64,000 nt of DNA, taken from assembly GCA_026014585.1 (NCBI GenBank), contig JAOZIA010000024.1, positions 1 through 64,000 of the forward strand, in the 5' to 3' direction. The translations under genes and the position numbers were made by a program. Each line of letters starts with the position of its first letter. Position 1 is the first letter of the stretch. Source of the DNA: Candidatus Bathyarchaeota archaeon. GTDB lineage: Archaea; Thermoproteota; Bathyarchaeia; Bathyarchaeales; Bathycorpusculaceae. The notes beneath the pieces were generated by a model. That model was not told the DNA's origin. It saw only the letters and a list, made by a program, of their open reading frames with translations, and made no database searches. Shown piece by piece: positions 1-64,000 of this stretch.

Positions 1-2
1 AT

Positions 3-92
3 GAATGGGATACAGAATCGAAATTAATCAGAGTTACCTGTTCGAGTTGTGGCTATAAAGTTACTTTGAAACCAATGCCTAAGAAACCTTAA
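3..92 (+). CDS. C-terminal end of a protein cut by the window edge, zinc-knuckle type
   Basis: An open frame enters from the left edge and stops at a TAA at 90-92. The visible 29 residues include a CSSCGYKV motif, a CxxC pair typical of one half of a zinc ribbon, followed by a short basic tail ending PMPKKP. The start lies outside the window, so length and function are unknown. It converges on the Rep-like gene, with a 4-base overlap of the 3' ends, and probably belongs to the same integrated element. Confidence 0.5.
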   Translation, partial: EWDTESKLIRVTCSSCGYKVTLKPMPKKP

Positions 93-1420
93 AAATTGTA
101 GAGTTTTTCTAAGCGGGTTTTTGCTTCTTTTTCTTCTTGGTCTTTTCTCTTTTTGAGTTCTGCATCCATTGGGATTATGTGATATTGTTTATCAGGTGGT
201 TCTACATTGGCAAGAATCCACTGCTTTTCTGAATTTTTCAAACTTAACACCGTGCACAGGCTATAGCAGTATTTGCCGTTTTCCCACCAATGCTTATCCT
301 CAATCTCCACAAATTCAAAGGTCGATTGCTTTGTCTGCACCGGTTTTACTTTCTTTTGGAAAGGATTAGGATTAAATAATTTGTGCTTAAAGACTTCTAC
401 GGGTTGTTTGGTTATAGGGTGAGGTATTGTTTTTGTGGGTGGTTTTTTTATTAATCGGCGATTTTCATAGTAGCAATCGTCCCATTTGTGGAAGCGAAAG
501 CGTTTTTGGCTTGTTCCCGCGATGGTTGGCAAGTCGCTATTTTTCATTTTTTTATCCCAAACCTCAAGAACACGCTTCCAAGGAGTAATTTTTGGGAGTT
601 CGTAGGGGTCATTTTTAGGTTGACGCATAGACCCGTAAATTTCTGCTATGTGATTGAAGGATTTTTTAAAGCCCTGATAAACCCATTGCCGACCATAACT
701 CATGCGAATAACGGGCTGTTTAGCATAGTATTGTCCGACCATGTACATTGACAGACCGCGAGCGCTTGTTATGGGCACGTCTTTGATGTTGACTCGGGGC
801 GAGTTCCATAGTTCATCCCACTGTTCTTGAAGCCACTTAAACGGGATTGGGGGTACGTTGTGGGCTTTTCTGAAAATAACGTGCAGTACCCCGCCACCCT
901 CGGCAGTTTTCACCTTGAAATAGCGGAATTTGAATTTGAACATGGCAAAATCAAGCGGATATTTAACGGCTAATTTGTCTCCGTGTAGCTCATAGCCGTA
1001 TATGACGGTGCCTTTTTTGTTGCGGTAGAACTCTTTGGCAGAGTAGTTTTTTCTGCAAAATTGCATGTACATTCTTTTTTGTAGGAAGCGTTCTATGCGC
1101 TTTCTTAGCACAATAAAGGCGTTATTGAGCATTTTAACTTTAGCAAAGCGGTTTTTGCGATTTGTTTTGTCGTAGCGGGTTGTTAGGGTCATAAAGGTTA
1201 GGCGTTCTTTTCGTGATGATGCCAGCTTCATACCACTGTGTAGGCGCATGTAGTGGCGTTTTTGTTTTTTAGTAAATCTGCCCTTCCGATAGTATTCTCC
1301 CGTGTCAACACAAAATAGTCTGCCGTTTGGAGCTACTATGTAGCGTTGATTATCGGGCATAAGGAAGGTTTCGGGTAATCCGACAGGTGCAGAATGGGTA
1401 CTTTCCCACTTAATTGTCAA
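89..1420 (-). CDS. Rolling-circle replication initiator-like protein (HUH Rep)
   Basis: A 443-residue basic protein resembling the rolling-circle Rep proteins of archaeal plasmids and viruses, which nick one DNA strand through a tyrosine. Visible motifs fit this family: FMTLTTRYD near residue 75 (motif I), VLHVIFRK near 178 (degenerate HUH metal motif), and MYMVGQYYAKQ near 227 with candidate catalytic tyrosines, followed by the RMSYGRQWVYQGF block. Only one histidine remains in the metal motif, so the nuclease may be diverged or inactive. The start is TTG; an in-frame stop lies two codons upstream, so no earlier start is possible. The gene sits just left of a tRNA 3'-end fragment, which suggests the edge of an integrated element. 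Family assignment is by remembered pattern, not by search. Confidence 0.6.
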   Translation of the reverse strand: MTIKWESTHSAPVGLPETFLMPDNQRYIVAPNGRLFCVDTGEYYRKGRFTKKQKRHYMRLHSGMKLASSRKERLTFMTLTTRYDKTNRKNRFAKVKMLNNAFIVLRKRIERFLQKRMYMQFCRKNYSAKEFYRNKKGTVIYGYELHGDKLAVKYPLDFAMFKFKFRYFKVKTAEGGGVLHVIFRKAHNVPPIPFKWLQEQWDELWNSPRVNIKDVPITSARGLSMYMVGQYYAKQPVIRMSYGRQWVYQGFKKSFNHIAEIYGSMRQPKNDPYELPKITPWKRVLEVWDKKMKNSDLPTIAGTSQKRFRFHKWDDCYYENRRLIKKPPTKTIPHPITKQPVEVFKHKLFNPNPFQKKVKPVQTKQSTFEFVEIEDKHWWENGKYCYSLCTVLSLKNSEKQWILANVEPPDKQYHIIPMDAELKKRKDQEEKEAKTRLEKLYNF

Positions 1421-1490
1421 TTTTTAGGCTAAAGAACGCTACTTTAAAGGAAAAAGGGAAGCTAATCGGTGAAGTAGTCACTTGTTTGAA

Positions 1491-1514
1491 GTTCAAACCC
1501 TGCTCTTGGCACCA
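1491..1514 (+). other. tRNA 3'-end fragment, probable attachment site (attR)
   Basis: This 24-base stretch reads as T-loop (GTTCAAACC), T-stem 3' half (CTGC), acceptor 3' half (TCTTGGC), discriminator A and CCA of a tRNA. The sequence to its left does not pair to form a T-stem and there is no anticodon arm, so it is not an intact gene. Such fragments are left when an element integrates into the 3' end of a tRNA gene. Its plus orientation predicts the intact tRNA, beginning about GCCAAGA, to the left outside the window. The rest of the roughly 315-base gap (1421-1734) shows only an AT-rich promoter-like stretch (TTATAAA at 1688-1694) before the next gene. Confidence 0.55.
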
Positions 1515-1734
1515 CACCATACTTTTGGCATAAGCTTAAGACAGGTTTCTTTTCTATTTTTAAGAATGTTATTTTCTATTGTGATGCAATAGTAGAGCAG
1601 ACTGAAATTGGAGTCAGAGTCAGATTAATTGAACCTATGTGCAATTTTTTCGGCATTTTTGAAACCAAAAGACGTAACATACCCTAATTATAAACAAATA
1701 AATACTGTAAACGCTATAGAGCAATAGATAAGAG

Positions 1735-2505
1735 ATGAGGGTTGGATTATTTGGCTTTGGCAGAGCAGGTAAAGCAGTTGCAACTGTTCTGCTGCAAAGT
1801 GAAGAAGTGTATCTTTGCTGGGTTATAAGAAAATCAAAAGGTCTACAGCATCGTTCAGTTTCAGAATTCCTAGGCATTAAAAAAGATGAAATGCTACAAT
1901 GTGATGGACAAGGATTAATTTTTCCTAAAGACGAATGGACGCCCCAGCGGCTATTTGATGTACATCCCGTGGATGTTATAATCGATTTCTCCTCTTCAAA
2001 CGCTATCTTAGCTTACGGTGAGGAAGCCGCTAAAAGAGGCATAGCCATCGTCACAGCAATATCGGCGTATCCCCCTGAAACCATTGCGTATCTAAAAAAA
2101 TTGGCGTGTCAAACAAAAATCCTTTGGTCACCCAACATAACCATAGGCATCAACTTTTTGATGCTGGCAGGTAAAATCCTCAAAAACATTGCACCCTACA
2201 CTGACATTGAGCTTATTGAAGAGCATTTCAAAAACAAAAAAGAGGTTTCAGGAACCGCCATAAAAATTTCAGAAACCCTTGCTTTGCCACCTGCTGACAT
2301 CAAATCCGTAAGGGTAGGAGGAGTTGTGGGTCGCCACGAAATCATCTTTGGTTTTCCCTTCCAGACTGTGCGTTTAATTCATGAATCTATCCAGCGAGAA
2401 GCATTTGGTAACGGTGCATTGTTTGCTGCTAAGAATCTTGTCGATAAAAAGAAGGGTTTGTACTCCATGGAGAATCTGCTTATACCCTATTTCAACTTGG
2501 AATAG
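1735..2505 (+). CDS. dapB: 4-hydroxy-tetrahydrodipicolinate reductase family protein (DapB-like)
   Basis: A 256-residue NAD(P)H-dependent reductase of the DapB fold, which in lysine/diaminopimelate synthesis reduces the cyclic aspartate-semialdehyde/pyruvate adduct. The N-terminus has the Rossmann motif GFGRAG at residues 7-12. IIDFSSS matches the DapB nucleotide-loop region. IEEHFKNKKEVSGTA, around residues 162-176, matches the catalytic histidine, lysine and substrate-binding SGTA signature, and VGGVVGRHEIIFG matches the second conserved block. The gene stands alone, with no dapA or lysine gene beside it, so the exact substrate is inferred from family only. A TATA-like TTATAAA at 1688-1694 precedes the ATG by a short leader. 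Confidence 0.72.
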   Translation: MRVGLFGFGRAGKAVATVLLQSEEVYLCWVIRKSKGLQHRSVSEFLGIKKDEMLQCDGQGLIFPKDEWTPQRLFDVHPVDVIIDFSSSNAILAYGEEAAKRGIAIVTAISAYPPETIAYLKKLACQTKILWSPNITIGINFLMLAGKILKNIAPYTDIELIEEHFKNKKEVSGTAIKISETLALPPADIKSVRVGGVVGRHEIIFGFPFQTVRLIHESIQREAFGNGALFAAKNLVDKKKGLYSMENLLIPYFNLE

Positions 2506-2633
2506 CCTCTTTTTTTCACCCTGACACTTTCTTGAATTATCGGCTGATTTGGATAGAAAAATATTTAACAATATGCTGTTTTCTAGCCTTGTTCTCAAAT
2601 AATTCACTTCCAAGTGGGGGAGGACATGTTAGT

Positions 2634-3767
2634 ATGATTGATAATCCAGACCGAGCAGTTATTCGTGGACTTAAAGATGTTGCCGCAGCAGAAACACGCA
2701 TTAGTTACGTGGATTTCAACGGTGCACTTTACTATTTAGGCTACAACATTGATGATCTTGTTGGGAAAGTAACTTACGCAGAAGTGGCCTACTTGCTTTT
2801 GCACAAGGAACTACCCAACCGCCAAGAATTAAACAATTTCACAACTGAACTCGTTTCAAACATGATTCTCCCAAGCGCCGTTGTTGACAGTATAAAAGCC
2901 AGCCCAAAAAACTGTCACCCAATGGATATTTTACGTACTGAAGTTTCACATCTTGGCGAATTTGACTCTGACGGACAAAACCTCTCTGACACAGTCAACA
3001 TGAAACGTGCAATGCGCCTAATCGCTCAAGTACCGGTTATAGTTGCCACAATTTACAGAAGCCGCCAAGGGCTTGAAACTCCTGAACCTGAAAAAGAGTT
3101 CAGCTTCACCAAAAACTATCTCTACCTCATCAGAGGCGAAGTCCCCGAAGAAAGCGAAACCAACGTTCTACACCGTTACATGACCCTACACATTGACCAC
3201 GGCTTTAACGCTTCAACTTTTGCAGCTCGAGTAACCGCCAGCACAAACTCAGACATGTACTCTGCAGTAACCTCAGCTATTGGAACACTAAAAGGACCAA
3301 TTCATGGAGGAGCAAGCGAGAAAGTCATGGAAATGCTAGATGATGTTAACCTCCAAGAAGAAGTAGACGAATATATTAGCGGCTTGTTGGCTGACCAGAA
3401 AAAGATTATGGGTTTTGGTCACCGAATATATCGTGCTCAAGACCCAAGAACCAAGCATTTACGGGGCATGGTTGAAGACCTATGTCATCGTCAACGCACA
3501 CTGGGCTTGTATAATAAATGTGTACAAATCGAAAACATAGTATATAACCGCAAAAAAATCTATCCCAACGTAGACTTCTATGCAGCCGTAACCATGGACG
3601 CGTTGGGAGTATCTAAAGAGTTCTTCACACCTTTTTTTGCTTCCAGCAGAATTACTGGCTGGGTATCTCACATTATTGAGCAATATGAGGATGCGGTTCT
3701 GCTACGTCCAGATGCCAAGTATGCGGGTCAATTTAACCGAGAATTTATCCCAATCGAAAACCGCTAA
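2634..3767 (+). CDS. gltA: Citrate synthase
   Basis: Citrate synthase condenses acetyl-CoA with oxaloacetate. The protein has 377 residues, the usual size for archaeal and Gram-positive type enzymes. Active-site blocks are visible: DHGFNASTFAARV, GPIHGGASEKV (catalytic histidine), GFGHRIYRAQDPR (second histidine and substrate arginine) and the DALGVSKEFFTPFFASSR region. The frame stays open 102 bases further upstream, but the start chosen is the ATG at 2634. It follows a strong GGGGGAGG ribosome-binding site at about 2616-2622, and the upstream extension shows no family similarity. T-rich runs at 3773-3830 probably end the transcript. Confidence 0.93.
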   Translation: MIDNPDRAVIRGLKDVAAAETRISYVDFNGALYYLGYNIDDLVGKVTYAEVAYLLLHKELPNRQELNNFTTELVSNMILPSAVVDSIKASPKNCHPMDILRTEVSHLGEFDSDGQNLSDTVNMKRAMRLIAQVPVIVATIYRSRQGLETPEPEKEFSFTKNYLYLIRGEVPEESETNVLHRYMTLHIDHGFNASTFAARVTASTNSDMYSAVTSAIGTLKGPIHGGASEKVMEMLDDVNLQEEVDEYISGLLADQKKIMGFGHRIYRAQDPRTKHLRGMVEDLCHRQRTLGLYNKCVQIENIVYNRKKIYPNVDFYAAVTMDALGVSKEFFTPFFASSRITGWVSHIIEQYEDAVLLRPDAKYAGQFNREFIPIENR

Positions 3768-3915
3768 ACCCAATTTTTTATGCTAAAATAATTTTTTCCT
3801 TTTCATGCAAAATTTTTTGTTTCCCCTTTTTATTCGAAAAACATATCTACCCACCTATACTTCTAGAAAATAGACACTCTTGGCATTGTTAATTTGTTTA
3901 AGAGGCGAGTGAGGA

Positions 3916-5091
3916 TTGACAAAAAAAATTGTGATCCTGATTGTAATTGCACTGTGCATAGTTTTGTTATCATCCTTTGTGCTGGCCAGCTATCTTGCAC
4001 CGAACCCGAAAAAGACTCTTAAAACAGACTTCAATGTCGGCGTCATGTACTGCGGAGATACCATTGAAGGCGCCAAACTTATGATAGACAGAGTGAAAGG
4101 CTACATGAACCTGTTTTTACAGAGCAATTCGCAGGTTGCTTTCAATGAAACGGCGCTGACGGAGGTTTGTGATTACGCAACAGATGCAGGGTTAAACTTC
4201 ATTGTTAACTTGGGCACGGCAACATATTTGACAAACACTTCTACTTTGCCTAAATGGACTTGGCAGTATGACTGGTTGGATATGGCTAAGGAACGCTGGG
4301 GTACCAAGTTTTTAGGTGTTTACTATTATGATGAGCCAGGCGGCATTCACACCGACGCAGGATGGGTTGAAAACGCGTCCAGCAGTGACATTTTGGATTA
4401 TCATACAACCTCCGAGTTTTACCGTTGGGTAATAATGAATGACGCGGGAATTCAGGCATTGCATGCACGCAACATCACCGTTTTTACTTCGGATTACGCT
4501 CTTTACTGGTTTGATTATCAGGCAGGCTACGACGTAATTCTGGGAGAGTTTGGCGCGAATTGCAGTTGTGCGCAGACAACCGCGATGGTACGGGGAGCAG
4601 CAGACATGCAAGGCAAAGATTGGGGTATCACGATAACTTGGAATTATGATAACCCACCATATCTTGAAGGCGCCGAGGAAATGTACAGTCACCTACTAAC
4701 CGCTTACGAAACAGGTGCAAAATATGCGTTAATCTTTGATTATCCAACATACCCTGAGGATAACCCTTATGGAGTTTTAACTGATGAACACTTTAATGCG
4801 TTGGAGCGGTTCTGGAATGACATCACGGATATGTCATCTGAATCATTTGGGGTAATCAAAGCTGATGTAGCTCTTGTTTTGCCAACTGATTATGGTTGGG
4901 GTATGAGGCACCCACATGATAAAATATGGGGTGCGTGGGGTCCAGATGAGCTGTCTCCTGTCATTTGGGACATTTCGCGGGTGTTACTTGCGCATTATGG
5001 TTACAGCTTGGACATAATTTATGATGACAGCGCGTACCCCATAGGTAACCAGTACCAGCAGGTTTACTATTGGAACCAGACCTATCCCTGA
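3916..5091 (+). CDS. Secreted or membrane-anchored protein, possible glycosidase-like barrel
   Basis: A 391-residue exported protein of unknown function. It starts at TTG after a GAGGCGAGTGAGG Shine-Dalgarno region. Residues about 4-25 form an uncleaved signal anchor or signal peptide. The rest is rich in aromatic and acidic residues, with FLGVYYYDEPGG near residue 133 and repeated N-x-S/T sequons (possible N-glycosylation). The alternation of strands and helices with the DEPGG motif resembles the TIM-barrel glycoside-hydrolase-like proteins of archaea, but I cannot assign a family. There is no C-terminal anchor, and the ending YYWNQTYP is abrupt, so a C-terminal truncation is possible. Confidence 0.6.
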   Translation: MTKKIVILIVIALCIVLLSSFVLASYLAPNPKKTLKTDFNVGVMYCGDTIEGAKLMIDRVKGYMNLFLQSNSQVAFNETALTEVCDYATDAGLNFIVNLGTATYLTNTSTLPKWTWQYDWLDMAKERWGTKFLGVYYYDEPGGIHTDAGWVENASSSDILDYHTTSEFYRWVIMNDAGIQALHARNITVFTSDYALYWFDYQAGYDVILGEFGANCSCAQTTAMVRGAADMQGKDWGITITWNYDNPPYLEGAEEMYSHLLTAYETGAKYALIFDYPTYPEDNPYGVLTDEHFNALERFWNDITDMSSESFGVIKADVALVLPTDYGWGMRHPHDKIWGAWGPDELSPVIWDISRVLLAHYGYSLDIIYDDSAYPIGNQYQQVYYWNQTYP

Positions 5092-5151
5092 TGAATGCTG
5101 GAAACTATATTAGCTAAAACAGTTTTTTCTTAGGGTATGGAGAGCTAAAAG

Positions 5152-5706
5152 ATGGAACTTCAAGAATGCATTACAAAAAGAAGAAGCATAAGAGCCTTCA
5201 CCGAAGAAGCTGTGCCAAAAGAGCTAATTGATACAGTTTTGGAAGCGGGCATTTGGGCTCCTACAGGCATGCACCGTGAACCTTGGCGGTTTGTAGTTAT
5301 CGAAAACAAGAAATTAATCAAGTACGTTTCCGATGAAACAAAACAACTTGTCCAAAAATACATGCCACCCTTAGCCACGCAGTTCTCCACAGACCTTGAC
5401 GTAGTGTGCTACAACGCGCCAGTCCTCATAATGATTTGCACAGAAAAAGACCCCCAATGGAAAGACGTAAACCTTCTCGACTGTGTTTTAGCATCACAAA
5501 ACATGTTCCTAAAAGCGCATGAACTGGGCTTAGGAACCTGCTACATGGGCTTTGTAAACCTAATCAACAGCAAACCCGAAATCCTACGCAAACTTGGGAT
5601 TTCAGAAAACTATGACATGATGGTGCCGTTTGTGCTGGGTTATCCTAAGAATCCTTTGGGCACAGGAAAAAGAAAAAAGCCTGTAATTTTAAACTGGGAA
5701 AAATAA
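5152..5706 (+). CDS. Nitroreductase family FMN protein
   Basis: A 184-residue member of the nitroreductase (NfsB/Nox-like) fold, flavoproteins that use NAD(P)H to reduce nitro, quinone or other small substrates. The N-terminal KRRSIRAFTEEAVP is the family's FMN-phosphate-binding signature, followed by APTGMHREPWRFVVI. LGLGTCYMGF near residue 124 and PFVLGYPK near 162 match the second FMN block. The length is typical. It is a single gene, with the oppositely oriented TFS gene just downstream. The substrate cannot be told from sequence. Confidence 0.85.
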   Translation: MELQECITKRRSIRAFTEEAVPKELIDTVLEAGIWAPTGMHREPWRFVVIENKKLIKYVSDETKQLVQKYMPPLATQFSTDLDVVCYNAPVLIMICTEKDPQWKDVNLLDCVLASQNMFLKAHELGLGTCYMGFVNLINSKPEILRKLGISENYDMMVPFVLGYPKNPLGTGKRKKPVILNWEK

Positions 5707-5717
5707 ACGCCATTTTT

Positions 5718-6059
5718 TTAGGCGTATTCCCTAAAAGTGTGACCACACTTGGTGCAACGCATAAACTGCGTGGATGCTTCATCTCCTCCGCGGGTTTGCA
5801 CTTGCCACACGTAGACTTCGTTGTTTCCGCATTTTTCGCATTTCATTTTGATTGTTTGCATGGTGCTGATTTTCTGGTCTTCTTCTGTAATGACTGTGAG
5901 GGTTTCTTGCACTTTAGGCTGGAAAACCTTTGTTACTTTTAGTTCATCCTTTTTGTCTGCAGCCTGTTTGATGTAGCCGCACTTATAGCAGGACAAAACT
6001 GTGCCATCTCGGGTTCTTTTGGGCGAAAGAAAACAACCGCAGGTTGGACAAAATTCCAT
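5718..6059 (-). CDS. tfs: Transcription factor S (TFIIS-like, RPB9/M family)
   Basis: A 113-residue archaeal transcript-cleavage factor that rescues backtracked RNA polymerase. Two zinc ribbons are visible: the N-terminal CPTCGCF...CYKCGY, as in RNA polymerase subunit M/RPB9, and the C-terminal CEKCGNNEVYVW...CTKCGHTF. Between the last cysteine pairs lies TRGGDEAST, containing the acidic DE pair that inserts into the polymerase active site to stimulate cleavage, so this is an active TFS rather than an inhibitory paralogue. The length and ending FREYA are typical. It is monocistronic and divergent from the methyltransferase gene. Confidence 0.93.
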   Translation of the reverse strand: MEFCPTCGCFLSPKRTRDGTVLSCYKCGYIKQAADKKDELKVTKVFQPKVQETLTVITEEDQKISTMQTIKMKCEKCGNNEVYVWQVQTRGGDEASTQFMRCTKCGHTFREYA

Positions 6060-6211
6060 TCTAAAACCTCTGTACTATTGAATAACCCAAAGGTAATATC
6101 AGCATTCGATATAAGGATTTTTTTGCAGAAAAACAATGAATCAGGCAATCATGAAAGAACTGGTTTATAGAACATGAAAGTAAATATGCAAGCCTGTTTT
6201 AGGGCTTAGAG

Positions 6212-6859
6212 ATGACAATAATGAGCACCCCCAATGAATGGCAAACTGTACAACACGCCCTGTCCTACCTGTCAAGAGCCGATAAGCTCCCTCACCGAAC
6301 AGAAGGCGAAGCAGTACTACTTCAACAAATCCCAACAGGTGCTAAGCGGATTCTGGATTTAGGCACAGGTGATGGGCGACTCCTTGCTCTGGTGAAAACT
6401 GCGTGTCCAACTGTTGAAGGGGTAGCGCTTGATTTTTCTGAACCCATGTTAACCGAGGCAAAGAAAAGATTTGCTCAGGACACGAAAATCACATACTTCA
6501 ATCATGATATGTCCAATCCCCTTCCAAGCGGGAAACTTGGCTGCTTTGACATGGTGGTTTCCAGCCTTGCAATTCACCATTTAACACACCAAAGAAAAAA
6601 GCAGCTTTATCAGGAAATATTCGACCTGCTGAACCCCAAAGGAACCTTCTGCAATCTAGAACATGTATCCTCACCAACACAAAACATTCATTTACAGTTC
6701 CTGCAAGCCATAGCCATTAAACCTGAAGATGAAGACCCCTCAAACAAACTGCTGGACATGCAAACACAACTTGAATGGCTAAAGCAAATAGGATTTGAAG
6801 ATGTGGATTGCCACTGGAAATGGATGGAAGTAGCTCTGCTTTGCGGCGTTAAACCCTAA
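6212..6859 (+). CDS. Class I SAM-dependent methyltransferase
   Basis: A 215-residue Rossmann-fold methyltransferase. Motif I is ILDLGTGDGRL near residue 46, the acidic loop after strand 2 is ALDFSEPML, and SSLAIHHLTHQRKKQLYQEI matches the post-motif region of the UbiE/methyltransferase 11/25 group, usually small-molecule methyltransferases. The MTIM start is used, though a start at the second ATG (6221) is equally possible. The 3' end overlaps the convergent thioredoxin gene by four bases. The substrate is unknown. Confidence 0.85.
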   Translation: MTIMSTPNEWQTVQHALSYLSRADKLPHRTEGEAVLLQQIPTGAKRILDLGTGDGRLLALVKTACPTVEGVALDFSEPMLTEAKKRFAQDTKITYFNHDMSNPLPSGKLGCFDMVVSSLAIHHLTHQRKKQLYQEIFDLLNPKGTFCNLEHVSSPTQNIHLQFLQAIAIKPEDEDPSNKLLDMQTQLEWLKQIGFEDVDCHWKWMEVALLCGVKP

Positions 6860-7197
6860 GAGTTTTGGATTTTTTGCAGCCAGTTCCTACAGCGTTGCTC
6901 GGTTAAGCCTGTGCCTGACTCCGCGTCGAGTCGTTTGCTGATTTTTCCGTTTTCAAAGTAAATCAGGGTTGGCACGGCTTCAACATTGTAGGTCACCCAC
7001 ATAGGATTATCGAAATCGTCAATGTTAACGTGGATTATGTGCTCAAAGCCGTAGTCGTTAAGGGTTTTGTCTGTGGTTGCAAGAAAGTTTCTGCAGTAGT
7101 GGCACCATGAAGCGTAGAAAAGCGCCAGAACCTTTGGATTTTCCTTTAATTGTTCATCCAATTGTTTCTGAGAATCTATCTGAATCAAAATTTTCAC
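6856..7197 (-). CDS. Thioredoxin-like protein with CHYC active site
   Basis: A thioredoxin-fold protein of 113 residues from the chosen GTG start. The active site FYASWCHYCRNF carries a CHYC dithiol instead of the classic CGPC, and the cis-proline loop is VEAVPTLIYFENG. The open frame continues to 7299, but those 34 extra residues are hydrophobic and low in thioredoxin similarity. Starting at the GTG gives the usual family beginning (VKILIQIDS...). It probably acts as a cytoplasmic thiol-disulfide oxidoreductase. No thioredoxin reductase is nearby. Confidence 0.82.
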   Translation of the reverse strand: MKILIQIDSQKQLDEQLKENPKVLALFYASWCHYCRNFLATTDKTLNDYGFEHIIHVNIDDFDNPMWVTYNVEAVPTLIYFENGKISKRLDAESGTGLTEQRCRNWLQKIQNS

Positions 7198-7326
7198 CTT
7201 AAAATACCCAATTGCGTTCTTCTTAAACTTAGTGTTCCGCAACAGTTCCCTAAAGAAGAAGGGGGATATTGGAAAATGTTGATAAACAAGCAAAACCAAA
7301 TATGTGGCAAATTCGGTTGAGGAAAA

Positions 7327-7659
7327 ATGGATAAGGCAGACAAAACCGTCATATTTGCCGTAGTTATACTGGTTTCAATTTGCGGCGCCATTATTATTTC
7401 AGGGTTACACTCAACCGTTGCCCCTTCAGATTACGTTTTGAAAGGTAACTTTACTGTTGCGTCCACTGAAAAGTACTCTGGCGGAACAACATACGTTGTT
7501 GTTTGGCATGGCGCAAACGCAACCTGTCAAGTGAACACTAACTTCTCATATACCTATCAGGAATTTCAAGTGTTTGAGGGCAAAAACTTTACAATACCTG
7601 TGACTGAGCCAATGCACCTCTACGAAAACTTTACTAAACTGTTAACGCTTTACCCATAG
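7327..7659 (+). CDS. Small membrane-anchored extracellular protein
   Basis: A 110-residue protein with one N-terminal hydrophobic helix (about residues 8-28, VIFAVVILVSICGAIII) and a short beta-rich outer domain carrying several N-x-S/T sequons (NFT, NAT, NFS). This is the topology of a signal-anchored surface protein. No family is recognised. It is followed after 11 bases by a gene of the same architecture, so the two are probably co-transcribed. Confidence 0.6.
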   Translation: MDKADKTVIFAVVILVSICGAIIISGLHSTVAPSDYVLKGNFTVASTEKYSGGTTYVVVWHGANATCQVNTNFSYTYQEFQVFEGKNFTIPVTEPMHLYENFTKLLTLYP

Positions 7660-7670
7660 AAGAGATAATT

Positions 7671-7988
7671 ATGCGAGAGCGGCACTACCTAGTTTTTACA
7701 ATGATTTTTATGGTTATAACTTTGGGCGCAGTCTTATTCCTTAGTCTCAATGATTTAAACACTAAAGTCTATACCCGTCACGTTACCATCGAATCCAAAT
7801 TCATGGAGAACGGCAATTACATGGTAAACTGTACAGACACAACCTTTGAAATACAAAACAGCAACGCAACCATCAACGAAAACCTGTATAATTCAATAAT
7901 AGAAAACAAAACCTACACACTAAAACTCTCCTTTGACATCAAAAACAACATCTGGAACATACTAGAAGCAACACCAGCCACACCCTAA
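7671..7988 (+). CDS. Small membrane-anchored extracellular protein, second of a pair
   Basis: A 105-residue protein with an N-terminal transmembrane helix (about residues 7-27) and an outer domain of about 75 residues with many asparagines and sequons (NCT, NAT, NKT). It resembles the preceding gene in plan and size, although direct sequence identity is low, and follows it closely. Function is unknown. It ends before a short AT-rich gap and the Pelota-like gene. Confidence 0.58.
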   Translation: MRERHYLVFTMIFMVITLGAVLFLSLNDLNTKVYTRHVTIESKFMENGNYMVNCTDTTFEIQNSNATINENLYNSIIENKTYTLKLSFDIKNNIWNILEATPATP

Positions 7989-8069
7989 CCATCTTTTAAG
8001 CAAACCAATTGTGGACAATTGCAGGTTTCCAAAGTAACAATCTAATACTTTAACACTGAATAAGTAGCA

Positions 8070-8792
8070 GTGAAGAACTTGGGTAAACCCTACAGACGCG
8101 GCTATGCAGTTGCAGTACTGCTGGGCATAGAACAAAACAGTGCAGCCACATGGAAAATTTTCAGCAACGTCGCCAAACCAGACAAAATCATCACCCTAAC
8201 TGGCGAGCGCAAAGACCAAAAAGCACTCTACAACTTCCACGAAACTCTAATCAACGCACTACGCCCCAGCATCAAAGAAGGCACAAAAAGCATCGTAATC
8301 GCGGCGCCATCCAAAACCAGTTTTGCTCAAGACTTTCTTGGTCATGCCCGTTCGCATCATTCATGGCTATTCTCTGGAGAAGGCAAAGCAACGTTTTCTC
8401 AAATTACTGGTTCAGCTGTTACGCCGCCTCAGGTAGCAGCAATAACCCGAACAGCCCAGTTCAAAGAATTAATTGAGCAAACCACAATAACAGAAACCGA
8501 AAACCTGCAAAGCATAATAGAAAGGCGGTTGGGTACAATGGACAATTACGTCCTGTTCTCGCTACAAGAAGCAGAAAACGCCATATTCAACCCGCAAACC
8601 GTAGGCAAACCCAGCCCCGAGTACCTGCTGCTCACCAACAATTACCTTAAGGGCAGTCGCCAAAAAAACCGTGTGCACAGGCTCATGCAAATAGCCCAAA
8701 ACAAGCAGATTAAAACTCGCGTCGTCAATGAAGACTCAGCCGCAGGTGCCCGCATAAATCAGCTCGGCGGCATCATTTGCCTTTTAAAGTAA
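8070..8792 (+). CDS. Pelota/eRF1-like protein without the N-terminal Sm-like domain
   Basis: A 240-residue protein resembling domains 2 and 3 of Pelota and eRF1. The central part (KSIVIAAPSKTSFAQDFL, about residues 75-92) parallels the SPIVIVGVGYVKTDFASYL stretch of the true Pelota encoded at 11776-12858. The C-terminus (VVNEDSAAGARINQLGGI) parallels Pelota's VVSSEHEAGVKLLGLGGL. Residues 1-70 are too short to be the Pelota Sm-fold domain. Related bacterial/archaeal eRF1-like families and Vms1-type proteins act on stalled ribosomes or nascent-chain tRNA; which of these applies is unknown. It starts at GTG, and its last bases overlap the convergent HisA-like gene. Confidence 0.62.
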   Translation: MKNLGKPYRRGYAVAVLLGIEQNSAATWKIFSNVAKPDKIITLTGERKDQKALYNFHETLINALRPSIKEGTKSIVIAAPSKTSFAQDFLGHARSHHSWLFSGEGKATFSQITGSAVTPPQVAAITRTAQFKELIEQTTITETENLQSIIERRLGTMDNYVLFSLQEAENAIFNPQTVGKPSPEYLLLTNNYLKGSRQKNRVHRLMQIAQNKQIKTRVVNEDSAAGARINQLGGIICLLK

Positions 8793-9506
8793 CCGCTCAA
8801 ATTTCAAGTCGGCAACTGAGATTTTTCCTTCATGCAAAGCTGTAGCCAACAAAACCCCGCTGGCACCCAAATTTTCCAGTTCAACCAAATCCTCTATGGT
8901 TCTTATGCCGCCGCCGACATAAACGCTGGAACGTGTTTGTTCAATGATTTTTTTTAGGAAAACAGTATCGACACCTTCGTTGCTGCCTACCCGCGTCAAA
9001 TCAAGCACAATAAATTCACTGATGCCCATGCCCTCAAAATCCGAAAGCAACGCCTGTGGGTCTTGTTTTTCGTTTAAACCCAAAATTGCCCCGTTTTTCA
9101 TGTCTAAACTCACTACCACATTATTACGTCCCACTTCCCAAATTATTTCAGAAACAAAGTCTTTATGGGTCAGGGTTTCAGTTCCAACTATAATTTTGGA
9201 GACACCACAATTCAGCAGTTTCTGGGCGGCATCCAAAGTGGTAACTCCTGCATCAACCATCAGCTTGAGTCCTGTTTTCTGTACAATCTCGCTAAAAAGC
9301 GGGTAATTTGCAGTTTGATGTAAAATAGCGTCTAAATCTGCAACGTATAGCTCCCTAAAGCCTAAGCTCCTGAACACACAAGCAACCTCTAAGGGGTCTG
9401 CGGTTTTGCACAAGACACTTTTGAGCGGCTGGTACTCTTTACGGTTTCCACGTACTGCATGAACTGCAACGCCGTTTAGTATGTCAATAACGGGAATGAT
9501 TTTCAA
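8784..9506 (-). CDS. HisA/HisF-related TIM-barrel protein
   Basis: A 240-residue half-repeat beta-barrel protein related to HisA (ProFAR isomerase). It begins IIPVIDILNGVAVHAVRG, where HisA has the catalytic aspartate in PAIDL. It has a phosphate-binding GGGIRTIEDL near residue 197 and a second half LDLTRVGSNEGVD, where HisA has its second aspartate (D in LDLTRVG). No histidine-biosynthesis gene is nearby. HisA-like paralogues occur in archaea and methylotrophs with C1-carrier genes, so a role outside histidine synthesis is possible. It starts at TTG. True HisA cannot be excluded. Confidence 0.75.
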   Translation of the reverse strand: MKIIPVIDILNGVAVHAVRGNRKEYQPLKSVLCKTADPLEVACVFRSLGFRELYVADLDAILHQTANYPLFSEIVQKTGLKLMVDAGVTTLDAAQKLLNCGVSKIIVGTETLTHKDFVSEIIWEVGRNNVVVSLDMKNGAILGLNEKQDPQALLSDFEGMGISEFIVLDLTRVGSNEGVDTVFLKKIIEQTRSSVYVGGGIRTIEDLVELENLGASGVLLATALHEGKISVADLKFERLL

Positions 9507-9641
9507 GCAGATATCACACTGAAAAATAGTTTTTGCTGATACAAAAACTTACCCTGTTCAGAGCAACATTTTCTATTTGCACCTATTCGAGTAAAGAAAA
9601 GGGTCGGGTGTTTAAGAGGGAAGTTGCTAACATTTTCAGTC

Positions 9642-11000
9642 TTAGGTCATGAACCTCTTTACGACCTCATAGAGCACACTGGTTCCAAAGACAAGGTTAT
9701 CGACGGTTATGCGCTCATCAATGCCGTGCATACGTTTTTCCAGTTTATCTTGAGGCTCATCAGGAATCATAGGGTGAAAACCGTAACATACGCTACCAGC
9801 TTCCCTGAAATATCTAGAATCCGTACCGCCTGTCATCATCATCGGCGTAACTCCACAGTTTGGCTCCAAATCTTTTAGCACAGAAACTATGGCGTCATAG
9901 AGTGGTGTTTGCAGGGATGATTCAGAACCGTCATGCATCTGAAGAATCTCAAAAGACAACTTATCCAAACCGACATCAACCAGCAAACTCTTAAACAGCG
10001 CCAAAGTCTCATCTACGCTCTGACCAGGCAAAACGCGACAGTCAAAAACGGCTTCGCACTCTGAAGGAATAATGTTTGCTTTCACTCCGCCATGAACGAT
10101 TGTTGGTGCAAGAGTCATTTTGATTCTAGGCTTAATTTCATGCGCCAACATTTCGCCTTGAGCTTCTAACTCATCAAGCACAGCTTCGCTTTCTTCAGGA
10201 TTTGCCTGCATTTTAGCGAAGGGCTCGGATAATTGCTCATTGAATTTAGCGATTACCTCAAGGTACTGCTTAAGGGTTGGCACAAATTCAATTTTAGCAC
10301 GATAACTGCTTAAAATTGAAATCACCTTATTCATGCGCAATACAGCATTGTCAGCCATGTTGGGCATGGAACCGTGACCGGGAACCCCTTTGGCTTTGAT
10401 TTTGAACCATAAAATTCCCTTTTCAGCAGTTTGCACAGGAAACACATTACCCTTTTTTGTAGGAACCGCCAAGCCGCCACCCTCATTAATAACATATGGC
10501 GCCCAGACTTTCTCGCGGAAATTACGCAGCAAATACCCTGCACCTGCTTCTCCGCCGCATTCCTCATCCGCGGTTGCAGCCAGCATAACATCTCCTTTGA
10601 GGGGCACATTGTTACGTTTTAAAAGTTTAAGTGTCATAAGCTCGATTGCGGTCATGCCTTTCATGTCGTAGGCGCCGCGTCCCCAAACGTAGCCGTCTTT
10701 GACTTTGCCTTCAAATGGGGGAACACTCCACTCAGCAGGATTAGCAGCTACCACATCGATGTGAGATAGTAGAAGTAGATTGGGTTTTTGTCCTGAACCA
10801 GCGAGCCTTGTGATTAGGCTGCCTCGTGTTGGGGCAGATTCAATAATTTCGCATTGTATGCCATCTTCTTGCAAGGTTTGGGCTATGAATTTTGCAGCTG
10901 CAATTTCGTTCCCTGGCGGGTTTGTTGTGTTTATTTTGATTAGATTGCTTAGGAGTGTGGTGATTTCTTTTTCAGTTTCTTTAAGTAGTTTTATTGCCAA
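9642..11000 (-). CDS. M20 family metallopeptidase / deacylase
   Basis: A 452-residue zinc-dependent hydrolase of the M20/M25/M40 family (ArgE, DapE, carboxypeptidase G2 relatives), which removes acyl or aminoacyl groups from amino-acid derivatives. Metal ligands are visible in LLLSHIDVV (H and D, near residue 78), GRGAYDMKG (bridging aspartate, near 112) and ADEECGGEAG (catalytic and ligand glutamates, near 145). The dimerisation domain lies at about 190-310, and GGTDSRYF with YGFHPM forms the C-terminal metal-binding part. It starts at TTG. The substrate is unknown and no partner gene helps. Confidence 0.88.
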   Translation of the reverse strand: MAIKLLKETEKEITTLLSNLIKINTTNPPGNEIAAAKFIAQTLQEDGIQCEIIESAPTRGSLITRLAGSGQKPNLLLLSHIDVVAANPAEWSVPPFEGKVKDGYVWGRGAYDMKGMTAIELMTLKLLKRNNVPLKGDVMLAATADEECGGEAGAGYLLRNFREKVWAPYVINEGGGLAVPTKKGNVFPVQTAEKGILWFKIKAKGVPGHGSMPNMADNAVLRMNKVISILSSYRAKIEFVPTLKQYLEVIAKFNEQLSEPFAKMQANPEESEAVLDELEAQGEMLAHEIKPRIKMTLAPTIVHGGVKANIIPSECEAVFDCRVLPGQSVDETLALFKSLLVDVGLDKLSFEILQMHDGSESSLQTPLYDAIVSVLKDLEPNCGVTPMMMTGGTDSRYFREAGSVCYGFHPMIPDEPQDKLEKRMHGIDERITVDNLVFGTSVLYEVVKRFMT

Positions 11001-11108
11001 TTTGGGATTACCTTTAATAGGTAGTTAATTGTGTGTTTTTCTGATAAGGTTATCTGAATGCTAACTCTTATGGGTTGACGCCGTTTTTTTACATTTTTTA
11101 ACATTAGA

Positions 11109-11116
11109 TTTATATA
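11109..11116 (+). promoter_or_regulatory. TATA box of the Lrp-type regulator
   Basis: TTTATATA lies in an AT-rich stretch 37-44 bases before the ATG at 11153. This distance would give a short leader if transcription starts about 25 bases downstream, as in archaea. Confidence 0.55.
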
Positions 11117-11152
11117 TTGCAAAAAAATGCATATTATTCAAGATGAAGTATC

Positions 11153-11671
11153 ATGAAGGGTTTAAAACCAATAGATTATAAGTTGCTATTTGAATTGATG
11201 AAAGATTCGCATAGAAGCGATAGGCAACTTGCAAGAGCAATCGGTGTATCACAGCCAACCGTAACTCGGCGCCGTGCACTGCTAGAAAAGAACTACATTG
11301 AAGGCTACACCGTCATACCCAAACTAGGACAAATCGGTTTTGAAATGGCGGCATTCAACTTCATAAAAAGCAAAGCCAAACTGACAACAAACAAAGACAA
11401 AGAAGAAGCCCAAAAGAAACTAAAAGAATGGTACCTAAAGCAACCAAACGTTATCATGGTTTCTGAAGGAACAGGTATGGGCTGGGACGCGATGGTTATA
11501 TCGCTACACGAGAACTTTTCAAGTTACTCAGAATTCATCCGAACCCAAAATGCCGAATTAGCTGATTGGGTAGTTGAAAGCCAAACCTTTAATGTTGACC
11601 TTAAAACTGGAATTGTTCTAAAATCATTCCACCTAAAATATTTGGCATCATTAAAAGCAGGTAAAAACTAA
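11153..11671 (+). CDS. Lrp/AsnC-type transcriptional regulator
   Basis: A 172-residue regulator. The N-terminal winged helix-turn-helix (about residues 6-50) contains RSDRQLARAIGVSQPTVTRRRALLE, split here into its two helices, the usual AsnC-type recognition pattern. The C-terminal half is longer than a standard RAM domain and lacks its typical GxGDxD signature, so ligand binding may differ. It is a single gene, divergent from the M20 peptidase, with a clear TATA box upstream. Confidence 0.8.
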   Translation: MKGLKPIDYKLLFELMKDSHRSDRQLARAIGVSQPTVTRRRALLEKNYIEGYTVIPKLGQIGFEMAAFNFIKSKAKLTTNKDKEEAQKKLKEWYLKQPNVIMVSEGTGMGWDAMVISLHENFSSYSEFIRTQNAELADWVVESQTFNVDLKTGIVLKSFHLKYLASLKAGKN

Positions 11672-11775
11672 ACCATTCCTTTTCTTTTAGTTAATTCACC
11701 AATACCTTTTTTTAAGAAACCGCTCTATCAGCAACTTAGACCTTCTTTAGCGCATTGCACATAAAAACAACCCAC

Positions 11776-12858
11776 TCAGGTTCCACTATAAATAGGAAAC
11801 CTCAACAATGCAACAAGACCCCCAAGACCCAAAAGCTTCACCCCAGCCTCATGCTCACTACTAACCACAGAAATAGCCGCATTACGCTTCTCCACATCAT
11901 GCATAAGCGTCTCAAGTTTCAGCCGTGTCTCATCAGGAGCATCCCGTAAGGTAATATCAGTAACAATTAAACGTTCAACCGCACCCATCATAACCGCGTT
12001 CTCCACAGCCTCAAACCCATACACAACCGTACCCTCACTCTTACCAAGGCGCTTCATGGCTTCCTCAACAACTTGGGTTTCCTCTACAATCCGAAGCTGA
12101 TTCGCAGCCTTCAAAAGCACGCCTGAACGAAGAGCCTCATAAATCCCCGCGGGTCCGCCATTATTGACGCTTTTGATGTCAACAACAGATTTGCCTATTT
12201 CTCGGGCTTCTTCGGATAGGTAACTGGCAAAGTCAGTCTTTACGTAGCCGACGCCGACAATCACGATTGGGCTGTGGGTTTGCTGCCAAAGCTGATTTAG
12301 GCTGGTTTGAACGCGTTTGAAATAGCCCTTTGTGGCTTCAACACGTTTATCAGCATCGTTTTTCCCTGGAAGTTTGATGCGTTCTTCAACTTTTATTTCC
12401 ACGCCATACTGCTTAGTTTCCGCAACCGCAAAACCCTCATCATCAATACTAAGAATAAGCAGAGGTTTTTCGGCTTCGCTGGCTCTCTGCAACCTATCCA
12501 GCAAATGTTTTGACCACTCTTTTTTCACGATGGTAACAGGCTGATTAAGCGCAATGCTAATCGTATGATGTGCGCCTGTTGGAATAATTTCTGGAGCATG
12601 ACAAATCAAGCCGTGAACCCGCAGTTTCCCAAGAAACTTATCCCAACTCACCGACTCCACCGTTACCCCCATAAAAGCAGAAACTCGTTCAGCGCTTTTT
12701 GGTCTTGAGCATTCGGTGTCGGATTTTATGGCTCTGGAGGTGTAAGCGTAAACCTCATCACCCTTGTAAATTACGTTGTATAGGTGCCATAGGTCGTCTT
12801 GTGTGTCTGGGACCACTTTTAGGAAGCCTTGCCGCAGGTTTTTTTCAATTATTTTCAC
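11776..12858 (-). CDS. pelA: Pelota (Dom34), mRNA surveillance protein
   Basis: A 360-residue archaeal Pelota, which with aEF1A (acting as Hbs1) splits ribosomes stalled on mRNA. The N-terminal Sm-like domain contains DLWHLYNVIYKGDEV (about residues 22-36). The central domain begins near SPIVIVGVGYVKTDF and lacks the GGQ motif of release factors, as expected. The C-terminal eRF1-3 domain ends VVSSEHEAGVKLLGLGGL. The start is GTG. The shorter paralogue at 8070 shares domains 2 and 3. Confidence 0.93.
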   Translation of the reverse strand: MKIIEKNLRQGFLKVVPDTQDDLWHLYNVIYKGDEVYAYTSRAIKSDTECSRPKSAERVSAFMGVTVESVSWDKFLGKLRVHGLICHAPEIIPTGAHHTISIALNQPVTIVKKEWSKHLLDRLQRASEAEKPLLILSIDDEGFAVAETKQYGVEIKVEERIKLPGKNDADKRVEATKGYFKRVQTSLNQLWQQTHSPIVIVGVGYVKTDFASYLSEEAREIGKSVVDIKSVNNGGPAGIYEALRSGVLLKAANQLRIVEETQVVEEAMKRLGKSEGTVVYGFEAVENAVMMGAVERLIVTDITLRDAPDETRLKLETLMHDVEKRNAAISVVSSEHEAGVKLLGLGGLVALLRFPIYSGT

Positions 12859-13009
12859 GGGGTTGCATCTCTGCAGTTAGTTTGTGTTTGGGCAGATAAA
12901 AATACGCCGATACAAAACCAAGCTGAAAAAGGATTTTTTAGCCTAAATTTTAAATGCGTTCATTACGCTATCAAAGGAAGTAACAACAAATAGCAACAAG
13001 GTAATATTC

Positions 13010-13555
13010 ATGAGTAGTGAACAATCAGTCCTCAAAAAAAACACATCAAGCTTTAGCGCCCAAAAAATAGTAGGAGTAATCTCAGACACCCATGTACCAT
13101 CAAGAGCAAGAGGACTACCCAAACAAGTTTTTGAAATATTTGAAAAAGCAGACTACATAATCCACGCTGGCGACATAGTAGAGCTTGCAGTGGTCGATGA
13201 ACTGGAGCAGTTAGCGCCTGTTTTGGCTGTTTATGGAAACATGGATGGTCCAAGCGTTAGTGGCGCGTTGCCTAAGATGAGTTCGCTTAAGGTGTTTGGC
13301 TGGAAAATTGGGGTTATGCATGACCCCAGCACCGCGTTTGGAATGAACAAGATGCGGGAAATTGCCAAGCAGAACAGCTTTGACGTTTTTGTGTATGGGC
13401 ACACGCATGTTGCCAATATTAAATGGGAAAACAAAATGCTATACATTAATCCGGGGAGCCCAACGGATTCGCCTTCTTTTGCTAAGCCATCGGTTGCTTT
13501 GCTTAGGGTTTCTGAGGGCAGTATTGAACCGGAAATAGTTCATTTTGAACATTAA
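13010..13555 (+). CDS. YfcE/MJ0936-type metallophosphoesterase
   Basis: A 181-residue calcineurin-like phosphodiesterase. Metal-binding motifs appear in order: VISDTHVPSR (near residue 23), HAGDIVE (near 47), YGNMDG (near 70) and YGHTHVANI (near 126), with a final NPGSPTDSP loop, the usual set for the MJ0936/YfcE group that hydrolyses phosphodiesters. The first about 18 residues are an extra serine-rich tail; a downstream start is possible. It is an isolated gene with a TATA-like stretch at about 12943-12952. Confidence 0.88.
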   Translation: MSSEQSVLKKNTSSFSAQKIVGVISDTHVPSRARGLPKQVFEIFEKADYIIHAGDIVELAVVDELEQLAPVLAVYGNMDGPSVSGALPKMSSLKVFGWKIGVMHDPSTAFGMNKMREIAKQNSFDVFVYGHTHVANIKWENKMLYINPGSPTDSPSFAKPSVALLRVSEGSIEPEIVHFEH

Positions 13556-13650
13556 AGATAGGATGGGCATTGGCACAGGCTACAAACTGGTTAAACCCCT
13601 AATCTTATGTTTTCGGAGAAATCCCCTTTAAGAGCAGACTTTCTCTCTTT

Positions 13651-15984
13651 CTAAAAGAGTGAGCTGTGACGCCGACTAATTTTAACGCCTAAAAACACAG
13701 TTACCGCCATAGCAAAAAGGAAAACAATTATTGGCAATAAGCTGTGCTCTGGAAACTTGGGAACAGATTCGGGAGAACCCATTGGGTCGTCCTCTATGAT
13801 AGTGGGCGTTTGTGTTGGAGTTGAAGTTGAGGTTGGGGTCGGAGTTGATGTTGTTTTTGCTTTTCCGCCCCCTCCACCTCCTCCGCCACTGTTGGAGTTT
13901 TCGTTTTGCTTGGTTTCTGTGGGTTGAGGTGTTGGTGTGAGGGTTATTGTGAAGGTTAAACGTGCGTTTGAATCTGCCACAGTAATATTATGGGTGACTC
14001 CGGTGGGGGCTGAAGGAATAAGCGCAGTTCCCACAAAGCTTCCTGAGCTATCTGCTACGGCGGTGCCGATAGAAGCTGCGTTATCCCAAAAAAAAGACAC
14101 AGGTCCCGGATGGAACCATTTGCCAGAAACGCTGATGCTTTGTCCTGCTTGTGCAGTGACGTTAGAGACAAAAACCGTGTTGCCCCCAATAAGCCCTGAT
14201 GCAGTGTAGTTGCTTACGCATGTTAATCCTCTATGCATCTGGCTGAAAGGCGTGGTGGTTATGCAGGTTAAACCGTTGCTGACGTACTGCACTCGAAAAG
14301 CAATGTTAACTGAAAACTCGGGGTTGTCGCCTGCGGGGTTAACCTGCAATAGGTCTGCCACATTTAAAGGGTAGGTGAAATCATTTGTTAATGTTGTTAT
14401 CGTTCCTATTGGCTCCCACACGTCTGTGAGGGGATTAAGATACGACAGCATCAACTGCGCGTTAGACGCAAAATTTACCCCAAAAAGAGTAACGGGGCAG
14501 GATGCTGCTCCATATGTTGGGGAAACTGTCAGCGTCGGCATCGCAGTGGAGTAATACGTTGACAGGTAAATGTGCTTACCCAGAACTGTTTGCATTGGCA
14601 CAGCCGCAGACACAGTGTTTGCAACCGAGAAAAATGACACTGACCCAGCAGTCCCCGATTCGTAAATATCCAAAAAGAATTGCTGATTGTAAAAGTTTGG
14701 CATGTAACTTTTGAACTCTGATATGTCCAAAACCACATTATTGTCTCCGATAGGCAAAGAGCCGCCCATGATGAACTCGTTGAAACTTTTTAAGGCGATA
14801 GGCGCGGAAGGGTTGCCTAAGCCGACAGAGATTGCGCAGGCGCTTCTTGCATGGTTAATCTGGAATTTAGCCAGCAAACTAGGCTGGTAGTTCACATTAT
14901 CACAGTAGAACATACATGCGCTGCCAAGGCTTACTCTTTGCTTCATTGCCTCGTAGGAAATCCAGTAGCATCCGTCTGGAACTTTTTCCCAGACGCCTAT
15001 CCCCCACGTGTTCGCAATTTTAAACGCGCCATAATGAGTTACTCCACCCTCAAGATACGCTACACCATCATCATATCCAACTATGGTGGCTGCGTGATTA
15101 ACGACGGGGTTAACGTAATTGTCAAGGGTTAAAACGTCATTGCTGGTCAACAGAGAAGCAGTGCTGTTTCGCAGCTTGTAAGCGTCCATAGCGATGATGG
15201 CAAGGTTGCCTGAGGCAAGCAAATCTTTAACGTTGCCTAAGCCCGCGTCTGTGTTGAGGTTTATGTATTGGTAGCCGCCGCTTCCACGGTTCAATGGTGC
15301 CTCCGCCCAAGCTGCTTCAGAAGGCCAAGTTAGAAAGTCTTCCTGATTATACGGCATACTAGCCCATGAGCACTCGCCAATTGAGCAGACCAGTTGAATG
15401 GCGGTTTGGAAATTAGAGCCGCCGTCTACACCATTATTAACGAGGTTATAAATGAATGCAGGAGACATAATTTTATCCTGATACTCAGGGGTTGGATATC
15501 CAGGTATGCCGCCTTCCATTTTCGCCGATGAAACTGCCCATCCGTGCTCTTTGGCTTCTTGGAAAGTTTTAACGTAGTAGCCCGTTGCCCAGCCCACGCA
15601 GGATGCTTGTTGGCCTTGGTTTCCAATAGGCGGGAAATATGGGGAGGTTGACCAGTCCACGCTTGCAGGTGATGCTCCCGCTGTTTTGTCCACGATGTAG
15701 GCGTTTTGGGCGATGTCGCTCCATTGCTGCTCTGTGGGTGGGCTCAGTCCCGTGCCGTATCCGCTGATGATTTGGCTGTAGTTTTTGCCCGGTTCGTATG
15801 TGCCGATGCTGATTTTTAGCTGCGCAAGCTCGCTTGGGGTAATCTTGTGAGTTTTAACTTGCGCTGTGTCCTCCGTGTTGAGGGGCTGGTTTGGGGGTTG
15901 TTTAGGTGAAACTTGAACATTAAAGCATACAAGAACAATCAAACAAATCAAGCAAAACGCTAAGCCAGCATGAACTGCTTTAAT
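13651..15984 (-). CDS. Secreted papain-like (C1) cysteine protease with TIG-like domains and C-terminal anchor
   Basis: A protein of about 777 residues exported to the cell surface. The catalytic elements follow the papain order: GNQGQQASCVGWATG (oxyanion glutamine and nucleophile cysteine), NHAATIVGYDDG (histidine), IANTWGIGVW (asparagine). A TIG/IPT-like domain (TVSPTYGAASCPVTLFG) and a second beta domain follow, then a Gly run, a Thr/Pro-rich stalk, and VPKFPEHSLLP plus a membrane helix and basic tail. No ATG/GTG/TTG gives a normal signal peptide: the first such codon (15951) starts inside the hydrophobic core. A GGAGG at 15994-15998 sits eight bases before an in-frame ATT at 15984, which would give the ideal signal sequence (I)KAVHAGLAFCL; I used that start. 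Confidence 0.82.
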   Translation of the reverse strand: MKAVHAGLAFCLICLIVLVCFNVQVSPKQPPNQPLNTEDTAQVKTHKITPSELAQLKISIGTYEPGKNYSQIISGYGTGLSPPTEQQWSDIAQNAYIVDKTAGASPASVDWSTSPYFPPIGNQGQQASCVGWATGYYVKTFQEAKEHGWAVSSAKMEGGIPGYPTPEYQDKIMSPAFIYNLVNNGVDGGSNFQTAIQLVCSIGECSWASMPYNQEDFLTWPSEAAWAEAPLNRGSGGYQYINLNTDAGLGNVKDLLASGNLAIIAMDAYKLRNSTASLLTSNDVLTLDNYVNPVVNHAATIVGYDDGVAYLEGGVTHYGAFKIANTWGIGVWEKVPDGCYWISYEAMKQRVSLGSACMFYCDNVNYQPSLLAKFQINHARSACAISVGLGNPSAPIALKSFNEFIMGGSLPIGDNNVVLDISEFKSYMPNFYNQQFFLDIYESGTAGSVSFFSVANTVSAAVPMQTVLGKHIYLSTYYSTAMPTLTVSPTYGAASCPVTLFGVNFASNAQLMLSYLNPLTDVWEPIGTITTLTNDFTYPLNVADLLQVNPAGDNPEFSVNIAFRVQYVSNGLTCITTTPFSQMHRGLTCVSNYTASGLIGGNTVFVSNVTAQAGQSISVSGKWFHPGPVSFFWDNAASIGTAVADSSGSFVGTALIPSAPTGVTHNITVADSNARLTFTITLTPTPQPTETKQNENSNSGGGGGGGGKAKTTSTPTPTSTSTPTQTPTIIEDDPMGSPESVPKFPEHSLLPIIVFLFAMAVTVFLGVKISRRHSSLF

Positions 15985-16157
15985 TGTTTCTTCCTCCTAA
16001 AATTTGCCCTACTTCAAAGAGGCTTTTGAAAAAACCCGTGGGCTCCAAAGAGCCAGTCTTTTTCCAGCTAAAACATGAACCAGTGAAGTATTAAATAATT
16101 AGTGATGGACAAAAGTTACAACAACCCAAAAATACTGCGCCAACAAAAAGGTTCCCT

Positions 16158-17381
16158 ATGCAACGCTCATACTCACGCTTACTTGGCGTCATCGGAAAAC
16201 CCAACACAGGCAAATCCACATTTTTTAGCGCCGCCACACTTGCCGCAGCAGAAACGGCAAATTACCCCTTCACCACCATCAAACCCAACCGCGGCGTCGG
16301 CTACGTCCGAACCAAATGCGTTCATGAAGAATTTAACGTCCAAGATAATCCCCGCAACAGCCTCTGCCTTGACGGAGCCCGATTGGTTCCTGTGGAAATT
16401 ATTGATGTTGCAGGTATCGTGCCGGGCGCGTGGGAAGGTAAAGGATTGGGGAATCAGTTTTTGGATGAGATTCGCAGGGCGGATGCGTTGATTCATATTG
16501 TGGATGCTTCGGGTGGCACGGATTGTGAGGGAAAAAGCTGCAAGCTTGGCGAGCATGACCCCGTAGAGGATGTGCAGTTTTTGGAGCGGGAAATCACCAT
16601 GTGGATGGTCACGATTCTCAAGAAGGACTGGGACAAAATCGCCCGCACCGCCGAAGCCGACAAGAAGGGCATCACACACCACTTAGAGGACCGATTAAAT
16701 GGGCTCAGCATCAAACGTGTCTACGTTGGCGAAGCCGTCCGAAAAGCTGGGCTTAACATGGATAAGCCCGCGACTTGGACGGATGAGGATTTTTACCGCT
16801 TCGTGGACAACCTGCGCAGAATTTCCAAGCCCATGCTGATTGTTGCTAACAAGATTGATTTGCCCTCGGCTAAGGACAACGTTGAGCGACTTAGAAAGCT
16901 GGATTACATGGTTGTTCCCTGCTCTGCTGAGGCAGAACTGGCACTAAGGCGCGCGGCGGAGAGGGGCTTGATTGAGTACCGCCCAGGCGATGCTGATTTT
17001 AAAATTGTGCAGCCTGAGAAGCTCTCGGCGGGGCAAATTAAGGGATTAGAGTCAATTCGCGAAAAAATCATGCAGACCAACGGCTCCACGGGCGTGCAAG
17101 AAGCCATAAACACCGCGTACCTCAAACTGCTGGACATGATAACTGTGTACCCCGTTGAAGACGCCGAGCACCTAACTGACCACAACGGACGCGTCCTACC
17201 CGACGCTTACCTTGTCCCCAACGGCACCACCGCCCACCAATTCGCCTACATCATCCACACCGAACTCGGCAACAGCTTCCTATACGCCATAAACGCACGA
17301 GACAAACGCAGAATAGGAGAAGACACCACCCTAAAAGACAAAGACGTAATCAGCATCATAAGCACACAAAAAAGAACATAA
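16158..17381 (+). CDS. OBG/YchF-family GTPase with TGS domain
   Basis: A 407-residue translation-associated NTPase of the OBG family. The G domain has GKPNTGKST (P-loop, residues about 13-21), VDVAG-type G3 in IIDVAGIVPGAWEGKG and VANKIDLPS (G4). The intact NKxD G4 predicts GTP use, unlike bacterial and human YchF/OLA1, which use ATP. The coiled insertion lies at about 130-200 and the TGS domain (TVYPVED...DVISII) at the C-terminus, as in the archaeal MJ1332 group. The gene is divergent from the papain-like gene, with an AT-rich TATA-like stretch near 16090. Confidence 0.9.
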   Translation: MQRSYSRLLGVIGKPNTGKSTFFSAATLAAAETANYPFTTIKPNRGVGYVRTKCVHEEFNVQDNPRNSLCLDGARLVPVEIIDVAGIVPGAWEGKGLGNQFLDEIRRADALIHIVDASGGTDCEGKSCKLGEHDPVEDVQFLEREITMWMVTILKKDWDKIARTAEADKKGITHHLEDRLNGLSIKRVYVGEAVRKAGLNMDKPATWTDEDFYRFVDNLRRISKPMLIVANKIDLPSAKDNVERLRKLDYMVVPCSAEAELALRRAAERGLIEYRPGDADFKIVQPEKLSAGQIKGLESIREKIMQTNGSTGVQEAINTAYLKLLDMITVYPVEDAEHLTDHNGRVLPDAYLVPNGTTAHQFAYIIHTELGNSFLYAINARDKRRIGEDTTLKDKDVISIISTQKRT

Positions 17382-17506
17382 TTCACATCAAAAATTAAAC
17401 TCACCCAAATTTGTGGGCGTCTATTGTAATAATTACTCACTCAGAAGGAGTTTGACTTATATCCAATAGACAATTATTTTCTCTAAAATAAATAGCAGAT
17501 TTTGAA

Positions 17507-18187
17507 GTGGACAGAATGATTACTGAGGAACAGGTGGCTTCAAAAGTCTCGGAATTGCTGATTACACTTGATCACATCAAAAAGTACAATGCAATAGCCA
17601 CTTCATTGAAAAAATTCATCATTATCGTCGGCAGTTCAATAGCCTTCTTTTTGGCGATTCTTACTGTGTTTGAAATTTACGAGTTAGAACATATTCTCAC
17701 CAGTACAATGTTTTTTGTTGTAGCCTTCTTGATGTTGTTGATCCCACTGGCTGGACTTACCTGTGGTGTACTATACATACAAAAGCAAGTCAACGCTGTT
17801 AAAGAGGGTGAATGGCAGCCTGAAATTTCTAAAGGCTTTTCCTCCACCCTGAAATTATTGGTTGATATGGATTGGGAAAAGACCCTTGAAGACATCGCTA
17901 TCGCAAGACTTGGTTACACAATTTACAGTCTCCTTAAGGCGGGAACCTATATGGTTGTCTCACTGGCTGCCTTTGAGCTTGCATGGAATAGCTTAACCCT
18001 GATAATTCTACATGAGTTGGTGCCGATTGGAGCCCTATTTTGGGGTTTTATCGCTATCTTAGTAGTAGCATTCGCGCTTGGTGATGACCTCTTGAAGCGT
18101 TACAGGGAATTGCGTGCTTTGGATATGTTGGTTTGGGAGTTGCGGTGGTTTAGCGTTGAGTTCGGGAGAGCAGAGTTCCAAGCTTGA
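17507..18187 (+). CDS. Four-helix membrane protein of unknown function
   Basis: A 226-residue integral membrane protein. Hydrophobic helices lie at about residues 34-54, 64-90, 145-165 and 170-192, with a cytosolic stretch of about 50 residues between the second and third. The start is GTG at 17507; an ATG three codons on is an alternative. Its stop overlaps the TTG start of the next gene (TTGA), so the two are translationally coupled. No family is recognised. It may anchor or sense for the downstream winged-helix protein. Confidence 0.65.
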   Translation: MDRMITEEQVASKVSELLITLDHIKKYNAIATSLKKFIIIVGSSIAFFLAILTVFEIYELEHILTSTMFFVVAFLMLLIPLAGLTCGVLYIQKQVNAVKEGEWQPEISKGFSSTLKLLVDMDWEKTLEDIAIARLGYTIYSLLKAGTYMVVSLAAFELAWNSLTLIILHELVPIGALFWGFIAILVVAFALGDDLLKRYRELRALDMLVWELRWFSVEFGRAEFQA

Positions 18188-18452
18188 CCTCTACGTCATC
18201 GCCCGAATCATTGAGGCGCTGAAAGAGAAAAAGAACCTCAACAGGACAACATTGGCCACCGTTACGGGGCTGTCGTATGATCGTTTAGTTAAGTATCTCA
18301 CGTGGATGTCTGGCAAAGGGTTTGTCAAGTTAGATGATGAAGGGATTGTTTATCTAACAGCTGAAGGCAGCCAAGCTTATAATGAGCTTGTTCGTTGGAT
18401 ACTAAAATACATCGGACAATTAAGGTTCGGCAGACTTGGACCAAGAACATAA
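18183..18452 (+). CDS. Small winged-helix DNA-binding protein
   Basis: An 89-residue winged-helix protein typical of archaea. The HTH contains NRTTLATVTGLSYDRLVKYL and the wing KGFVKLDDEGIVYLTAEG. I place the start at the TTG at 18183, which overlaps the stop of the membrane-protein gene, with a GGGAGAG ribosome-binding site at about 18163-18169; the frame is open further upstream only inside the previous gene. It probably regulates its own operon or responds to the membrane partner, but targets are unknown. Confidence 0.72.
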   Translation, partial: LDLYVIARIIEALKEKKNLNRTTLATVTGLSYDRLVKYLTWMSGKGFVKLDDEGIVYLTAEGSQAYNELVRWILKYIGQLRFGRLGPRT

Positions 18453-18517
18453 GCCTGCAAGGGTTCGCGCTTTGTTGAACTCCTTCTGAGTGAGCGTGCC
18501 TTTTATTTTATGCACAT

Positions 18518-19852
18518 ATGGAAATGACAGGCGTTTCCAAAGTGAAGAGTTCTCGCGCACTCAAATTAATGAGCGATAACAAAAAATCTTTAGCGGTTTG
18601 CTTGGCTTTTCTTGTCGCTTTTCTCTCTATCTTATTTCTTAGAGATCATTTGAGAGTATTGGACCTTTCAGTCAACACTTTGGTGCCCACAATACAGTCA
18701 GGTTGGGCAACAACCATAGCCATTGGAATCTCTTATGCCTTTGACACTTACAGTTTACTTGTTGTGAGTTTAGCTATTGCAAGTTACCTCTTCTACAAGA
18801 ACTATAGGCTTCAAAGTCTCTTACTGCTAGGCGCTATGGGCGGCGATGCCTTACTTGTTGTTGGCTTTAAAACATTGGTTCAATCGCCCCGACCTACAAA
18901 CATGGTGATTTTTGATATGGGTTATTCTTTTCCAAGTGGTCATACTGTCGGGGGCATTGTCTTCTGCGGTTTACTTGCCTACTTTGCTTGGCAACATTGG
19001 CAAACCACTAGACCCCAAGCAGTGGTCATTGCTTTAGCCACCTTAATCGCTTCAGTGGTCGGCTTTGATAGAATTTACTTGAATGTTCATTGGTTTAGTG
19101 ATGTTTTAGGTGGGTGTTTGCTGGGTATTTTCTGGCTTACCGTTTCTATCCTAATCTTTACGCTTCTAACCATTGATGGAAAACCGCCGTCAGAAAGGTT
19201 CAACAAAATATCCAGTATTCTTTTTTGTGTAGGTGTAATCGTTGCGGTAAGTTTGCTAATTTTACAGTTGTTCCCGCTTCATTTAGGGAGTTTTCCAGGG
19301 TTTGTAAATTTTGTAGTGATTACGTGTAAGGGTTGGATGGCAGTTTATGGACCCATTGGATTGTTTACCGCGATGATTATTTCTTCTGTGTTGTCGCCGA
19401 TTCCAAATGAGGTTTTCTTAGCCTTCGCTGGAATGACAATGAATCCGCTTAGTGTTGCCTTCTTTGGAGCTTTAGGTTCAACTGTGGGTGCTGTAATCTG
19501 CTTCTACATCGCACGATTGGGCGGGCAACCTTTGGTAAAACGCTTTGTGAAAGAGAGCACTTTAGCACCTATGAACCAATGGTTTAACAAGTGGGGTTCT
19601 TGGGCAATCTTGCTTGGAAGACTTATTCCCTTAGTGCCATTTGATGCAGTCTCATATCTATCAGGTTTGACTAAGACTAAAGTTACCAAGTTCTCTGTGC
19701 TCACGTTTATCGGTGCGATACCAAGATGCCTGCTCTACGCGTACATCGGAGAATTAATTGCCGCATATAACTTGCCCTTTTTGATACTACTAGTGATTAT
19801 TGTAGTGATTATACTTCTAATTTGGGAATACAGAAAAAGCGTTCTTGCTTAG
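18518..19852 (+). CDS. PAP2 phosphatase fused to a VTT (DedA-type) membrane domain
   Basis: A 444-residue polytopic membrane protein joining two families. The N-terminal PAP2 lipid phosphatase has all three motifs: KTLVQSPRP (near residue 118), PSGHT (near 139) and RIYLNVHWFSD (near 188). The C-terminal half is a VTT/SNARE-associated domain (YGPIGLFTAMI...SVLSPIPNEVFLAFAG, then RFVKE and WGSWAILLGRLIPLVPFDAVSY). PAP2 enzymes dephosphorylate polyprenyl or phosphatidyl pyrophosphates, and DedA-type proteins flip polyprenyl phosphate or phospholipids. The fusion therefore suggests coupled dephosphorylation and flipping of a dolichyl/polyprenyl carrier on the outer face (inference). It lies 65 bases after the winged-helix gene. 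Confidence 0.85.
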   Translation: MEMTGVSKVKSSRALKLMSDNKKSLAVCLAFLVAFLSILFLRDHLRVLDLSVNTLVPTIQSGWATTIAIGISYAFDTYSLLVVSLAIASYLFYKNYRLQSLLLLGAMGGDALLVVGFKTLVQSPRPTNMVIFDMGYSFPSGHTVGGIVFCGLLAYFAWQHWQTTRPQAVVIALATLIASVVGFDRIYLNVHWFSDVLGGCLLGIFWLTVSILIFTLLTIDGKPPSERFNKISSILFCVGVIVAVSLLILQLFPLHLGSFPGFVNFVVITCKGWMAVYGPIGLFTAMIISSVLSPIPNEVFLAFAGMTMNPLSVAFFGALGSTVGAVICFYIARLGGQPLVKRFVKESTLAPMNQWFNKWGSWAILLGRLIPLVPFDAVSYLSGLTKTKVTKFSVLTFIGAIPRCLLYAYIGELIAAYNLPFLILLVIIVVIILLIWEYRKSVLA

Positions 19853-20007
19853 TTTTTGTATTGGAAGGTGTAGTGTGTTTGTTGGTTGTTTTGGTGTTTT
19901 ATAAAGCCCTTAAAGCCTGTTTGATTGAAGCATTGTTTGAATAGTTCGCGTTGCTGGCTGGGCGTCATGCCTGTTACGTTATACTGCTTGGCTTTTTGCT
20001 GGCTCAC
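19849..20007 (-). CDS. Small protein of unknown function (52 residues)
   Basis: A short gene read in a different frame from the longer open frame that shadows it. It begins at a GTG (20005-20007) that overlaps the TGA stop of the preceding gene in a GTGA junction, with GGAGAAG eight bases upstream. The product is polar, rich in glutamine and lysine (QQKAKQYNVTGMTPSQQREL), with no clear family. It converges on the PAP2-VTT gene with a four-base overlap. Coupled translation with the zinc-ribbon gene supports its reality. Confidence 0.5.
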   Translation of the reverse strand: MSQQKAKQYNVTGMTPSQQRELFKQCFNQTGFKGFIKHQNNQQTHYTFQYKN

Positions 20008-20249
20008 ATGCGGTCTTCTCCTTTCATGGTTTGGGTTTTTGTTATTCGGATTAGGGTTTTGGGTTCTGTTAGGGTGGTTTTGCATTTTTGGCATGTTTCT
20101 GTTTTTATGGGCTGATACATGGGGATAAAGACTGCCACTTTTGTCTCTGGGCTTTTTTGTTCGACGAAGACTTTGTTTACTTCTATGCTGCTCCAGAAAC
20201 CACAACTGGCACATTTTATCCTAAGCTTTATTTTCAGCCCTCCCAGCAA
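20004..20249 (-). CDS. Small zinc-ribbon protein
   Basis: An 81-residue protein with two CxxC pairs (CASCGFW near residue 13 and CQKCKTTL near 53), a single zinc ribbon with a 36-residue spacer. The TTG start at 20249 lies five bases after the stop of the upstream small gene; a start six bases after the GGGAGGG at about 20239-20245 would instead need a rare ATA. It is the middle gene of three tiny, tightly packed genes on this strand. Likely nucleic-acid or protein binding, otherwise unknown. Confidence 0.6.
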   Translation of the reverse strand: MLGGLKIKLRIKCASCGFWSSIEVNKVFVEQKSPETKVAVFIPMYQPIKTETCQKCKTTLTEPKTLIRITKTQTMKGEDRM

Positions 20250-20253
20250 AAGT

Positions 20254-20400
20254 CTATCTTTTTTCGAGAATTGTTACTTTTTGGGTTTTCAGTAGCCAAT
20301 CGCACTCGATGCTGTTGCTGATTTCTTTTTCAATTTGGCTGTTTGATGTTTCTTTGGCTTCTGGAACTAGGCTGATTGTGATTATGGCTATTTTGTTCAT
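20254..20400 (-). CDS. Small protein of unknown function (48 residues)
   Basis: A 48-residue gene, ATG at 20400, stop TAG at 20254. The sequence begins MNKIAIITISLVPEAKETSN, then an acidic/polar helix with IECDWLL and an end VTILEKR. Strong codon-like composition and tight packing with the zinc-ribbon gene five bases downstream support it as real. It is the first gene of a three-gene unit and faces the AbrB-like gene across a promoter region with repeated TTATGTACA. Function is unknown. Confidence 0.55.
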   Translation of the reverse strand: MNKIAIITISLVPEAKETSNSQIEKEISNSIECDWLLKTQKVTILEKR

Positions 20401-20454
20401 GATGGTCTGAGGGTGTTAATGCTTGTCCGCATACTTAAGGCTTCTGCTACTAAA

Positions 20455-20508
20455 TTATGTACATAAATTATGCACTGGAAAGAAACTTGTGGGTAAACAT
20501 TATGTACA
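20455..20508. promoter_or_regulatory. Repeated TTATGTACA sites in a divergent promoter
   Basis: The palindrome TTATGTACATAA occupies 20455-20466, and TTATGTACA recurs at 20500-20508, in the region between the minus-strand small-gene unit and the plus-strand AbrB-like gene. A related AAATTATG also occurs at 20465-20472. Paired repeated sites of this kind are typical operators; autoregulation by the AbrB-like protein is the simplest reading (inference). Confidence 0.4.
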
Positions 20509-20717
20509 AAGATAAGGCTACCAAAATGAAAAAAGGTACAGGAACATTCATAAACAGAAGAACACAAACAGGCAAAAAAACCTACGACAGATTCTTTTTC
20601 TACGTTCCCACTGAAGTCGCCAGAGACGGAACATTCCCGTTCAAAGAAAAAGACAAAGTGGAAATTGAAATCAAGGGCGAAACAGTGACAATAACAAAAG
20701 CCAAAAACAACATCTAA
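20502..20717 (+). CDS. AbrB/SpoVT-like small DNA-binding protein
   Basis: A protein of 71 residues from the ATG at 20502, or 63 from the ATG at 20526. The C-terminal half (FFFYVPTEVARDGTF, then KEKDKVEIEIKGETVTITK) follows the swapped-hairpin AbrB pattern of prokaryotic transition regulators and antitoxins. The N-terminal part is basic (GTFINRRTQTGKK). No toxin gene follows. The open frame reaches back to 20457, but those codons overlap the palindromic promoter element and are unlikely to be translated. The gap of about 290 bases downstream (20718-21009) shows no convincing gene. Confidence 0.62.
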   Translation: MYKDKATKMKKGTGTFINRRTQTGKKTYDRFFFYVPTEVARDGTFPFKEKDKVEIEIKGETVTITKAKNNI

Positions 20718-21009
20718 ATCCTCTCACGTTTAGATACACGGAAACGAAACCGTTGCGTTTTTTGTTTGTTTGGGTGCGTTTTTCACCAACCTATTAGGCT
20801 CCAAATATTTGACATATGCAGATACCTTAGAGGGGAGAGGTAACAGGTAGTGTACGGGTTGTTTTTGCGTGCGTTTTTTGCAGCCTGCAACGAGGCAGAA
20901 ATTAGCCAAACCGTATTTGTTTTTCTTTTGGGTTCTAAAACGTAAAACTGCAGAGTTACATCGCAAAACTTAAAACCCTCAACCCTCCGCTTTTTGTACA
21001 GATGTTGCC

Positions 21010-21726
21010 TTGAAGCTGCTGATAAGCCCCAAAAACGAGTCTGAAGCCCAAGAAGCCATTGCTGGAGGAGCAGACATCATCGACGTCAAAAACCCCCAGG
21101 AGGGACCTTTAGGCGCGAATTTTCCGTGGGTTATAAAATGCATAAAAGAATCCACGCCAAAACCTCTGGAAACCAGCTGCACCATCGGCGAAGCCCCCAC
21201 TGTTCCCGCTTCCATGGCATTGGCGGCTTATGGCGCTGCATCGTTGGGCGTGGACTACGTAAAAGTTGGCTTATCAAACCTAAAAACCGCAGCTGAAGCT
21301 TCGGTTTACTTGGAAAAAATTGTGAAAGCCGCTAAACTTTGTAACCCCAACGTCAAAATAGTCGCCACCGGATACGCCGACTCAGAAAGGGCAAACTCCA
21401 TTAATCCAGTGCTGGTTCCACAGGTAGCACAGGCGGCTGGCGCAGATGTTGCAATGTTGGACACGGCGGTTAAGGATGGCAAAAGCACATTTGACTTTTT
21501 ATCCGTGGCACAGTTGGAGCAGTTTGTTAAGATTGCTCACGAGTTTGGTTTACAGGTTGCACTGGCGGGGTCTTTGAAAGCAGAGGACTTATGCAGAGTT
21601 AAGGCTTTGGGTGCTGATATTGTGGGCGTGCGGGGCGCGGCATGCACGGGGTGTGACCGCATAAAAGGCAGCATAAGCCGAAAGCAAGTTCAAGCTCTTT
21701 TAGAGATTGTCCAGGTGACGCCCTAA
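21010..21726 (+). CDS. mfnB: (5-formylfuran-3-yl)methyl phosphate synthase MfnB
   Basis: MfnB builds the furan precursor of methanofuran from two glyceraldehyde-3-phosphates. The 238-residue TIM barrel carries every catalytic position known for the Methanocaldococcus enzyme at the same number: D25 and K27 in IIDVKNPQEGP, K85 in DYVKVGL, D151 and K155 in MLDTAVKDGK. It starts at TTG (21010), which gives the family's normal MKLLISPKNESEA beginning. First gene of the mfnB-A-D-F-E operon; its stop overlaps the mfnA start (TAATG). An AT-rich AACTTAAAACC at about 20967-20977 may be the promoter. Confidence 0.95.
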   Translation: MKLLISPKNESEAQEAIAGGADIIDVKNPQEGPLGANFPWVIKCIKESTPKPLETSCTIGEAPTVPASMALAAYGAASLGVDYVKVGLSNLKTAAEASVYLEKIVKAAKLCNPNVKIVATGYADSERANSINPVLVPQVAQAAGADVAMLDTAVKDGKSTFDFLSVAQLEQFVKIAHEFGLQVALAGSLKAEDLCRVKALGADIVGVRGAACTGCDRIKGSISRKQVQALLEIVQVTP

Positions 21727-22856
21727 TGCAGCAAAAGGGACAAAACCAAAACCGTGTCCTTGACGAATTAAAAATATTGCAAGCCCAAAACCAAACCTAC
21801 ACTGATGGCAAAATCCTATGCTCCATGTGCACCAAACCCTTACCCATAGCCAAAGAAGCCTACCAAATGTTTCTAGACTCAAACCTTGGCGACGCAGGAC
21901 TTTTTCCTGGAAGCGCAGAACTGGAGAAACGTGCCGTAAAGCAGTTAGCATCTTTGCTTGGCGGCAAAGAAAGCACAGCAGGGTTTATTGTGAGTGGAGG
22001 AACCGAAGCAAATCTGATGGCGATGCTTGCGGCACGCTCAAAAAGCCACACAGATACACCAGAAATAATCCTACCCAAATCCGCACACTTCTCATTTACT
22101 AAAATCTGCAATGCCCTAAAAATCAAACCAGTCTACGCAGGTTTAGACAGACAATTCCGCGTTGACCCCCAAGCCGTGGATAAACTGGTCAGCAAAGACA
22201 CTATCGCGGTTGTGGGCACTGCTGGAACTGTTGAGTTGGGCGCAGTTGACCCAATTGATGCACTCTCAGAGATTGCCCAAAAGTATGGGTTGTTTTTGCA
22301 TGTTGACGCGGCGTTTGGCGGTTTAGTTTTGCCTTTTTTGGAGAATCCATCCCGTTTTGATTTTCAATTGTCTGGTGTACAATCCATCACTGTTGACCCC
22401 CACAAGATGGGGATGGCACCTGTCCCAGCCGGTGGAATCCTATTTAGAAACAAAAACGACATAGAGGCACTCAAAGTCGAAACACCCTACCTCACACAAA
22501 AATACAGCTACACGTTTACGGGCACACGTAGCGGCGCCTCAGCCGCGGCAGTATATGCAACCTTTGCAATGCTTGGAAGGGACGGTTACAGGAAAATTGT
22601 GGCGCAGTGTATGGAGAACACGGCGTTTTTGGCTGAAAAATTAGTGGCATTTGACTTTTGTTTAGTTGTTGAACCTACGTTAAACATTGTCGCGTTCCGA
22701 AGCAAAAACACTAAACAGTTGTTTGAGAACCTACAAAGAAAAGGCTGGCGTCTTTCATACGTGCCTCATTTGGACTGCATACGTATTGTTGTTATGCCTC
22801 ATACACAGAAAGCGAACTTATCTGCTCTTCTACTTGAGTTGAAGCAAAATTTTTAA
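21726..22856 (+). CDS. mfnA: Tyrosine (or aspartate) decarboxylase MfnA
   Basis: A PLP-dependent group II decarboxylase of 376 residues. In methanofuran synthesis MfnA makes tyramine from tyrosine; in some archaea the same family makes beta-alanine from aspartate for CoA. Visible are SGGTEANLMAM (cofactor phosphate loop, near residue 90), HVDAAFGG (PLP-pyridine aspartate, near 193) and VDPHKMGMAPVPAGG with the Schiff-base lysine at about K227. Its position directly after mfnB and before mfnD argues for tyrosine decarboxylation. Confidence 0.93.
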   Translation: MQQKGQNQNRVLDELKILQAQNQTYTDGKILCSMCTKPLPIAKEAYQMFLDSNLGDAGLFPGSAELEKRAVKQLASLLGGKESTAGFIVSGGTEANLMAMLAARSKSHTDTPEIILPKSAHFSFTKICNALKIKPVYAGLDRQFRVDPQAVDKLVSKDTIAVVGTAGTVELGAVDPIDALSEIAQKYGLFLHVDAAFGGLVLPFLENPSRFDFQLSGVQSITVDPHKMGMAPVPAGGILFRNKNDIEALKVETPYLTQKYSYTFTGTRSGASAAAVYATFAMLGRDGYRKIVAQCMENTAFLAEKLVAFDFCLVVEPTLNIVAFRSKNTKQLFENLQRKGWRLSYVPHLDCIRIVVMPHTQKANLSALLLELKQNF

Positions 22857-22887
22857 GAACTACTCCGCTTTTTCTTGGAGCAGGAGA

Positions 22888-24099
22888 ATGAATGTGAAGA
22901 CACTGATTTACGAATATGCTAGTGGTGGCGGAGCAAAACCTGTTTCATCTAACGTTTTATGTGAAGGCTTTGGTATGTTGCGTACTTTAGTGTCTGACCT
23001 TAAGTGTGCAGGGCATCAAGTTACGGTTTTACTGGATGATAACATATCCAAATTAAACCCGCCCATAAACGCCGACTTTGTTGTGCCTATGTACTCACCC
23101 GAGGAACCCCACAAGTTTCTTGCCGCTTTAGCAGCCATTAACAATTCTGTATATGTTGTGGCTCCGGAAACGAGACAAACCTTGCAGTCTCTTGTTAAAA
23201 TAGTTGAAGAAACAGGAAAAACCGCATTTAACAGCACATCTGATGCAATAGGGAAAACCGCAAACAAAACAGCTCTAAATGATTACCTTAAAACACACGG
23301 GTTCCCAACACTTAAAACTCTAACCCTTAATGCAACAGACAGTTTAGAGAAAAACACGCAGGCAATTTCAGAGTTGAATTTTCCTGTCGTACTCAAACCA
23401 CTAGATGACGTCAGTTGTGGGGGAATCTGCCTAATCAAAAACATCAGTCAAATTGAGGCAGCAATAAAAAAAACTAACGCAGACGTTTTCATTGCTCAGG
23501 AATACGTTAAGGGCGTAGATGCTAGCGTTAGCCTGATTTGTACTGGAAAAGATGCTTTGCCCATAAGCTTGAACCAGCAAGAGGTGATTTTGGCTACGCC
23601 TGAGGCTGATTCGAAGTATGAAGGTGGTCTTGTGCCATTTAATCATCCGCAAAAAGAGGTTGCGTTTAGGGTTGCGCGGGAAATTGCTGTTTTCTTTGGT
23701 TTTTGTGGGTATGTTGGGGTAGATTTTGTTTTGACTGATAAAGAGGTTTTTGCGGTTGATGTTAATCCGCGGTTGACAACCTCGTATGTGGGTTTAAGCG
23801 GGGTTGTTAATTTTAATGTTGCACAAGCAATAGTTGATGCAGTATTAAACGGTAAACTTCCCAGTGAGCCTGCCTTTAATGGGTATTTCTGTTTTTCCAA
23901 AGTAGAAACAGCAAATCCAAAAATTGAGGCCCTCAAAGAAATCTTCAAAATGCCCACAGTTGCTTCACCGCCGTTTCCAGATGCTTCAGGAAAAACTCAT
24001 GCTCTAGTTTTTTGCAAGGCCTCTTCATTGGAGAAAGCCAAGTTAGGTGTGCAAGAAGCTAAAAAGGAACTCTTACGCATTATTGATAGGGGAAACTGA
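22888..24099 (+). CDS. mfnD: Tyramine-glutamate ligase MfnD (ATP-grasp)
   Basis: A 403-residue ATP-grasp ligase that joins glutamate to tyramine in methanofuran synthesis. It begins with the family pattern LIYEYASGGG. The ATP-grasp core has FPVVLKPLDDVSCGGICLI (about residues 165-183), IAQEYVKGVDASVS (about 210-223) and AVDVNPRLTTSYVGL with the metal-binding D/N pair (about 290-304). A TTTTAAG with downstream GGAGCAGG precedes the ATG. It is the third gene of the operon, 31 bases after mfnA. Confidence 0.9.
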   Translation: MNVKTLIYEYASGGGAKPVSSNVLCEGFGMLRTLVSDLKCAGHQVTVLLDDNISKLNPPINADFVVPMYSPEEPHKFLAALAAINNSVYVVAPETRQTLQSLVKIVEETGKTAFNSTSDAIGKTANKTALNDYLKTHGFPTLKTLTLNATDSLEKNTQAISELNFPVVLKPLDDVSCGGICLIKNISQIEAAIKKTNADVFIAQEYVKGVDASVSLICTGKDALPISLNQQEVILATPEADSKYEGGLVPFNHPQKEVAFRVAREIAVFFGFCGYVGVDFVLTDKEVFAVDVNPRLTTSYVGLSGVVNFNVAQAIVDAVLNGKLPSEPAFNGYFCFSKVETANPKIEALKEIFKMPTVASPPFPDASGKTHALVFCKASSLEKAKLGVQEAKKELLRIIDRGN

Positions 24100-24100
24100 T

Positions 24101-25165
24101 TTGGTATGTGTGCTTGGCTTAGATATTGGCGGTGCAAACACAAAAGCAGCCCTTATAACCGTAAATAAAGGTGAGCTGCAAAATGTTTCTGTTGTTAGTC
24201 AGTATTTTCCTGTTTGGAAAAACCCTGAAAAACTCGTAGATGTATTGTTAGAGCTTAAAGAGAAATTAGGCGGCGAACCTGAAGCAGTAGGCATAACAAT
24301 GACTGCGGAACTATCAGACGCTTACCAAACCAAACGCGAAGGCATAACCCACATCTTCTCCTGCGTCCAAAACGCTTTCAAACCCCTGCCCGTTTACGTT
24401 TTAACCGTTGACACAGAAGTCCTATCCCCCGACATTGCCCTGCAAAATCCACTAAAGGTTGCCTCAGCAAATTGGGCAGCAACAGGTTGGCTGGTAGCAC
24501 AAAAAATCAGAAACTGCGTTGTTGTTGATGTGGGCAGCACCAGCACAAGCATAATTCCCATTATTGGCGGCGTGGTTTCTGCGGTTGGCAAAACAGATTT
24601 AGAAAAACTTGTCTGTGGCGAACTGGTTTATACTGGCAGTATACGCACAAATATTGCTGCAATCGTGGGCAAAATCCCAACTAAGGCAGGTGTTGCCAAG
24701 GTGTCCTCGGAACTGTTTGCGCAAAGCGGGGATGTGCACTTGATTTTAGGCAACATAACGCCTCAGCAGTACACAGCTGACACGGCAGATGGCAGAGGCA
24801 AAACCGTACCTGAAGCCTTAGCACGGCTTGCAAGGATCGTGTGTGCTGACACAGACATGCTTTCAGAAAAAGAAATCATTGACATGGCGCATTTCATTTA
24901 TCAACGACAAATTGTGCAGGTGTCTGAAGGCTTAGGCAGAGTTTACTCTCGGGTTAAAGCAGTTGCCGAAGGGGTGGTTCCTGTTGTGGTTACGGGGCTT
25001 GGGAAAGAATTTCTTGCCAAAGAAGCCACCAAAAAAATCTGTGCTGACCAAACCGTGAATTTGGGCGGTGTTTTGCAGGAAAACTTTACGCTGGCAACCC
25101 CTGCTGTGGCTGTGGCTTTGATGACTGCACAAAAAACTTTTGGAGGACAAAACTCATGGACATAA
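24101..25165 (+). CDS. mfnF: Methanofuran synthase step MfnF (hydantoinase/oxoprolinase-like)
   Basis: MfnF joins the furan unit to glutamyl-tyramine. The 354-residue protein belongs to the H4MPT-linked C1 transfer pathway family of ASKHA-fold proteins. GLDIGGANTKAAL is the N-terminal phosphate loop, NCVVVDVGSTSTSIIPI the second, and VVTGLGKEFLA a later adenosine-side loop. I place the start at the TTG at 24101, just after the mfnD stop and behind AGGGGA; the frame also runs upstream inside mfnD. Its 3' end overlaps mfnE by ten bases. Confidence 0.9.
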   Translation: MVCVLGLDIGGANTKAALITVNKGELQNVSVVSQYFPVWKNPEKLVDVLLELKEKLGGEPEAVGITMTAELSDAYQTKREGITHIFSCVQNAFKPLPVYVLTVDTEVLSPDIALQNPLKVASANWAATGWLVAQKIRNCVVVDVGSTSTSIIPIIGGVVSAVGKTDLEKLVCGELVYTGSIRTNIAAIVGKIPTKAGVAKVSSELFAQSGDVHLILGNITPQQYTADTADGRGKTVPEALARLARIVCADTDMLSEKEIIDMAHFIYQRQIVQVSEGLGRVYSRVKAVAEGVVPVVVTGLGKEFLAKEATKKICADQTVNLGGVLQENFTLATPAVAVALMTAQKTFGGQNSWT

Positions 25166-25836
25166 CAGTGGTCAAAGTCGGCGGCAGCTTAGCAGAAAAA
25201 CCCGAAAGCCTGCATGTCCTGTGCAAGAAACTGGGTGAGTTGTCCCTGAAGCAGAGTTTGGTTGTGGTTGGAGGAGGAGGCGAATTTGCTGATGTTGCTC
25301 GAACTCAGGATAAACGGTTTAATTTGTCAGCTTTTACGAGTCATCGCATGGCAATTTTAGGTATGGATGCTTACGGACTTTTGTTGGCTGATTTGACGCC
25401 TAACTCATGTATTGTGGACAGTTTTGAGGATGCAGAGCAGGTTTTGTCTGAGGGGAAACTGGCGGTTTTTCTGCCCTCATGCTTCATGTTTTCAGCTGAT
25501 CCATTGGAGAACTCGTGGGATGCAACATCGGATGCCATAACCGCATGCATTGCGGAAAAACTTGAGGCAAAGAAAATTCTGCTTTTAACCGATGTTGACG
25601 GCATCTACAATGTTGACCCCAAAAAAAATAGGGATGCCAAACTAATCCAAAAAATAACCCCCAAAGAATTGCTGGCGCAAAATCAGCGATCCAGCGTAGA
25701 CAAGATTCTGCCAAAACTGCTTTCACAATCCAAAATTCCCTGCTTCGTGCTCAACGGGCTCTACTCTGAACGTATCGAGGCTATTTTGAAGGGTCAAAAA
25801 ACTATTTACACCTTAATAGGCGGTGTTAAAATTTAG
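25156..25836 (+). CDS. mfnE: [5-(aminomethyl)furan-3-yl]methyl phosphate kinase MfnE
   Basis: MfnE is an amino-acid-kinase-fold enzyme (226 residues) that phosphorylates the aminomethylfuran phosphate to the diphosphate used by MfnF. The N-terminal VVKVGGSLAEKP and VVVGGGGEFADVARTQD are the nucleotide-binding glycine loops, and LLTDVDGIYNVDPKK (near residue 145) is the family's ATP-site signature. Last gene of the operon, overlapping mfnF by ten bases. The aminotransferase mfnC, needed between mfnB and mfnE, is not in the window. Confidence 0.93.
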   Translation: MDITVVKVGGSLAEKPESLHVLCKKLGELSLKQSLVVVGGGGEFADVARTQDKRFNLSAFTSHRMAILGMDAYGLLLADLTPNSCIVDSFEDAEQVLSEGKLAVFLPSCFMFSADPLENSWDATSDAITACIAEKLEAKKILLLTDVDGIYNVDPKKNRDAKLIQKITPKELLAQNQRSSVDKILPKLLSQSKIPCFVLNGLYSERIEAILKGQKTIYTLIGGVKI

Positions 25837-25947
25837 CTTCAATAGCGGGGGTATTGCTTTTTTGTCTGTTTTTTGGATATGGATTTAGCGGTCATAAACA
25901 AGTTATATGGCTTTTGCTAATTGTGTGCTGTAAATGGAGGTTTGCAT

Positions 25948-26121
25948 GTGAAACAAGATATAATATTGGACAAGGGAAGAAAAGAGCTAGAGGAAAAAAT
26001 GTGCAGCATTTTCGGAGGCAAAATAAGCAAATTGCCGACAGAATTGCAAGAAATATTGATAGATGACATGGTCACCGCATTCGAAAATAGACTAAAAGTG
26101 TTAACCCGCACCAACCAATAA
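25948..26121 (+). CDS. Small conserved-looking archaeal protein (57 residues)
   Basis: A 57-residue helical protein. The start is the GTG at 25948, eight bases after a clear GGAGG; the frame is open nine codons further up. The sequence has a charged N-terminal helix (LDKGRKELEEKM) and KLPTELQEILIDDMVTAFENR. I recall similar short proteins in other archaea, but no function is known to me. It lies between mfnE and the next regulator gene with its own AT-rich leader. Confidence 0.55.
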   Translation: MKQDIILDKGRKELEEKMCSIFGGKISKLPTELQEILIDDMVTAFENRLKVLTRTNQ

Positions 26122-26176
26122 AGCACGCCTAAAAATGTCCTCATGGAAAAAATATGGATTTCAAATACATAAACCC

Positions 26177-26184
26177 TTTATATT
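26177..26184 (+). promoter_or_regulatory. TATA box
   Basis: TTTATATT lies 34-41 bases before the ATG at 26218, within an AT-rich stretch, the expected distance for an archaeal promoter with a short leader. Confidence 0.5.
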
Positions 26185-26217
26185 AAAACGTGGAATTAAC
26201 ATAAAAAGGTCTTAGAT

Positions 26218-26508
26218 ATGCGACGATCAAAACTTGAAATGTACGTTGACATCCTCAAGGTGCTTGCACACCGTGGTCCCCTTAAATTGACCCACGTGAT
26301 GTACAAGGCCAACGTAAACTGCAGTGTCCTCAAAGAATATTTGGACTTTCTGCTAAAGCAAGGTCTGATTGAAGAGAGGATTGTTGACAAAACACGCGTT
26401 GTCTACGCTATTACGCAGCACGGCATAAAAGTTCTTAAGTCATTTAGGGAACTTGAACAAGTTCTTCCAATTGTTGAAGAGTCTCGAAATCAAGTTTTTA
26501 TTCCCTAA
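26218..26508 (+). CDS. ArnR1-like winged-helix regulator
   Basis: A 96-residue archaeal winged-helix protein. Residues 1-45 (KLEMYVDILKVLAHRGPLKL, then THVMYKANVNCSVLKEYLDF) and the wing (GLIEERIVDKTRVVYAITQHG) match the common small archaeal HTH regulators of the ArnR1 group. The C-terminal helix (LKSFRELEQVLPIVEE) probably mediates dimer formation. It is monocistronic with its own TATA box. Targets are unknown. Confidence 0.78.
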   Translation: MRRSKLEMYVDILKVLAHRGPLKLTHVMYKANVNCSVLKEYLDFLLKQGLIEERIVDKTRVVYAITQHGIKVLKSFRELEQVLPIVEESRNQVFIP

Positions 26509-26671
26509 CCTTTCTCCTCCTAAATTTTAAGAAACTATTGGTTTATGCAGTCTTTATTATTACGTTTTCTATTTTTTGTTCTTAACAATATGGATCATAG
26601 TGTCGTAATACTTAATAAACACCTTTTTGAACTGTATATGTGATAAACACAACATCAAAGAGGGAACCCAG

Positions 26672-27055
26672 TTGAGCAAAGATGAAATCGCAGGCAAAAA
26701 ACCCCTACTGGTTCTAGAAAAAATCAAGGAAAACCTTGAACGCTTAAACCAGAAAATGGAAGTTATGATTGAAATACAAAAAACTGGGAACCAAAAAAGC
26801 AGCAGTCCACTAGTACCTGACGCTTCACTTGATGTTATGACCCTACTTTCAATGCCTGATCACCTGCGCAAAACTGCCATGACTATTTGCCGAAACGGCA
26901 GAGCAACTGCAGAAGAAATCGCCGAGCAAACTAATCGTGCACGTGCTGTTGAGAGTGCTTACCTTAATCAGTTGGTAATTATGGGTTATCTTAAAAAGGA
27001 ACGAAAAGGTAGAAAAGCCTACTTCTACATTGAACGAGAAGGTCAAAGGGACTAA
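26672..27055 (+). CDS. Coiled-coil winged-helix partner of the ParA-like ATPase
   Basis: A 127-residue protein: a coiled-coil-like helix (about residues 12-40, LEKIKENLERLNQKMEVMIE), a linker, then a winged helix (HLRKTAMTICRNGRATAEEI, then RARAVESAYLNQLVIMGYL and a basic wing KKERKGRKAYFY). The start is the TTG at 26672 behind GAGGGA, although the frame is open to 26627. It ends two bases before the ParA-like gene. The arrangement suggests a DNA-binding adaptor for the ATPase, analogous to ParB or SegB without sequence similarity to them (inference). Confidence 0.7.
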   Translation: MSKDEIAGKKPLLVLEKIKENLERLNQKMEVMIEIQKTGNQKSSSPLVPDASLDVMTLLSMPDHLRKTAMTICRNGRATAEEIAEQTNRARAVESAYLNQLVIMGYLKKERKGRKAYFYIEREGQRD

Positions 27056-27057
27056 TC

Positions 27058-27834
27058 ATGAAAAAAATTATTGCAGTTCACTCATACAAAGGCGGAACTG
27101 GAAAAACCCTTATGTCAGTAAACTTAGCTGCCACCTTCGCAAAGCAAGGCAGAAAAGTTGCGCTCTTTGACCTGGACTTTCGTGCTCCAAGCCTGTTTGC
27201 AATCCTCAAAGCACCCAACCGCGAATTCTGGTTAAACGATTACCTAAATAACGCCTGCGACATCGACAAAGTCCTCTGGGACATAAGCGACCGAGTCTCA
27301 AGCAGCGGTAAACTATACGTGGGCTTGGCTAACCCATCAACAGAAGCCATCCGTGACATGTCTTCCAAAGACCGCAAATGGGAAATGCGCGCGTTGGGCA
27401 GAATTTTGGCTTTGAGAAATACGTTACTTAATGATCAAGATTTTGACTATATAATTTTTGACACCAGTCCAGGACTGCAATACTCATCCATTAATGCCAT
27501 TGTAGCCGCGGACTTCGTGGTGGTAGCAACAACCAGTGACAAATCTGACGTTGACGGCACAAGACGCATGCTAAATGAACTATACAACCTGTTCGAGAAA
27601 AAGACGGGTTTAGTCATCAATAAAGTGCTTGATAGTTCCCGCGCTAAACACGCTGAACTTGAAGGCAGAGTTAAAGAAGTCTACCATGTTCCGATGTTGG
27701 GTATTGTACCTTGTTTCTGCGAGATTCTGCGTGCTGAAGGTGGTTTAGTTTTTATCCAAGACAAACCAGACCATCCGTTTAGCAAGATTCTGCTGGAAAT
27801 GACACAAAGCATAGAAAACAACCAAGTCAACTAA
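27058..27834 (+). CDS. ParA/MinD-family ATPase
   Basis: A 258-residue deviant Walker ATPase. HSYKGGTGKTLMSVNLA (residues 7-23) has the signature lysine of the ParA/MinD class, LFDLDFRAPSLFA follows (near 38-50), and IIFDTSPGLQYSS (near 135) is the Walker B/switch region. There is no C-terminal amphipathic MinD membrane helix by eye, favouring a DNA-associated ParA/Soj-like or signal role. It forms a two-gene unit with the upstream winged-helix protein. No plasmid or division genes adjoin. Confidence 0.83.
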   Translation: MKKIIAVHSYKGGTGKTLMSVNLAATFAKQGRKVALFDLDFRAPSLFAILKAPNREFWLNDYLNNACDIDKVLWDISDRVSSSGKLYVGLANPSTEAIRDMSSKDRKWEMRALGRILALRNTLLNDQDFDYIIFDTSPGLQYSSINAIVAADFVVVATTSDKSDVDGTRRMLNELYNLFEKKTGLVINKVLDSSRAKHAELEGRVKEVYHVPMLGIVPCFCEILRAEGGLVFIQDKPDHPFSKILLEMTQSIENNQVN

Positions 27835-27905
27835 ATCTGTTTCTCTGAAAAATCTATAAGCATATTATCAAAGTAGCGTAGCCAATTTTTGGTTTGTGAA
27901 ATGCG

Positions 27906-27964
27906 GCATTGGGGCTCTACCCCTCTATGGTTTCTGCATTGAATTTCTAATAGGAACCAAATAT
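27906..27964. repeat. Intergenic element, copy 1 (possible structured RNA)
   Basis: In the gap of about 217 bases between the ParA-like gene and mobB lies a stretch of about 59 bases that recurs at 48251-48309. The identical core CCCCTCTATGGTTTCTGCAT is at 27920-27939, preceded in both copies by GGCTCT. It can fold as GGGG-CTCTA-CCCC closed by CAT/ATG. No protein is encoded. Strand, transcription and role are unknown. Confidence 0.5.
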
Positions 27965-28051
27965 GATTGTTTGATAATATCGATTTAGGCAAAGTTGTGG
28001 TACAATTTATAAAAGCCAACAGGGTTGTTTTTTGGCTGGAGAAAACAAGGC

Positions 28052-28594
28052 ATGGTTTTAGCTGTTGCCGCAGTTGGGGTTAGTGGTTCAGGCAAAACTA
28101 CCACGTTGGAGTATTTAACGGGACGTTTCTCAAGCGAAGGTTACCGTATAGGCGCCATCAAGCACATTCACCATCAAGGATTCACCATTGACACGGCGGG
28201 CACTAACACATATCGTTACGCACAGGCAGGCGCAAAAATCGTCGCGGCAATATCACCTAACGAAATCGACATCATCAAAAAAAGCCAGATGGAACTAAAT
28301 AACCTCGACCAAGTTCTCTCGCTTTTGGAAAAAGAAGATTTGGACATCATATTTATCGAAGGCTTTCATGGCTTAATCAAAAACCGAGGTGACATCCCAA
28401 AAATCGTCACCGCAAAAGACCAAACGGGACTGGAGCAGGCTCTACAAGAGACAGAACCACCAGTTTTAGCCATCTCAGGCATCGTTGCACTACACGCGAA
28501 TCACCCCAGTTTTGAGGGGACGCCATTTGTTGCAATTCCTGCTGATGGGGATAAACTGGTTGAAATGATAAAGAATCAGCTACAGAAAAGGTGA
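28052..28594 (+). CDS. mobB: Molybdopterin-guanine dinucleotide biosynthesis protein MobB
   Basis: A 180-residue P-loop GTPase that assists MobA in attaching GMP to molybdopterin. The P-loop GVSGSGKTTTLEYL is at residues 9-22, IGAIKHIHHQGFTIDTAGT at about 40-58 is the MobB signature, and IIFIEGFHG the Walker B. I use the ATG at 28052 after TGGAG; the frame is open nine codons earlier. It lies five bases ahead of mobA and near fdhD and fwd, whose Mo/W enzyme needs this cofactor. Confidence 0.9.
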   Translation: MVLAVAAVGVSGSGKTTTLEYLTGRFSSEGYRIGAIKHIHHQGFTIDTAGTNTYRYAQAGAKIVAAISPNEIDIIKKSQMELNNLDQVLSLLEKEDLDIIFIEGFHGLIKNRGDIPKIVTAKDQTGLEQALQETEPPVLAISGIVALHANHPSFEGTPFVAIPADGDKLVEMIKNQLQKR

Positions 28595-28598
28595 AGTC

Positions 28599-29618
28599 AT
28601 GGTTAAACGGGCTGCGTTGATTTTGGCAGGGGGGCAAGCGCGAAGGTTCCAGAGTCGCCAGCCGTGGCAAGACAAAGCATTAGCAACGCTTGAGGGCAAA
28701 CCCATGCTGGTTCACGCAGTGCAAAACGTGAAGCCTGCAGTTGATGAAGTTATTGTTTGCGCCAATGTTGAATCGCGAAGAGAACTTTATGCGCGGACAC
28801 TCAGGGAGTGGAGGTTGGAGGCGCAGGTTGTGGTGGACCAGAAAGTTGGGCACGTCAGCGGTCCAGTGATCGCGATTTTAACGGGGTTGAAGGCTGCAAA
28901 TGCGGATTTGTGTTTTACGTTACCCTGCGATATGCCTCTTATGCAGGCAGCGGTGGTGGATTACCTGTTTGGGTTAGTGGAGGATGTAGATGTGGTTGTT
29001 CCAATGTGGCCAAACGGCAGACTTGAAACCTTAGTCACGGTGATACATAGACAAACGGCAATGGAGGTTGCGGATGCGCTTTGTCAGCTTAAACGTGCAA
29101 GGGCAGATGACATGTTCAGGGGCACCCAGAAAATCATGTTCACCTCGCCAGTTACCCAAATAAAGGCGCTGGATCCAGAACTGAAAAGCTTCGTCAACAT
29201 AAATGCCCCAAAAGACCTCACTGAGTTACCCACACGCCAAACCCAAGGCACCATAACACAAAACATGAAAGTAAACATCAGCACCCACAACATGCGTGAC
29301 CTACAAAACCTAAAAGAAGCCGCAAAACTTCGCCGTCAAAACAAAAAAGCTCAGGCTGCAGACCTGTTTTCTGTGTGGGCGGGACGTTTTGAGAGGGAAG
29401 ACTCATTTTTTTGGGCTGCTTTAGCGCGTGAAAACCAAGCTGATGTCTTGCAGAGTCTTGGCGGTTTGGGTGTTGAGGCTAAAGCGGCGTATATGCATGC
29501 AACAGAGGATTACAGGTTGGAGGCGGGTATGCATGAGCAGAACAACTGCAAGCTTCTCTCCGAGCGTGCCTTAGGTGACAGTTTATGGTGTAGTAGTCAA
29601 GCGGCAAGACAAGGTTAA
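28599..29618 (+). CDS. mobA: MobA-like molybdenum cofactor guanylyltransferase with extra C-terminal domain
   Basis: A 339-residue protein. Residues 1-200 are a MobA-type nucleotidyltransferase: LILAGGQARRF (nucleotide loop), QDKALATLEGKPML, FTLPCDMPLM (metal aspartate, near 107) and PLQ-like VPMWPNGRLETL. MobA adds GMP to molybdopterin to make the bis-MGD precursor. The last about 110 residues, after MKVNISTHNMRDLQN, are a helical, TPR-like extension not found in standard MobA (about 190-200 residues). It follows mobB by five bases. Confidence 0.86.
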   Translation: MVKRAALILAGGQARRFQSRQPWQDKALATLEGKPMLVHAVQNVKPAVDEVIVCANVESRRELYARTLREWRLEAQVVVDQKVGHVSGPVIAILTGLKAANADLCFTLPCDMPLMQAAVVDYLFGLVEDVDVVVPMWPNGRLETLVTVIHRQTAMEVADALCQLKRARADDMFRGTQKIMFTSPVTQIKALDPELKSFVNINAPKDLTELPTRQTQGTITQNMKVNISTHNMRDLQNLKEAAKLRRQNKKAQAADLFSVWAGRFEREDSFFWAALARENQADVLQSLGGLGVEAKAAYMHATEDYRLEAGMHEQNNCKLLSERALGDSLWCSSQAARQG

Positions 29619-29647
29619 GAGAAAAAACGCCTAAAAACAGCTTAACC

Positions 29648-31297
29648 TTAGCAACGGTCTTGGCTACGTAGTGTGATTTTTTGTTTTCTCCTATAAACAA
29701 ATGTTGTTACAAGAAGTATGCTTAGTATAATCGCTGTTACAATTCCGCCTATCAATATCGGTGAAAACGGTTCTTCTGAAGCCGCAAAATCAATCTTGAC
29801 TTGATGCATATTTTCAGGGGCAGCAAACGTCAAAATCCAAAAATCATCACTTGAGAGCACTTGATAGTCTACCTGTGCATCATCCAAGTAAACTCTTAGA
29901 TGGCTAGTGTTAGAGAGATAGCTTTTAGCTATTGAAACATTCACAAAATCAGCTGCCCCTTCAATGTTAAAGGTGAGCAAAGAGTTTTGGCTGTCAAAAT
30001 CAAAAGCAGAAACGGTACTGGTTGAGTTCACGTTAATAATTCTTGGAGGCGTTCCTGTAGCAGTGGCATACAAAATACTGGCAGAGTGCCAATGAATTTG
30101 CTCAGGTACAACTCCGCGAAAACTTATGTGCGGAATACCCTTGGAGTCAACTGCTAAATAACAAGGCCCATCAATAAGGCGAACAGGCGTGCTTGTACCA
30201 TTTTGAAGAACCCACTCTGTACCCGTCCAATCAACCACAGGCGTGTCTACCGCTATAGCTTGAATACTCCAATCAATGCCCGTCCAAGCAGCATACATCA
30301 AATCTGTACCACCCTTTGAAGAATTATCAACTGTATAAACGATACTGGGAAAATCATAAGCGTCTAAAGCCAAAAAACCCCTGCTGCTCAAATCGACATC
30401 AGAAACCACTGTCTGTGTGTTCCAGGCAGCTCCATCCCACTTAACATACAAAATTGTGCTAAGAAGATAGATTGTGTTTTCAGCAACACCCAAATACTGA
30501 CTCTTTAGAGCAAGAAAATGTAAATTGCCTTTTGAATCCAGAACCATATTCCAGCAGTCGGTTAAATTTAAAGCGTTAAGGACAGGTTCAATATTCCAAG
30601 TGGAATTTTTCCATACTGCAAGTTTGACATCTGTCAAGCGCGCTCCGCCTATACTGCTGTTTACATAAGTGGAAGATGGCGTTGCATACATTATGTATGG
30701 AACATCGTTTTTGTCTAAGACTAGAGAAAATTGAAAAGAAACCTCTGAATATGAATCGTCTACGGTTTGAATGTCCCAATTTGATCCTGTCCAGCTTGCA
30801 TATTTTAAACCTTCACCGTAAGTGTAGGTTATGTGCGGATTGCCAGATGTATCTAAGGCAAGGGCTGCGTAGACGATGTTGTGTCCCAATGTTGAGGGTA
30901 TGGTTTGAGTTTGCCACTCGGTTCCTGTCCAACGCGAATAGAATAATGGTCCACGAACTCCTTGCGTTGTAAGTACATGCGGATTATTGTTAACGTCCAA
31001 TTTAAGGTCAGTTAAACCACCATTAAATCCGCCCCTGATACGCCAGTCTGAACCATTCAAAAATGCATACCCAGTGCAGCCTATTTGGGGATTATATATT
31101 CCACCATATCCTATATGCGGAATACCATTTGAATCCAGTATGATAGCACCATACCCGTTGCCAACGGCAGCAGCGTTTGGGTCCACAATTTCAACATCCC
31201 AAGATAAATCTGCACAAACAGGCGCTACCAAGCTACAAATTAACAACAATGCCAGCGAAATTATAGTTAAGCCAGCACAAACCTGCTTTTTTTGCAT
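29648..31297 (-). CDS. Secreted beta-propeller surface protein with C-terminal membrane anchor
   Basis: A 549-residue exported protein. The signal peptide covers residues 1-29 (ending VAPVCA), and a membrane helix with a basic tail lies at about 515-549 (SPILIGGIVTAIILSILLV...YRRKQK). In between, a repeat of type LDSNGIPHIxY...W occurs about seven times (LDSNGIPHI, LDVNNNPHV, LDTSGNPHI, LDKNDVPYI, LDSKGNLHF, LDAYDFPSI, VDSKGIPHI), predicting a seven-bladed propeller facing outside. The binding partner is unknown. It converges on mobA. Confidence 0.75.
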   Translation of the reverse strand: MQKKQVCAGLTIISLALLLICSLVAPVCADLSWDVEIVDPNAAAVGNGYGAIILDSNGIPHIGYGGIYNPQIGCTGYAFLNGSDWRIRGGFNGGLTDLKLDVNNNPHVLTTQGVRGPLFYSRWTGTEWQTQTIPSTLGHNIVYAALALDTSGNPHITYTYGEGLKYASWTGSNWDIQTVDDSYSEVSFQFSLVLDKNDVPYIMYATPSSTYVNSSIGGARLTDVKLAVWKNSTWNIEPVLNALNLTDCWNMVLDSKGNLHFLALKSQYLGVAENTIYLLSTILYVKWDGAAWNTQTVVSDVDLSSRGFLALDAYDFPSIVYTVDNSSKGGTDLMYAAWTGIDWSIQAIAVDTPVVDWTGTEWVLQNGTSTPVRLIDGPCYLAVDSKGIPHISFRGVVPEQIHWHSASILYATATGTPPRIINVNSTSTVSAFDFDSQNSLLTFNIEGAADFVNVSIAKSYLSNTSHLRVYLDDAQVDYQVLSSDDFWILTFAAPENMHQVKIDFAASEEPFSPILIGGIVTAIILSILLVTTFVYRRKQKITLRSQDRC

Positions 31298-31370
31298 CCT
31301 TAAAGCCCCTAGTTAAGGGGTTTGCACTTTCTATAAAAGTATTTTCAAAGTTCACTGGTTAGTTTTGAGG

Positions 31371-32165
31371 TTACCAGATTATGCGTTCGGGGCAAGTGTA
31401 AATGTTCATGCGTGAACCCCTAACAAACCCCACCAATGCCATGTTCGCCTTCTCAGCAGACGCCACACCAGAGTTAAGCACCGCCGCCACGGATGCCAAG
31501 ATGGGCAAGCCAACTTTTGCAGCCTTAAAAATCATGTCCCCTGGAACCCTGCCCGTAATAATCATGAAACATTGACCAAAATCCACACGAGCAAGCGCAG
31601 CTTCCCCGATGACCTTGTCCACCGTGTTATGCCTACCCACATCCTCAGAAAACGCAACCATTTCACCCTCCGCCGTAAAAATCCCTGAATCATGCAAGCC
31701 TCCTGTTTCTTTAAAGCCCTTGGCTTTAGTGTTCATTTGGTTGATGGCATCCAGTAGGGTTTGGGCTTTGATTTTAAGCGGAGATTTTACCCGCGGAAGT
31801 TTCTCGTCTTTTTGATATGCGGATGTGCTGGGTTTGAGCAGTGGTACGATGCGGGTGCTTTTGCGGCTGTGTTTCATGCGTTCGTCAAGGTTTATGCCTG
31901 CTTTGAGTTGGATTTTGCAGGAAATCGTTTTTTCATCAGATTCGATTGATTCTATTTCGTCTACGGAACGCAAAATGTCTTCTACAATCATGTAGCCCAC
32001 AGCAAGTTCCTTGAACTGATGCGGACTGGACCAGATAACAAATGAGTAAGTGTTATTGAGTGTGATTTGCAGCGGAACCTCTTCTGCAACCCAGTCCTTT
32101 ATGTGCTGGGCTTTGCCTGTGGAGAGGTCAAGGCGTGTCATGTCAACTTGCCGCAATCCATTCAC
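31371..32165 (-). CDS. fdhD: FdhD-like sulfurtransferase lacking the CxxC pair
   Basis: A 264-residue member of the FdhD family, which transfers sulfur to the Mo/W-bis-MGD cofactor before insertion into formate dehydrogenase. Conserved blocks are present: GGLHDSGIF, FSEDVGRHNTVDKVIG, ITGRVPGDMIFKA and SRMNIYTCPERI. The flexible loop that in E. coli FdhD carries the persulfide cysteines (CxxC) here reads LLKPSTSAYQKDEKLP and has no cysteine. It lies 102 bases downstream of fwdC on the same strand, so its client is probably FwdB rather than a formate dehydrogenase (inference). GTG start. Confidence 0.85.
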   Translation of the reverse strand: MNGLRQVDMTRLDLSTGKAQHIKDWVAEEVPLQITLNNTYSFVIWSSPHQFKELAVGYMIVEDILRSVDEIESIESDEKTISCKIQLKAGINLDERMKHSRKSTRIVPLLKPSTSAYQKDEKLPRVKSPLKIKAQTLLDAINQMNTKAKGFKETGGLHDSGIFTAEGEMVAFSEDVGRHNTVDKVIGEAALARVDFGQCFMIITGRVPGDMIFKAAKVGLPILASVAAVLNSGVASAEKANMALVGFVRGSRMNIYTCPERIIW

Positions 32166-32267
32166 CGCTCAGCGTTCAAAAGTTGTTGGAAACTGATAAG
32201 TCATTCGGCTAACTAACTGCGTTTAGAATGAACAAAAAATAATTAGCCTAAAAAAGGGCTAAAGGGT

Positions 32268-33080
32268 TTAGAGATATTTTTCATAAGATTTCAGCGCTGG
32301 ATTATTTGCTTTGTTGACGAAGAGTTTGCCTGTGCCGTGTTCTGCCATGTCGCCAAGGAACACGTAGAAGGGTCCCTGCACAGATGTTTCTTTGTTAATT
32401 TTGACTTTAGGTTTAACGCCGTCAATTGTGAATGATGGCAGGAGTTCTTCTACTTCGCCGCCTAAAATGATTTTGCCTCCAGTCATGCATGCGCCGATGC
32501 GGTATTCGGTTTGTTTTTCAATAAAGATTACGCCATCAATCATGTGGTAACCGAGGAATCTACCTGCGTTACCGCCAACTTTTATGAGTCCACCACGCAT
32601 GTAACCGCCAACTTCTGTGCCTACATTACCAGTGACAATTATTTGTCCGCCTTTCATGCCAGTGCTTGTGCCTCGATATGGTGAAGCAGTATAATCGCCT
32701 GCATCCCCGTTAACTTGAATAATTCCACCTTTCATTTCGCTACCAGTCCAGTCGCCTGCATTGCCGTTGACAGTGATTTTTCCACCGCTCATTTTTTCGC
32801 CTGTGTGCATGCCTACGTCACTGTTGATGACGATTTCGCCGCTGGTCATGCCTTGCCCAATGCGTTTGACACGTGATACATCTGCGTTGATTGTAATTGA
32901 GGGTGATTCGGTTTTGTCTTCAACGATTTCAAAAAGGTCGCCCAAGGTGAAGTTTCGGTTGCCTTCTGTTAAGGGTAGCTTGGCTATTTCGGAGCGTTTT
33001 TTGCCTTGGAATGTGTCAGGGTTTATGCATGGTGCTTGGATGGGTGCGTCAAATTTGCGTTTTGGGGTTAGAGTTATCAT
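32268..33080 (-). CDS. fwdC: Formylmethanofuran dehydrogenase subunit C
   Basis: FwdC (270 residues) is the beta-helix scaffold subunit. It shows the family's tandem repeats of the type MxGGxIxVxGNAGxxxG (for example MSGGKITVNGNAGDWTG and MKGGIIQVNGDAGDYTA), about seven turns between residues 75 and 210. The domain is homologous to the C-terminal domain of glutamate synthase. Last of the four fwd genes, separated from fwdA by two bases. Confidence 0.95.
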   Translation of the reverse strand: MITLTPKRKFDAPIQAPCINPDTFQGKKRSEIAKLPLTEGNRNFTLGDLFEIVEDKTESPSITINADVSRVKRIGQGMTSGEIVINSDVGMHTGEKMSGGKITVNGNAGDWTGSEMKGGIIQVNGDAGDYTASPYRGTSTGMKGGQIIVTGNVGTEVGGYMRGGLIKVGGNAGRFLGYHMIDGVIFIEKQTEYRIGACMTGGKIILGGEVEELLPSFTIDGVKPKVKINKETSVQGPFYVFLGDMAEHGTGKLFVNKANNPALKSYEKYL

Positions 33081-33082
33081 TT

Positions 33083-34780
33083 TTAGACACTTGCCTTTAT
33101 TGTTAGTTTATCGGAAACCTTCACGTAGTGGTCGGTTACTGGGTAGTTTTCATATTCAATTGTCCAGTACTCTTTAAATTTGCGTTTCATGTCATCGGTG
33201 ATTCTGCAGGCATCTTTGGTTTTCACATCAACCCACATGGTTCTACCCCGCACACCACTGTCAACCACTTGACCATCTTTAGAAACGATGACACCATCTT
33301 TGATCGTGTAAGCTGAATCCGTGAGCGCTTTGCGTGCAGTACGGAACTTTTGGGCAATATCCAAAGTTTCAGGATTCAAATTGTAAATAGCTACGTCCGC
33401 ATCTGCGCCTACGCCGAGGTGACCCTTATTGGGCAAACCTAAGGCTTTAGCAGTACCTGCGCGAGTCATGATTGCGATTTCGTAAAGTGTTAACTCGCGA
33501 TCAATTGAGGGAAGCAAGCTCTTTCTGCGGGCGCTTTTGTGGCATTTTGCAAGGGTAGCGTCGCGAGCTTTCTTGCTGTAGAGCCAAGCTAATACTTTGG
33601 GGTAATCAACAAATGGTCCACCGTTGGGGTGGTCTGTTGTCATGAAGATTTTCCATGGATCCTTAATCAAAAGCGCAATTTCTAAACCAATAGACCACTG
33701 TAACGCATTGACTGGGCTGTTTTTCTTGTAGTGGAAAGGTATGATACCGCCGCTGCTTTCAGTTTCGATGTCACTGTTAACCCATTTGTTGTGTCCACCA
33801 AGCTCGTATAGACTAAACTCGAAGGGACCATCTGCAGTCATGGTTGTGGTGTCAGCAAAAGTGACTTGACCCATGTCCAATGTCATGTGAGTATGAGCGT
33901 TCATGTAGTTGGCGATTTCTTCTGCACCGGATTTGAATTTACCCCAGTTTTCGCCTTTAAATGAAGCAAATTGAATGTGGGTGATGTGGGCAATTGGTTT
34001 GTCACCTGTTTGGAGGTCTTCGAGGGCTTTCATGGTGTCTAAAGTTGTTTGGTAGTTACCTGGAACTCCGAGGTTGTTAGTGTGAAGGTGAATCGTGTGA
34101 GGTAGGTTTAGTTTTGTGTTAACTTTGACTAGCCCACGCATGATTTCTCTGGGTGTAACACAGAAGTTAGGAACTTGATCGTCGATGCTGTGTACATTGT
34201 GACCAAATCCCCAAGATTCCAAGCCACCTGGGTTAACGATTTTGATTGCATACCCCCGTGAAGCCCTCAGAAGCCAAGCTACGAGACGCGCACATTCATC
34301 TACATCGCCCTTAGCAAGGTTTTCCAGTACAAGCCACCAGTCACCCGTTAAAACGTATGTACCTTTATCCATTAATGGAATATCGTTTAGTTCTTCGTGA
34401 GCGTGTTTTGCTTTCAGTGGCGCAATAGAACCGTTGAAGACAGAAGTGTAACCCATTGTTGAGTAGCGGTAACCTGTAACGAAGGTTGAGGGAATGGAGT
34501 AGCCTGTGCCTGCACGGGTGATGGCGGTTTTCTTCACGACATCTTTGACGTGGTCTTCTGGGCGAATCATTCGGCCCATGTTAACTTCTGCGCCTGCAAC
34601 GTGACTGTGAATATCTACTCCACCAGCCATAACAGTCATGCCAGAAGCGTCGATGACTTTGGCTTTACTGCTGACTTTGTTGACGATTTTGTCGTCTTTG
34701 ATGGCTATATCCATCTTTTCACAATTAATCTTGTTCAGAGGATCAATTACAAAACCATTTTTTATAAGAATCTCAGTCAT
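33083..34780 (-). CDS. fwdA: Formylmethanofuran dehydrogenase subunit A
   Basis: FwdA (565 residues) is the amidohydrolase-type subunit that condenses formate, produced by FwdB, with methanofuran at a binuclear zinc site. GGVDIHSHVAG carries the first two histidine ligands (H58, H60), AIKIVNPGG the carboxylated lysine (about K180), HLHTNNLG a further ligand, and MTTDHPNGG the catalytic aspartate. The length is normal. Its start overlaps the fwdB stop by one base (TAATG). Confidence 0.96.
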   Translation of the reverse strand: MTEILIKNGFVIDPLNKINCEKMDIAIKDDKIVNKVSSKAKVIDASGMTVMAGGVDIHSHVAGAEVNMGRMIRPEDHVKDVVKKTAITRAGTGYSIPSTFVTGYRYSTMGYTSVFNGSIAPLKAKHAHEELNDIPLMDKGTYVLTGDWWLVLENLAKGDVDECARLVAWLLRASRGYAIKIVNPGGLESWGFGHNVHSIDDQVPNFCVTPREIMRGLVKVNTKLNLPHTIHLHTNNLGVPGNYQTTLDTMKALEDLQTGDKPIAHITHIQFASFKGENWGKFKSGAEEIANYMNAHTHMTLDMGQVTFADTTTMTADGPFEFSLYELGGHNKWVNSDIETESSGGIIPFHYKKNSPVNALQWSIGLEIALLIKDPWKIFMTTDHPNGGPFVDYPKVLAWLYSKKARDATLAKCHKSARRKSLLPSIDRELTLYEIAIMTRAGTAKALGLPNKGHLGVGADADVAIYNLNPETLDIAQKFRTARKALTDSAYTIKDGVIVSKDGQVVDSGVRGRTMWVDVKTKDACRITDDMKRKFKEYWTIEYENYPVTDHYVKVSDKLTIKASV

Positions 34781-36363
34781 TACGCAGCCACCTTCTTTTT
34801 CACTACTTTCTTAGGCTTAGGTTTAGTTTTAGCTTTAGGACAAACCTTTTCAGCTTTTTCCTTAACCAAGTGTTCAGGCAGTTTAACTTCTGCTTGCTCT
34901 ACCATGTCACCCCGCTTCACTTTGATAGCACGAATCTCGTCAAGAATACGTGTTAAGAGCTGCTCATCACTTAAGATGCCCTGAGGTGCATCGACCACTT
35001 TTTTAAGTGAAATTGGAACAGCATCCATACGATAAGCTGTGCCCTCAGATTCTATACCGCACCACTGTGTCGGAAACACGACATCACCTAGTCTTGAGAT
35101 TGCGTTCCAATCGGGGTTAATTGTGATTAATGGATGCTTCATCATATTTTTGACCGCAGCTTTGGGGAAGTGCGCACCTGGGTCTGCTGAGATTACTAGT
35201 GTTGCGTCGTTGTCGCCACGTTTGAGCAAGTCAACTGCCGTGAATTCGCCAGGATTATACAGCGGGTAACCTTGTGTGAAGTCAAGCGCGTATGGATATC
35301 CTGTTGACCAAGCAAACACAACGTTTGCGCCTGTAACGTTAAAGTGTCCACGCATAGGGGAAATTACGAATTTTGTTTTCCTGTTTAGATCACGAGTTAG
35401 GGCGATTGCAAGTTCAATGTTGCGGAATCTGCCTGCGCTTTGGGTCATGCCTAAGCCGAAGTAGATTACGCCAAAATTGCAGTTCACCATTGCATCAGCA
35501 ACATCTCGCAGGTAATCAACTGAGACACCCCCAACTTTTTCAACGTCCAGTTCTTGGTCGCGAACTAAACATCTTAAGGCTTCAATTATTTCGTAGTCCT
35601 TGTTTGGTTGAACCTGAATAAAGTAGTCTGCTGCTTCCGCAGTCATGGTTTTGCGCACGTCAACCACAATCATTTTACGCCCTTCTTTTTGGATGGTTTG
35701 TGGTGGCGGGTTAACGGTACAAACATCTGGGCGGATTGGTGGGCGGTAACCTGGGAGAATTCTACGTGACGCTGCCTCAACTTTTTTGCGGCTAGCTCCA
35801 CCCTTCATTTTTTCTAAGTAAGATTTCCATTCGCTTGCTTCGAAGCGGCCCTCTGTGAAGGCTGTATATCGTTCAACATGACGGGGATGAGAAGTCCACG
35901 GATTGCATGCCCAGTAAACAATTAAGTCTGCACGGTGCCTGATTTGCCCAAGAGTTGCGGTTGGAAGACCAATTTCTTGCGTTGCCATAACTGATGGACC
36001 GTGGCATACACTGCAACAGTTATCAAGGGTTGACCCTAATTCTTCAGCTAACATTACACCAATGCGTTGTGCTTCACTGGTGGAACTGGTCCAACCGAAA
36101 AGCAAGGGATATTTGGCGTCTGTTAGGATTTCTGCTGCTCGGTGAATTGCCTCATTCATTGTAACTGGTATAAGTTTGCCGTCTTTGCGTATGTGAGGTT
36201 GCAGGATGCGTTCGTCACTTTTGTATCCGTGAACCATTTTAGCTTCGCATACAGAGCAGCCATTTTTCATTTTTACAATTTCATTGTTTTTCACGGTTAC
36301 TTCTAGGTCATCACAGAGGCAACCGCAGATTGGACAAACAACAGATTTTACTTCTGTGGTCAT
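34780..36363 (-). CDS. fwdB: Formylmethanofuran dehydrogenase subunit B (Mo/W catalytic)
   Basis: FwdB (527 residues) reduces CO2 to formate at a tungsto- or molybdopterin centre and carries one [4Fe-4S] cluster (CPICGCLC...CSVCEAK, residues 10-40). The metal ligand is a cysteine, C120 in CCSVCHGPS, not selenocysteine. The protein is about 90 residues longer than usual: an insertion at about residues 175-229 (after FTEGRF, before IVVDVRKT) and a lysine/proline-rich tail ending KPKKVVKKKVAA. It overlaps fwdD by four bases and fwdA by one. Confidence 0.95.
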   Translation of the reverse strand: MTTEVKSVVCPICGCLCDDLEVTVKNNEIVKMKNGCSVCEAKMVHGYKSDERILQPHIRKDGKLIPVTMNEAIHRAAEILTDAKYPLLFGWTSSTSEAQRIGVMLAEELGSTLDNCCSVCHGPSVMATQEIGLPTATLGQIRHRADLIVYWACNPWTSHPRHVERYTAFTEGRFEASEWKSYLEKMKGGASRKKVEAASRRILPGYRPPIRPDVCTVNPPPQTIQKEGRKMIVVDVRKTMTAEAADYFIQVQPNKDYEIIEALRCLVRDQELDVEKVGGVSVDYLRDVADAMVNCNFGVIYFGLGMTQSAGRFRNIELAIALTRDLNRKTKFVISPMRGHFNVTGANVVFAWSTGYPYALDFTQGYPLYNPGEFTAVDLLKRGDNDATLVISADPGAHFPKAAVKNMMKHPLITINPDWNAISRLGDVVFPTQWCGIESEGTAYRMDAVPISLKKVVDAPQGILSDEQLLTRILDEIRAIKVKRGDMVEQAEVKLPEHLVKEKAEKVCPKAKTKPKPKKVVKKKVAA

Positions 36364-36767
36364 ACTGTTTCCTTCCCAAACTCAACTGTTAGAAGTTCAT
36401 TTAATGTAAGAACATTTTCTTCTGTGGATTCAACTTCAACGGGGAAGCCTTTGAAGAGGGGCATGCCCATGCTATAAGTGTCATCGCCACAAACCGCGTT
36501 TGCCCACGTTCCACATGGAATGAAAACCATTCCGGGCATGTTGCCGTATGGATATTTTCGTGCTCTTACGACAACTGAGCCAAATTTGGATGTGACTTTT
36601 ACTTTTGAGTTTCCTCGTAATCCCAGTTTTGCCATGTCAACTGGGTCCATAAAACATACCGCGGCGCTGTCAAAGTATTCTTGTGATCCTTTACCCATTT
36701 CTTTTCCAACGCCTTGATCAATCGTTCTACCAGTAATTAGAGTCACGCGTAATTTTTTCTCCACCAT
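36360..36767 (-). CDS. fwdD: Formylmethanofuran dehydrogenase subunit D
   Basis: FwdD (135 residues) is the molybdopterin-dinucleotide-binding beta-barrel subunit that covers the FwdB active site. RVTLITGRTIDQGVGKEMGK and SAAVCFMDPVDMAKLGL match the family, and GMVFIPCGTWANAV the cofactor-binding end. I use the ATG at 36767 after GGAG; the frame extends to 36821 but that part is not FwdD-like. First gene of the fwdD-B-A-C operon. The electron-carrying subunits fwdF and fwdG are not in the window. Confidence 0.94.
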   Translation of the reverse strand: MVEKKLRVTLITGRTIDQGVGKEMGKGSQEYFDSAAVCFMDPVDMAKLGLRGNSKVKVTSKFGSVVVRARKYPYGNMPGMVFIPCGTWANAVCGDDTYSMGMPLFKGFPVEVESTEENVLTLNELLTVEFGKETV

Positions 36768-36798
36768 GGTCTCCGACCTACTGATAAAGGTAACCATC

Positions 36799-36810
36799 AT
36801 ATATTTAAGA
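36799..36810 (-). promoter_or_regulatory. TATA box of the fwd operon
   Basis: Read on the minus strand, CTTAAATATATG lies about 32-43 bases before the fwdD ATG, a good archaeal TATA at the expected distance for a leader of about ten bases. The gap to 36932 holds only AT-rich sequence. Confidence 0.5.
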
Positions 36811-36932
36811 GTAAAGTTCAAAAAAATAAAAAAAACTCCATGAACAATACGTATTATGAAGCAGGAATTGCCATAAAAAACACTGCTTCAAAGATAGGAC
36901 ATTAAACACATAAGAGCTAAAATTAATTTAAA

Positions 36933-37304
36933 TTAAAGTTTTGCATGCTCAGCATTAAAGGTTGCATTGTATGTTCTCTTGTGTGTTTTTGGGTCTTCTT
37001 CACAGGTAACCTGCCCATTAAACGTGACACCCCTCATGCGCCTTAGGTCTTTGGTCATGTCAGGTTCTGTATCGTCAAACCAGCAAACCACGTAATGGTC
37101 CGGTATGCCTTCTTTTGTGATTAAATAGTCTACGTCACCCATTAAAGTAAAAAAAGCCTCAATGTTGCCTGCATATTTTGGTTTTTCTCCAGCGGTCACG
37201 GTTAGCTTTTTTGCTCTAACAACCACAAAGGGGTCAGATTCAGGGTTCACAGAGCGTTCCCGAAAGATACTTAAAACAGGTTTATTGTACACAAATTCAG
37301 ACAT
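36933..37304 (-). CDS. Uncharacterised 123-residue protein upstream of fwd
   Basis: A cytosolic-looking mixed alpha/beta protein with no recognised family. Visible stretches are DPFVVVRAKKLTVTAGEKP, YAGNIEAFFTLMGDVDYLI and YVVCWFDDTEPDMTKDLRRM; the alternating strands suggest a small beta-barrel. It is on the fwd strand, 165 bases upstream, but has its own leader, and it is divergent from the site-2 protease gene. Codon use looks normal. Confidence 0.6.
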   Translation of the reverse strand: MSEFVYNKPVLSIFRERSVNPESDPFVVVRAKKLTVTAGEKPKYAGNIEAFFTLMGDVDYLITKEGIPDHYVVCWFDDTEPDMTKDLRRMRGVTFNGQVTCEEDPKTHKRTYNATFNAEHAKL

Positions 37305-37382
37305 GATTAATCCTTCAATTACTAGTTAAAGAATTATTTTAACTTTAAAGACTTAAAAGCGCTCAAATGCATCTCTGTAACC

Positions 37383-38450
37383 ATGAAGACGTCTTTTAAA
37401 ATAGGCTCAATATGGAAAATCCCCATAGAGCTACACATCACATTCATACTGCTAATTTTAGCCATACTGGTACTCTCGTACCCTAACTTTTACAATTTCT
37501 CGTTGGTTCTTTTCCTGTTTGTCTTCGTATTTTTCCATGAACTCGCCCACTCAGTTGTCGCAAGACACTACAAAATAAAAGTCAGAAAAATCATCCTCTA
37601 TCCAATCGGCGGAGTCTCCGAAATCGAAGAAATCCCCGAAAACCCAAAAATTGAATGGAGAATGGCCATTGCTGGACCGGCAACTAGCCTTGCAATCGGC
37701 GCTGTTCTTCTTGCAATAAATCAGCTTATTTACGCACCCTCAGCGTCAACAATAATTTCCAATGTGCTCTCTATTACTGGAAATCTGCTCTTTGACTTGG
37801 CATTTCTTAACCTGATATTGGGTGCTTTTAACTTGATTCCAGCGTTCCCGATGGATGGTGGAAGGGCTTTCAGGGCATTACTTGCTGAAAAAATGAAGTT
37901 CTCAGACGCCACCAAATATGCCGTTTATCTTGGCAAAGGCTTCGCAGTTGTTATGGCTGCATTTGGGGTTCTTTTCAATTTCTGGTTTATAATAATAGGC
38001 ATTTTCATCTATATTGGAGCAAATGAAGAAGCAGAACAAACAATTATATCCACAGCACTTGCGCGGGTGAGAGTGAAAGATGTTATGCAGTTGCAGTTCG
38101 GCTTTGTTAGCCCAGAACAAGACCTATCTGAAACCGTGGAAATCATGTTCAAATCTCGTTACCATGACGCTTTGGTCATAAAAAACGGTGAATATCAGGG
38201 TATTGTACAGTGGGGTGAAATAACCAAAGTGATACCTGAAAAGAGAAGTCAAATCAAAGTTGGGGATATGCCTCTTAAGAAAATCGGGGTTTTTGAGGAT
38301 GAAGCAATCCTTGAAGCATACAAGATAATGAGCAGAGAAAAAATTGATTTACTTCCTGTCATTGACCACGCCAACCCAGCCATGATTGTGGGTGTACTCA
38401 CCAACGAGGCAGTGGCAAGCGCTTATGAGAAAGCAAAAAACATGCGTTAA
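37383..38450 (+). CDS. Site-2 protease (M50) with CBS domains
   Basis: A 355-residue membrane metalloprotease that cleaves within membrane helices, often to release regulators. FFHELAHSVVARH holds the zinc HExxH at residues 52-56. NLIPAFPMDGGRAFRALL (near 153-170) carries the third ligand aspartate. Five or six membrane segments span about 18-215. Two CBS domains occupy about 230-350 (VKDVMQLQFGFVSPEQDLSE and IDLLPVIDH...VGVLTNEAV), likely sensing adenine nucleotides. This is the common archaeal S2P-CBS architecture. Monocistronic. Confidence 0.92.
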   Translation: MKTSFKIGSIWKIPIELHITFILLILAILVLSYPNFYNFSLVLFLFVFVFFHELAHSVVARHYKIKVRKIILYPIGGVSEIEEIPENPKIEWRMAIAGPATSLAIGAVLLAINQLIYAPSASTIISNVLSITGNLLFDLAFLNLILGAFNLIPAFPMDGGRAFRALLAEKMKFSDATKYAVYLGKGFAVVMAAFGVLFNFWFIIIGIFIYIGANEEAEQTIISTALARVRVKDVMQLQFGFVSPEQDLSETVEIMFKSRYHDALVIKNGEYQGIVQWGEITKVIPEKRSQIKVGDMPLKKIGVFEDEAILEAYKIMSREKIDLLPVIDHANPAMIVGVLTNEAVASAYEKAKNMR

Positions 38451-38680
38451 AAGACTGAGGCGGCGGATAATTCATCGAGATGTTGTCGCCTTCAAAGTTG
38501 TTTATAACAATCATGCTGTCAGGATTAACTCGTACCAAGCAAAATCTGTACCCTCCCCAGCTAAAATGAACTATAAGAGAATACATAGTTTGAAAAAAAA
38601 TGGGAGAAGCTATTGTTTCTATGTAAAATAATCTTAATAAAAAGACCTAATAAGAAGAAAAGAGAGAAAGGAGAAAAACA

Positions 38681-39202
38681 GTGCACCCAATAAAAATCAT
38701 AATTATCATATTAACCTTTACGATTTCAGTAGCTGCAATAACAAGTATTGGTTATGCGGGTACTGCCGCAAGCGTTAACAAGGCGTGGGCAGGCGTAAAC
38801 TATTATGACGACAGCGGTCAAGTTAGCTTAGGCTCCACAGTCAACATTTACTGGACGGGCGTGGTTGCGTCCTCACAGGGCGACACCGTTGACATTACAG
38901 TAATCGACCCCGACGGAAACAACATTACAAACTGGATGGACTTAACTCCAACAGACTCAGGCAACGTCTCATTTGTGCCAGACAAGACTGGTTCTTACGC
39001 AGTAATCTTTGACGGCCACCCAACGTACTATCACTTCAGCACGGTTGTTGCGGTTTCATCAGTTTTTGTTTTGCCAGAAAGCTTCTTAGGTACACTCTTA
39101 GCACTGAGCACAGGGTTTACTGCCATTGGTGTTTTTAGGGTATGGAAAACTAGAAAACATTACAACCCAATAACCAACAAAACCCAGCTCAGCAGAGGAT
39201 AA
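38681..39202 (+). CDS. Secreted Ig-like protein with PEF-type C-terminal anchor
   Basis: A 173-residue exported protein. The signal peptide (about residues 4-27) is followed by one beta-sandwich domain with PKD/Ig-like features (GDTVDITVIDPDGNNIT, then TGSYAVIFDGHPTYYHF). The C-terminus has LPES, a membrane helix and a basic tail RVWKTRKH, the tripartite layout of sorted archaeal surface proteins. GTG start behind GAAAGGAG. The gap before it (38451-38680) contains no convincing gene. Confidence 0.68.
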   Translation: MHPIKIIIIILTFTISVAAITSIGYAGTAASVNKAWAGVNYYDDSGQVSLGSTVNIYWTGVVASSQGDTVDITVIDPDGNNITNWMDLTPTDSGNVSFVPDKTGSYAVIFDGHPTYYHFSTVVAVSSVFVLPESFLGTLLALSTGFTAIGVFRVWKTRKHYNPITNKTQLSRG

Positions 39203-39245
39203 AGCGCCGCTACCAGAAAGAATTAAATCAACAGCCTTTACTACT

Positions 39246-40643
39246 ATGCGTATGAGTGACTTTCTAGATTTCTGCAAAGAAGAAAACATGGCGTTATTCA
39301 CGGATTTCTACGAGCTAACCATGTGTGCAAGCTATTTTGACCACAAAAATTTTGAAACAGCCACGTTTGACCTTTTCATACGTCGCTTACCTGAAAACCG
39401 TAGCTACATCCTCTTTGCAGGGCTTGAACAAGCAGTGAAATATTTAGAAAACATCAAATTTACCGAGCCACAACTGGCTTATCTTAAACAGCAGGGTTTT
39501 AAAGATGATTTTCTTGATTACCTACGCAATTTTAAGTTCACTGGCGAGGTTTGGGCTGTTCCAGAAGGCACAATAGTTTTCCCAAACGAACCCCTAATCC
39601 GAGTAACCGCCCCAATAATTGAAGCACAAATCGTCGAAACCTTCCTACTAAACACCATAAACCTGCAAACCACCATGGCAACCAAAGCATCCAGAGTAGT
39701 ACATGCTGCCAAAGGCAAAGCAGTCATCGAGTTTGGGCTACGCCGAGAACAAGGTATTGACGCAGGAATGAAAGTGGCAAGATGCAGCTATATTGCAGGT
39801 TGCAAAGGCACGTCAAACGTGCTAGCAGGACAAGTTTTTGGCATCAAAGTTTTTGGCACCATGGCGCACTCCTTCATTATGTCGTATCACAAAGAAATAG
39901 ATGCCTTTCGAGCATTTGCCAAAACATTTCCCCACAACTCCACCTTGCTCATAGACACTTATGATGACATTGCAGGAGCAGAAAAAGCCGTGGAGATAGC
40001 CAAAGAAATGGAGACTCAGGGTTATCGCCTGAGTGGTGTGCGATTGGACAGCGGAGATTTGTCACAAACCAGCAAGAAAGTTCGCGCAATCCTTGACGGT
40101 AAAGGCTTGGGGTATGTGAAGATTTTTGTTAGTGGTGACCTTGACGAATACAAAATTGAGGAACTTCTTGCGGCGGATGCACCGATTGACTCGTTTGGTG
40201 TGGGAACAAAAATGGGAACCTCAGCTGACAGGCCATACATTGACGCTATCTATAAACTCTCAGAAACAATGGAGCCAGATGGCAGTTTTCAGCCCATCAT
40301 GAAACTCAGCAAAGACAAACACACTCTGCCCGGAAGAAAGCAGGTTTACCGATTCAAGGACATACAAGGCAATTTTGACCATGATTTAATTACGCTTGAC
40401 AACGAAAACGTAACTGGTGAACCCCTACTGGTTAAGGTCATAGAAGGGGGCAAACGGGTTTACAAGCTACCATCTCTTGAGCAAATCCGCGCTAACGCCG
40501 CAGAGAACCTTCAGAAACTCCCAGAAAAATATCAAACTTTAAGGGACGCACCCGTTTTTCCTGTTGAGTTAAGCAGTAACCTGCAAGAATTGGTTGTTTT
40601 GGTTAAAAAACAGTTAACAGAAACGGAAATTGTCCCTTGCTAA
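39246..40643 (+). CDS. pncB: Nicotinate phosphoribosyltransferase
   Basis: A 465-residue enzyme of NAD salvage that makes nicotinate mononucleotide from nicotinate and PRPP. Family blocks include ALFTDFYELTMCASYF (N-terminus), EFGLRREQGIDAG with the phosphorylated-histidine region substitute, GTMAHSFIMSY with the reactive histidine, LIDTYDDIAGAEKAV, and VRLDSGDLSQTSKKVR (phosphate-binding). The start at 39246 has two in-frame alternatives (39252, 39288); alignment cannot decide here. Confidence 0.9.
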   Translation: MRMSDFLDFCKEENMALFTDFYELTMCASYFDHKNFETATFDLFIRRLPENRSYILFAGLEQAVKYLENIKFTEPQLAYLKQQGFKDDFLDYLRNFKFTGEVWAVPEGTIVFPNEPLIRVTAPIIEAQIVETFLLNTINLQTTMATKASRVVHAAKGKAVIEFGLRREQGIDAGMKVARCSYIAGCKGTSNVLAGQVFGIKVFGTMAHSFIMSYHKEIDAFRAFAKTFPHNSTLLIDTYDDIAGAEKAVEIAKEMETQGYRLSGVRLDSGDLSQTSKKVRAILDGKGLGYVKIFVSGDLDEYKIEELLAADAPIDSFGVGTKMGTSADRPYIDAIYKLSETMEPDGSFQPIMKLSKDKHTLPGRKQVYRFKDIQGNFDHDLITLDNENVTGEPLLVKVIEGGKRVYKLPSLEQIRANAAENLQKLPEKYQTLRDAPVFPVELSSNLQELVVLVKKQLTETEIVPC

Positions 40644-40747
40644 GGCTTTAGGCAGTATTATTTATCGTAGGATATTTCTGGGTGGATATGGCAAAGCCTT
40701 AATAGTCTTTTTTTAAAATTGTTAAAGTTATAATTGGAGTTAATATT

Positions 40748-41938
40748 ATGCAAAACCGCCCAGCTATTGTTGCTGTTGGTCGAACAAAATTCGGAGAACA
40801 CTACGGCAAAGAACCCGAAAAACTCATCGAAGAAGCATGGCTGGCCGCCTCAAACGAATGCGGCATCGAACGCAAAAACCTGCAAGCCTGCTACATGTCC
40901 GACTGTTTTCTGCCAATCACAAACAAGCTTGGATTAGAGGAAGGCTTTCTCTCAGAACTCACCGAGTTACATGTTCCCATGGAAGTCACGCGCTCATTTA
41001 GTGCTGCCATGTGGGCTGCTTGTCACGCTGTTCAATCAGGAATCTATGACACGGTTCTTGTTGGCGGTTTAGAGAAAATGACTGACCGCTGGGACAAAAT
41101 CCGTGATGACCTAATGCTCCTAGACGACCCATGGAGCTACTATGCAGGCGGCACACCAGAATCTAATCATGAACTCATGCTTAGAGCATACATCAAAAAA
41201 TACGGCATTCAAGGTGCTGATTTAGACGAACTGAATCTGGCTTTAGCAGAGATTTCAGTAAAAAATCATGAGAATGCCACAAAAAATAATTGCGCTCAGT
41301 TCCAAAAGAAAATCAGCGTTGACCATGTTCTGAATGCACGCAAAAAAGAACAGAAACCCTTGGGACTTTTTGATTTTGCACCCGTCAGCGATGGCGCGTC
41401 AGCATTGGTTTTAACCAGCGAAGAGAGAGCCAAAAAAATGCATGATAATCCCGTTTATGTTCTAAGCTGTATTTCATCCACGGACTTTCTTAATTATCCA
41501 GCCCGTGCAGATTTAACTCATTTTGTTTCAGCGCAACTTGCTATGGAAAAAGCTCAGAAAAAAACACAAGTTAAAACAAGTGACATGCAAATCGTTGAAC
41601 TCTATGACCAATCTACAATTATGCAGATGGTTTCTTTGGAAGATTTGGGTTTCTGCAAACCTGGAACCGCCTGGAAAAGCATCCGTGAAAGCAACACAAA
41701 AGGTCAGGAGCTCATGGTGGAAGACAAACAAATTTACATTAACACTAACGGCGGCTTAAAAGCAGACGGCAACCCTCTGGGAGCCACCGGCGGCGCAGAA
41801 ATTTTTGAAATTTATCGTCAACTCCGTGGTGAAGCAGCTGAACGACAAATTCCCAGCCCGCCAAAGTTTGGTTGCGCCTTAGAATTTGAAGGGTTTGGAA
41901 CTAAAGCGTATGTTAGCATACTTGGGAGAGACCAATAA
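40748..41938 (+). CDS. Thiolase-superfamily protein (acetyl-CoA acetyltransferase-like) with altered active site
   Basis: A 396-residue member of the archaeal thiolase family that forms acetoacetyl-CoA for the mevalonate pathway in complex with HMG-CoA synthase through DUF35. The fold signatures are present (IVAVGRTKFG, SDGASALVL, EDLGFCKPG, PLGATGGAEIFEI). However, the region that normally holds the nucleophile ACASG reads VTRSFSAAMWAACHA (residues 80-94), and the usual GHPxGATG reads GNPLGATG (N342 for histidine). Only the late cysteine (C376, GCALEFEGFG) is recognisable. Its stop overlaps the HMGCS start (TAATG). Confidence 0.85.
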   Translation: MQNRPAIVAVGRTKFGEHYGKEPEKLIEEAWLAASNECGIERKNLQACYMSDCFLPITNKLGLEEGFLSELTELHVPMEVTRSFSAAMWAACHAVQSGIYDTVLVGGLEKMTDRWDKIRDDLMLLDDPWSYYAGGTPESNHELMLRAYIKKYGIQGADLDELNLALAEISVKNHENATKNNCAQFQKKISVDHVLNARKKEQKPLGLFDFAPVSDGASALVLTSEERAKKMHDNPVYVLSCISSTDFLNYPARADLTHFVSAQLAMEKAQKKTQVKTSDMQIVELYDQSTIMQMVSLEDLGFCKPGTAWKSIRESNTKGQELMVEDKQIYINTNGGLKADGNPLGATGGAEIFEIYRQLRGEAAERQIPSPPKFGCALEFEGFGTKAYVSILGRDQ

Positions 41939-43443
41939 TGAGCAGTGAACCAATAGAACGTAGAGTCAGCTACCTTGGCGACAGGTTAAGAGCTAGCCGT
42001 TGTCAATTGTGCGGTAAAGAATACTTTGAGGTTCGCGATTACTGCGGTGACTGTGGAAGAAAAAGCTATGGTAAAATGAGCAGCAACGACCTCTTCTACG
42101 AGAAAGGAAAACTGGAATTATGCACATTAATCAATGAACCCACAAACAAGTTCACAAAACTGGGAAACTTCATTTACGGCATAGTCAGCTTCCATGACGG
42201 AAAAGTTCGTGTTCCAGCAAGAATCACTGACCAGCTTTTGTGCGGAGAAAAAATTGATTTAGACAGCCTCGAAGGACGCGAAGTAGTTCCAAGATTCCGA
42301 AGGCGCTACTCAGTAGGAAAAAGCGAGGTTGTCCCAACTATTTCGTTAGCTTTCACTTTGGCAGATGAGTATTATCCACACCAAGAATACAAAATTGTTC
42401 AGCCAAACAAAGAGTATGAGCTACCAGGAATCGTTGGCTACGGCGTTTACACATCCAAATTCCGCATAAAAGACGGAAGCATTGAACGCGCTGTCCCATT
42501 CATTGATGAAGACTCAATCACCGCAGCGGTTGAAGCAGGAAAACTCGCACTTATCCACTCAGCATTAGACAGCAAATTAATCGGCAAAGTCACCGTGGGC
42601 TCAGAATCTAACCCATACGCAGTGAAACCCATCGCCAGCAAAGTCGCACAGGTTTTAAAACTTGGCGAAGAAGAAGGCGACATACAAGGCGTAGACGCAG
42701 TCGACACAGAGTTCGCCTGCAAAGCAGCAACAAGCACTTTCAAAGATGCATGTGCACTGGTAAGCTATCCCCGTTCAGGCATCAGATTTGCCATGAGCAT
42801 CGGCGCAGACAATTCTCAAGCAGCCCCCCGCGGTTGCCCCGGCGGCGAATTAGACCAGTTTGTCGGCTACGGAGGAGCAGCATACATTTTTGGCAAACAA
42901 GACGTTATCGCTGAAATAGAAGGCTGGTACAGCTGCACATCAGACACACCTGACTTTTGGCGCAGAGACGGTGAACAGTTCCCCATGCACGGCGGCAGAT
43001 TCACAGGCGACCCCGCATACTTTAAGCACATTCGCAAAGCAGCAACCAAACTCATGGAACAATTCAACCTCCAACCCAGCGACATAACATACTTTGTCCC
43101 ACACCAACCCAACCCCGCATTCCCAGTAAGAATCGCAAAAGAACTGGGCTTTAAAGACGAACAATATATGCCTTCACTGCAAATCAACAAAATCGGCAAC
43201 ACCTATTCAGGATGCGCACTTATCGGTTTAGGAGCAATTCTAGACATTGCCAAACCAGATGACCGCGTTTTGGTTGCAAGCTATGGCAGCGGAGCAGGAA
43301 GCGACGCATACTTGCTACGGACAACAAGCCAACTTCCAGAGAAGCGTGCACGTCAAAAGATGACAGTGAAGTTTCAAACGGAAAACCCATTCCGCCAATA
43401 CCTTGACTACAACACATACCGACGCCTAAAGCTCGGAATGTAA
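41938..43443 (+). CDS. DUF35 domain fused to HMG-CoA synthase
   Basis: A 501-residue bifunctional protein. Residues 1-150 are a DUF35-type zinc-ribbon/OB-fold domain (C22, C25, C36, C39 in CQLCGKEYFEVRDYCGDC), the CoA-binding bridge between thiolase and HMGCS in archaea. Residues about 160-501 are archaeal HMG-CoA synthase with the glutamate in VGSESNPYAVKP (E223), nucleophile C261 in EFACKAATS and H389 in FVPHQPNPA. It makes HMG-CoA for isoprenoid lipid synthesis. In characterised methanogens DUF35 is a separate subunit; here it is fused, with the thiolase gene directly upstream. Confidence 0.92.
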   Translation: MSSEPIERRVSYLGDRLRASRCQLCGKEYFEVRDYCGDCGRKSYGKMSSNDLFYEKGKLELCTLINEPTNKFTKLGNFIYGIVSFHDGKVRVPARITDQLLCGEKIDLDSLEGREVVPRFRRRYSVGKSEVVPTISLAFTLADEYYPHQEYKIVQPNKEYELPGIVGYGVYTSKFRIKDGSIERAVPFIDEDSITAAVEAGKLALIHSALDSKLIGKVTVGSESNPYAVKPIASKVAQVLKLGEEEGDIQGVDAVDTEFACKAATSTFKDACALVSYPRSGIRFAMSIGADNSQAAPRGCPGGELDQFVGYGGAAYIFGKQDVIAEIEGWYSCTSDTPDFWRRDGEQFPMHGGRFTGDPAYFKHIRKAATKLMEQFNLQPSDITYFVPHQPNPAFPVRIAKELGFKDEQYMPSLQINKIGNTYSGCALIGLGAILDIAKPDDRVLVASYGSGAGSDAYLLRTTSQLPEKRARQKMTVKFQTENPFRQYLDYNTYRRLKLGM

Positions 43444-43456
43444 TTTTTCCTTTTTT

Positions 43457-43479
43457 CGGGTTAATTTTTTAAAAACCCG
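43457..43479 (+). terminator. Hairpin terminator
   Basis: CGGGTT (43457-43462) pairs with AACCCG (43474-43479) across an AT-rich loop, shortly after the HMGCS stop and next to T-runs. This is a plausible end for the thiolase/HMGCS transcript. Confidence 0.4.
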
Positions 43480-43610
43480 TCCATGTTAATTTTCAGTAAA
43501 TCATACAGAATAGCCAACTCTTGAGGGTTTAATTAAAGGTTTTATCTTCATGCAAGCGCAAGAATAATATAGACAGTTGTCAAATTATGTCTCTGTGAGG
43601 GTGTGTTTCA

Positions 43611-44765
43611 ATCCAAAATAAAATCAGCAGCATCGGATATGTAAACAAAATTCAGGAAAACATTTTAAGTATAAGAAAACGCGAGCTCGCCCCGCTATAT
43701 GAAGACCTAAAAGCTGCTGACTGCGTCATCTGCGGCGGTTCAGGTAGAAGCCTCTACTCGCTAAACACTGCCATGAGCCAAATTGCGCTTTCAACCGCTG
43801 GGTGGCGCAACAAAGTTGTACTCACACCTGACGACCCTGGTTTTCCAGGTAAAAACATGTACGATGCCGCCTCTGATTTGCAGAAGCGTTACAAGAAAAT
43901 TCTGCTTTTGATGAATTCAGGTAGTGGGTACTCAGATGACCCGTTAGTTATGGCACAGGACTTAGCCAGATTCATTGAAGAAAAGAAAACCAACACGTTT
44001 TCAATGGGGCTTTTAACTTCCGCAACTGACTCCCCCTTAGCGGAGGTAACTCGTAAACACGGCAACCTTGTCCTTCTCAAAGGCAGAGGCAAATCCAAAC
44101 CATCCTTTGAATACAGCGAAACAGGCATGATGGGCGACATTTTCGAGTTGGGCACGCTGGAACTAATGAACAGCATGATTGAAGCAATTTATCGCAACTT
44201 GGAAGTTGATGATGTTTTCAGCTTATGCTTGGATGAGTTTGAGAAAATCGGCAGCATCATTGACTCAAACATTAACTCAGAAACCTACACCAAGCTGGTA
44301 GACTTAATGGAGAAGCGTACTAACGTGTTTTTGGGTGGAAAAGGAACCGCAAATGAAGTCGCTAAAATGACAGGCGTTAGGCTTTTCCACATTAAAAGCT
44401 TCCTTGGTGATAACGTATATGTTACTCGCGGGGTTAACACTCCTCACCCAAGAGCGGGTGACCTTGAAATTTTGATTTCCTGCTCAGGCGAAACCCGACC
44501 AGTAATTATCTGGGCTGAAGTAATCAAGAAATTTGCGGGCACAGTTTTCTCAATAACCAGTAGCAAAGACAGCATGCTTGCCAAAAAATCCGACCTCGCC
44601 ATTATCCTGCCCGAAGATGCCAAACCAACTATGCCAAGACGCTTCTACACACGAGCAGCCTACGTACTCAGCCCCTTACCAGTTAAGCTGGCAGAGCGGC
44701 TTGCACAAAGAGGACTAAAACTTCCAGAATACATAATCAGCTGGTATCACTCAGTAACACAGTAA
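43611..44765 (+). CDS. SIS-domain protein (phosphosugar isomerase-like)
   Basis: A protein of about 384 residues with two SIS-like halves, the fold binding phosphosugars in isomerases and regulators. CVICGGSGRSL (phosphate loop) and ILLLMNSGSGYSDDP lie in the first half, FLGGKGTANEVAKM and ILISCSGETRPV in the second. The first ATG (43773) would cut off the clearly coding NKIQENILSIRKRELAPLYE and the GSGRSL loop. The frame is open to a TGA at 43596 and contains no ATG, GTG or TTG before it; the ATC at 43611, nine bases after GAGGG, is my best guess, or there is a base error. Substrate unknown. Confidence 0.72.
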   Translation: MQNKISSIGYVNKIQENILSIRKRELAPLYEDLKAADCVICGGSGRSLYSLNTAMSQIALSTAGWRNKVVLTPDDPGFPGKNMYDAASDLQKRYKKILLLMNSGSGYSDDPLVMAQDLARFIEEKKTNTFSMGLLTSATDSPLAEVTRKHGNLVLLKGRGKSKPSFEYSETGMMGDIFELGTLELMNSMIEAIYRNLEVDDVFSLCLDEFEKIGSIIDSNINSETYTKLVDLMEKRTNVFLGGKGTANEVAKMTGVRLFHIKSFLGDNVYVTRGVNTPHPRAGDLEILISCSGETRPVIIWAEVIKKFAGTVFSITSSKDSMLAKKSDLAIILPEDAKPTMPRRFYTRAAYVLSPLPVKLAERLAQRGLKLPEYIISWYHSVTQ

Positions 44766-44829
44766 ACCGCTACCTACTCTAACAGTTAGATTTAAAGCAC
44801 CTAAAGGCAAGGGTTACTGAAGACCACTA

Positions 44830-45618
44830 ATGGACCTACTGCAATCAATAGTTCTTGGCTTAATCCAAGGCTTCACAGAATGGCTCCCAATATCCAGTAC
44901 GGGGCATCTTCGGTTGGCAGAGCACTTTTTTGGTTTATCCGTGCCGCTACTGTTTGATGTGACATTGCATGCGGGAACATTGTTGGTTACGCTTCTTTAC
45001 TTCCGAAAAGACATAATCAACATTCTCTCCTCGCTGTGGCATCGAAACCTAAAGTCCCAAGACGGCAAACTAATCCTGCCAATCATTGCAGGTTCCATAC
45101 CAACCGCCCTAATCGCGTATCTCTGGGGCAACGAGCTAGATGGATGGTTTAACACGCTTTCGCTTTTGGGTGCAGGATTAATTGTCAGCGGCGCTCTACT
45201 GGTTACCTCAAAATTCACCAAAGAAACCAAGAACCACATAAGCTACCCCGTAGCGGTTTTAATAGGCATAATGCAAGGATTATCTATTATTCCAAGCATT
45301 TCCCGAAGCGGCATAACCATCGCCGTGATGCTACTGCTGGGCATAAAACGCGAGTTAGCCTTCAAATTCTCGTTTTTGCTCTCGATTCCCGCAATAATTG
45401 GCGCATTAGGGTTAACGCTGTATCAGGAGCATGACGCTTTTGTGATTGCAGGCATAAGCCCCCTTGAAGTAACCGCAGCTTTGGTTGTCACTGTTGCAGT
45501 TAGCTTTTTGGCTTTGAAGATTCTGTTTAAATCATTGCAGGCTAGAAAGTTCTGGATGTTCTCAATTTACTGCTTAGTTTTGGGAGCTGCACTGGTGCTG
45601 TTTAGCCTAATCGGTTAA
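44830..45618 (+). CDS. uppP: Undecaprenyl/polyprenyl-diphosphatase UppP
   Basis: A 262-residue integral membrane phosphatase (BacA/UppP) that removes one phosphate from polyprenyl diphosphate, recycling the glycan carrier (dolichyl type in archaea). The two active-site motifs are present: GFTEWLPISSTGHLRL (residues 15-30) and GLSIIPSISRSGITI (about 154-168), with about eight membrane segments. Monocistronic; it overlaps the convergent membrane-protein gene by four bases. Confidence 0.93.
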   Translation: MDLLQSIVLGLIQGFTEWLPISSTGHLRLAEHFFGLSVPLLFDVTLHAGTLLVTLLYFRKDIINILSSLWHRNLKSQDGKLILPIIAGSIPTALIAYLWGNELDGWFNTLSLLGAGLIVSGALLVTSKFTKETKNHISYPVAVLIGIMQGLSIIPSISRSGITIAVMLLLGIKRELAFKFSFLLSIPAIIGALGLTLYQEHDAFVIAGISPLEVTAALVVTVAVSFLALKILFKSLQARKFWMFSIYCLVLGAALVLFSLIG

Positions 45619-46079
45619 GGGTTAGCGGTGTATCGGTTTGTGCGAAAACCTAACAGTTTCCCCAAAAAGTACCCCATTAATCCCCCAACAGCGGGAGCAA
45701 CTGTGAAAGCAAACACCATAAACCACAAAAAATTGTCACCCACCAACATTTTCCGCGAACTCAACACTGGACCAAAAACAAAAAACACAACAGCACTACA
45801 CAACCAAGCACCCAGCGCAATGTAAGCTATCTTTCCTAATTTTTGGGTATCCTGCTTTCCTGAGACTGTTTGAGGCTGGTTTTGGTGTTTTGTTTTTTCA
45901 TTGATAATTGCAAAGCTCACAAATGAAAATAAGACGGGTATAGATGCAAGAACAAGTTTTGTCCAATCAAAATATTCCAAAAGAAATAGTACAAAAATTA
46001 TGATAACGTAGCAAAAGGTAACGATTGCAAGGAACCGAAGTTTTTCCTCTCTTAAAGGACTTGTTCTAACCAGGTACAC
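45615..46079 (-). CDS. Four-helix membrane protein of unknown function
   Basis: A 154-residue membrane protein with hydrophobic segments at about residues 16-36, 40-60, 88-110 and 120-145 and a charged loop (NEKTKHQNQPQTVSGKQDT) after the second. The start is a GTG at 46079 with GGGGG immediately before it, so a slightly later start is possible. No family recognised. It ends convergent with uppP. Confidence 0.55.
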   Translation of the reverse strand: MYLVRTSPLREEKLRFLAIVTFCYVIIIFVLFLLEYFDWTKLVLASIPVLFSFVSFAIINEKTKHQNQPQTVSGKQDTQKLGKIAYIALGAWLCSAVVFFVFGPVLSSRKMLVGDNFLWFMVFAFTVAPAVGGLMGYFLGKLLGFRTNRYTANP

Positions 46080-46116
46080 CCCCTGAATAGTAGAGAGGGT
46101 TTCAATAAAAATTTTC

Positions 46117-47532
46117 TTATAACCAAAAAGGCTTACCTGAAAGAAAAACAGTCAAAAACTCAGCAAACCCAACATCATCACTATAAACATCTGCAATCTG
46201 CTCATCAACCAAAACTTGCAATTTTTGCACTACAGACTTAGCAATTAAATCTGCAACACCAACGCTTTTCCCGCCATCCGCAAGCTTATCTCTGAGCAGT
46301 GCTGCTGCATCGGTGGCTTTTCTTGGTAACTCAACCACCCATTTACCCTCCTCAATGCTTGGTCCAGAAATCACCGCTGGATTTTGGGCGTATTTGGAGA
46401 GGAATTTTTGGCATTCTGCGTTTCGTTCAAGTGGTGGACCAAGATGTTTTTTGACGTTTGGCAATTTCGCTGTTTCAAGCTCGAATAGGAAGACGCTTTG
46501 TGTTTTTTCGTTGCTCCAAACTGCGTCTTTTAGGACTTTGAAGTCGGCAAGTTCAAGCAGTTTTCTAAGAGAACGCTGTGTCCTGTAGAGTTGTCCCCAT
46601 AGCACGTCAGGAACAGCTTCTAACTGGTCAACAACTACAAACATCAGTGAGGAACCCCGATGCTCAAGCTGCTTCATCAATTCCTCTGAGGGTAACGCTT
46701 CTGTTTTTGGGGGATAGAAGAATTTTTTGTCGGGTTCTTGTAGGAATGCTCTTGAGGCGGCGATTAGTGTGTAGAGTTTTTGGGTTTGCACAGGCGAGGC
46801 TACGTTGCGGGCTTTGTCAACGGGGTCAATGACTACGAACGGTTCAGGGAAGAGCAGGTTTAGGTCGCGTTGGTTTTGGCTGAAGTAGCCTTCAAGGTCA
46901 ATAACTGTGCGCCTGCCAAAATCCACGAAAGCCTTCACTACACCAGCAAAAGACTGATACTGCATAATTAGCAGCTCGCATAGGTAACCGCTAAACCCGC
47001 CGATTTTCACTTCTGCCCCATAAACGCCGATGCCCTTCATGAACTTCTTAAGCAACCTAACCTCCCCAAGCAGGGCGGGATTGAAGTTTTTCTTGATGTA
47101 ATCGGTATGGAAGGGGGTGCGGTCGGTTGCGCTTTGCCACTGACCCCGCTCAACGTTGTAGCATGGAACAATGTCGATTCGCATATCATCTTGGATTATT
47201 TGAAGATAAGGATGCTCAGCGAACCGTTCAATTTGCTCTGCGTTTCCAGCAGCGGACTTGGCGATTTTTAAGCCGACATCGCCGAGGTTCGCTCTTGGAA
47301 TATTCTTGGGCAGTTTCATGAAAACATCGATATCAGGGTTCTCCGTTAGCCACGTATCCTTGGCAACGCTGCCCTCCACCCGCACAACCGCATCAACACC
47401 CTCTTTTTTGCAGGCATCCACAATTTTCTGTTCCAGCTGCAGGCTTAACGCTTGAATTTTTGCTCTTTGCGCTTCTGTGGGCGTGATTTCTCTAAGAATC
47501 TGGCTTGTTATCGCGTTTATTTTTTGCTGCAT
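46117..47532 (-). CDS. cca: CCA-adding tRNA nucleotidyltransferase (archaeal class I)
   Basis: A 471-residue template-independent polymerase that adds or repairs the 3' CCA of tRNA. The class I nucleotidyltransferase signature is GSVAKDTWL...NPDIDVFMKL (metal aspartates, residues about 53-75) and DDMRIDIVPCY the third carboxylate. The central and tail domains (about 150-290 and 290-440) follow archaeal enzymes such as that of Archaeoglobus. It is 13 bases downstream of thpR in the same transcript, a pairing seen in other archaea. Confidence 0.94.
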   Translation of the reverse strand: MQQKINAITSQILREITPTEAQRAKIQALSLQLEQKIVDACKKEGVDAVVRVEGSVAKDTWLTENPDIDVFMKLPKNIPRANLGDVGLKIAKSAAGNAEQIERFAEHPYLQIIQDDMRIDIVPCYNVERGQWQSATDRTPFHTDYIKKNFNPALLGEVRLLKKFMKGIGVYGAEVKIGGFSGYLCELLIMQYQSFAGVVKAFVDFGRRTVIDLEGYFSQNQRDLNLLFPEPFVVIDPVDKARNVASPVQTQKLYTLIAASRAFLQEPDKKFFYPPKTEALPSEELMKQLEHRGSSLMFVVVDQLEAVPDVLWGQLYRTQRSLRKLLELADFKVLKDAVWSNEKTQSVFLFELETAKLPNVKKHLGPPLERNAECQKFLSKYAQNPAVISGPSIEEGKWVVELPRKATDAAALLRDKLADGGKSVGVADLIAKSVVQKLQVLVDEQIADVYSDDVGFAEFLTVFLSGKPFWL

Positions 47533-47545
47533 GAACAGTTCCTTT

Positions 47546-48118
47546 TTAGTTTTGTTGTGCGTGTGCTTCTTTTAGTGTGAAATAGGTTGGTCCTTTGGGT
47601 GAGAGTTGACTTTGTTTTAGTTTTAAGCAGTCAAGGTGGATGCTACCGAAGTCGTCGTGTGCTTTTTTGGTGACGTACTCGGCTAGTTGCTGCTTGTTTC
47701 TGCCTGAACGCACCCGTGCTATGGTTAAGTGTGGGCTGAAACCGTTTTTGTCCGCGGCAAATCCCAAAGCTCGTATCGGGGGTTCTAACTGATTGAAGAT
47801 GTTTTTGAGTTCTTCTGCACCGCTGGTTATTCCTGCCCAAACCACGCGGGGATAGTTGAGGCTGGGAAAAACTCCTAAACCGTTAAGTGTGATTGTGAAG
47901 GGTTTGAATTTGACCTGTTGCATTGCCCCATAAACCCGCTCAACCATAGCGGGGGATATGTCACCAAGAAACCTCAGGGTAATGTGAATGTTTTGCAGTT
48001 CCACCACTTTGAGGTCGGCGCCTGTTTGGGTTAAGCTTTTTTGCGCAAATGCCAGTCGGGTTTGAACGGCTGGTTCTTGCATGTCAAATGCGATAAATGC
48101 ACGTATAGACTGGGACAA
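47546..48118 (-). CDS. thpR: RNA 2',3'-cyclic phosphodiesterase ThpR (LigT)
   Basis: A 190-residue 2H-phosphoesterase that opens 2',3'-cyclic phosphates or joins 2'-5' tRNA halves. Two HxT motifs are visible: NIHITLRFLG near residue 45 and SPHLTIARVRSG near 128. The N-terminal IRAFIAFDM start is typical. First gene of a two-gene unit with cca. Confidence 0.92.
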   Translation of the reverse strand: MSQSIRAFIAFDMQEPAVQTRLAFAQKSLTQTGADLKVVELQNIHITLRFLGDISPAMVERVYGAMQQVKFKPFTITLNGLGVFPSLNYPRVVWAGITSGAEELKNIFNQLEPPIRALGFAADKNGFSPHLTIARVRSGRNKQQLAEYVTKKAHDDFGSIHLDCLKLKQSQLSPKGPTYFTLKEAHAQQN

Positions 48119-48250
48119 TGCTGTTTCCTCAGCATAAAGTTAGGTTTTTCTCAGATAAATCCTTTCCAACGGTGCCCTAAATTATAGGGGTTAATTTTCT
48201 TGACTAAAGGGGCAATCAAAAATTCAACAAACTAATTACCAAGAAATCAA

Positions 48251-48309
48251 CCATTAGTGGCTCTCCCCTCTATGGTTTCTGCATAGGTTGGCTATTAGGA
48301 GCCTAATAG
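48251..48309. repeat. Intergenic element, copy 2 (possible structured RNA)
   Basis: Second copy of the element at 27906-27964, in the 207-base gap between thpR and the ferredoxin gene. The 20-base core at 48265-48284 is identical. The right part contains a perfect inverted repeat, CTATTAGGAGCCTAATAG, at 48292-48309, only partly kept in copy 1. It could be an RNA, a repeat, or a protein-binding site. Confidence 0.5.
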
Positions 48310-48325
48310 ACGGCAAATAGGTTGG

Positions 48326-48613
48326 TTAGGTGGTTTTCCAACTGGTTTTAATGGCGTCCTGCTCGCAAGCTATTGTGCAGGGGGTTTTGCTTGATTCGGG
48401 TTTGCAGGGGCTGCAGGTGTAGCGGAGTTTTTTGCGTTCCTGCTCCGTGACTGAAGCCACAGTTTTATCGTCAAGGTCGATGAGCATGGTTTCCAGTTGC
48501 AGCGCGCTGTTGGGGCAGGCGGTGACGCATTTTCCGCAGCCATTGCATTTGTCTGCATCTATTACAATGTAGTATTCGCCTGAACCATCACTGTAACCGT
48601 AATACGTAATCAC
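48326..48613 (-). CDS. Ferredoxin-like 4Fe-4S protein of the HgdB-type operon
   Basis: A 95-residue iron-sulfur protein. CNGCGKCVTACPNSA (from residue 19) binds one [4Fe-4S] cluster. The C-terminal half has a looser set (CSPCKP...CTIACEQDAI) for a second. It is the last gene of the operon, 13 bases after the larger ATPase, and is the likely electron donor to the ATPases, as the ferredoxin beside benzoyl-CoA reductase genes is. GTG start. Confidence 0.85.
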   Translation of the reverse strand: MITYYGYSDGSGEYYIVIDADKCNGCGKCVTACPNSALQLETMLIDLDDKTVASVTEQERKKLRYTCSPCKPESSKTPCTIACEQDAIKTSWKTT

Positions 48614-48626
48614 ACGGGTTCACCAA

Positions 48627-49526
48627 TTATGCTTTTTGTGCCTTGTCATAGAGTGCCTTAGCCAGTAGTGCCGCGCCGATTGCACCAGCAACCATTGGGT
48701 CTAAGCCGCCCTCGCGCCAGTTAGGCGTGGGAAGACACTTAAGATTAAGAATAGTTTCGATTCTTTTAACGATACCGACGTTCTTAGATTGCCCGCCCGT
48801 AATCACGAGTTCACGTTCTAATCCGACACGGTTAATTAGGTTACTCATGCGCACAGCCATCGCCCTCGTGTAAGCCGCCATGACTTTTTCTTTAGACCAG
48901 CCCTTACGCAACAAATTCATAGCTTCGGTTTTTGCAAACGCCACACATGTGCAGCTGACTGGTGGGGGTTCCTCATCAACTTTTAGAGACATTGCACCGA
49001 TTTCCTCGATGGGTACCTGTAGTAGGTCAGCAAAGACTTCCATGCCTCTTCCTGTTCCCGCGGCGCATTTATCATTCATCAAAAAGCTTGTGACTTTGCC
49101 TGTTTCATCGATTTTTATGGCTTTAATGTCCTGTCCACCAACGTCAAGCACTGTTCGCACGGTTGGTCCCCAGATGTAGTTGGCGCCTTTTGCGTGGCAG
49201 GCGATTTCTGTAATGGCTTTGTTTGCCATGGGAACGTTTACGCGTCCGTAGCCTGTGCCTACAATGTATTTGAGGTCGCCTGTTTTGAGTCCTGTATCGT
49301 CCAGTGCCATGCCTAAGGCTTTGTTTGCGCTCTCAGGACTGTTGGAACCAGTGCGTGTGATGCCGTATGAGTAGATTTCACCGTTAACCGCTACTGCCGC
49401 TTTAGAACCCACAGAGCCAACATCCACACCCGCAGTGATTATGTCGCCGTTTTTCCATTTTTTGCCTTCGACAATGCGGTGGTACTCTTGCCAACGCCAA
49501 AACTCCACGCCGTTTCCATTGCTCAT
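48627..49526 (-). CDS. BcrA/D-HgdC family ATPase (activator), larger paralogue
   Basis: A 299-residue ASKHA-fold ATPase that drives low-potential electrons into HgdB/BcrBC-type proteins. GVDVGSVGSKAAVAV is the phosphate loop, VLDVGGQDIKAI the second nucleotide loop. Cluster ligands are C154 (NDKCAAGTGRG) and C192 or C194 (SCTCVAFAKTEAM). ITEIACHAKGA matches the BcrD/HgdC-specific region. It overlaps the smaller paralogue by four bases (ATGA), so both are made together, probably as a heterodimer like BcrA-BcrD. Confidence 0.9.
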   Translation of the reverse strand: MSNGNGVEFWRWQEYHRIVEGKKWKNGDIITAGVDVGSVGSKAAVAVNGEIYSYGITRTGSNSPESANKALGMALDDTGLKTGDLKYIVGTGYGRVNVPMANKAITEIACHAKGANYIWGPTVRTVLDVGGQDIKAIKIDETGKVTSFLMNDKCAAGTGRGMEVFADLLQVPIEEIGAMSLKVDEEPPPVSCTCVAFAKTEAMNLLRKGWSKEKVMAAYTRAMAVRMSNLINRVGLERELVITGGQSKNVGIVKRIETILNLKCLPTPNWREGGLDPMVAGAIGAALLAKALYDKAQKA

Positions 49527-50311
49527 TTTGACGCCTCCTTAGCTGCTCTGCTCGCTGCAACCAATGCTGCACCTAACGCGCCCACATACTCGGGAAACTC
49601 TGGAATAACAATGTCAATGTTCAATTTGCGTTTAAGTGAGGCTACAAAGCCCACATCGTTAGCAACGCCGCCAATTAGCACAACTGTGGGGTTTACACCA
49701 AGACGGTGCACCATGCTGGATACGCGGTCAGCCATTGCATCAAAAACGGCTCTTGCGATTTCAGGTTTGGATTCTTGACGATGAATAAGCGAGACCACGT
49801 CAGATTCGCCAAAAATTACGCAGGTGGCGTTGATTGGGCTTGCACGCTCTGCCTTAAGTGAAAGAGGTCCCATTTCGTCGATTTTAACTTCTAATGCTCT
49901 TGCCATTGCCTCAATAAAAGCTCCAGCACCTGCGGCGCAACGTTCGTTAACTACAAAATCAGACATGATACCGCGCTCGTCACATTTTACGGCTCGGGCT
50001 TCTTCGGCTCCAACGTCGATGATTGTGCGAGCTTGTGGGACAAGATATACACCTGCTTTGGCATCTGCGCCCATCATGCTAACTGTACTGGTTTTGTAGG
50101 GGGCGATTTCCATGCCTGAACCTGTCGCAACAAAATTAGCGACGTCACTTAGGGTTATGTTTGCTTGTTTGAGTGCTTCTTCTACGGCTTGCTCTGCTGC
50201 TTTGGTTGGGTCGAATCCGCAGAAGATTTTGGCGCGTCCAAGCACTTGCCCGTCTTTGAGCACGACAGCTTTGACGCTTTGGGTTCCTAAATCCATTCCT
50301 ACACTAATCAC
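49523..50311 (-). CDS. BcrA/D-HgdC family ATPase (activator), smaller paralogue
   Basis: A 262-residue ASKHA ATPase of the same family. GMDLGTQSVKAVVL is the phosphate loop, IIDVGAEEARAVK the second loop, with cluster cysteines C125 (NERCAAGAGAF) and C164 (NATCVIFGESDVV). In place of the usual I-x-C-H-A-x-G stretch it has SMMGADAKAG, so the two ATPases are clearly distinct subunits. It lies 16 bases after the HgdB-type gene. GTG start. Confidence 0.9.
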   Translation of the reverse strand: MISVGMDLGTQSVKAVVLKDGQVLGRAKIFCGFDPTKAAEQAVEEALKQANITLSDVANFVATGSGMEIAPYKTSTVSMMGADAKAGVYLVPQARTIIDVGAEEARAVKCDERGIMSDFVVNERCAAGAGAFIEAMARALEVKIDEMGPLSLKAERASPINATCVIFGESDVVSLIHRQESKPEIARAVFDAMADRVSSMVHRLGVNPTVVLIGGVANDVGFVASLKRKLNIDIVIPEFPEYVGALGAALVAASRAAKEASK

Positions 50312-50327
50312 TAATTTGCACCTTTTT

Positions 50328-51656
50328 CTATATGTCGATGTTTGCGTTTAGCATTTCAAGGAATGCTTCAACGCGGGTTTTGATTTGTCCAACATCCTCT
50401 CGGGTGTACTCGGTATCTAAGTAGTAAACGGAAATCTTGTTTTGGTCAAGGGCTTTCTTGACGCGGGTGTACTCCATCGCATACAACATGCAACCACGCA
50501 CGACACAGTAAATTACACCCTGTACTTTCCATTCTTTAACCTTGTTTAGTAGCCAGTTGATGCGGTCTTCGTTGCCATCATCAGAGCTAAAGCAGGGGCA
50601 CGTGGAAGCCATCAAGTAACGTTCACCAATCGCGTTAAGCATGTCATCCATGCTCCACTCATCCACACCCACGGGGTCATAGGCGATACGTTCACTTGAG
50701 CAGAGCTCATCAGCGACGATGACGCCTTGGGGGTTGCCTTCCTCAATTAGGCTGGGCAGTTTCCAGTTATCAGGCCAAAGCATCGGGGTACCCGTAATGA
50801 GTACACGGGGAGTGTCAGGTGAACAAACCCATTCCTTGCATTTGATTTTTTCTTCAAGCTCATTGCAGAGTTCCTCGGTTTTCTGTGTCCACCGCTCAAT
50901 ATCATCCCACATGTAAGTCTGATTAACCAACATCGCGTCCCTGCCCATGATTACGGGGTTGCCTTTACGCAGGTCTTGGAGACGACGGAAGGCTTTGGTG
51001 GCTTTCTGGGTTTTCTCAATAGCGGCTTTGAGGGCGCCACGGCTGATTTTGTTACCCGTCAACTTTTCGATGTGTTCTTTTACAACTTTGATTTCCTGTC
51101 TCCAATACGCCAACGCCTGTGGAGAATCCTTGTGGCGGGGAATTGCCATTTGCCAAACAGGCGTGTAATCGCTTAGGATTTCGCTGAGTTTAGTACTTCC
51201 ATCACATGTAAGCGGCATAATTAGAGCATCGCTCATTTCAAGGAATGGCGAGAGGCTAACCATTTTTGCTCCGATGGTTGAGCGTACAACTGGGCAGACC
51301 TCCACGGGTACTATGCGGTCGCCGATTTTTGAGGGGTCATACCATCCTGAGTTAACGCGGACAGGAATCGCGTCGGCTGCCAAAACAAGCTCGATTGGCG
51401 CGAATAGGCAGGTGTAGCCGATGATTTTTTTGCCGTTTTCTTTGGCTTTTTGTAGTTCGGTTTGGCGTTTTCCGAAGAGGTCGGCGATTTCGTCAAAGTA
51501 TGCCATGGTTTTGGGGCGGTTGGGGGTGTTTTTCATGCGTTCTATGTTTTCGGTGATGATTTTTTTGGAGGCAGTTTGGATGGTGTTTTTTAGGTCAGTA
51601 GCTTCTTGTGGGTTTATTTGTATGTTATATTTTTTTTCTGTGGTTTGGTTTCCCAT
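50328..51656 (-). CDS. HgdB/BcrB-type iron-sulfur subunit (2-hydroxyacyl-CoA dehydratase D family)
   Basis: A 442-residue member of the family containing 2-hydroxyacyl-CoA dehydratase, class I benzoyl-CoA reductase and double-cubane-cluster proteins, all ATP-driven reductases. Cysteines fall in two groups of three well-spaced candidates: C83 (GYTCLFAPIE), C121 (EVCPVVRS), C151 (LTCDGSTK), and C319 (ELCSSE), C353/C355 (TCPCFSS), C384 (IYCVVRGC). Six ligands in one chain would suit a double-cubane cluster (inference). Only one such subunit is encoded, beside two ATPases, a ferredoxin and a CcdA-like protein. Substrate unknown. Confidence 0.88.
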   Translation of the reverse strand: MGNQTTEKKYNIQINPQEATDLKNTIQTASKKIITENIERMKNTPNRPKTMAYFDEIADLFGKRQTELQKAKENGKKIIGYTCLFAPIELVLAADAIPVRVNSGWYDPSKIGDRIVPVEVCPVVRSTIGAKMVSLSPFLEMSDALIMPLTCDGSTKLSEILSDYTPVWQMAIPRHKDSPQALAYWRQEIKVVKEHIEKLTGNKISRGALKAAIEKTQKATKAFRRLQDLRKGNPVIMGRDAMLVNQTYMWDDIERWTQKTEELCNELEEKIKCKEWVCSPDTPRVLITGTPMLWPDNWKLPSLIEEGNPQGVIVADELCSSERIAYDPVGVDEWSMDDMLNAIGERYLMASTCPCFSSDDGNEDRINWLLNKVKEWKVQGVIYCVVRGCMLYAMEYTRVKKALDQNKISVYYLDTEYTREDVGQIKTRVEAFLEMLNANIDI

Positions 51657-51680
51657 GCTCTTTCCCTTCTTCTCTCCCGA

Positions 51681-52391
51681 TTACATGATTACCGTAAGGG
51701 TGTTTATGATGGTGCCTACCCCAAGCACAATGAGCAATAATGCTCCTGCTATTGATATATACCTTCTAAATAAAGGTGCTTTATTTAACAGCCAACCCGT
51801 TAATCCACCCGCCAAAATGATAAACGGCGAAATTGCAGTACCTAACCCAAATAGAACTGCCATCGTTAAACTACTTAGGGGTGCAGTAAACGTTGCAGAG
51901 TAACCCAGTATCAGAATCAGCGGTGGACAAATAATTAAACCTCGTGTTAACCCCAGCGTGAAAGCTTTAACGTCAAATCTGCCCCGTAACCCCTTAGAAT
52001 CAGAGAGAGCCACGGCGTCTTTGATGCCGCAGTCATGAGAGCCACGACGAGTTTTTATGAGAATTTGGGCTCCAATGATTATGGTAACTATGCCAAAGAA
52101 GATGCTTGAGTAAACACTAAAGGCTGCGCTCTCAGAGATAGCTGCATCAGTGAAATACTTAATTAAACCACTAACAGCACCAACTAAAGCACCAATTAAG
52201 GCATATGAAACCAGCCTGCCCGAATTAAAAATCAGTGTAACTTGGACGCCTTTTTTAAATCCCGCCCCGATTCCCGCTATGTAACTGGCTATGTAGGGCA
52301 GACAGGATGCTGTGCAGGCGCTTATGCCGTAGATAAAGCCGAATACAAACACTGACAAGTACGGGTTTGCAAGCTCAGGAATAAACGACAT
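51681..52391 (-). CDS. CcdA/DsbD-like transmembrane protein
   Basis: A 236-residue protein with about six membrane helices, matching the CcdA/DsbD-beta group that carries reducing equivalents across the membrane by a cysteine pair. GISACTASCLPYIASYIAG in the first helix region and LIICPPLILILGYS after the loop provide membrane cysteines. TauE/SafE-type transporters are an alternative. It is the first gene of the operon, 24 bases before the HgdB-type subunit. Confidence 0.78.
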   Translation of the reverse strand: MSFIPELANPYLSVFVFGFIYGISACTASCLPYIASYIAGIGAGFKKGVQVTLIFNSGRLVSYALIGALVGAVSGLIKYFTDAAISESAAFSVYSSIFFGIVTIIIGAQILIKTRRGSHDCGIKDAVALSDSKGLRGRFDVKAFTLGLTRGLIICPPLILILGYSATFTAPLSSLTMAVLFGLGTAISPFIILAGGLTGWLLNKAPLFRRYISIAGALLLIVLGVGTIINTLTVIM

Positions 52392-52493
52392 GGTTCCCAG
52401 TTCACTTTAAGCTAAATTATGGTTGAATAGGGAAATTTAAAGATTGCAGAGAACACCACCTTAAAATCAGGGTTAGAAGGATATCATTTCAAA

Positions 52494-53117
52494 TCATTTT
52501 TCAAACCAGAAATCAGGCATGATAACTTTTGGTGCTTTACCCTTTTTGACACTAAAATTTAAAACTGCCTTTACTACCTCAGTTTCAAATTTCATAGTGA
52601 AGTCGTGCCCACCAATTAAGCCGCCATTATTTAACAAGGGATAATAATTTTCTAAATCTCGGAAACACTGCTCAAACGTGTGCACTCCATCAACATACAC
52701 AAAATCCAAGTTATTCGGAAGAAGCTTTGCAGCTTCATCGCTTGTGACTCCAAGAAAGGATATTTTGTTATTATTTTTAAGAGCTGAGTAAAGATTTAGT
52801 TCGTTAACATGAGTATTTAATTTTCCTATATAAGGGTCCACACAATAAAGCCTTCCGATATTGAGACACTCGAGTAAACTCTTGGCATTTTTACCATAAC
52901 CAAAACCGATCTCGCATCCAACTAAAACTTTGTTCCCAAAATGTTCCTTCAAAAAAAGAGTGAACGGTCTTGGATTTCTATTAATAAAATCATCTGAACA
53001 CATTTTTATCTCTTCATATAACTTTGGAGCAACCATTTTCGCAACCGCATAAACAAAATTATGTCTGATAGATGTTATCTTGACTTTTGAAACGGACATA
53101 TCCAATTTAACGACCAT
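52494..53117 (-). CDS. Class I SAM-dependent methyltransferase (methyltransferase 24-like)
   Basis: A 207-residue Rossmann methyltransferase. VGCEIGFGYGKNAKSLLE is motif I, LYCVDPYIG the acidic loop, DFVYVDGVHTFEQCFRDLEN the family-typical block (aspartate and histidine) and GGLIGGHDF the post-motif. Such enzymes often act on sugars or surface glycans. Codon composition is more AT-rich than its neighbours, so it may have been acquired. The 265-base gap upstream (53118-53382) holds no gene I can support. Confidence 0.78.
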   Translation of the reverse strand: MVVKLDMSVSKVKITSIRHNFVYAVAKMVAPKLYEEIKMCSDDFINRNPRPFTLFLKEHFGNKVLVGCEIGFGYGKNAKSLLECLNIGRLYCVDPYIGKLNTHVNELNLYSALKNNNKISFLGVTSDEAAKLLPNNLDFVYVDGVHTFEQCFRDLENYYPLLNNGGLIGGHDFTMKFETEVVKAVLNFSVKKGKAPKVIMPDFWFEK

Positions 53118-53382
53118 CCTTGCACAAAGAAGGAATCTTTGTATTTTCTTAGTGCATACAAGCGTATAGAAATCAAAACGATTTAAAGATTATTAATGAG
53201 TGTAGTGCTCATTCTGACCAAAATATGATGCCTCATTAGAATTTTGGTAGTTATAAGAATGAAGGGGAACGTTGAACCTTTCACTTTTCCATTTTCTAAA
53301 AAGCGATTTTTGGACTAAACTTTTATCATGGAACTAATAAGCGACCTAATTCCGAGTCCACTTTAAGCCTTAAAATCTGGCG

Positions 53383-54417
53383 TTAGGTGGTGGGCATTTC
53401 CTGCTCGTTTGCAGGACGCAACCAATCGCGGGACCGAAAGAGGGTTTTACCGCCAAATTTCACCTTGAGAGTGTCTTGGTAGGGGCACATTTCTACGCAG
53501 CGGAAACAGTTCATGCACATGGATGTTTTGATTTTGCCGCCCTTTTGTTCGTAAACTTCAGTAACTTGCACTGGGCACACTCGCAGGCATATACCGCATT
53601 TGGGGCATTTCTCCTCATCCTTATCAATATACATCATAGGCAGAGCCTTTAAGCCGACTTTGTTTAGGCAACCCGCGGAAGCGCCTGAAGGACAGAACCT
53701 ACACCAGAATCTGCGCACCAAAAAAGAAGCCGCCAACATCACCGCCACGAAACTGACAACAGCAAACAGTAAACCTCCTGAGAGGCTCTCAACGGTGACT
53801 GCATTAGCGGCAATGCCAACATCTGAAGCATAACTGCCAGTGCCATAATGAATAATATCTGAAACATACGGGAACCCAAAGTTTAAGCCACCCAGCGAAA
53901 GACTGCTTTCCCATGGAACAATAAGGGGTTCAAGTGGAGCCAGCAGAATCATCCAAAACCGATAGGACCCTCTCAGAATTTGCATCCACACCCAAGAATT
54001 AAATTGGGAACCACCAATCACAAACGGCAACACAACAATCACGCCCAAAATCACGTATCGTAGGCGGTTGAGAGTGTTGTTGAGTTTTTGAGGCAAAAGT
54101 TTGTAGGGGATTTTTAGGGCTTTGCGGATTGCAGTTACTATATCCATGTAGAATCCGAAGGGGCAAATCCAGCCGCAGAAGAATCTGCCCAGAAAAATCG
54201 TGGCTAAGAAAATGGCGAGGAGCACGTAGAGGTAGAATTTGGTGACGCTGTAAATGTAAAATATGGCTATGACTGAGATTAGCTGGATGTAGAGGCGTAG
54301 GTAGCTGACTTTGGTGGATAAACCTTTTTTCCAGATTTGAATAATGAGCACGCCCGCTAAGGCTAAACCCGCAATTATAACCAGCAGCAGTAGGTTACCT
54401 AACAGGTCTATATCCAT
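53383..54417 (-). CDS. NapH-like membrane polyferredoxin
   Basis: A 344-residue membrane protein with five or six helices and the NapH/NosR/RdxA-type motifs: CGWICPFGFYMD (near residue 86), RFWCRFCPSGASAGC (near 236), and two cytosolic [4Fe-4S] motifs CPKCGICLRVCPVQV and CMNCFRCVEMCPYQD (about 272-320). These proteins pass electrons between the quinone or cytoplasmic pool and outer or membrane oxidoreductases. It follows a secreted CARDB protein gene by 63 bases in the same direction. The redox partner is unknown. Confidence 0.88.
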   Translation of the reverse strand: MDIDLLGNLLLLVIIAGLALAGVLIIQIWKKGLSTKVSYLRLYIQLISVIAIFYIYSVTKFYLYVLLAIFLATIFLGRFFCGWICPFGFYMDIVTAIRKALKIPYKLLPQKLNNTLNRLRYVILGVIVVLPFVIGGSQFNSWVWMQILRGSYRFWMILLAPLEPLIVPWESSLSLGGLNFGFPYVSDIIHYGTGSYASDVGIAANAVTVESLSGGLLFAVVSFVAVMLAASFLVRRFWCRFCPSGASAGCLNKVGLKALPMMYIDKDEEKCPKCGICLRVCPVQVTEVYEQKGGKIKTSMCMNCFRCVEMCPYQDTLKVKFGGKTLFRSRDWLRPANEQEMPTT

Positions 54418-54480
54418 ACGTCCCTCTCCCTAAACCTAACAAGTCAAGTAAGAAACAAGAAAAAAGGTGACGCGGCGCGC

Positions 54481-56721
54481 TCATGGCGGATTGATAACCC
54501 TTGTGTTCCATTCTCTAAGATACGCCAAGTGCGCCTCATCATACGGGTAGCTTTCCGCCGTTGTGTACGGGAACCCGCTCATGCCAATAAACGGCAAGGG
54601 GTCAACTGTGAAGGGGAAGCCATAGCCCCAGTTGCCATCTATGTCTTTGAACCAGTCTGCCACAAACACGAAGTAGTCACGAACCATTCCTGGGGCAGGC
54701 GGTGCTAAATCATCAGCAGGGAACAGCAGTTCTATTTGGTCTGCTTGGCGTCCAATCACGTACATGTTGTCTGCTTCTAGTACCAGTGGTGTTACGTCGC
54801 CGAGTTTGGTGAAGTTGCCTGATGCAGCTGATGGAGTGTCATACAATGAGGTCAGGGTTGCGATTGGGTTTATCCGCTGGATGGTTGTTGGTGCCTGATT
54901 GCTTATGTCTACACCGATGTAATCGTAGGTTACGTTCCAGAAGTTGTTAATTCGTAACTGATAATCGGTTATGCCTTCGGGGAATATGCCTGTTAGGTTT
55001 ACTGCGAAGGTTCTTGCCACGTAATCCGCGGGGATAGGCATGGCATCAGAAGAAACACGTACCCAATTGCCGGTTGCATCCATGACTTCCAAGTATGGCG
55101 GTGGAGTAACAGGTGTGCCGTCGGGAACTATGCCCTGAGCTACTGCCTCATCAAACAGGGCAAGCCACTCATAATATGTTTCAGCAGGACCCCAATCCAC
55201 GATGCCGTTAATTACCAGTTTAATTTGCTCTGCCTCTGATAGGTCGCCTAAGTCAAGAGTTAAGCGGTTCCACTGTAAATTGTTCCATGCGGGGCTTTCT
55301 GTTCCGCTGGTTCCAGGCGAAAATACGCCGTCTAAAGCGTAAATTGTAGATAGCACGTTTTGTCCTTTCTCGTTAACTGCAGAAAGGGGATGTCTGATTG
55401 AGTATGTGTCTGTTGTGTAAATTGTGTCAGTGTAAACGGGATTCATGTAGTTTGCCAGTGAAGCATACGCGTCAGTTCCTACGGGGTGGTCAACAGCTAA
55501 CATGTACGCTGCATCTAAGTATATGATTTCGTTCCAACGCTGTAGCAGAGTTATATCAAAATAGTTTGACCCATTAACTTGCCGTGGCACCAACTCGGCG
55601 CTACTGATTTTTGCGTGGTCCCAGGGGTTTCCGCCGACAAAAGTTGTTGTGCCGTCATGGTTAATGTAGCCGATGTAGCCAAGCCAGCCGCCGTGGGAGA
55701 TTTCAGCGACATACACGTTTTCCTGCCCGTTCCAGTAATAAAGTGAGGGACATGAGGAGCCGCCTTGGTAGTATGCGTTTAGGTCCATGCGGTCTTGCAG
55801 GTTGATTGTTCGGGTTGGACTAGACGCGGCGTAGTCACCCCAGTTGATGAAGGGGTATGTGCCTGTTGGGTCTGTTTGTGGCAGAACAATGAGGTGTGGA
55901 CCAGCATCAAATAGTTGGGTAACAGGAGTTGTATATGGTACGCCGTCTATGGTTATGTCCGCGGCCACACCTATTTGACCGTAACAGTGAATGCTAAGGG
56001 TGTGTTTTCCTTCTGGAACAACATCAAAACCGCCCTTCAAACCGTTAACCTCAACAGAATGCCAACCTAACGTGTCAGCGGACACTTGGATAGGCATAGG
56101 AATAGATTTTCCCGGTAAAATGGTGTAATTTTTATCCTGAACAACAACACCATCAACTGAAACTAACAGGTTATATGACCCCGCGGAGCCACCAGTGTTA
56201 GACAGCTTAACTGTAACAGTAACAGTCTTACCAGGCCACGATTCACGGGGAGATACAACCAAATCGCGAATGCTGATTTGTGCGGGTCTTGCATTGGGGT
56301 TTTCATCGGCTGGAAGAATCGTAAATGAGCCTGATGCTCCTCCAAATTCCACGGTGTACTCGCCAACTTCGCTGCCAGTTACAGGTAGCTCAACGGTGGT
56401 GCTGTTTCCGCCGTTTAAGTTACCTGTTGAATTGTCCACAGTTTCATCATTTATTTTAAGTTCGATAGAGTAGTCACCTGCTACATCACCAACATTTGTT
56501 ATGGTAGCGGTGAGTGAGGCAGATTCGCCAAGTTTAATCTCGGCGGGGGTGATTGCGAGGTTGGACACTTCAAAAGCGGGGGGTTTGATGGTGTCGCCCG
56601 TGTTTGTGGTTTGGGTGAACTGTGGATATAACTGCAAGTATGCTGCAGCGGCTAAGCTGATAACAATAATGTCAATGAGAAGAATAACTTGCAACTTCGT
56701 GATTGCTCTACGTTTTTGCAT
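54481..56721 (-). CDS. Large secreted CARDB-domain protein
   Basis: A 746-residue exported protein held by an N-terminal signal anchor (about residues 9-30). Two CARDB-type adhesion domains follow (about 48-135, ITPAEIKLGESASLTATITN; about 145-235, VVSPRESWPGKTVTVTVKLS), then a PEGA-like domain (TLSIHCYGQIGVAADITIDG). The C-terminal about 450 residues form an unidentified beta-rich unit starting SCPSLYYWNGQENVYVAEIS. No C-terminal anchor is present. Upstream of and probably co-transcribed with the NapH-like gene, so it may be its outer partner (inference). Confidence 0.75.
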   Translation of the reverse strand: MQKRRAITKLQVILLIDIIVISLAAAAYLQLYPQFTQTTNTGDTIKPPAFEVSNLAITPAEIKLGESASLTATITNVGDVAGDYSIELKINDETVDNSTGNLNGGNSTTVELPVTGSEVGEYTVEFGGASGSFTILPADENPNARPAQISIRDLVVSPRESWPGKTVTVTVKLSNTGGSAGSYNLLVSVDGVVVQDKNYTILPGKSIPMPIQVSADTLGWHSVEVNGLKGGFDVVPEGKHTLSIHCYGQIGVAADITIDGVPYTTPVTQLFDAGPHLIVLPQTDPTGTYPFINWGDYAASSPTRTINLQDRMDLNAYYQGGSSCPSLYYWNGQENVYVAEISHGGWLGYIGYINHDGTTTFVGGNPWDHAKISSAELVPRQVNGSNYFDITLLQRWNEIIYLDAAYMLAVDHPVGTDAYASLANYMNPVYTDTIYTTDTYSIRHPLSAVNEKGQNVLSTIYALDGVFSPGTSGTESPAWNNLQWNRLTLDLGDLSEAEQIKLVINGIVDWGPAETYYEWLALFDEAVAQGIVPDGTPVTPPPYLEVMDATGNWVRVSSDAMPIPADYVARTFAVNLTGIFPEGITDYQLRINNFWNVTYDYIGVDISNQAPTTIQRINPIATLTSLYDTPSAASGNFTKLGDVTPLVLEADNMYVIGRQADQIELLFPADDLAPPAPGMVRDYFVFVADWFKDIDGNWGYGFPFTVDPLPFIGMSGFPYTTAESYPYDEAHLAYLREWNTRVINPP

Positions 56722-56782
56722 ACTAAATTAAAAAAGCCTCAATTATAAATAATTTTCCAAAACCTAAAAAATATTTATCATT

Positions 56783-56860
56783 TGGTGGACTGAGCGGGAT
56801 TTGAACCCGCGACCTCCACGATGCCAACGTGGCGATCATACCAGGCTGATCTATCAGCCC
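56783..56860 (-). tRNA. tRNA-Ala (anticodon GGC)
   Basis: On the minus strand the sequence folds as acceptor GGGCTGA/TCAGTCC, D-arm GATC...GATC, anticodon arm CCACG-TTGGCAT-CGTGG with anticodon GGC (alanine), variable loop AGGTC, T-arm GCGGG-TTCAAAT-CCCGC and discriminator A. The acceptor has one G-T pair at position 3-70, the known alanine identity element. The 3' CCA is encoded (56783-56785). No intron. Confidence 0.96.
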
Positions 56861-56976
56861 ACAAACTAAACTAAGCATGAACCAAAACCATTTAAGCATT
56901 ATGCATCCTAACAAAAAATTAAAACACAAGTTTTAAAAAAACAAGAAGAGCATAAGTTTAGCCCTTCTTTTTGGAT

Positions 56977-57111
56977 TTATTCAAGACTTGCAGTATCTAC
57001 TAGATGTGCTGTGCCATCAGGACAATAAACTTTGCCGCCCAGAGCAACTTTTTGGTATCGGGTTATGCAGCTTTTTTGCAGTCCGCAACCATCACAATCA
57101 CGAGAAATCAT
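56977..57111 (-). CDS. Small cysteine-containing protein (44 residues)
   Basis: A 44-residue gene with ATG at 57111 and a strong GGAGGGG about nine bases upstream. The sequence MISRDCDGCGLQKSC has C6, C9 and C15, and KVYCPDGTAHLVD supplies C30, enough for one zinc or small metal site. The strong ribosome-binding site and codon quality support it. Function unknown; it lies between the tRNA and the histidine kinase. Confidence 0.6.
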   Translation of the reverse strand: MISRDCDGCGLQKSCITRYQKVALGGKVYCPDGTAHLVDTASLE

Positions 57112-57252
57112 CCTTTACTTCCCCTCCTACTTTTTTGCGAACTTGTATACTAGTGGGTTTTGAGGATTTAAATTAATTTACATTTAATGGCTATGTCATG
57201 TAAGGTAGTTTAAGGTTACACTTCAATTGATAGCAGAGCTTAATCAAAATGG

Positions 57253-58752
57253 TTAACATATTGGGAATTGAATCGTGAATTTTGTGCCTTTGCCTTCTTT
57301 GCTTTTAAAACTGATGGTTCCTCCATGTGCTTCAATCACGCGTTTGCAAACCGCCAATCCGAAGCCTTGCCCACGGGGTTTGGTGGTGAAGAGCGGCGTG
57401 AAAATCTGGGGGCTAATCGCGTCTGATATGCCTATGCCTTGGTCTTGAACAGTAACGGAAACCTCGTCATGATTTATTATTTGTGCTTTTATGATAAGTT
57501 TTCCTTCTTTGGGCATTGCTTGCACAGCGTTAGTTACTAGGTTAATCATGACACGTTTTAGCAGTTGAAAGTCAACTTTAACCAGTGGGAAATTACGGGA
57601 AAAATGAACCTGAACCTTAATGCAGTCAGGAAATGCGATGATTTCTAAAACATCTTTAACCAGTTTTTTTAGGTCAACTTGGTTTTTTTCTATTCGGATG
57701 GGCTTCACAAAATCCTGCAAGTCAGAGACGATTTTATCCATGTAAACTGCCTGTTCCTCTATTGCACGTATGCTTTCCTGCAAGTTAGCCTTCAAATCAT
57801 AATCAGAAATAGACTCAACAGCATCTTTAGCCAAATAAAGTTCCCCCGTAATTGTCTGCAGGGGATTACGAAGGTCATGCCCAACCATACCCGCGGTTTG
57901 CCCAATCGCCACCAAACGCTCGGAGTCTTTTAACTGCTTGGTTCGGTCTTCCACAACTTTTTCCAGTGAATCAGCATGTTTTTGCAGGTCAGTTTGCAGC
58001 TGTTTTTGTGCGGTGATATCTCGGACTAAAGACCATATTCCCACAACGTTCCCTTTACCATCGGTTAATCGCCAAGTTCTAACTGAGGCTGGAAAAATAG
58101 TGCCATCCTTTCTTTGGTATTCCCTCTCAAAAACGATAGATTTTCCAGTGCGCAACACTTTTGCCACAACCACATCACGTTGTTCATGCCATTTTTCAGG
58201 CAAAAGATTCTGAACAGAAAGCCGCTTTAGCTCTTTTTTGGTGTAGCCCAGCATTTTAGCGTATGCTCTGTTGCAATCTATCATTTTTCCCTGTAGGTCA
58301 CGTGCCATGATGCCGTCGCGGGTTGTCTCGTAGAGTTGGCGGTACTTTTTTTCAGATAAAAGCAATTGTTGCTCAGTTTTTTTGCGTTCAGTAATTTCAT
58401 TTAGCATTATTATTATATATTCTTTTTTTGGGGCGTATGCATAGGTTTGATACCACTTGTTTCGGGCAGGAAAATACACTTCACGGATTTTAGGGACACA
58501 ATTTAGGGCCACTTGCCCATAAAATTCCAAAAAATTCTTAGTATAAAATAAGGGAAACTGGGAAAAACATTTGTTAAGCATCTGGTCGCGTCTTAATTTT
58601 AATACTTGACAAAATGCGGGGTTAACATCTATAACAAGCAGGTCAAGTGGAACCTCATTTCTGTGAAGAACTTTACAGAGCAAAACACCAAGCAATGAAT
58701 CACCAAATAAAATACGGAAGTGCTCAGCACTTATTTCTATATCATTTAGCAT
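57253..58752 (-). CDS. PAS-domain sensor histidine kinase
   Basis: A 499-residue cytosolic kinase. The N-terminal PAS-like domain spans about 10-115 and a second PAS plus PAC about 130-255 (YETTRDGIMARDLQGKMIDC, then WSLVRDITAQKQLQ). The dimerisation/phosphoacceptor helix contains GHDLRNPLQTI (histidine near 293). The ATPase has NLVTNAVQAM (N box), VQDQGIGISD (G1) and GQGFGLAVCKRV (G2). No membrane segments. No response regulator is adjacent, so its partner is elsewhere. A palindrome and AT-rich box precede it. Confidence 0.9.
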   Translation of the reverse strand: MLNDIEISAEHFRILFGDSLLGVLLCKVLHRNEVPLDLLVIDVNPAFCQVLKLRRDQMLNKCFSQFPLFYTKNFLEFYGQVALNCVPKIREVYFPARNKWYQTYAYAPKKEYIIIMLNEITERKKTEQQLLLSEKKYRQLYETTRDGIMARDLQGKMIDCNRAYAKMLGYTKKELKRLSVQNLLPEKWHEQRDVVVAKVLRTGKSIVFEREYQRKDGTIFPASVRTWRLTDGKGNVVGIWSLVRDITAQKQLQTDLQKHADSLEKVVEDRTKQLKDSERLVAIGQTAGMVGHDLRNPLQTITGELYLAKDAVESISDYDLKANLQESIRAIEEQAVYMDKIVSDLQDFVKPIRIEKNQVDLKKLVKDVLEIIAFPDCIKVQVHFSRNFPLVKVDFQLLKRVMINLVTNAVQAMPKEGKLIIKAQIINHDEVSVTVQDQGIGISDAISPQIFTPLFTTKPRGQGFGLAVCKRVIEAHGGTISFKSKEGKGTKFTIQFPIC

Positions 58753-58821
58753 AATTTGTAAATTATCTGATGTTGAAGTGATGCAGGATGCTTTAATAGG
58801 TGTCTTTTCTTTTAAAGAATT

Positions 58822-58837
58822 GACAACATTTGTTGTC
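58822..58837. promoter_or_regulatory. Palindrome upstream of the histidine kinase gene
   Basis: GACAACATTTGTTGTC is a 7-bp inverted repeat around a TT centre, lying just upstream of a TATA-like TTTAAAAG (minus strand, about 58810-58817). The position suits a regulator-binding site. Confidence 0.35.
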
Positions 58838-58903
58838 GTACCTTCATCGCCCAGAAAAGTAATCGTTTGAAATTCAATAAAAGGTTTGCGTTTTTACTTT
58901 GCT

Positions 58904-59239
58904 TTAAGGCTTTTTCTTAGGCTTTTTTAAACCATCAACAGCATGATGCAACGCCAAAACAGGATGATACAAAAGCATACGTGGACCCGAATAACGCATA
59001 ATTTCTTTCACCTTAACTTTCATATCAGAACGATAACAGTGAATCAAACATTTACCACAGGTGCTTTTCTTTTCCCCAAACGGACACTTATCCAACCGCA
59101 TCTGCGCATACTCAAAAAATCGGGTACATTCAGGGCATAATTCACCGTTTTTGTTGCCATGATGGTTTTTGCAATAAATCTGTGTCATAGCATGAATTGT
59201 CTTTTTTTCTCTTGCTATTCGTGGACCTTCATTTGCCAA
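58904..59239 (-). CDS. YgbA-like protein (nitrous oxide-stimulated promoter family)
   Basis: A 111-residue cysteine-rich protein of the YgbA_NO family, which in E. coli is induced by nitric oxide and helps cells recover from it. Visible are IYCKNHHGNKNGELCPECTR, then KCPFGEKKSTCGKCLIHCY (seven conserved cysteines) and the R-Y-S-G-P-R-M-L-L-Y-H-P-V-L-A segment. The length is typical. It may bind an iron-sulfur cluster or zinc; this is inferred. Confidence 0.85.
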   Translation of the reverse strand: MANEGPRIAREKKTIHAMTQIYCKNHHGNKNGELCPECTRFFEYAQMRLDKCPFGEKKSTCGKCLIHCYRSDMKVKVKEIMRYSGPRMLLYHPVLALHHAVDGLKKPKKKP

Positions 59240-59375
59240 GTTGATTCTACGCTCTTCTTGAACACTGCCAATTAAGCCTAATTAAACATTTTCACAGAAC
59301 CAAAGTCACCTGTTTTCAACTCAAAAAAGCAGATTCACTATGATATAAAGCTCAACAGAAAAAAAAGAAAAAGGG

Positions 59376-60560
59376 TTAAGTTAGAAAAGCTTTCTGGGTA
59401 GCTTTTACCTTTTTTAAAAGCACAAAAACAACCCCAACTCCAACAAGCAAAGGCACAACGACGAACACTGAAAGCTCCGGAATCCAGTTTACACCTGTCC
59501 AAGCAAAGATTTGTCCACCATCACCCACAGCCCAAGCACCTGTCCCAGTACCTGAAACGCTGTGCACCATCGACACACCGTTCAAAGCAGTAGATCCAAG
59601 GATTGTACTATTGGTTTTATCGCCCCATTCTTCACCGTTCCAGTATAATGCCAGTCCGTCATCACCCACCGCCCACGCATTATTGACTGAGTTCATTGTT
59701 ATGGAACGCAGTGGCGAAGTAAGTGTATCAGTTACGTAACCAGTTGTAGAGTTTACATCTCCACCCATGTTTATTCTGTCCCAGACAGTCCATGATGAAT
59801 CGTCCATGGAGAAAATTACGCCGTTACCGCTACTTCCACCGCAGGCCCATCCGCTGGTTGCACTGGTCATTTGAATTGCATATAGGTCTTGGTTTGTAGG
59901 CAAGTTTATCGTGTCCCATCCTATTCCTGTGAGATGGACAAATGTTCCGTTATCTCCTACAGCCCACCCGTCATAGGTTGCATGTATCATGCTTACACTT
60001 CTCAAAGTACTAGAAGCCACATCTGTTAATCCATACCACGTACCAGCACTATATGAAAGCGCTATGCCGTTTGCACCAACCGCCCAGCCTGACATACCTG
60101 AATCATGCATTATAACTGAGTACAAGGTGGCGTTGATTGTATCTTGGGTGGTGACTCCAGGATCAAAAGAAATGGTTGTCCAAACAGTCCAAGCTGCACC
60201 ATCATAATTTAGAATTATACCGCTGTCACTATTACCTCCCACTGCCCAGCCGCTTGAATCGTTAACAAAACATACTGAGTAAAGGTTCTCCGTGGTGGGA
60301 CTGGTTTCGGTTACCCAGTTTTCCCCGTCCCAATGAATGATTACTCCGCCGTCTCCCACTGCCCATACATTTGATGCAGCTAAATTATCACTAGTAGAAG
60401 AAGTGCTCACTACGTGCACAGCATTTAGGTTTGCTGTTGTGGGGCTGGTTATGCTTGTGATGCTAGAAGTTTGAGCAAAAGCACCTGCAAAAGTTAAGCT
60501 TAGAGTTAACGCGCACAGTATCAAAAGTACCTTAATGGAAAATTTTCTCAATTTATTCAC
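59376..60560 (-). CDS. Secreted seven-bladed propeller protein with C-terminal anchor
   Basis: A 394-residue surface protein. The signal peptide covers residues 1-29. A repeat containing GWAVGxxG...W occurs seven times (NVWAVGDGG, GWAVGGNS, GWAVGANG, GWAVGDNG, GWACGGSS, AWAVGDDG, AWAVGDGG), predicting a seven-bladed propeller related to BNR/photosystem-assembly-like repeats. The tail IPELSVFVVVPLLVGVGVVF plus KKVKATQK is the same sort of C-terminal sorting or anchor signal seen in other secreted proteins here. The ligand is unknown. Confidence 0.75.
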   Translation of the reverse strand: MNKLRKFSIKVLLILCALTLSLTFAGAFAQTSSITSITSPTTANLNAVHVVSTSSTSDNLAASNVWAVGDGGVIIHWDGENWVTETSPTTENLYSVCFVNDSSGWAVGGNSDSGIILNYDGAAWTVWTTISFDPGVTTQDTINATLYSVIMHDSGMSGWAVGANGIALSYSAGTWYGLTDVASSTLRSVSMIHATYDGWAVGDNGTFVHLTGIGWDTINLPTNQDLYAIQMTSATSGWACGGSSGNGVIFSMDDSSWTVWDRINMGGDVNSTTGYVTDTLTSPLRSITMNSVNNAWAVGDDGLALYWNGEEWGDKTNSTILGSTALNGVSMVHSVSGTGTGAWAVGDGGQIFAWTGVNWIPELSVFVVVPLLVGVGVVFVLLKKVKATQKAFLT

Positions 60561-60743
60561 CTTTAAAAATCCAATTTTTTAAACGGTTACATGTTAATAT
60601 AGATTTGTGGATACATCAAGACACAATCAGAAAGAAACACAAGTGGCGGCTAAGGCTTTCTTGTCTTAAATAAAACCATTACTACAGCGCCTTAACCGAA
60701 GTTAATGGTTTACACATTATTTTTCGCCCAAAGTAAAGACAAC

Positions 60744-61076
60744 TTATGGGCAGGTTGTTAGGTTCTCTATAACCGCTTTTGAAAGCGAATCAAGTAACTC
60801 CGAGTTTAAGGCATCAATAATGTTAAAAATCCGCTGGTCAATAACGGAGTACATTCTTTTGGTGCCGTCTTTTCTGCATCTGACGATGCCTGCGTCGCGT
60901 AGGATTTTTAGGTGTCTTGAGACGAGGGGTTGGGGCATATTTAGGTGAGGCACTATTTTGCAGACGCATTTTTCTTGGTCTCCGAGAAATTCTAGAACGT
61001 CTATTCTGGCGGGGTCTGATAGGGCGTAGAAGATTTTGGCTTTGAATTTTAGGGGGTTGTTTGCGGTAGGTGTCAT
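60744..61076 (-). CDS. ArsR-family transcriptional repressor
   Basis: A 110-residue winged-helix repressor. FYALSDPARIDVLEFLGDQE leads into KCVCKIVPHLNMPQPLVSRH, the ArsR recognition region with a CVC thiol pair at the site where ArsR and CadC bind arsenite or metals, followed by the wing RKDGTKRMYSV. Further cysteine at the C-terminus (TTCP). Divergent from the membrane protein / ferredoxin / ArsC set, whose promoter it likely controls. Confidence 0.88.
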   Translation of the reverse strand: MTPTANNPLKFKAKIFYALSDPARIDVLEFLGDQEKCVCKIVPHLNMPQPLVSRHLKILRDAGIVRCRKDGTKRMYSVIDQRIFNIIDALNSELLDSLSKAVIENLTTCP

Positions 61077-61097
61077 GCTGAACCGTGAATATATAAC

Positions 61098-61111
61098 AAT
61101 ATTTAAATATT
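61098..61111. promoter_or_regulatory. Palindrome in the divergent ArsR promoter
   Basis: AATATTTAAATATT is a perfect 14-base palindrome between the arsR start (61076) and the membrane-protein start (61147). It may be the ArsR operator, overlapping TATA-like sequences for both directions, or simply an AT-rich promoter. Confidence 0.4.
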
Positions 61112-61146
61112 TATATTAAACAAGAGGTGAATAAAGGTTGAATTAA

Positions 61147-61755
61147 ATGACTGGCGGCATAAAAGACCTAAAAATAAAAGACCTCCTGCTCGGAATAGCA
61201 GCACCCATAATTGTTTGTCTCATAATCATCTGGTTCCCCCTCAACGAACGAACACTAGCATCCCTTGGCTTTGGAGGCGCCCTGCAAGGCATCTTAGTGT
61301 TTGGCGTTCAAGAAGTCATCATGATAGTCGCCGTACCAATGCTGCTGGGGTTGCTGTGGAATAAGTGGGCAGGAGGAGCCTCAGGATTCCTCTTGGGCAG
61401 CATATACGCTCTCTGGTACGGTCTTTATGGATCGATGCAGATGGGCTGGATAAACAATCTCTCCCTCTTAGGCTACATCCTAAGCGCCATGCTAATCGGC
61501 TACATGTCAGGAGCACTCAGCCAAAAATCCCAAAAACTCTCCCGACTACTCTTCTCAGGCTTTATTGCGGCGCTCTCAGGTGGATTATTCTTGTTCCTAA
61601 CTGCACAGCTCTCCCGATTCAACTTCCTCGCAGGCTACTACGGCTTTTTTGTAACCATGACGCCACGACTCATCTTTGGCATACTCATACCCGTAATCGC
61701 ATGGTACGTTCTAAAACATATAGAGAAACAGAAAACACAGCAGAACCCAACCTAA
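61147..61755 (+). CDS. Membrane protein of unknown function, ArsR-linked
   Basis: A 202-residue integral membrane protein with about six helices (about residues 15-31, 45-70, 75-95, 100-120, 132-155 and 165-190), glycine-rich throughout and ending in a short basic tail. It does not show the ArsB or Acr3 motifs I would expect of an arsenite pump. Position opposite arsR, ahead of a ferredoxin and ArsC, suggests a role in the same response. No family recognised. Confidence 0.65.
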   Translation: MTGGIKDLKIKDLLLGIAAPIIVCLIIIWFPLNERTLASLGFGGALQGILVFGVQEVIMIVAVPMLLGLLWNKWAGGASGFLLGSIYALWYGLYGSMQMGWINNLSLLGYILSAMLIGYMSGALSQKSQKLSRLLFSGFIAALSGGLFLFLTAQLSRFNFLAGYYGFFVTMTPRLIFGILIPVIAWYVLKHIEKQKTQQNPT

Positions 61756-61830
61756 CAAAAATAAATACATAACATAAATTAAACGCCAATTTTTTAAAAC
61801 AGTTAACATGCAACTTTTAAGTGAAAAAAC

Positions 61831-62124
61831 ATGTCACAAGACCAATACGAGGGCATCCCCCGAAACAAAATCGCTTGGGACCCCAAAATAGACTACCAAA
61901 CCTGCATAGCCTGCGGAAAATGTGTTGAGTTCTGTCACACCCACGCCTTCACCACCGAAGAGGTACAGGGCAAAAAACGAACCGTGGTCATTCCTAACCG
62001 TTGCGTGGTTTTCTGCAGAGGATGCGAAGACATCTGCCCCGTGAGAGCAATCAGCCACCCTGACGAGGAAGCAACCAAAAAAACCATTAACCAACTACGC
62101 CAGAAACCAAGTACCAACAAATAA
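61831..62124 (+). CDS. 4Fe-4S ferredoxin-type protein
   Basis: A 97-residue iron-sulfur protein with two cluster motifs: CIACGKCVEFCHTHAF (from residue 29) and CVVFCRGCEDICPVRAI (from about 56). The second set has an irregular CxxxCxxC spacing. It lies 12 bases before the ArsC-like gene and follows the membrane protein. A redox role in the arsenate/arsenite response is possible (inference). Confidence 0.85.
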   Translation: MSQDQYEGIPRNKIAWDPKIDYQTCIACGKCVEFCHTHAFTTEEVQGKKRTVVIPNRCVVFCRGCEDICPVRAISHPDEEATKKTINQLRQKPSTNK

Positions 62125-62136
62125 TGAGGCAGTTTA

Positions 62137-62631
62137 ATGAATAAACCAAAAATACTGTTCATATGCACGCATAATTCTGCACGGTCTCAAATGGCCGAAG
62201 GGTTACTTAGACACTTATATGGCGAAAAATACGAGGTTTTCAGCGCAGGCCTCAATCCGACAACAGTTAATCCACTGGCAATCAAAGCCATGGCGGAAAT
62301 AGGCGCAGACATCTCAACACAGTATTCTAAGGGGTTAGAAGAATTTGCCGAAACAGAAATCGAATTAGCAGTTTCCGTCTGCCAAAGCAGCGCAAAAATT
62401 CTCTGTGCTCTTTGTTCAGCGCCTATGGTTATGGGGAGACCCCGTGTAATCGATGAAAAGTTGCATAAAATGAAACATTATGTAGTCCATGGTTTTGAGG
62501 ACCCCTCAGAAGTCATGGGAACAGAGGAAGAAAAGATGGCAGCTTTTCGCCGCGTCAGAGAGGAAATGAGGGGCTGGATTCTTGAGCAGTTTGCAGACGT
62601 AAAAAAACTAATTGAGGAAACCGAAAAGTAG
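62137..62631 (+). CDS. arsC: ArsC-type arsenate reductase / low-molecular-weight phosphatase
   Basis: A 164-residue LMW-PTPase-fold protein. The active-site loop is FICTHNSARSQMAEG (C-x5-R, residues 9-23), and the paired cysteines C in VSVCQSSAK and CALCSAP lie where thioredoxin-coupled ArsC has its relay cysteines, although spacing differs. The final region YVVHGFEDPSEVMGTEEEKM matches the ArsC catalytic aspartate (EDPS). Arsenate reduction with thioredoxin is likely; last gene of the ArsR-controlled set. Confidence 0.86.
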   Translation: MNKPKILFICTHNSARSQMAEGLLRHLYGEKYEVFSAGLNPTTVNPLAIKAMAEIGADISTQYSKGLEEFAETEIELAVSVCQSSAKILCALCSAPMVMGRPRVIDEKLHKMKHYVVHGFEDPSEVMGTEEEKMAAFRRVREEMRGWILEQFADVKKLIEETEK

Positions 62632-62652
62632 CACGACAAATCAAAAAACAGG

Positions 62653-63153
62653 TCAGCTTTCTGTTTGCTCAAAGCTCCTAAAAGCCGCCAAGCCTTTTGC
62701 ACCTTCAGATGTTTGCAAAAACTCAACAAATTTGGAAAGCTTCTTTTGGGTTGGAGCGCGCAGTATGTGCTCGATAGCGCATGCGTCTTCTTCAGCAACA
62801 CTTTTCTCTACACCAAGCAGTGTTAAAAAAGTCTGCAGGGACTTCTCCCGTTTTTTAAGAAACCCTGCGAGGTCTTTGCCTTTCTGCGTTAAAACCACAT
62901 TACGATACGGCGTATATTTCACAAAGCCCAATGCATCCAGTTTTTTAAGCATACTAGTGACGCTGGGTGCTTTTACGTCAAGCTCTTTGGCTATGTCGGT
63001 TACGACTGCGTAGCCAAGTTTTTGCATTAGCGCGTCTATGGTTTCAATGTAGGTTTCCTCGGTGGCGTTAAGCCGCGATACACGTTCGGTTTCTTTCACA
63101 GGGTTACCCTGCGTATCTTTCTTTGTTTTAGTTAATAAAACATGTGTAGCCAC
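62653..63153 (-). CDS. DtxR/MntR-family metal-dependent repressor
   Basis: A 166-residue regulator of the DtxR family. The N-terminal winged helix has NATEETYIETIDALMQKLG, then TDIAKELDVKAPSVTSMLKK and the wing YRNVVLTQKG. The dimerisation domain contains EKSVAEEDACAIEHIL (metal-ligand region, near residue 115). The N-terminal 25 residues are an unusual extension, so an internal start is possible. It sits beside the ZIP transporter, the likely target. GTG start. Confidence 0.87.
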   Translation of the reverse strand: MATHVLLTKTKKDTQGNPVKETERVSRLNATEETYIETIDALMQKLGYAVVTDIAKELDVKAPSVTSMLKKLDALGFVKYTPYRNVVLTQKGKDLAGFLKKREKSLQTFLTLLGVEKSVAEEDACAIEHILRAPTQKKLSKFVEFLQTSEGAKGLAAFRSFEQTES

Positions 63154-63207
63154 TCAGCAATCTCGGGATTATTGAGAAAAAGCAATGATAGCACACATTT
63201 GAGGAGT

Positions 63208-63951
63208 TTAAGCAAAAAAGCAATCCAGAAACATCATTAGTACAAACCCCGCGATTAACCCAAACGTGGCTTCCCGCTCAAACCCTTTCTTGTGGCTCTC
63301 AGGAATCATCTCATCACTAACCACAAACAACATAGCCCCCGCTGCAAACGCCAGCCCCCACGGCAAAATCGGCAGAAACGACGAAACCAAAACCAGCCCC
63401 AGCAAGCCACCTAAAGGCTCCACCAGCCCAGTCAAGGTCGCGTATCCGATAGATTTTTTGCTGCTGTAACCTGCCCGTGCAAGCGGAAGAGCCACTGCGA
63501 GTCCTTCAGGCATATTTTGTAAGCCAATAGCCATAGCGACAGCTAAGCCAGCAGCTATATCACCTATGCCAAAACTCATGCCTACAGCTAAGCCTTCAGG
63601 AAAATTGTGAATAGTTATAGCCACAACAAACAGCCAAACCCGGGGCAGTTTTGAGGGCAACCCTTCAGGTCCAGATGCAGGGTGAAAGTGCGGCACGAAA
63701 CGGTCAATTAGATGCAAGGTTAACGCGCCCAAAGCGACCCCTACCGCCACAGTTAAGGCATCTGTCATTTCAAGAGCAGGAACAATCAGGCTAAAACAGG
63801 AAGCGGCAAGCATAACCCCCGCTGAGAAACCCAGCAAGACATCAAGCAACCGGTCGGATATGCGTTTGGTGAAAAAGACAGGCAGAGCTCCCGCTCCTGT
63901 GGCTAGTCCAGCAAATGCGCAGGATAGTATGCCAATCCAGAACAATTCCAT
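63208..63951 (-). CDS. ZIP family metal transporter (ZupT-like)
   Basis: A 247-residue importer of divalent metals (zinc, iron, manganese). About eight membrane helices are visible, with the signature helices TIHNFPEGLAVGMSFG and LQNMPEGLAVALPL, which hold the metal-site histidine, asparagine and glutamates. The histidine-containing loop (FVPHFHPASG) lies between helices 3 and 4. Same strand as and 54 bases upstream of the DtxR-type gene; probably co-regulated. Confidence 0.92.
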   Translation of the reverse strand: MELFWIGILSCAFAGLATGAGALPVFFTKRISDRLLDVLLGFSAGVMLAASCFSLIVPALEMTDALTVAVGVALGALTLHLIDRFVPHFHPASGPEGLPSKLPRVWLFVVAITIHNFPEGLAVGMSFGIGDIAAGLAVAMAIGLQNMPEGLAVALPLARAGYSSKKSIGYATLTGLVEPLGGLLGLVLVSSFLPILPWGLAFAAGAMLFVVSDEMIPESHKKGFEREATFGLIAGFVLMMFLDCFFA

Positions 63952-64000
63952 AGTTGAGTCTCCTATTGTTGTTTTATGTTTTTGAGGTACGCTCTAAAGC

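Follow-up and report, generated by a model that had tools for sequence, protein, structure and literature searches.

A NapH-like polyferredoxin and a CARDB surface protein linked to a probable ATP-driven reductase operon in Bathyarchaeia

In a 64,000 nt stretch of the genome of a Candidatus Bathyarchaeota archaeon (contig JAOZIA010000024.1, positions 1 to 64,000; hereafter, the window), the genes for a NapH-like membrane polyferredoxin and a CARDB surface protein are found together on the minus strand, close to an operon for a double-cubane-type reductase. We consider it very probable that both genes are functionally linked to this redox block. Because, in a group of uncultured archaea, the pair is accompanied by an electron carrier of the membrane and by what is probably an ATP-driven metal-cluster reductase, it is probably part of a membrane redox machine; that the two proteins are the membrane and the surface part of one such machine, working by the mechanism proposed below, is a tentative reading to which we give somewhat less than even weight. 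The features considered are the following.

48326..48613, minus strand: ferredoxin
48627..49526, minus strand: activating ATPase 2 (CoA_E_activ; BzdQ-like)
49523..50311, minus strand: activating ATPase 1 (BcrAD/BadFG; CoA_E_activ)
50328..51656, minus strand: double-cubane-type HGD-D reductase
51681..52391, minus strand: CcdA-like (DsbD_2) membrane protein with C26, C30 and C155
52392..53382, no strand: AT-rich segment (34-35% GC) with a methyltransferase gene, which splits the operon
53336..53380, minus strand: degenerate copy of the CcdA 5′ end, immediately after the polyferredoxin gene (original at 52380-52422)
53383..54417, minus strand: NapH-like membrane polyferredoxin, 344 aa, short type without outer-loop cysteines
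54450..54465, minus strand: T-rich, archaeal-terminator-like tract TTTTTTCTTGTTTCTT between the CARDB and polyferredoxin genes
54481..56721, minus strand: CARDB surface protein, 746 aa, membrane-anchored, with an N-terminal helix, CARDB Ig-like domains and a C-terminal 'CPSLYxWNG' domain
54484..55770, minus strand: C-terminal domain of the CARDB protein, about residues 318-746 (~430 residues), without Pfam/NCBIfam match
56638..56694, minus strand: N-terminal membrane helix of the CARDB protein, residues 10-28, with intramembrane Asp17
56741..56752, minus strand: TATA-like TTATTTATAATT, some 20-31 bp ahead of the CARDB start, picked out by eye only

Both reading frames of the pair are present as the first-pass annotation had placed them, in the same orientation and separated by a gap of 63 bp (54418-54480). 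The four cysteine motifs that it had reported in the polyferredoxin are real, namely CGWICP (C81, C85), CRFCP (C239, C242) and two 4Fe-4S ferredoxin motifs (C271-C281 and C301-C311). Pfam Fer4_5 and Fer4_10 both scored above cut-off, the former (PF12801, a membrane Fe-S module) with 56.1 bits versus 22, and TIGR02163 (NapH) gave 77.5 bits, far under its cut-off of 213.05. By our own reading of hydropathy and of the positive-inside rule, all these motifs are predicted to be on the inner side of the membrane. An outer-loop cysteine was found neither in the window protein nor in any of the 43 parsed short-type relatives, so an electron path through the polyferredoxin to an outer partner is not visible; a route through this protein is not supported, and the possible trans-membrane route that had been suggested is weakened. 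A polyferredoxin clade specific to CARDB was not found on the NapH tree (60 of 66 loci, six left out by hand), on which 7 changes are required by the rows whose sole partner is CARDB.

As a candidate for membrane crossing, the CcdA-like protein is better than the polyferredoxin. Its DsbD_2 domain scored 73 bits versus a cut-off of 24.9 and, among the CcdA-like sequences, CxxxC[LTI]P is present in 33/37 and CPP in 30/37. In the window its gene is separated from that of the polyferredoxin by the AT-rich segment, inside which the methyltransferase gene occupies 52494-53117 on the minus strand; the degenerate copy of the CcdA 5′ end is read as a decayed operon junction.

The reductase is a probable ATP-driven metal-cluster reductase. 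Using the six double-cubane cysteine ligands of BzdN, as given in the part of PMC11971306 that treats them, five of the six positions on this BzdN list align directly with cysteines of the window reductase, and C151 falls opposite a cysteine in the solved double-cubane proteins. The subunit scored 281 bits versus these solved proteins and 83 bits versus BzdN, while NF040772 gave 336.5 bits, under its curated cut-off of 350. There are only two HGD-D genes in the genome, on different contigs (C5 and C23), and the operon holds one HGD-D subunit.

The CARDB protein has one predicted membrane helix, at its N-terminus, and PF07705 (CARDB) matched it with 39.9 bits versus a cut-off of 22.7. The first-pass annotation had stated that its C-terminal part matches nothing known. 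This stands for Pfam and NCBIfam, in which no model matches the domain, and does not stand for profile comparison, which relates it to domains of two other archaeal proteins. The C-termini of the UnbV_ASPIC (CRTAC1) surface proteins may resemble it; PF07593 (UnbV_ASPIC) had no match in this genome, nor in any of 14 control genomes. Neither Pfam nor NCBIfam recognised a cofactor-binding domain in the protein. Of the 50 invariant positions of the outer domain, Pro, Gly, Asp and aromatic residues make up 31, and Cys and His occur once each, a set that does not look like a metal site. A disulfide in this protein as an essential CcdA target was considered and rejected: the second conserved cysteine is missing in the window protein and in the operon member L145, so such a disulfide is unlikely to be essential. 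Others lack this cysteine too: CWFK is missing in 14/57 CARDB entries, some of which are fragments. Relatives of the C-terminal domain were not found on plasmids with three queries, and a single scan of a collection of genome contigs, the one search that extended to bacterial chromosomes, returned only L031. Structure prediction, run on the window and L031 sequences only, gave unusable models for both the C-terminal region (mean pLDDT 38.2) and the polyferredoxin (mean pLDDT 36.3).

Matches to the CARDB protein were present in 36/61 genomes, own genome included, two of the 36 being weak, and its neighbours recur, which goes beyond chance. Among 398 Thermoproteota genomes, strong matches were found in 32 for the C-terminal domain, in 31 for the reductase and in 30 for the polyferredoxin, and these are nearly the same genomes: of the 32 with a strong domain match, 31 have the reductase and 30 the polyferredoxin (E<=1e-60). 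The other 366 gave strong matches to none of the three, and within the two families holding the genes 11 listed genomes lack all three. The pair, for which a lack of conservation had been named as refuting, is conserved in many genomes though not in all. Its link with the reductase operon at 48-52 kb is conserved as well, with a single same-strand run in 19 of the 45 CARDB-bearing genomes, window included; in 12 more the CARDB gene is only beside a NapH-like gene and 13 were classed as alone. This last class includes G364 and G009, yet in both of them the reductase operon lies further along that strand, beyond one or two ORFs that may be spurious (70 aa; 194 and 127 aa), and several others stop at contig edges. 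The near-identical rows G048, G057 and G306 were counted apart. The partial CARDB match of G008 was left aside, and the counts exclude L031, taken to be on one contig with L048.

The core block has the order CcdA-like carrier, NapH-like protein, double-cubane-type reductase, two activating ATPases and ferredoxin, with tight gene junctions in its downstream part. For the 41 reductase entries (one of which, L053, is a truncated duplicate of the L098 gene), CcdA was at most 2 genes upstream in 36, 30 had a NapH-like gene as the immediate upstream neighbour, and CARDB was in the same run in only 19, some entries being at contig ends. In nine loci (L083-L091) CcdA and the reductase occur with no NapH-like gene either separating them or lying directly upstream. 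The CARDB gene repeatedly adjoins a NapH-like gene, in either order, as in G286 (CARDB-NapH-CcdA-NapH-reductase) and G351 (CARDB-10 bp-NapH-10 bp-reductase); second CARDB copies have other neighbours.

A terminator-like T tract does sit in the gap of the window pair, a transcription terminator there being what the first-pass annotation had said would refute the coupling. Runs of at least five T are common after the CARDB gene in the relatives, and a T-rich end was present in 22/35 CARDB genes versus 159/278 other same-strand genes with a gap of at least 40 bp. Since the CARDB gene, like those other genes, frequently has a T-rich end, it may be expressed separately. A sigma-70/terminator scan, whose model is not archaeal, gave no excess (promoter-like 7 versus 9.0 expected; terminator-like 4 versus 5.5).

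The set was compared with known systems. DsbD/CcdA thiol-redox carriers share with it the DsbD_2 domain with paired membrane cysteines, but here the recurring block genes lack a thioredoxin-like partner and are tied to a reductase and a polyferredoxin. The Carboxydothermus double-cubane system has one activase, whereas here two different activases are in tandem and the operon also contains ferredoxin and membrane genes; the shared traits with the Carboxydothermus protein and reductase (PDB 6eno, 7yyl) are the single HGD-D subunit with cluster cysteines and the ATP-driven activases. Benzoyl-CoA reductases (BzdNOPQ, BcrABCD) are alike in the activase pair and the HGD-D family, and differ in having two different catalytic subunits instead of one. 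The NapH/NosR/RdhC-type and 'NapH-like' extracytosolic systems, as the sections of PMC8238504 and PMC5928378 devoted to them portray them, resemble the window set in the PF12801 module, in the CxxxCP-type motif (the second one here being CxxCP), in the pair of 4Fe-4S motifs that NapH and NosR also have, and in having an outer partner. The window set differs from them in that the outer partner is a CARDB protein and the link is to a probable ATP-driven reductase. A flavinylated NapH-like system was rejected, since flavin-based ones use FMN_bind (PF04205) and ApbE (PF02424) and neither was found in this 95.6%-complete genome (controls matched in 4/14 and 8/14, respectively).

In the mechanism that we propose, ferredoxin would hand electrons in the cytosol to the two activating ATPases, which would pump them at low potential into the double-cubane-type reductase. 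At the inner face, the NapH-like polyferredoxin would swap electrons with these cytosolic components, and the CcdA-like protein would ferry reducing equivalents across the membrane as a cysteine pair, with electrons going outward. The CARDB protein, part of the same complex in this reading, is anchored by one helix, in which the intramembrane Asp may serve for docking to its partners in the membrane; its large domain, without known cofactor, would bind outside a substrate, a partner or the cell surface. In selected passages of PMC8238504, NapH-like and DsbD proteins are proposed as trans-membrane electron carriers in other systems. A more daring version, in which the double-cubane engine pushes very low-potential electrons via polyferredoxin and CcdA to the surface, where the new domain presents the substrate, seems to us doubtful.

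Other explanations were weighed against this one. The CARDB protein could be an ordinary surface or S-layer-type adhesin in a merely historical neighbourhood, with only CcdA, NapH-like protein and reductase cooperating. The T-rich ends after its gene, the 13 genomes of 45 in which it was classed as alone, the second copies with other neighbours and the related domain in other proteins all agree with this, but the near-complete shared distribution with reductase and polyferredoxin and its recurrent position next to a NapH-like gene, whichever of the two comes first, do not, and we judge it rather improbable. Of similarly low standing, and a little harder to credit, is a maturation machine in which NapH-like and CcdA-like proteins would hold a metal site or cofactor in its reduced state while an outer protein assembles. 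CcoG and NosR/NosD are thought to act so in maturation, and at L100 a NapH-like paralogue encoded in this genome overlaps with a NosD-like gene (Pfam NosD 25.4 bits, narrowly above the cut-off of 23.6; TIGR04247 47 bits, far below 300); however, the conserved block contains no further enzyme as a possible client and the invariant positions of the outer domain, with a single Cys and a single His, do not look like a metal site.

An inward flow, in which electrons from a membrane or outer donor enter at the NapH-like protein and go on via ferredoxin to the ATP-driven reductase acting on a cytosolic small molecule, with CARDB as scaffold or donor-binding subunit, would suit the predicted inner position of every cysteine motif of the window polyferredoxin and the ferredoxin closing the operon. 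In the part of PMC5928378 dealing with Wolinella, NapH is proposed to oxidise quinol and pass electrons on, but DsbD proteins are described, in the corresponding part of PMC8238504, as giving electrons to outer thioredoxin-like proteins; we regard inward flow as not likely. That the reductase serves in the cytosol to reactivate a corrinoid, or another low-potential cofactor, after its oxidation is very unlikely: in the portion of PMC10477458 on cultivated Bathyarchaeum tardum a corrinoid activating enzyme was not found, so another reductant might act, but the same portion notes that this enzyme is not always needed, and the conserved CcdA, NapH-like and CARDB genes would be left unexplained. 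A benzoyl-CoA reductase for aromatic degradation, already disfavoured, is barely credible. The second activase reached 365.5 bits versus BzdQ, near the cut-off of 380.2, and 'BcrACD' has been reported in B. tardum in that portion of PMC10477458; against this are the single HGD-D subunit, with the two HGD-D genes on separate contigs, and its far greater closeness to the solved double-cubane proteins than to BzdN.

The operon is therefore unlikely to be a benzoyl-CoA reductase, and caution is needed in scoring such operons in this way in Bathyarchaeia, where 'BcrACD' has been reported. For double-cubane proteins, the physiological relevance of whose reactions is called unclear in the portion of PMC11971306 used above, the conserved link with a polyferredoxin, a trans-membrane thiol carrier and a surface protein provides a testable context. 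Moreover, a surface domain not modelled by Pfam or NCBIfam is described here with clear sequence landmarks.

A last observation concerns the intramembrane Asp. The CARDB tree contained 44 of the 57 entries; eight loci were removed by hand as fragments or near-duplicates, and L134, L135, L138, L139 and L140 are also absent from it, their motif having been missed by the search pattern. All these five have the Asp, and L135 and L139 are unpaired. On the tree the Asp is missing in five rows, all unpaired, while L067 and L136, nested among the Asp-less rows, keep it and are located in the operon. Many CARDB copies classed as alone still keep the Asp.

The gene pair considered here, and the segment lying between it and the reductase operon, are listed below.

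53383-54417, minus strand: NapH-like polyferredoxin, containing the PF12801 membrane module plus a pair of 4Fe-4S motifs
54481-56721, minus strand: CARDB protein, with one predicted N-terminal membrane helix, CARDB domains and a C-terminal region
52392-53382: AT-rich segment, contains a Methyltransf_24 gene and splits the operon

The two genes, which the first-pass annotation had placed 63 bases apart on one strand, are both present, with 63 bp between them. We used the name "NapH-like" because the polyferredoxin scored 77.5 bits against the NCBI NapH model, far under its cut-off of 213.05.

Across the fetched loci, the core block consists of genes for a CcdA-like protein (DsbD_2), a NapH-like protein, an HGD-D reductase, two activases and a ferredoxin. 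Among 45 genomes with an examined CARDB locus, CARDB was upstream within the same run in 19 and beside a NapH-like gene only in 12, while one locus was at a contig edge and 13 were classed as alone. Conservation of the pair, on which the earlier proposal depended, holds in many genomes but not in all. The arrangement resembles two modules, CARDB-NapH and CcdA-(NapH)-reductase, which some genomes combine; G286 carries one directly after the other, two NapH-like genes included.

The 746-aa CARDB protein was matched in 36 of the 61 searched genomes, its own included (two of these matches, G041 and G052, being weak), and in 30/32 genomes of its own genus. In the phylum-wide set of 398 genomes, 32 matched the C-terminal domain strongly and two more (G060 and G410) weakly; the reductase was strongly matched in 31 and the polyferredoxin, with a threshold of E<=1e-60, in 30. 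Precisely, the 32 genomes with a strong domain match included the reductase in 31/32 and the polyferredoxin in 30/32, and every genome of the 398 with the reductase or this polyferredoxin had the domain as well. The two genomes without a strong polyferredoxin match (G002 and G032) have longer NapH-like proteins; in the set of relatives, G034 has reductase and NapH-like genes and no CARDB. Fisher values for this shared distribution take no account of relatedness; the association of domain and reductase persists inside the two families concerned (31/1/0/11, 43 listed genomes). The pairing is not due to chance, and both genes go with the reductase operon. No description of this linkage was found in the open-licence papers searched, nor was "benzoyl-CoA reductase" found there together with CcdA, NapH and archaea; the only open-licence paper found with both "double-cubane" and "Bathyarchaeota" concerns methyl-coenzyme M reductase activation (PMC12176620).

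In the window the two modules are joined too, yet separated by the methyltransferase segment, whose GC content is 34-35% versus 44-48% in the neighbouring operon genes. At its far end, beside the NapH-like stop, the start of CcdA recurs in degenerate form (45 aligned columns) with an alignment score of 48, reached by 0/1956 random window pieces (maximum 32) and 0/2000 shuffles (maximum 43). We read this copy as the probable scar of an insertion into a formerly continuous operon.

By eye, a TATA-like stretch is located 20-31 bp 5′ of the CARDB start and a T-rich tract inside the 63-bp gap ahead of the NapH-like gene. The latter is consistent with a terminator, which the first-pass annotation had named as an argument against its proposal. 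A run of at least five T was present in the gap 3′ of CARDB in 13/16 cases before CcdA and 10/13 before NapH-like genes, in 1/26 gaps at the CcdA-NapH junction, and in 0/109 NapH-reductase, reductase-activase and activase-activase junctions, where the genes often overlap. Within 60 bases, in same-strand gaps of at least 40 bp, such runs followed 22/35 CARDB genes versus 159/278 unlabelled genes. By these frequencies the CARDB gene ends like a transcription unit, which counts against tight co-expression.

Hydropathy and the positive-inside rule, in our reading, would place the polyferredoxin N-out and C-in, with every cysteine at the inner face or at an inner helix end. We considered 66 NapH-like sequences of the fetched loci, 20 with at least 390 residues and 46 shorter, fragments counted. 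A CxxCPx[RK] motif in the presumed outer loop was present in 19/20 of the former (the exception, L056, has 528 residues and is CARDB-paired) and in 0/46 of the latter, fragments counted; no outer-loop cysteine was found in the 43 parsable shorter sequences. Three long forms (L067, L136, L142) are within a CARDB-type operon. The predicted inner position of all cysteines and the absence of the motif from the window's short polyferredoxin speak against the trans-membrane electron route through this protein proposed earlier. Because that motif is absent and typical cysteine pairs are present in the CcdA-like protein, a membrane crossing, if any, would more likely be made by CcdA. NapH-like and DsbD proteins have been proposed elsewhere as trans-membrane electron carriers, there with flavinylated partners (PMC8238504), whereas this genome gave zero FMN_bind or ApbE matches.

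Other NapH-like contexts were also observed. At L100:6591-9187 (same genome, contig C21), a 557-aa protein has an N-terminal part, Ig-like by eye and with no Fe-S motif, fused to a NapH-like polyferredoxin, and its gene shares a 4-bp overlap with a NosD-like beta-helix gene. In five loci (L110, L113, L114, L066, L068) a conserved, apparently exported protein of ~223-230 aa precedes a long NapH-like gene; the one scanned (L110) had no above-cut-off Pfam match. At 31371-36821 of the window, FdhD is accompanied by a block that looks like formylmethanofuran dehydrogenase, its domains being GXGXG, amidohydrolase and molybdopterin-binding; homologs of these genes in L105-L107 have a NapH-like gene next to them.

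The reductase aligned best with solved double-cubane proteins (281 bits, versus 83 bits for BzdN). Against the NCBI double-cubane model it scored 13.5 bits below the cut-off. Among the BzdN ligands given in PMC11971306 (Cys36/73/100/263/293/327), Cys36, Cys73, Cys263, Cys293 and Cys327 align directly with C83, C121, C319, C353 and C389; Cys100 has no aligned cysteine, and C151, six residues further, is matched by a cysteine in the double-cubane proteins. The genome showed only two HGD-D genes, on separate contigs. For Bathyarchaeum tardum, three adjacent "BcrACD" genes with BcrB absent, and growth inhibition by benzoate, are described in PMC10477458; these genes may correspond to this operon.

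The C-terminal domain of the CARDB protein, said earlier to match nothing, indeed had no match in Pfam or NCBIfam, but profile comparison relates it, with 99.2% probability (E 1.9e-19, 268 columns), to domains of two other archaeal proteins. A search with those two proteins gave matches in 10/398 genomes, four of them being CARDB-type proteins counted before (G054, G209, G320, G402). The landmark of the domain is CPSLYxWNG, in which all 33 aligned sequences share C, P, L, W and G. The domain may resemble the C-termini of bacterial ASPIC proteins.

An Asp inside the membrane helix was present in 39/44 tree rows, and the five rows without it are unpaired copies. L067 and L136, nested among these rows, keep the Asp and are located in the operon, a pattern needing two changes on the tree. 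The link between the Asp and pairing is no more than a hint, since the residue is also retained in many unpaired copies.

Elsewhere in the window, 59376-60560 encodes an apparently exported protein of 394 aa in which WAVGD-type units repeat; it had no above-cut-off Pfam match. A PAS-domain histidine kinase (57253-58752) adjoins a YgbA_NO family protein (58904-59239; PF11756, "Nitrous oxide-stimulated promoter", 142 bits).
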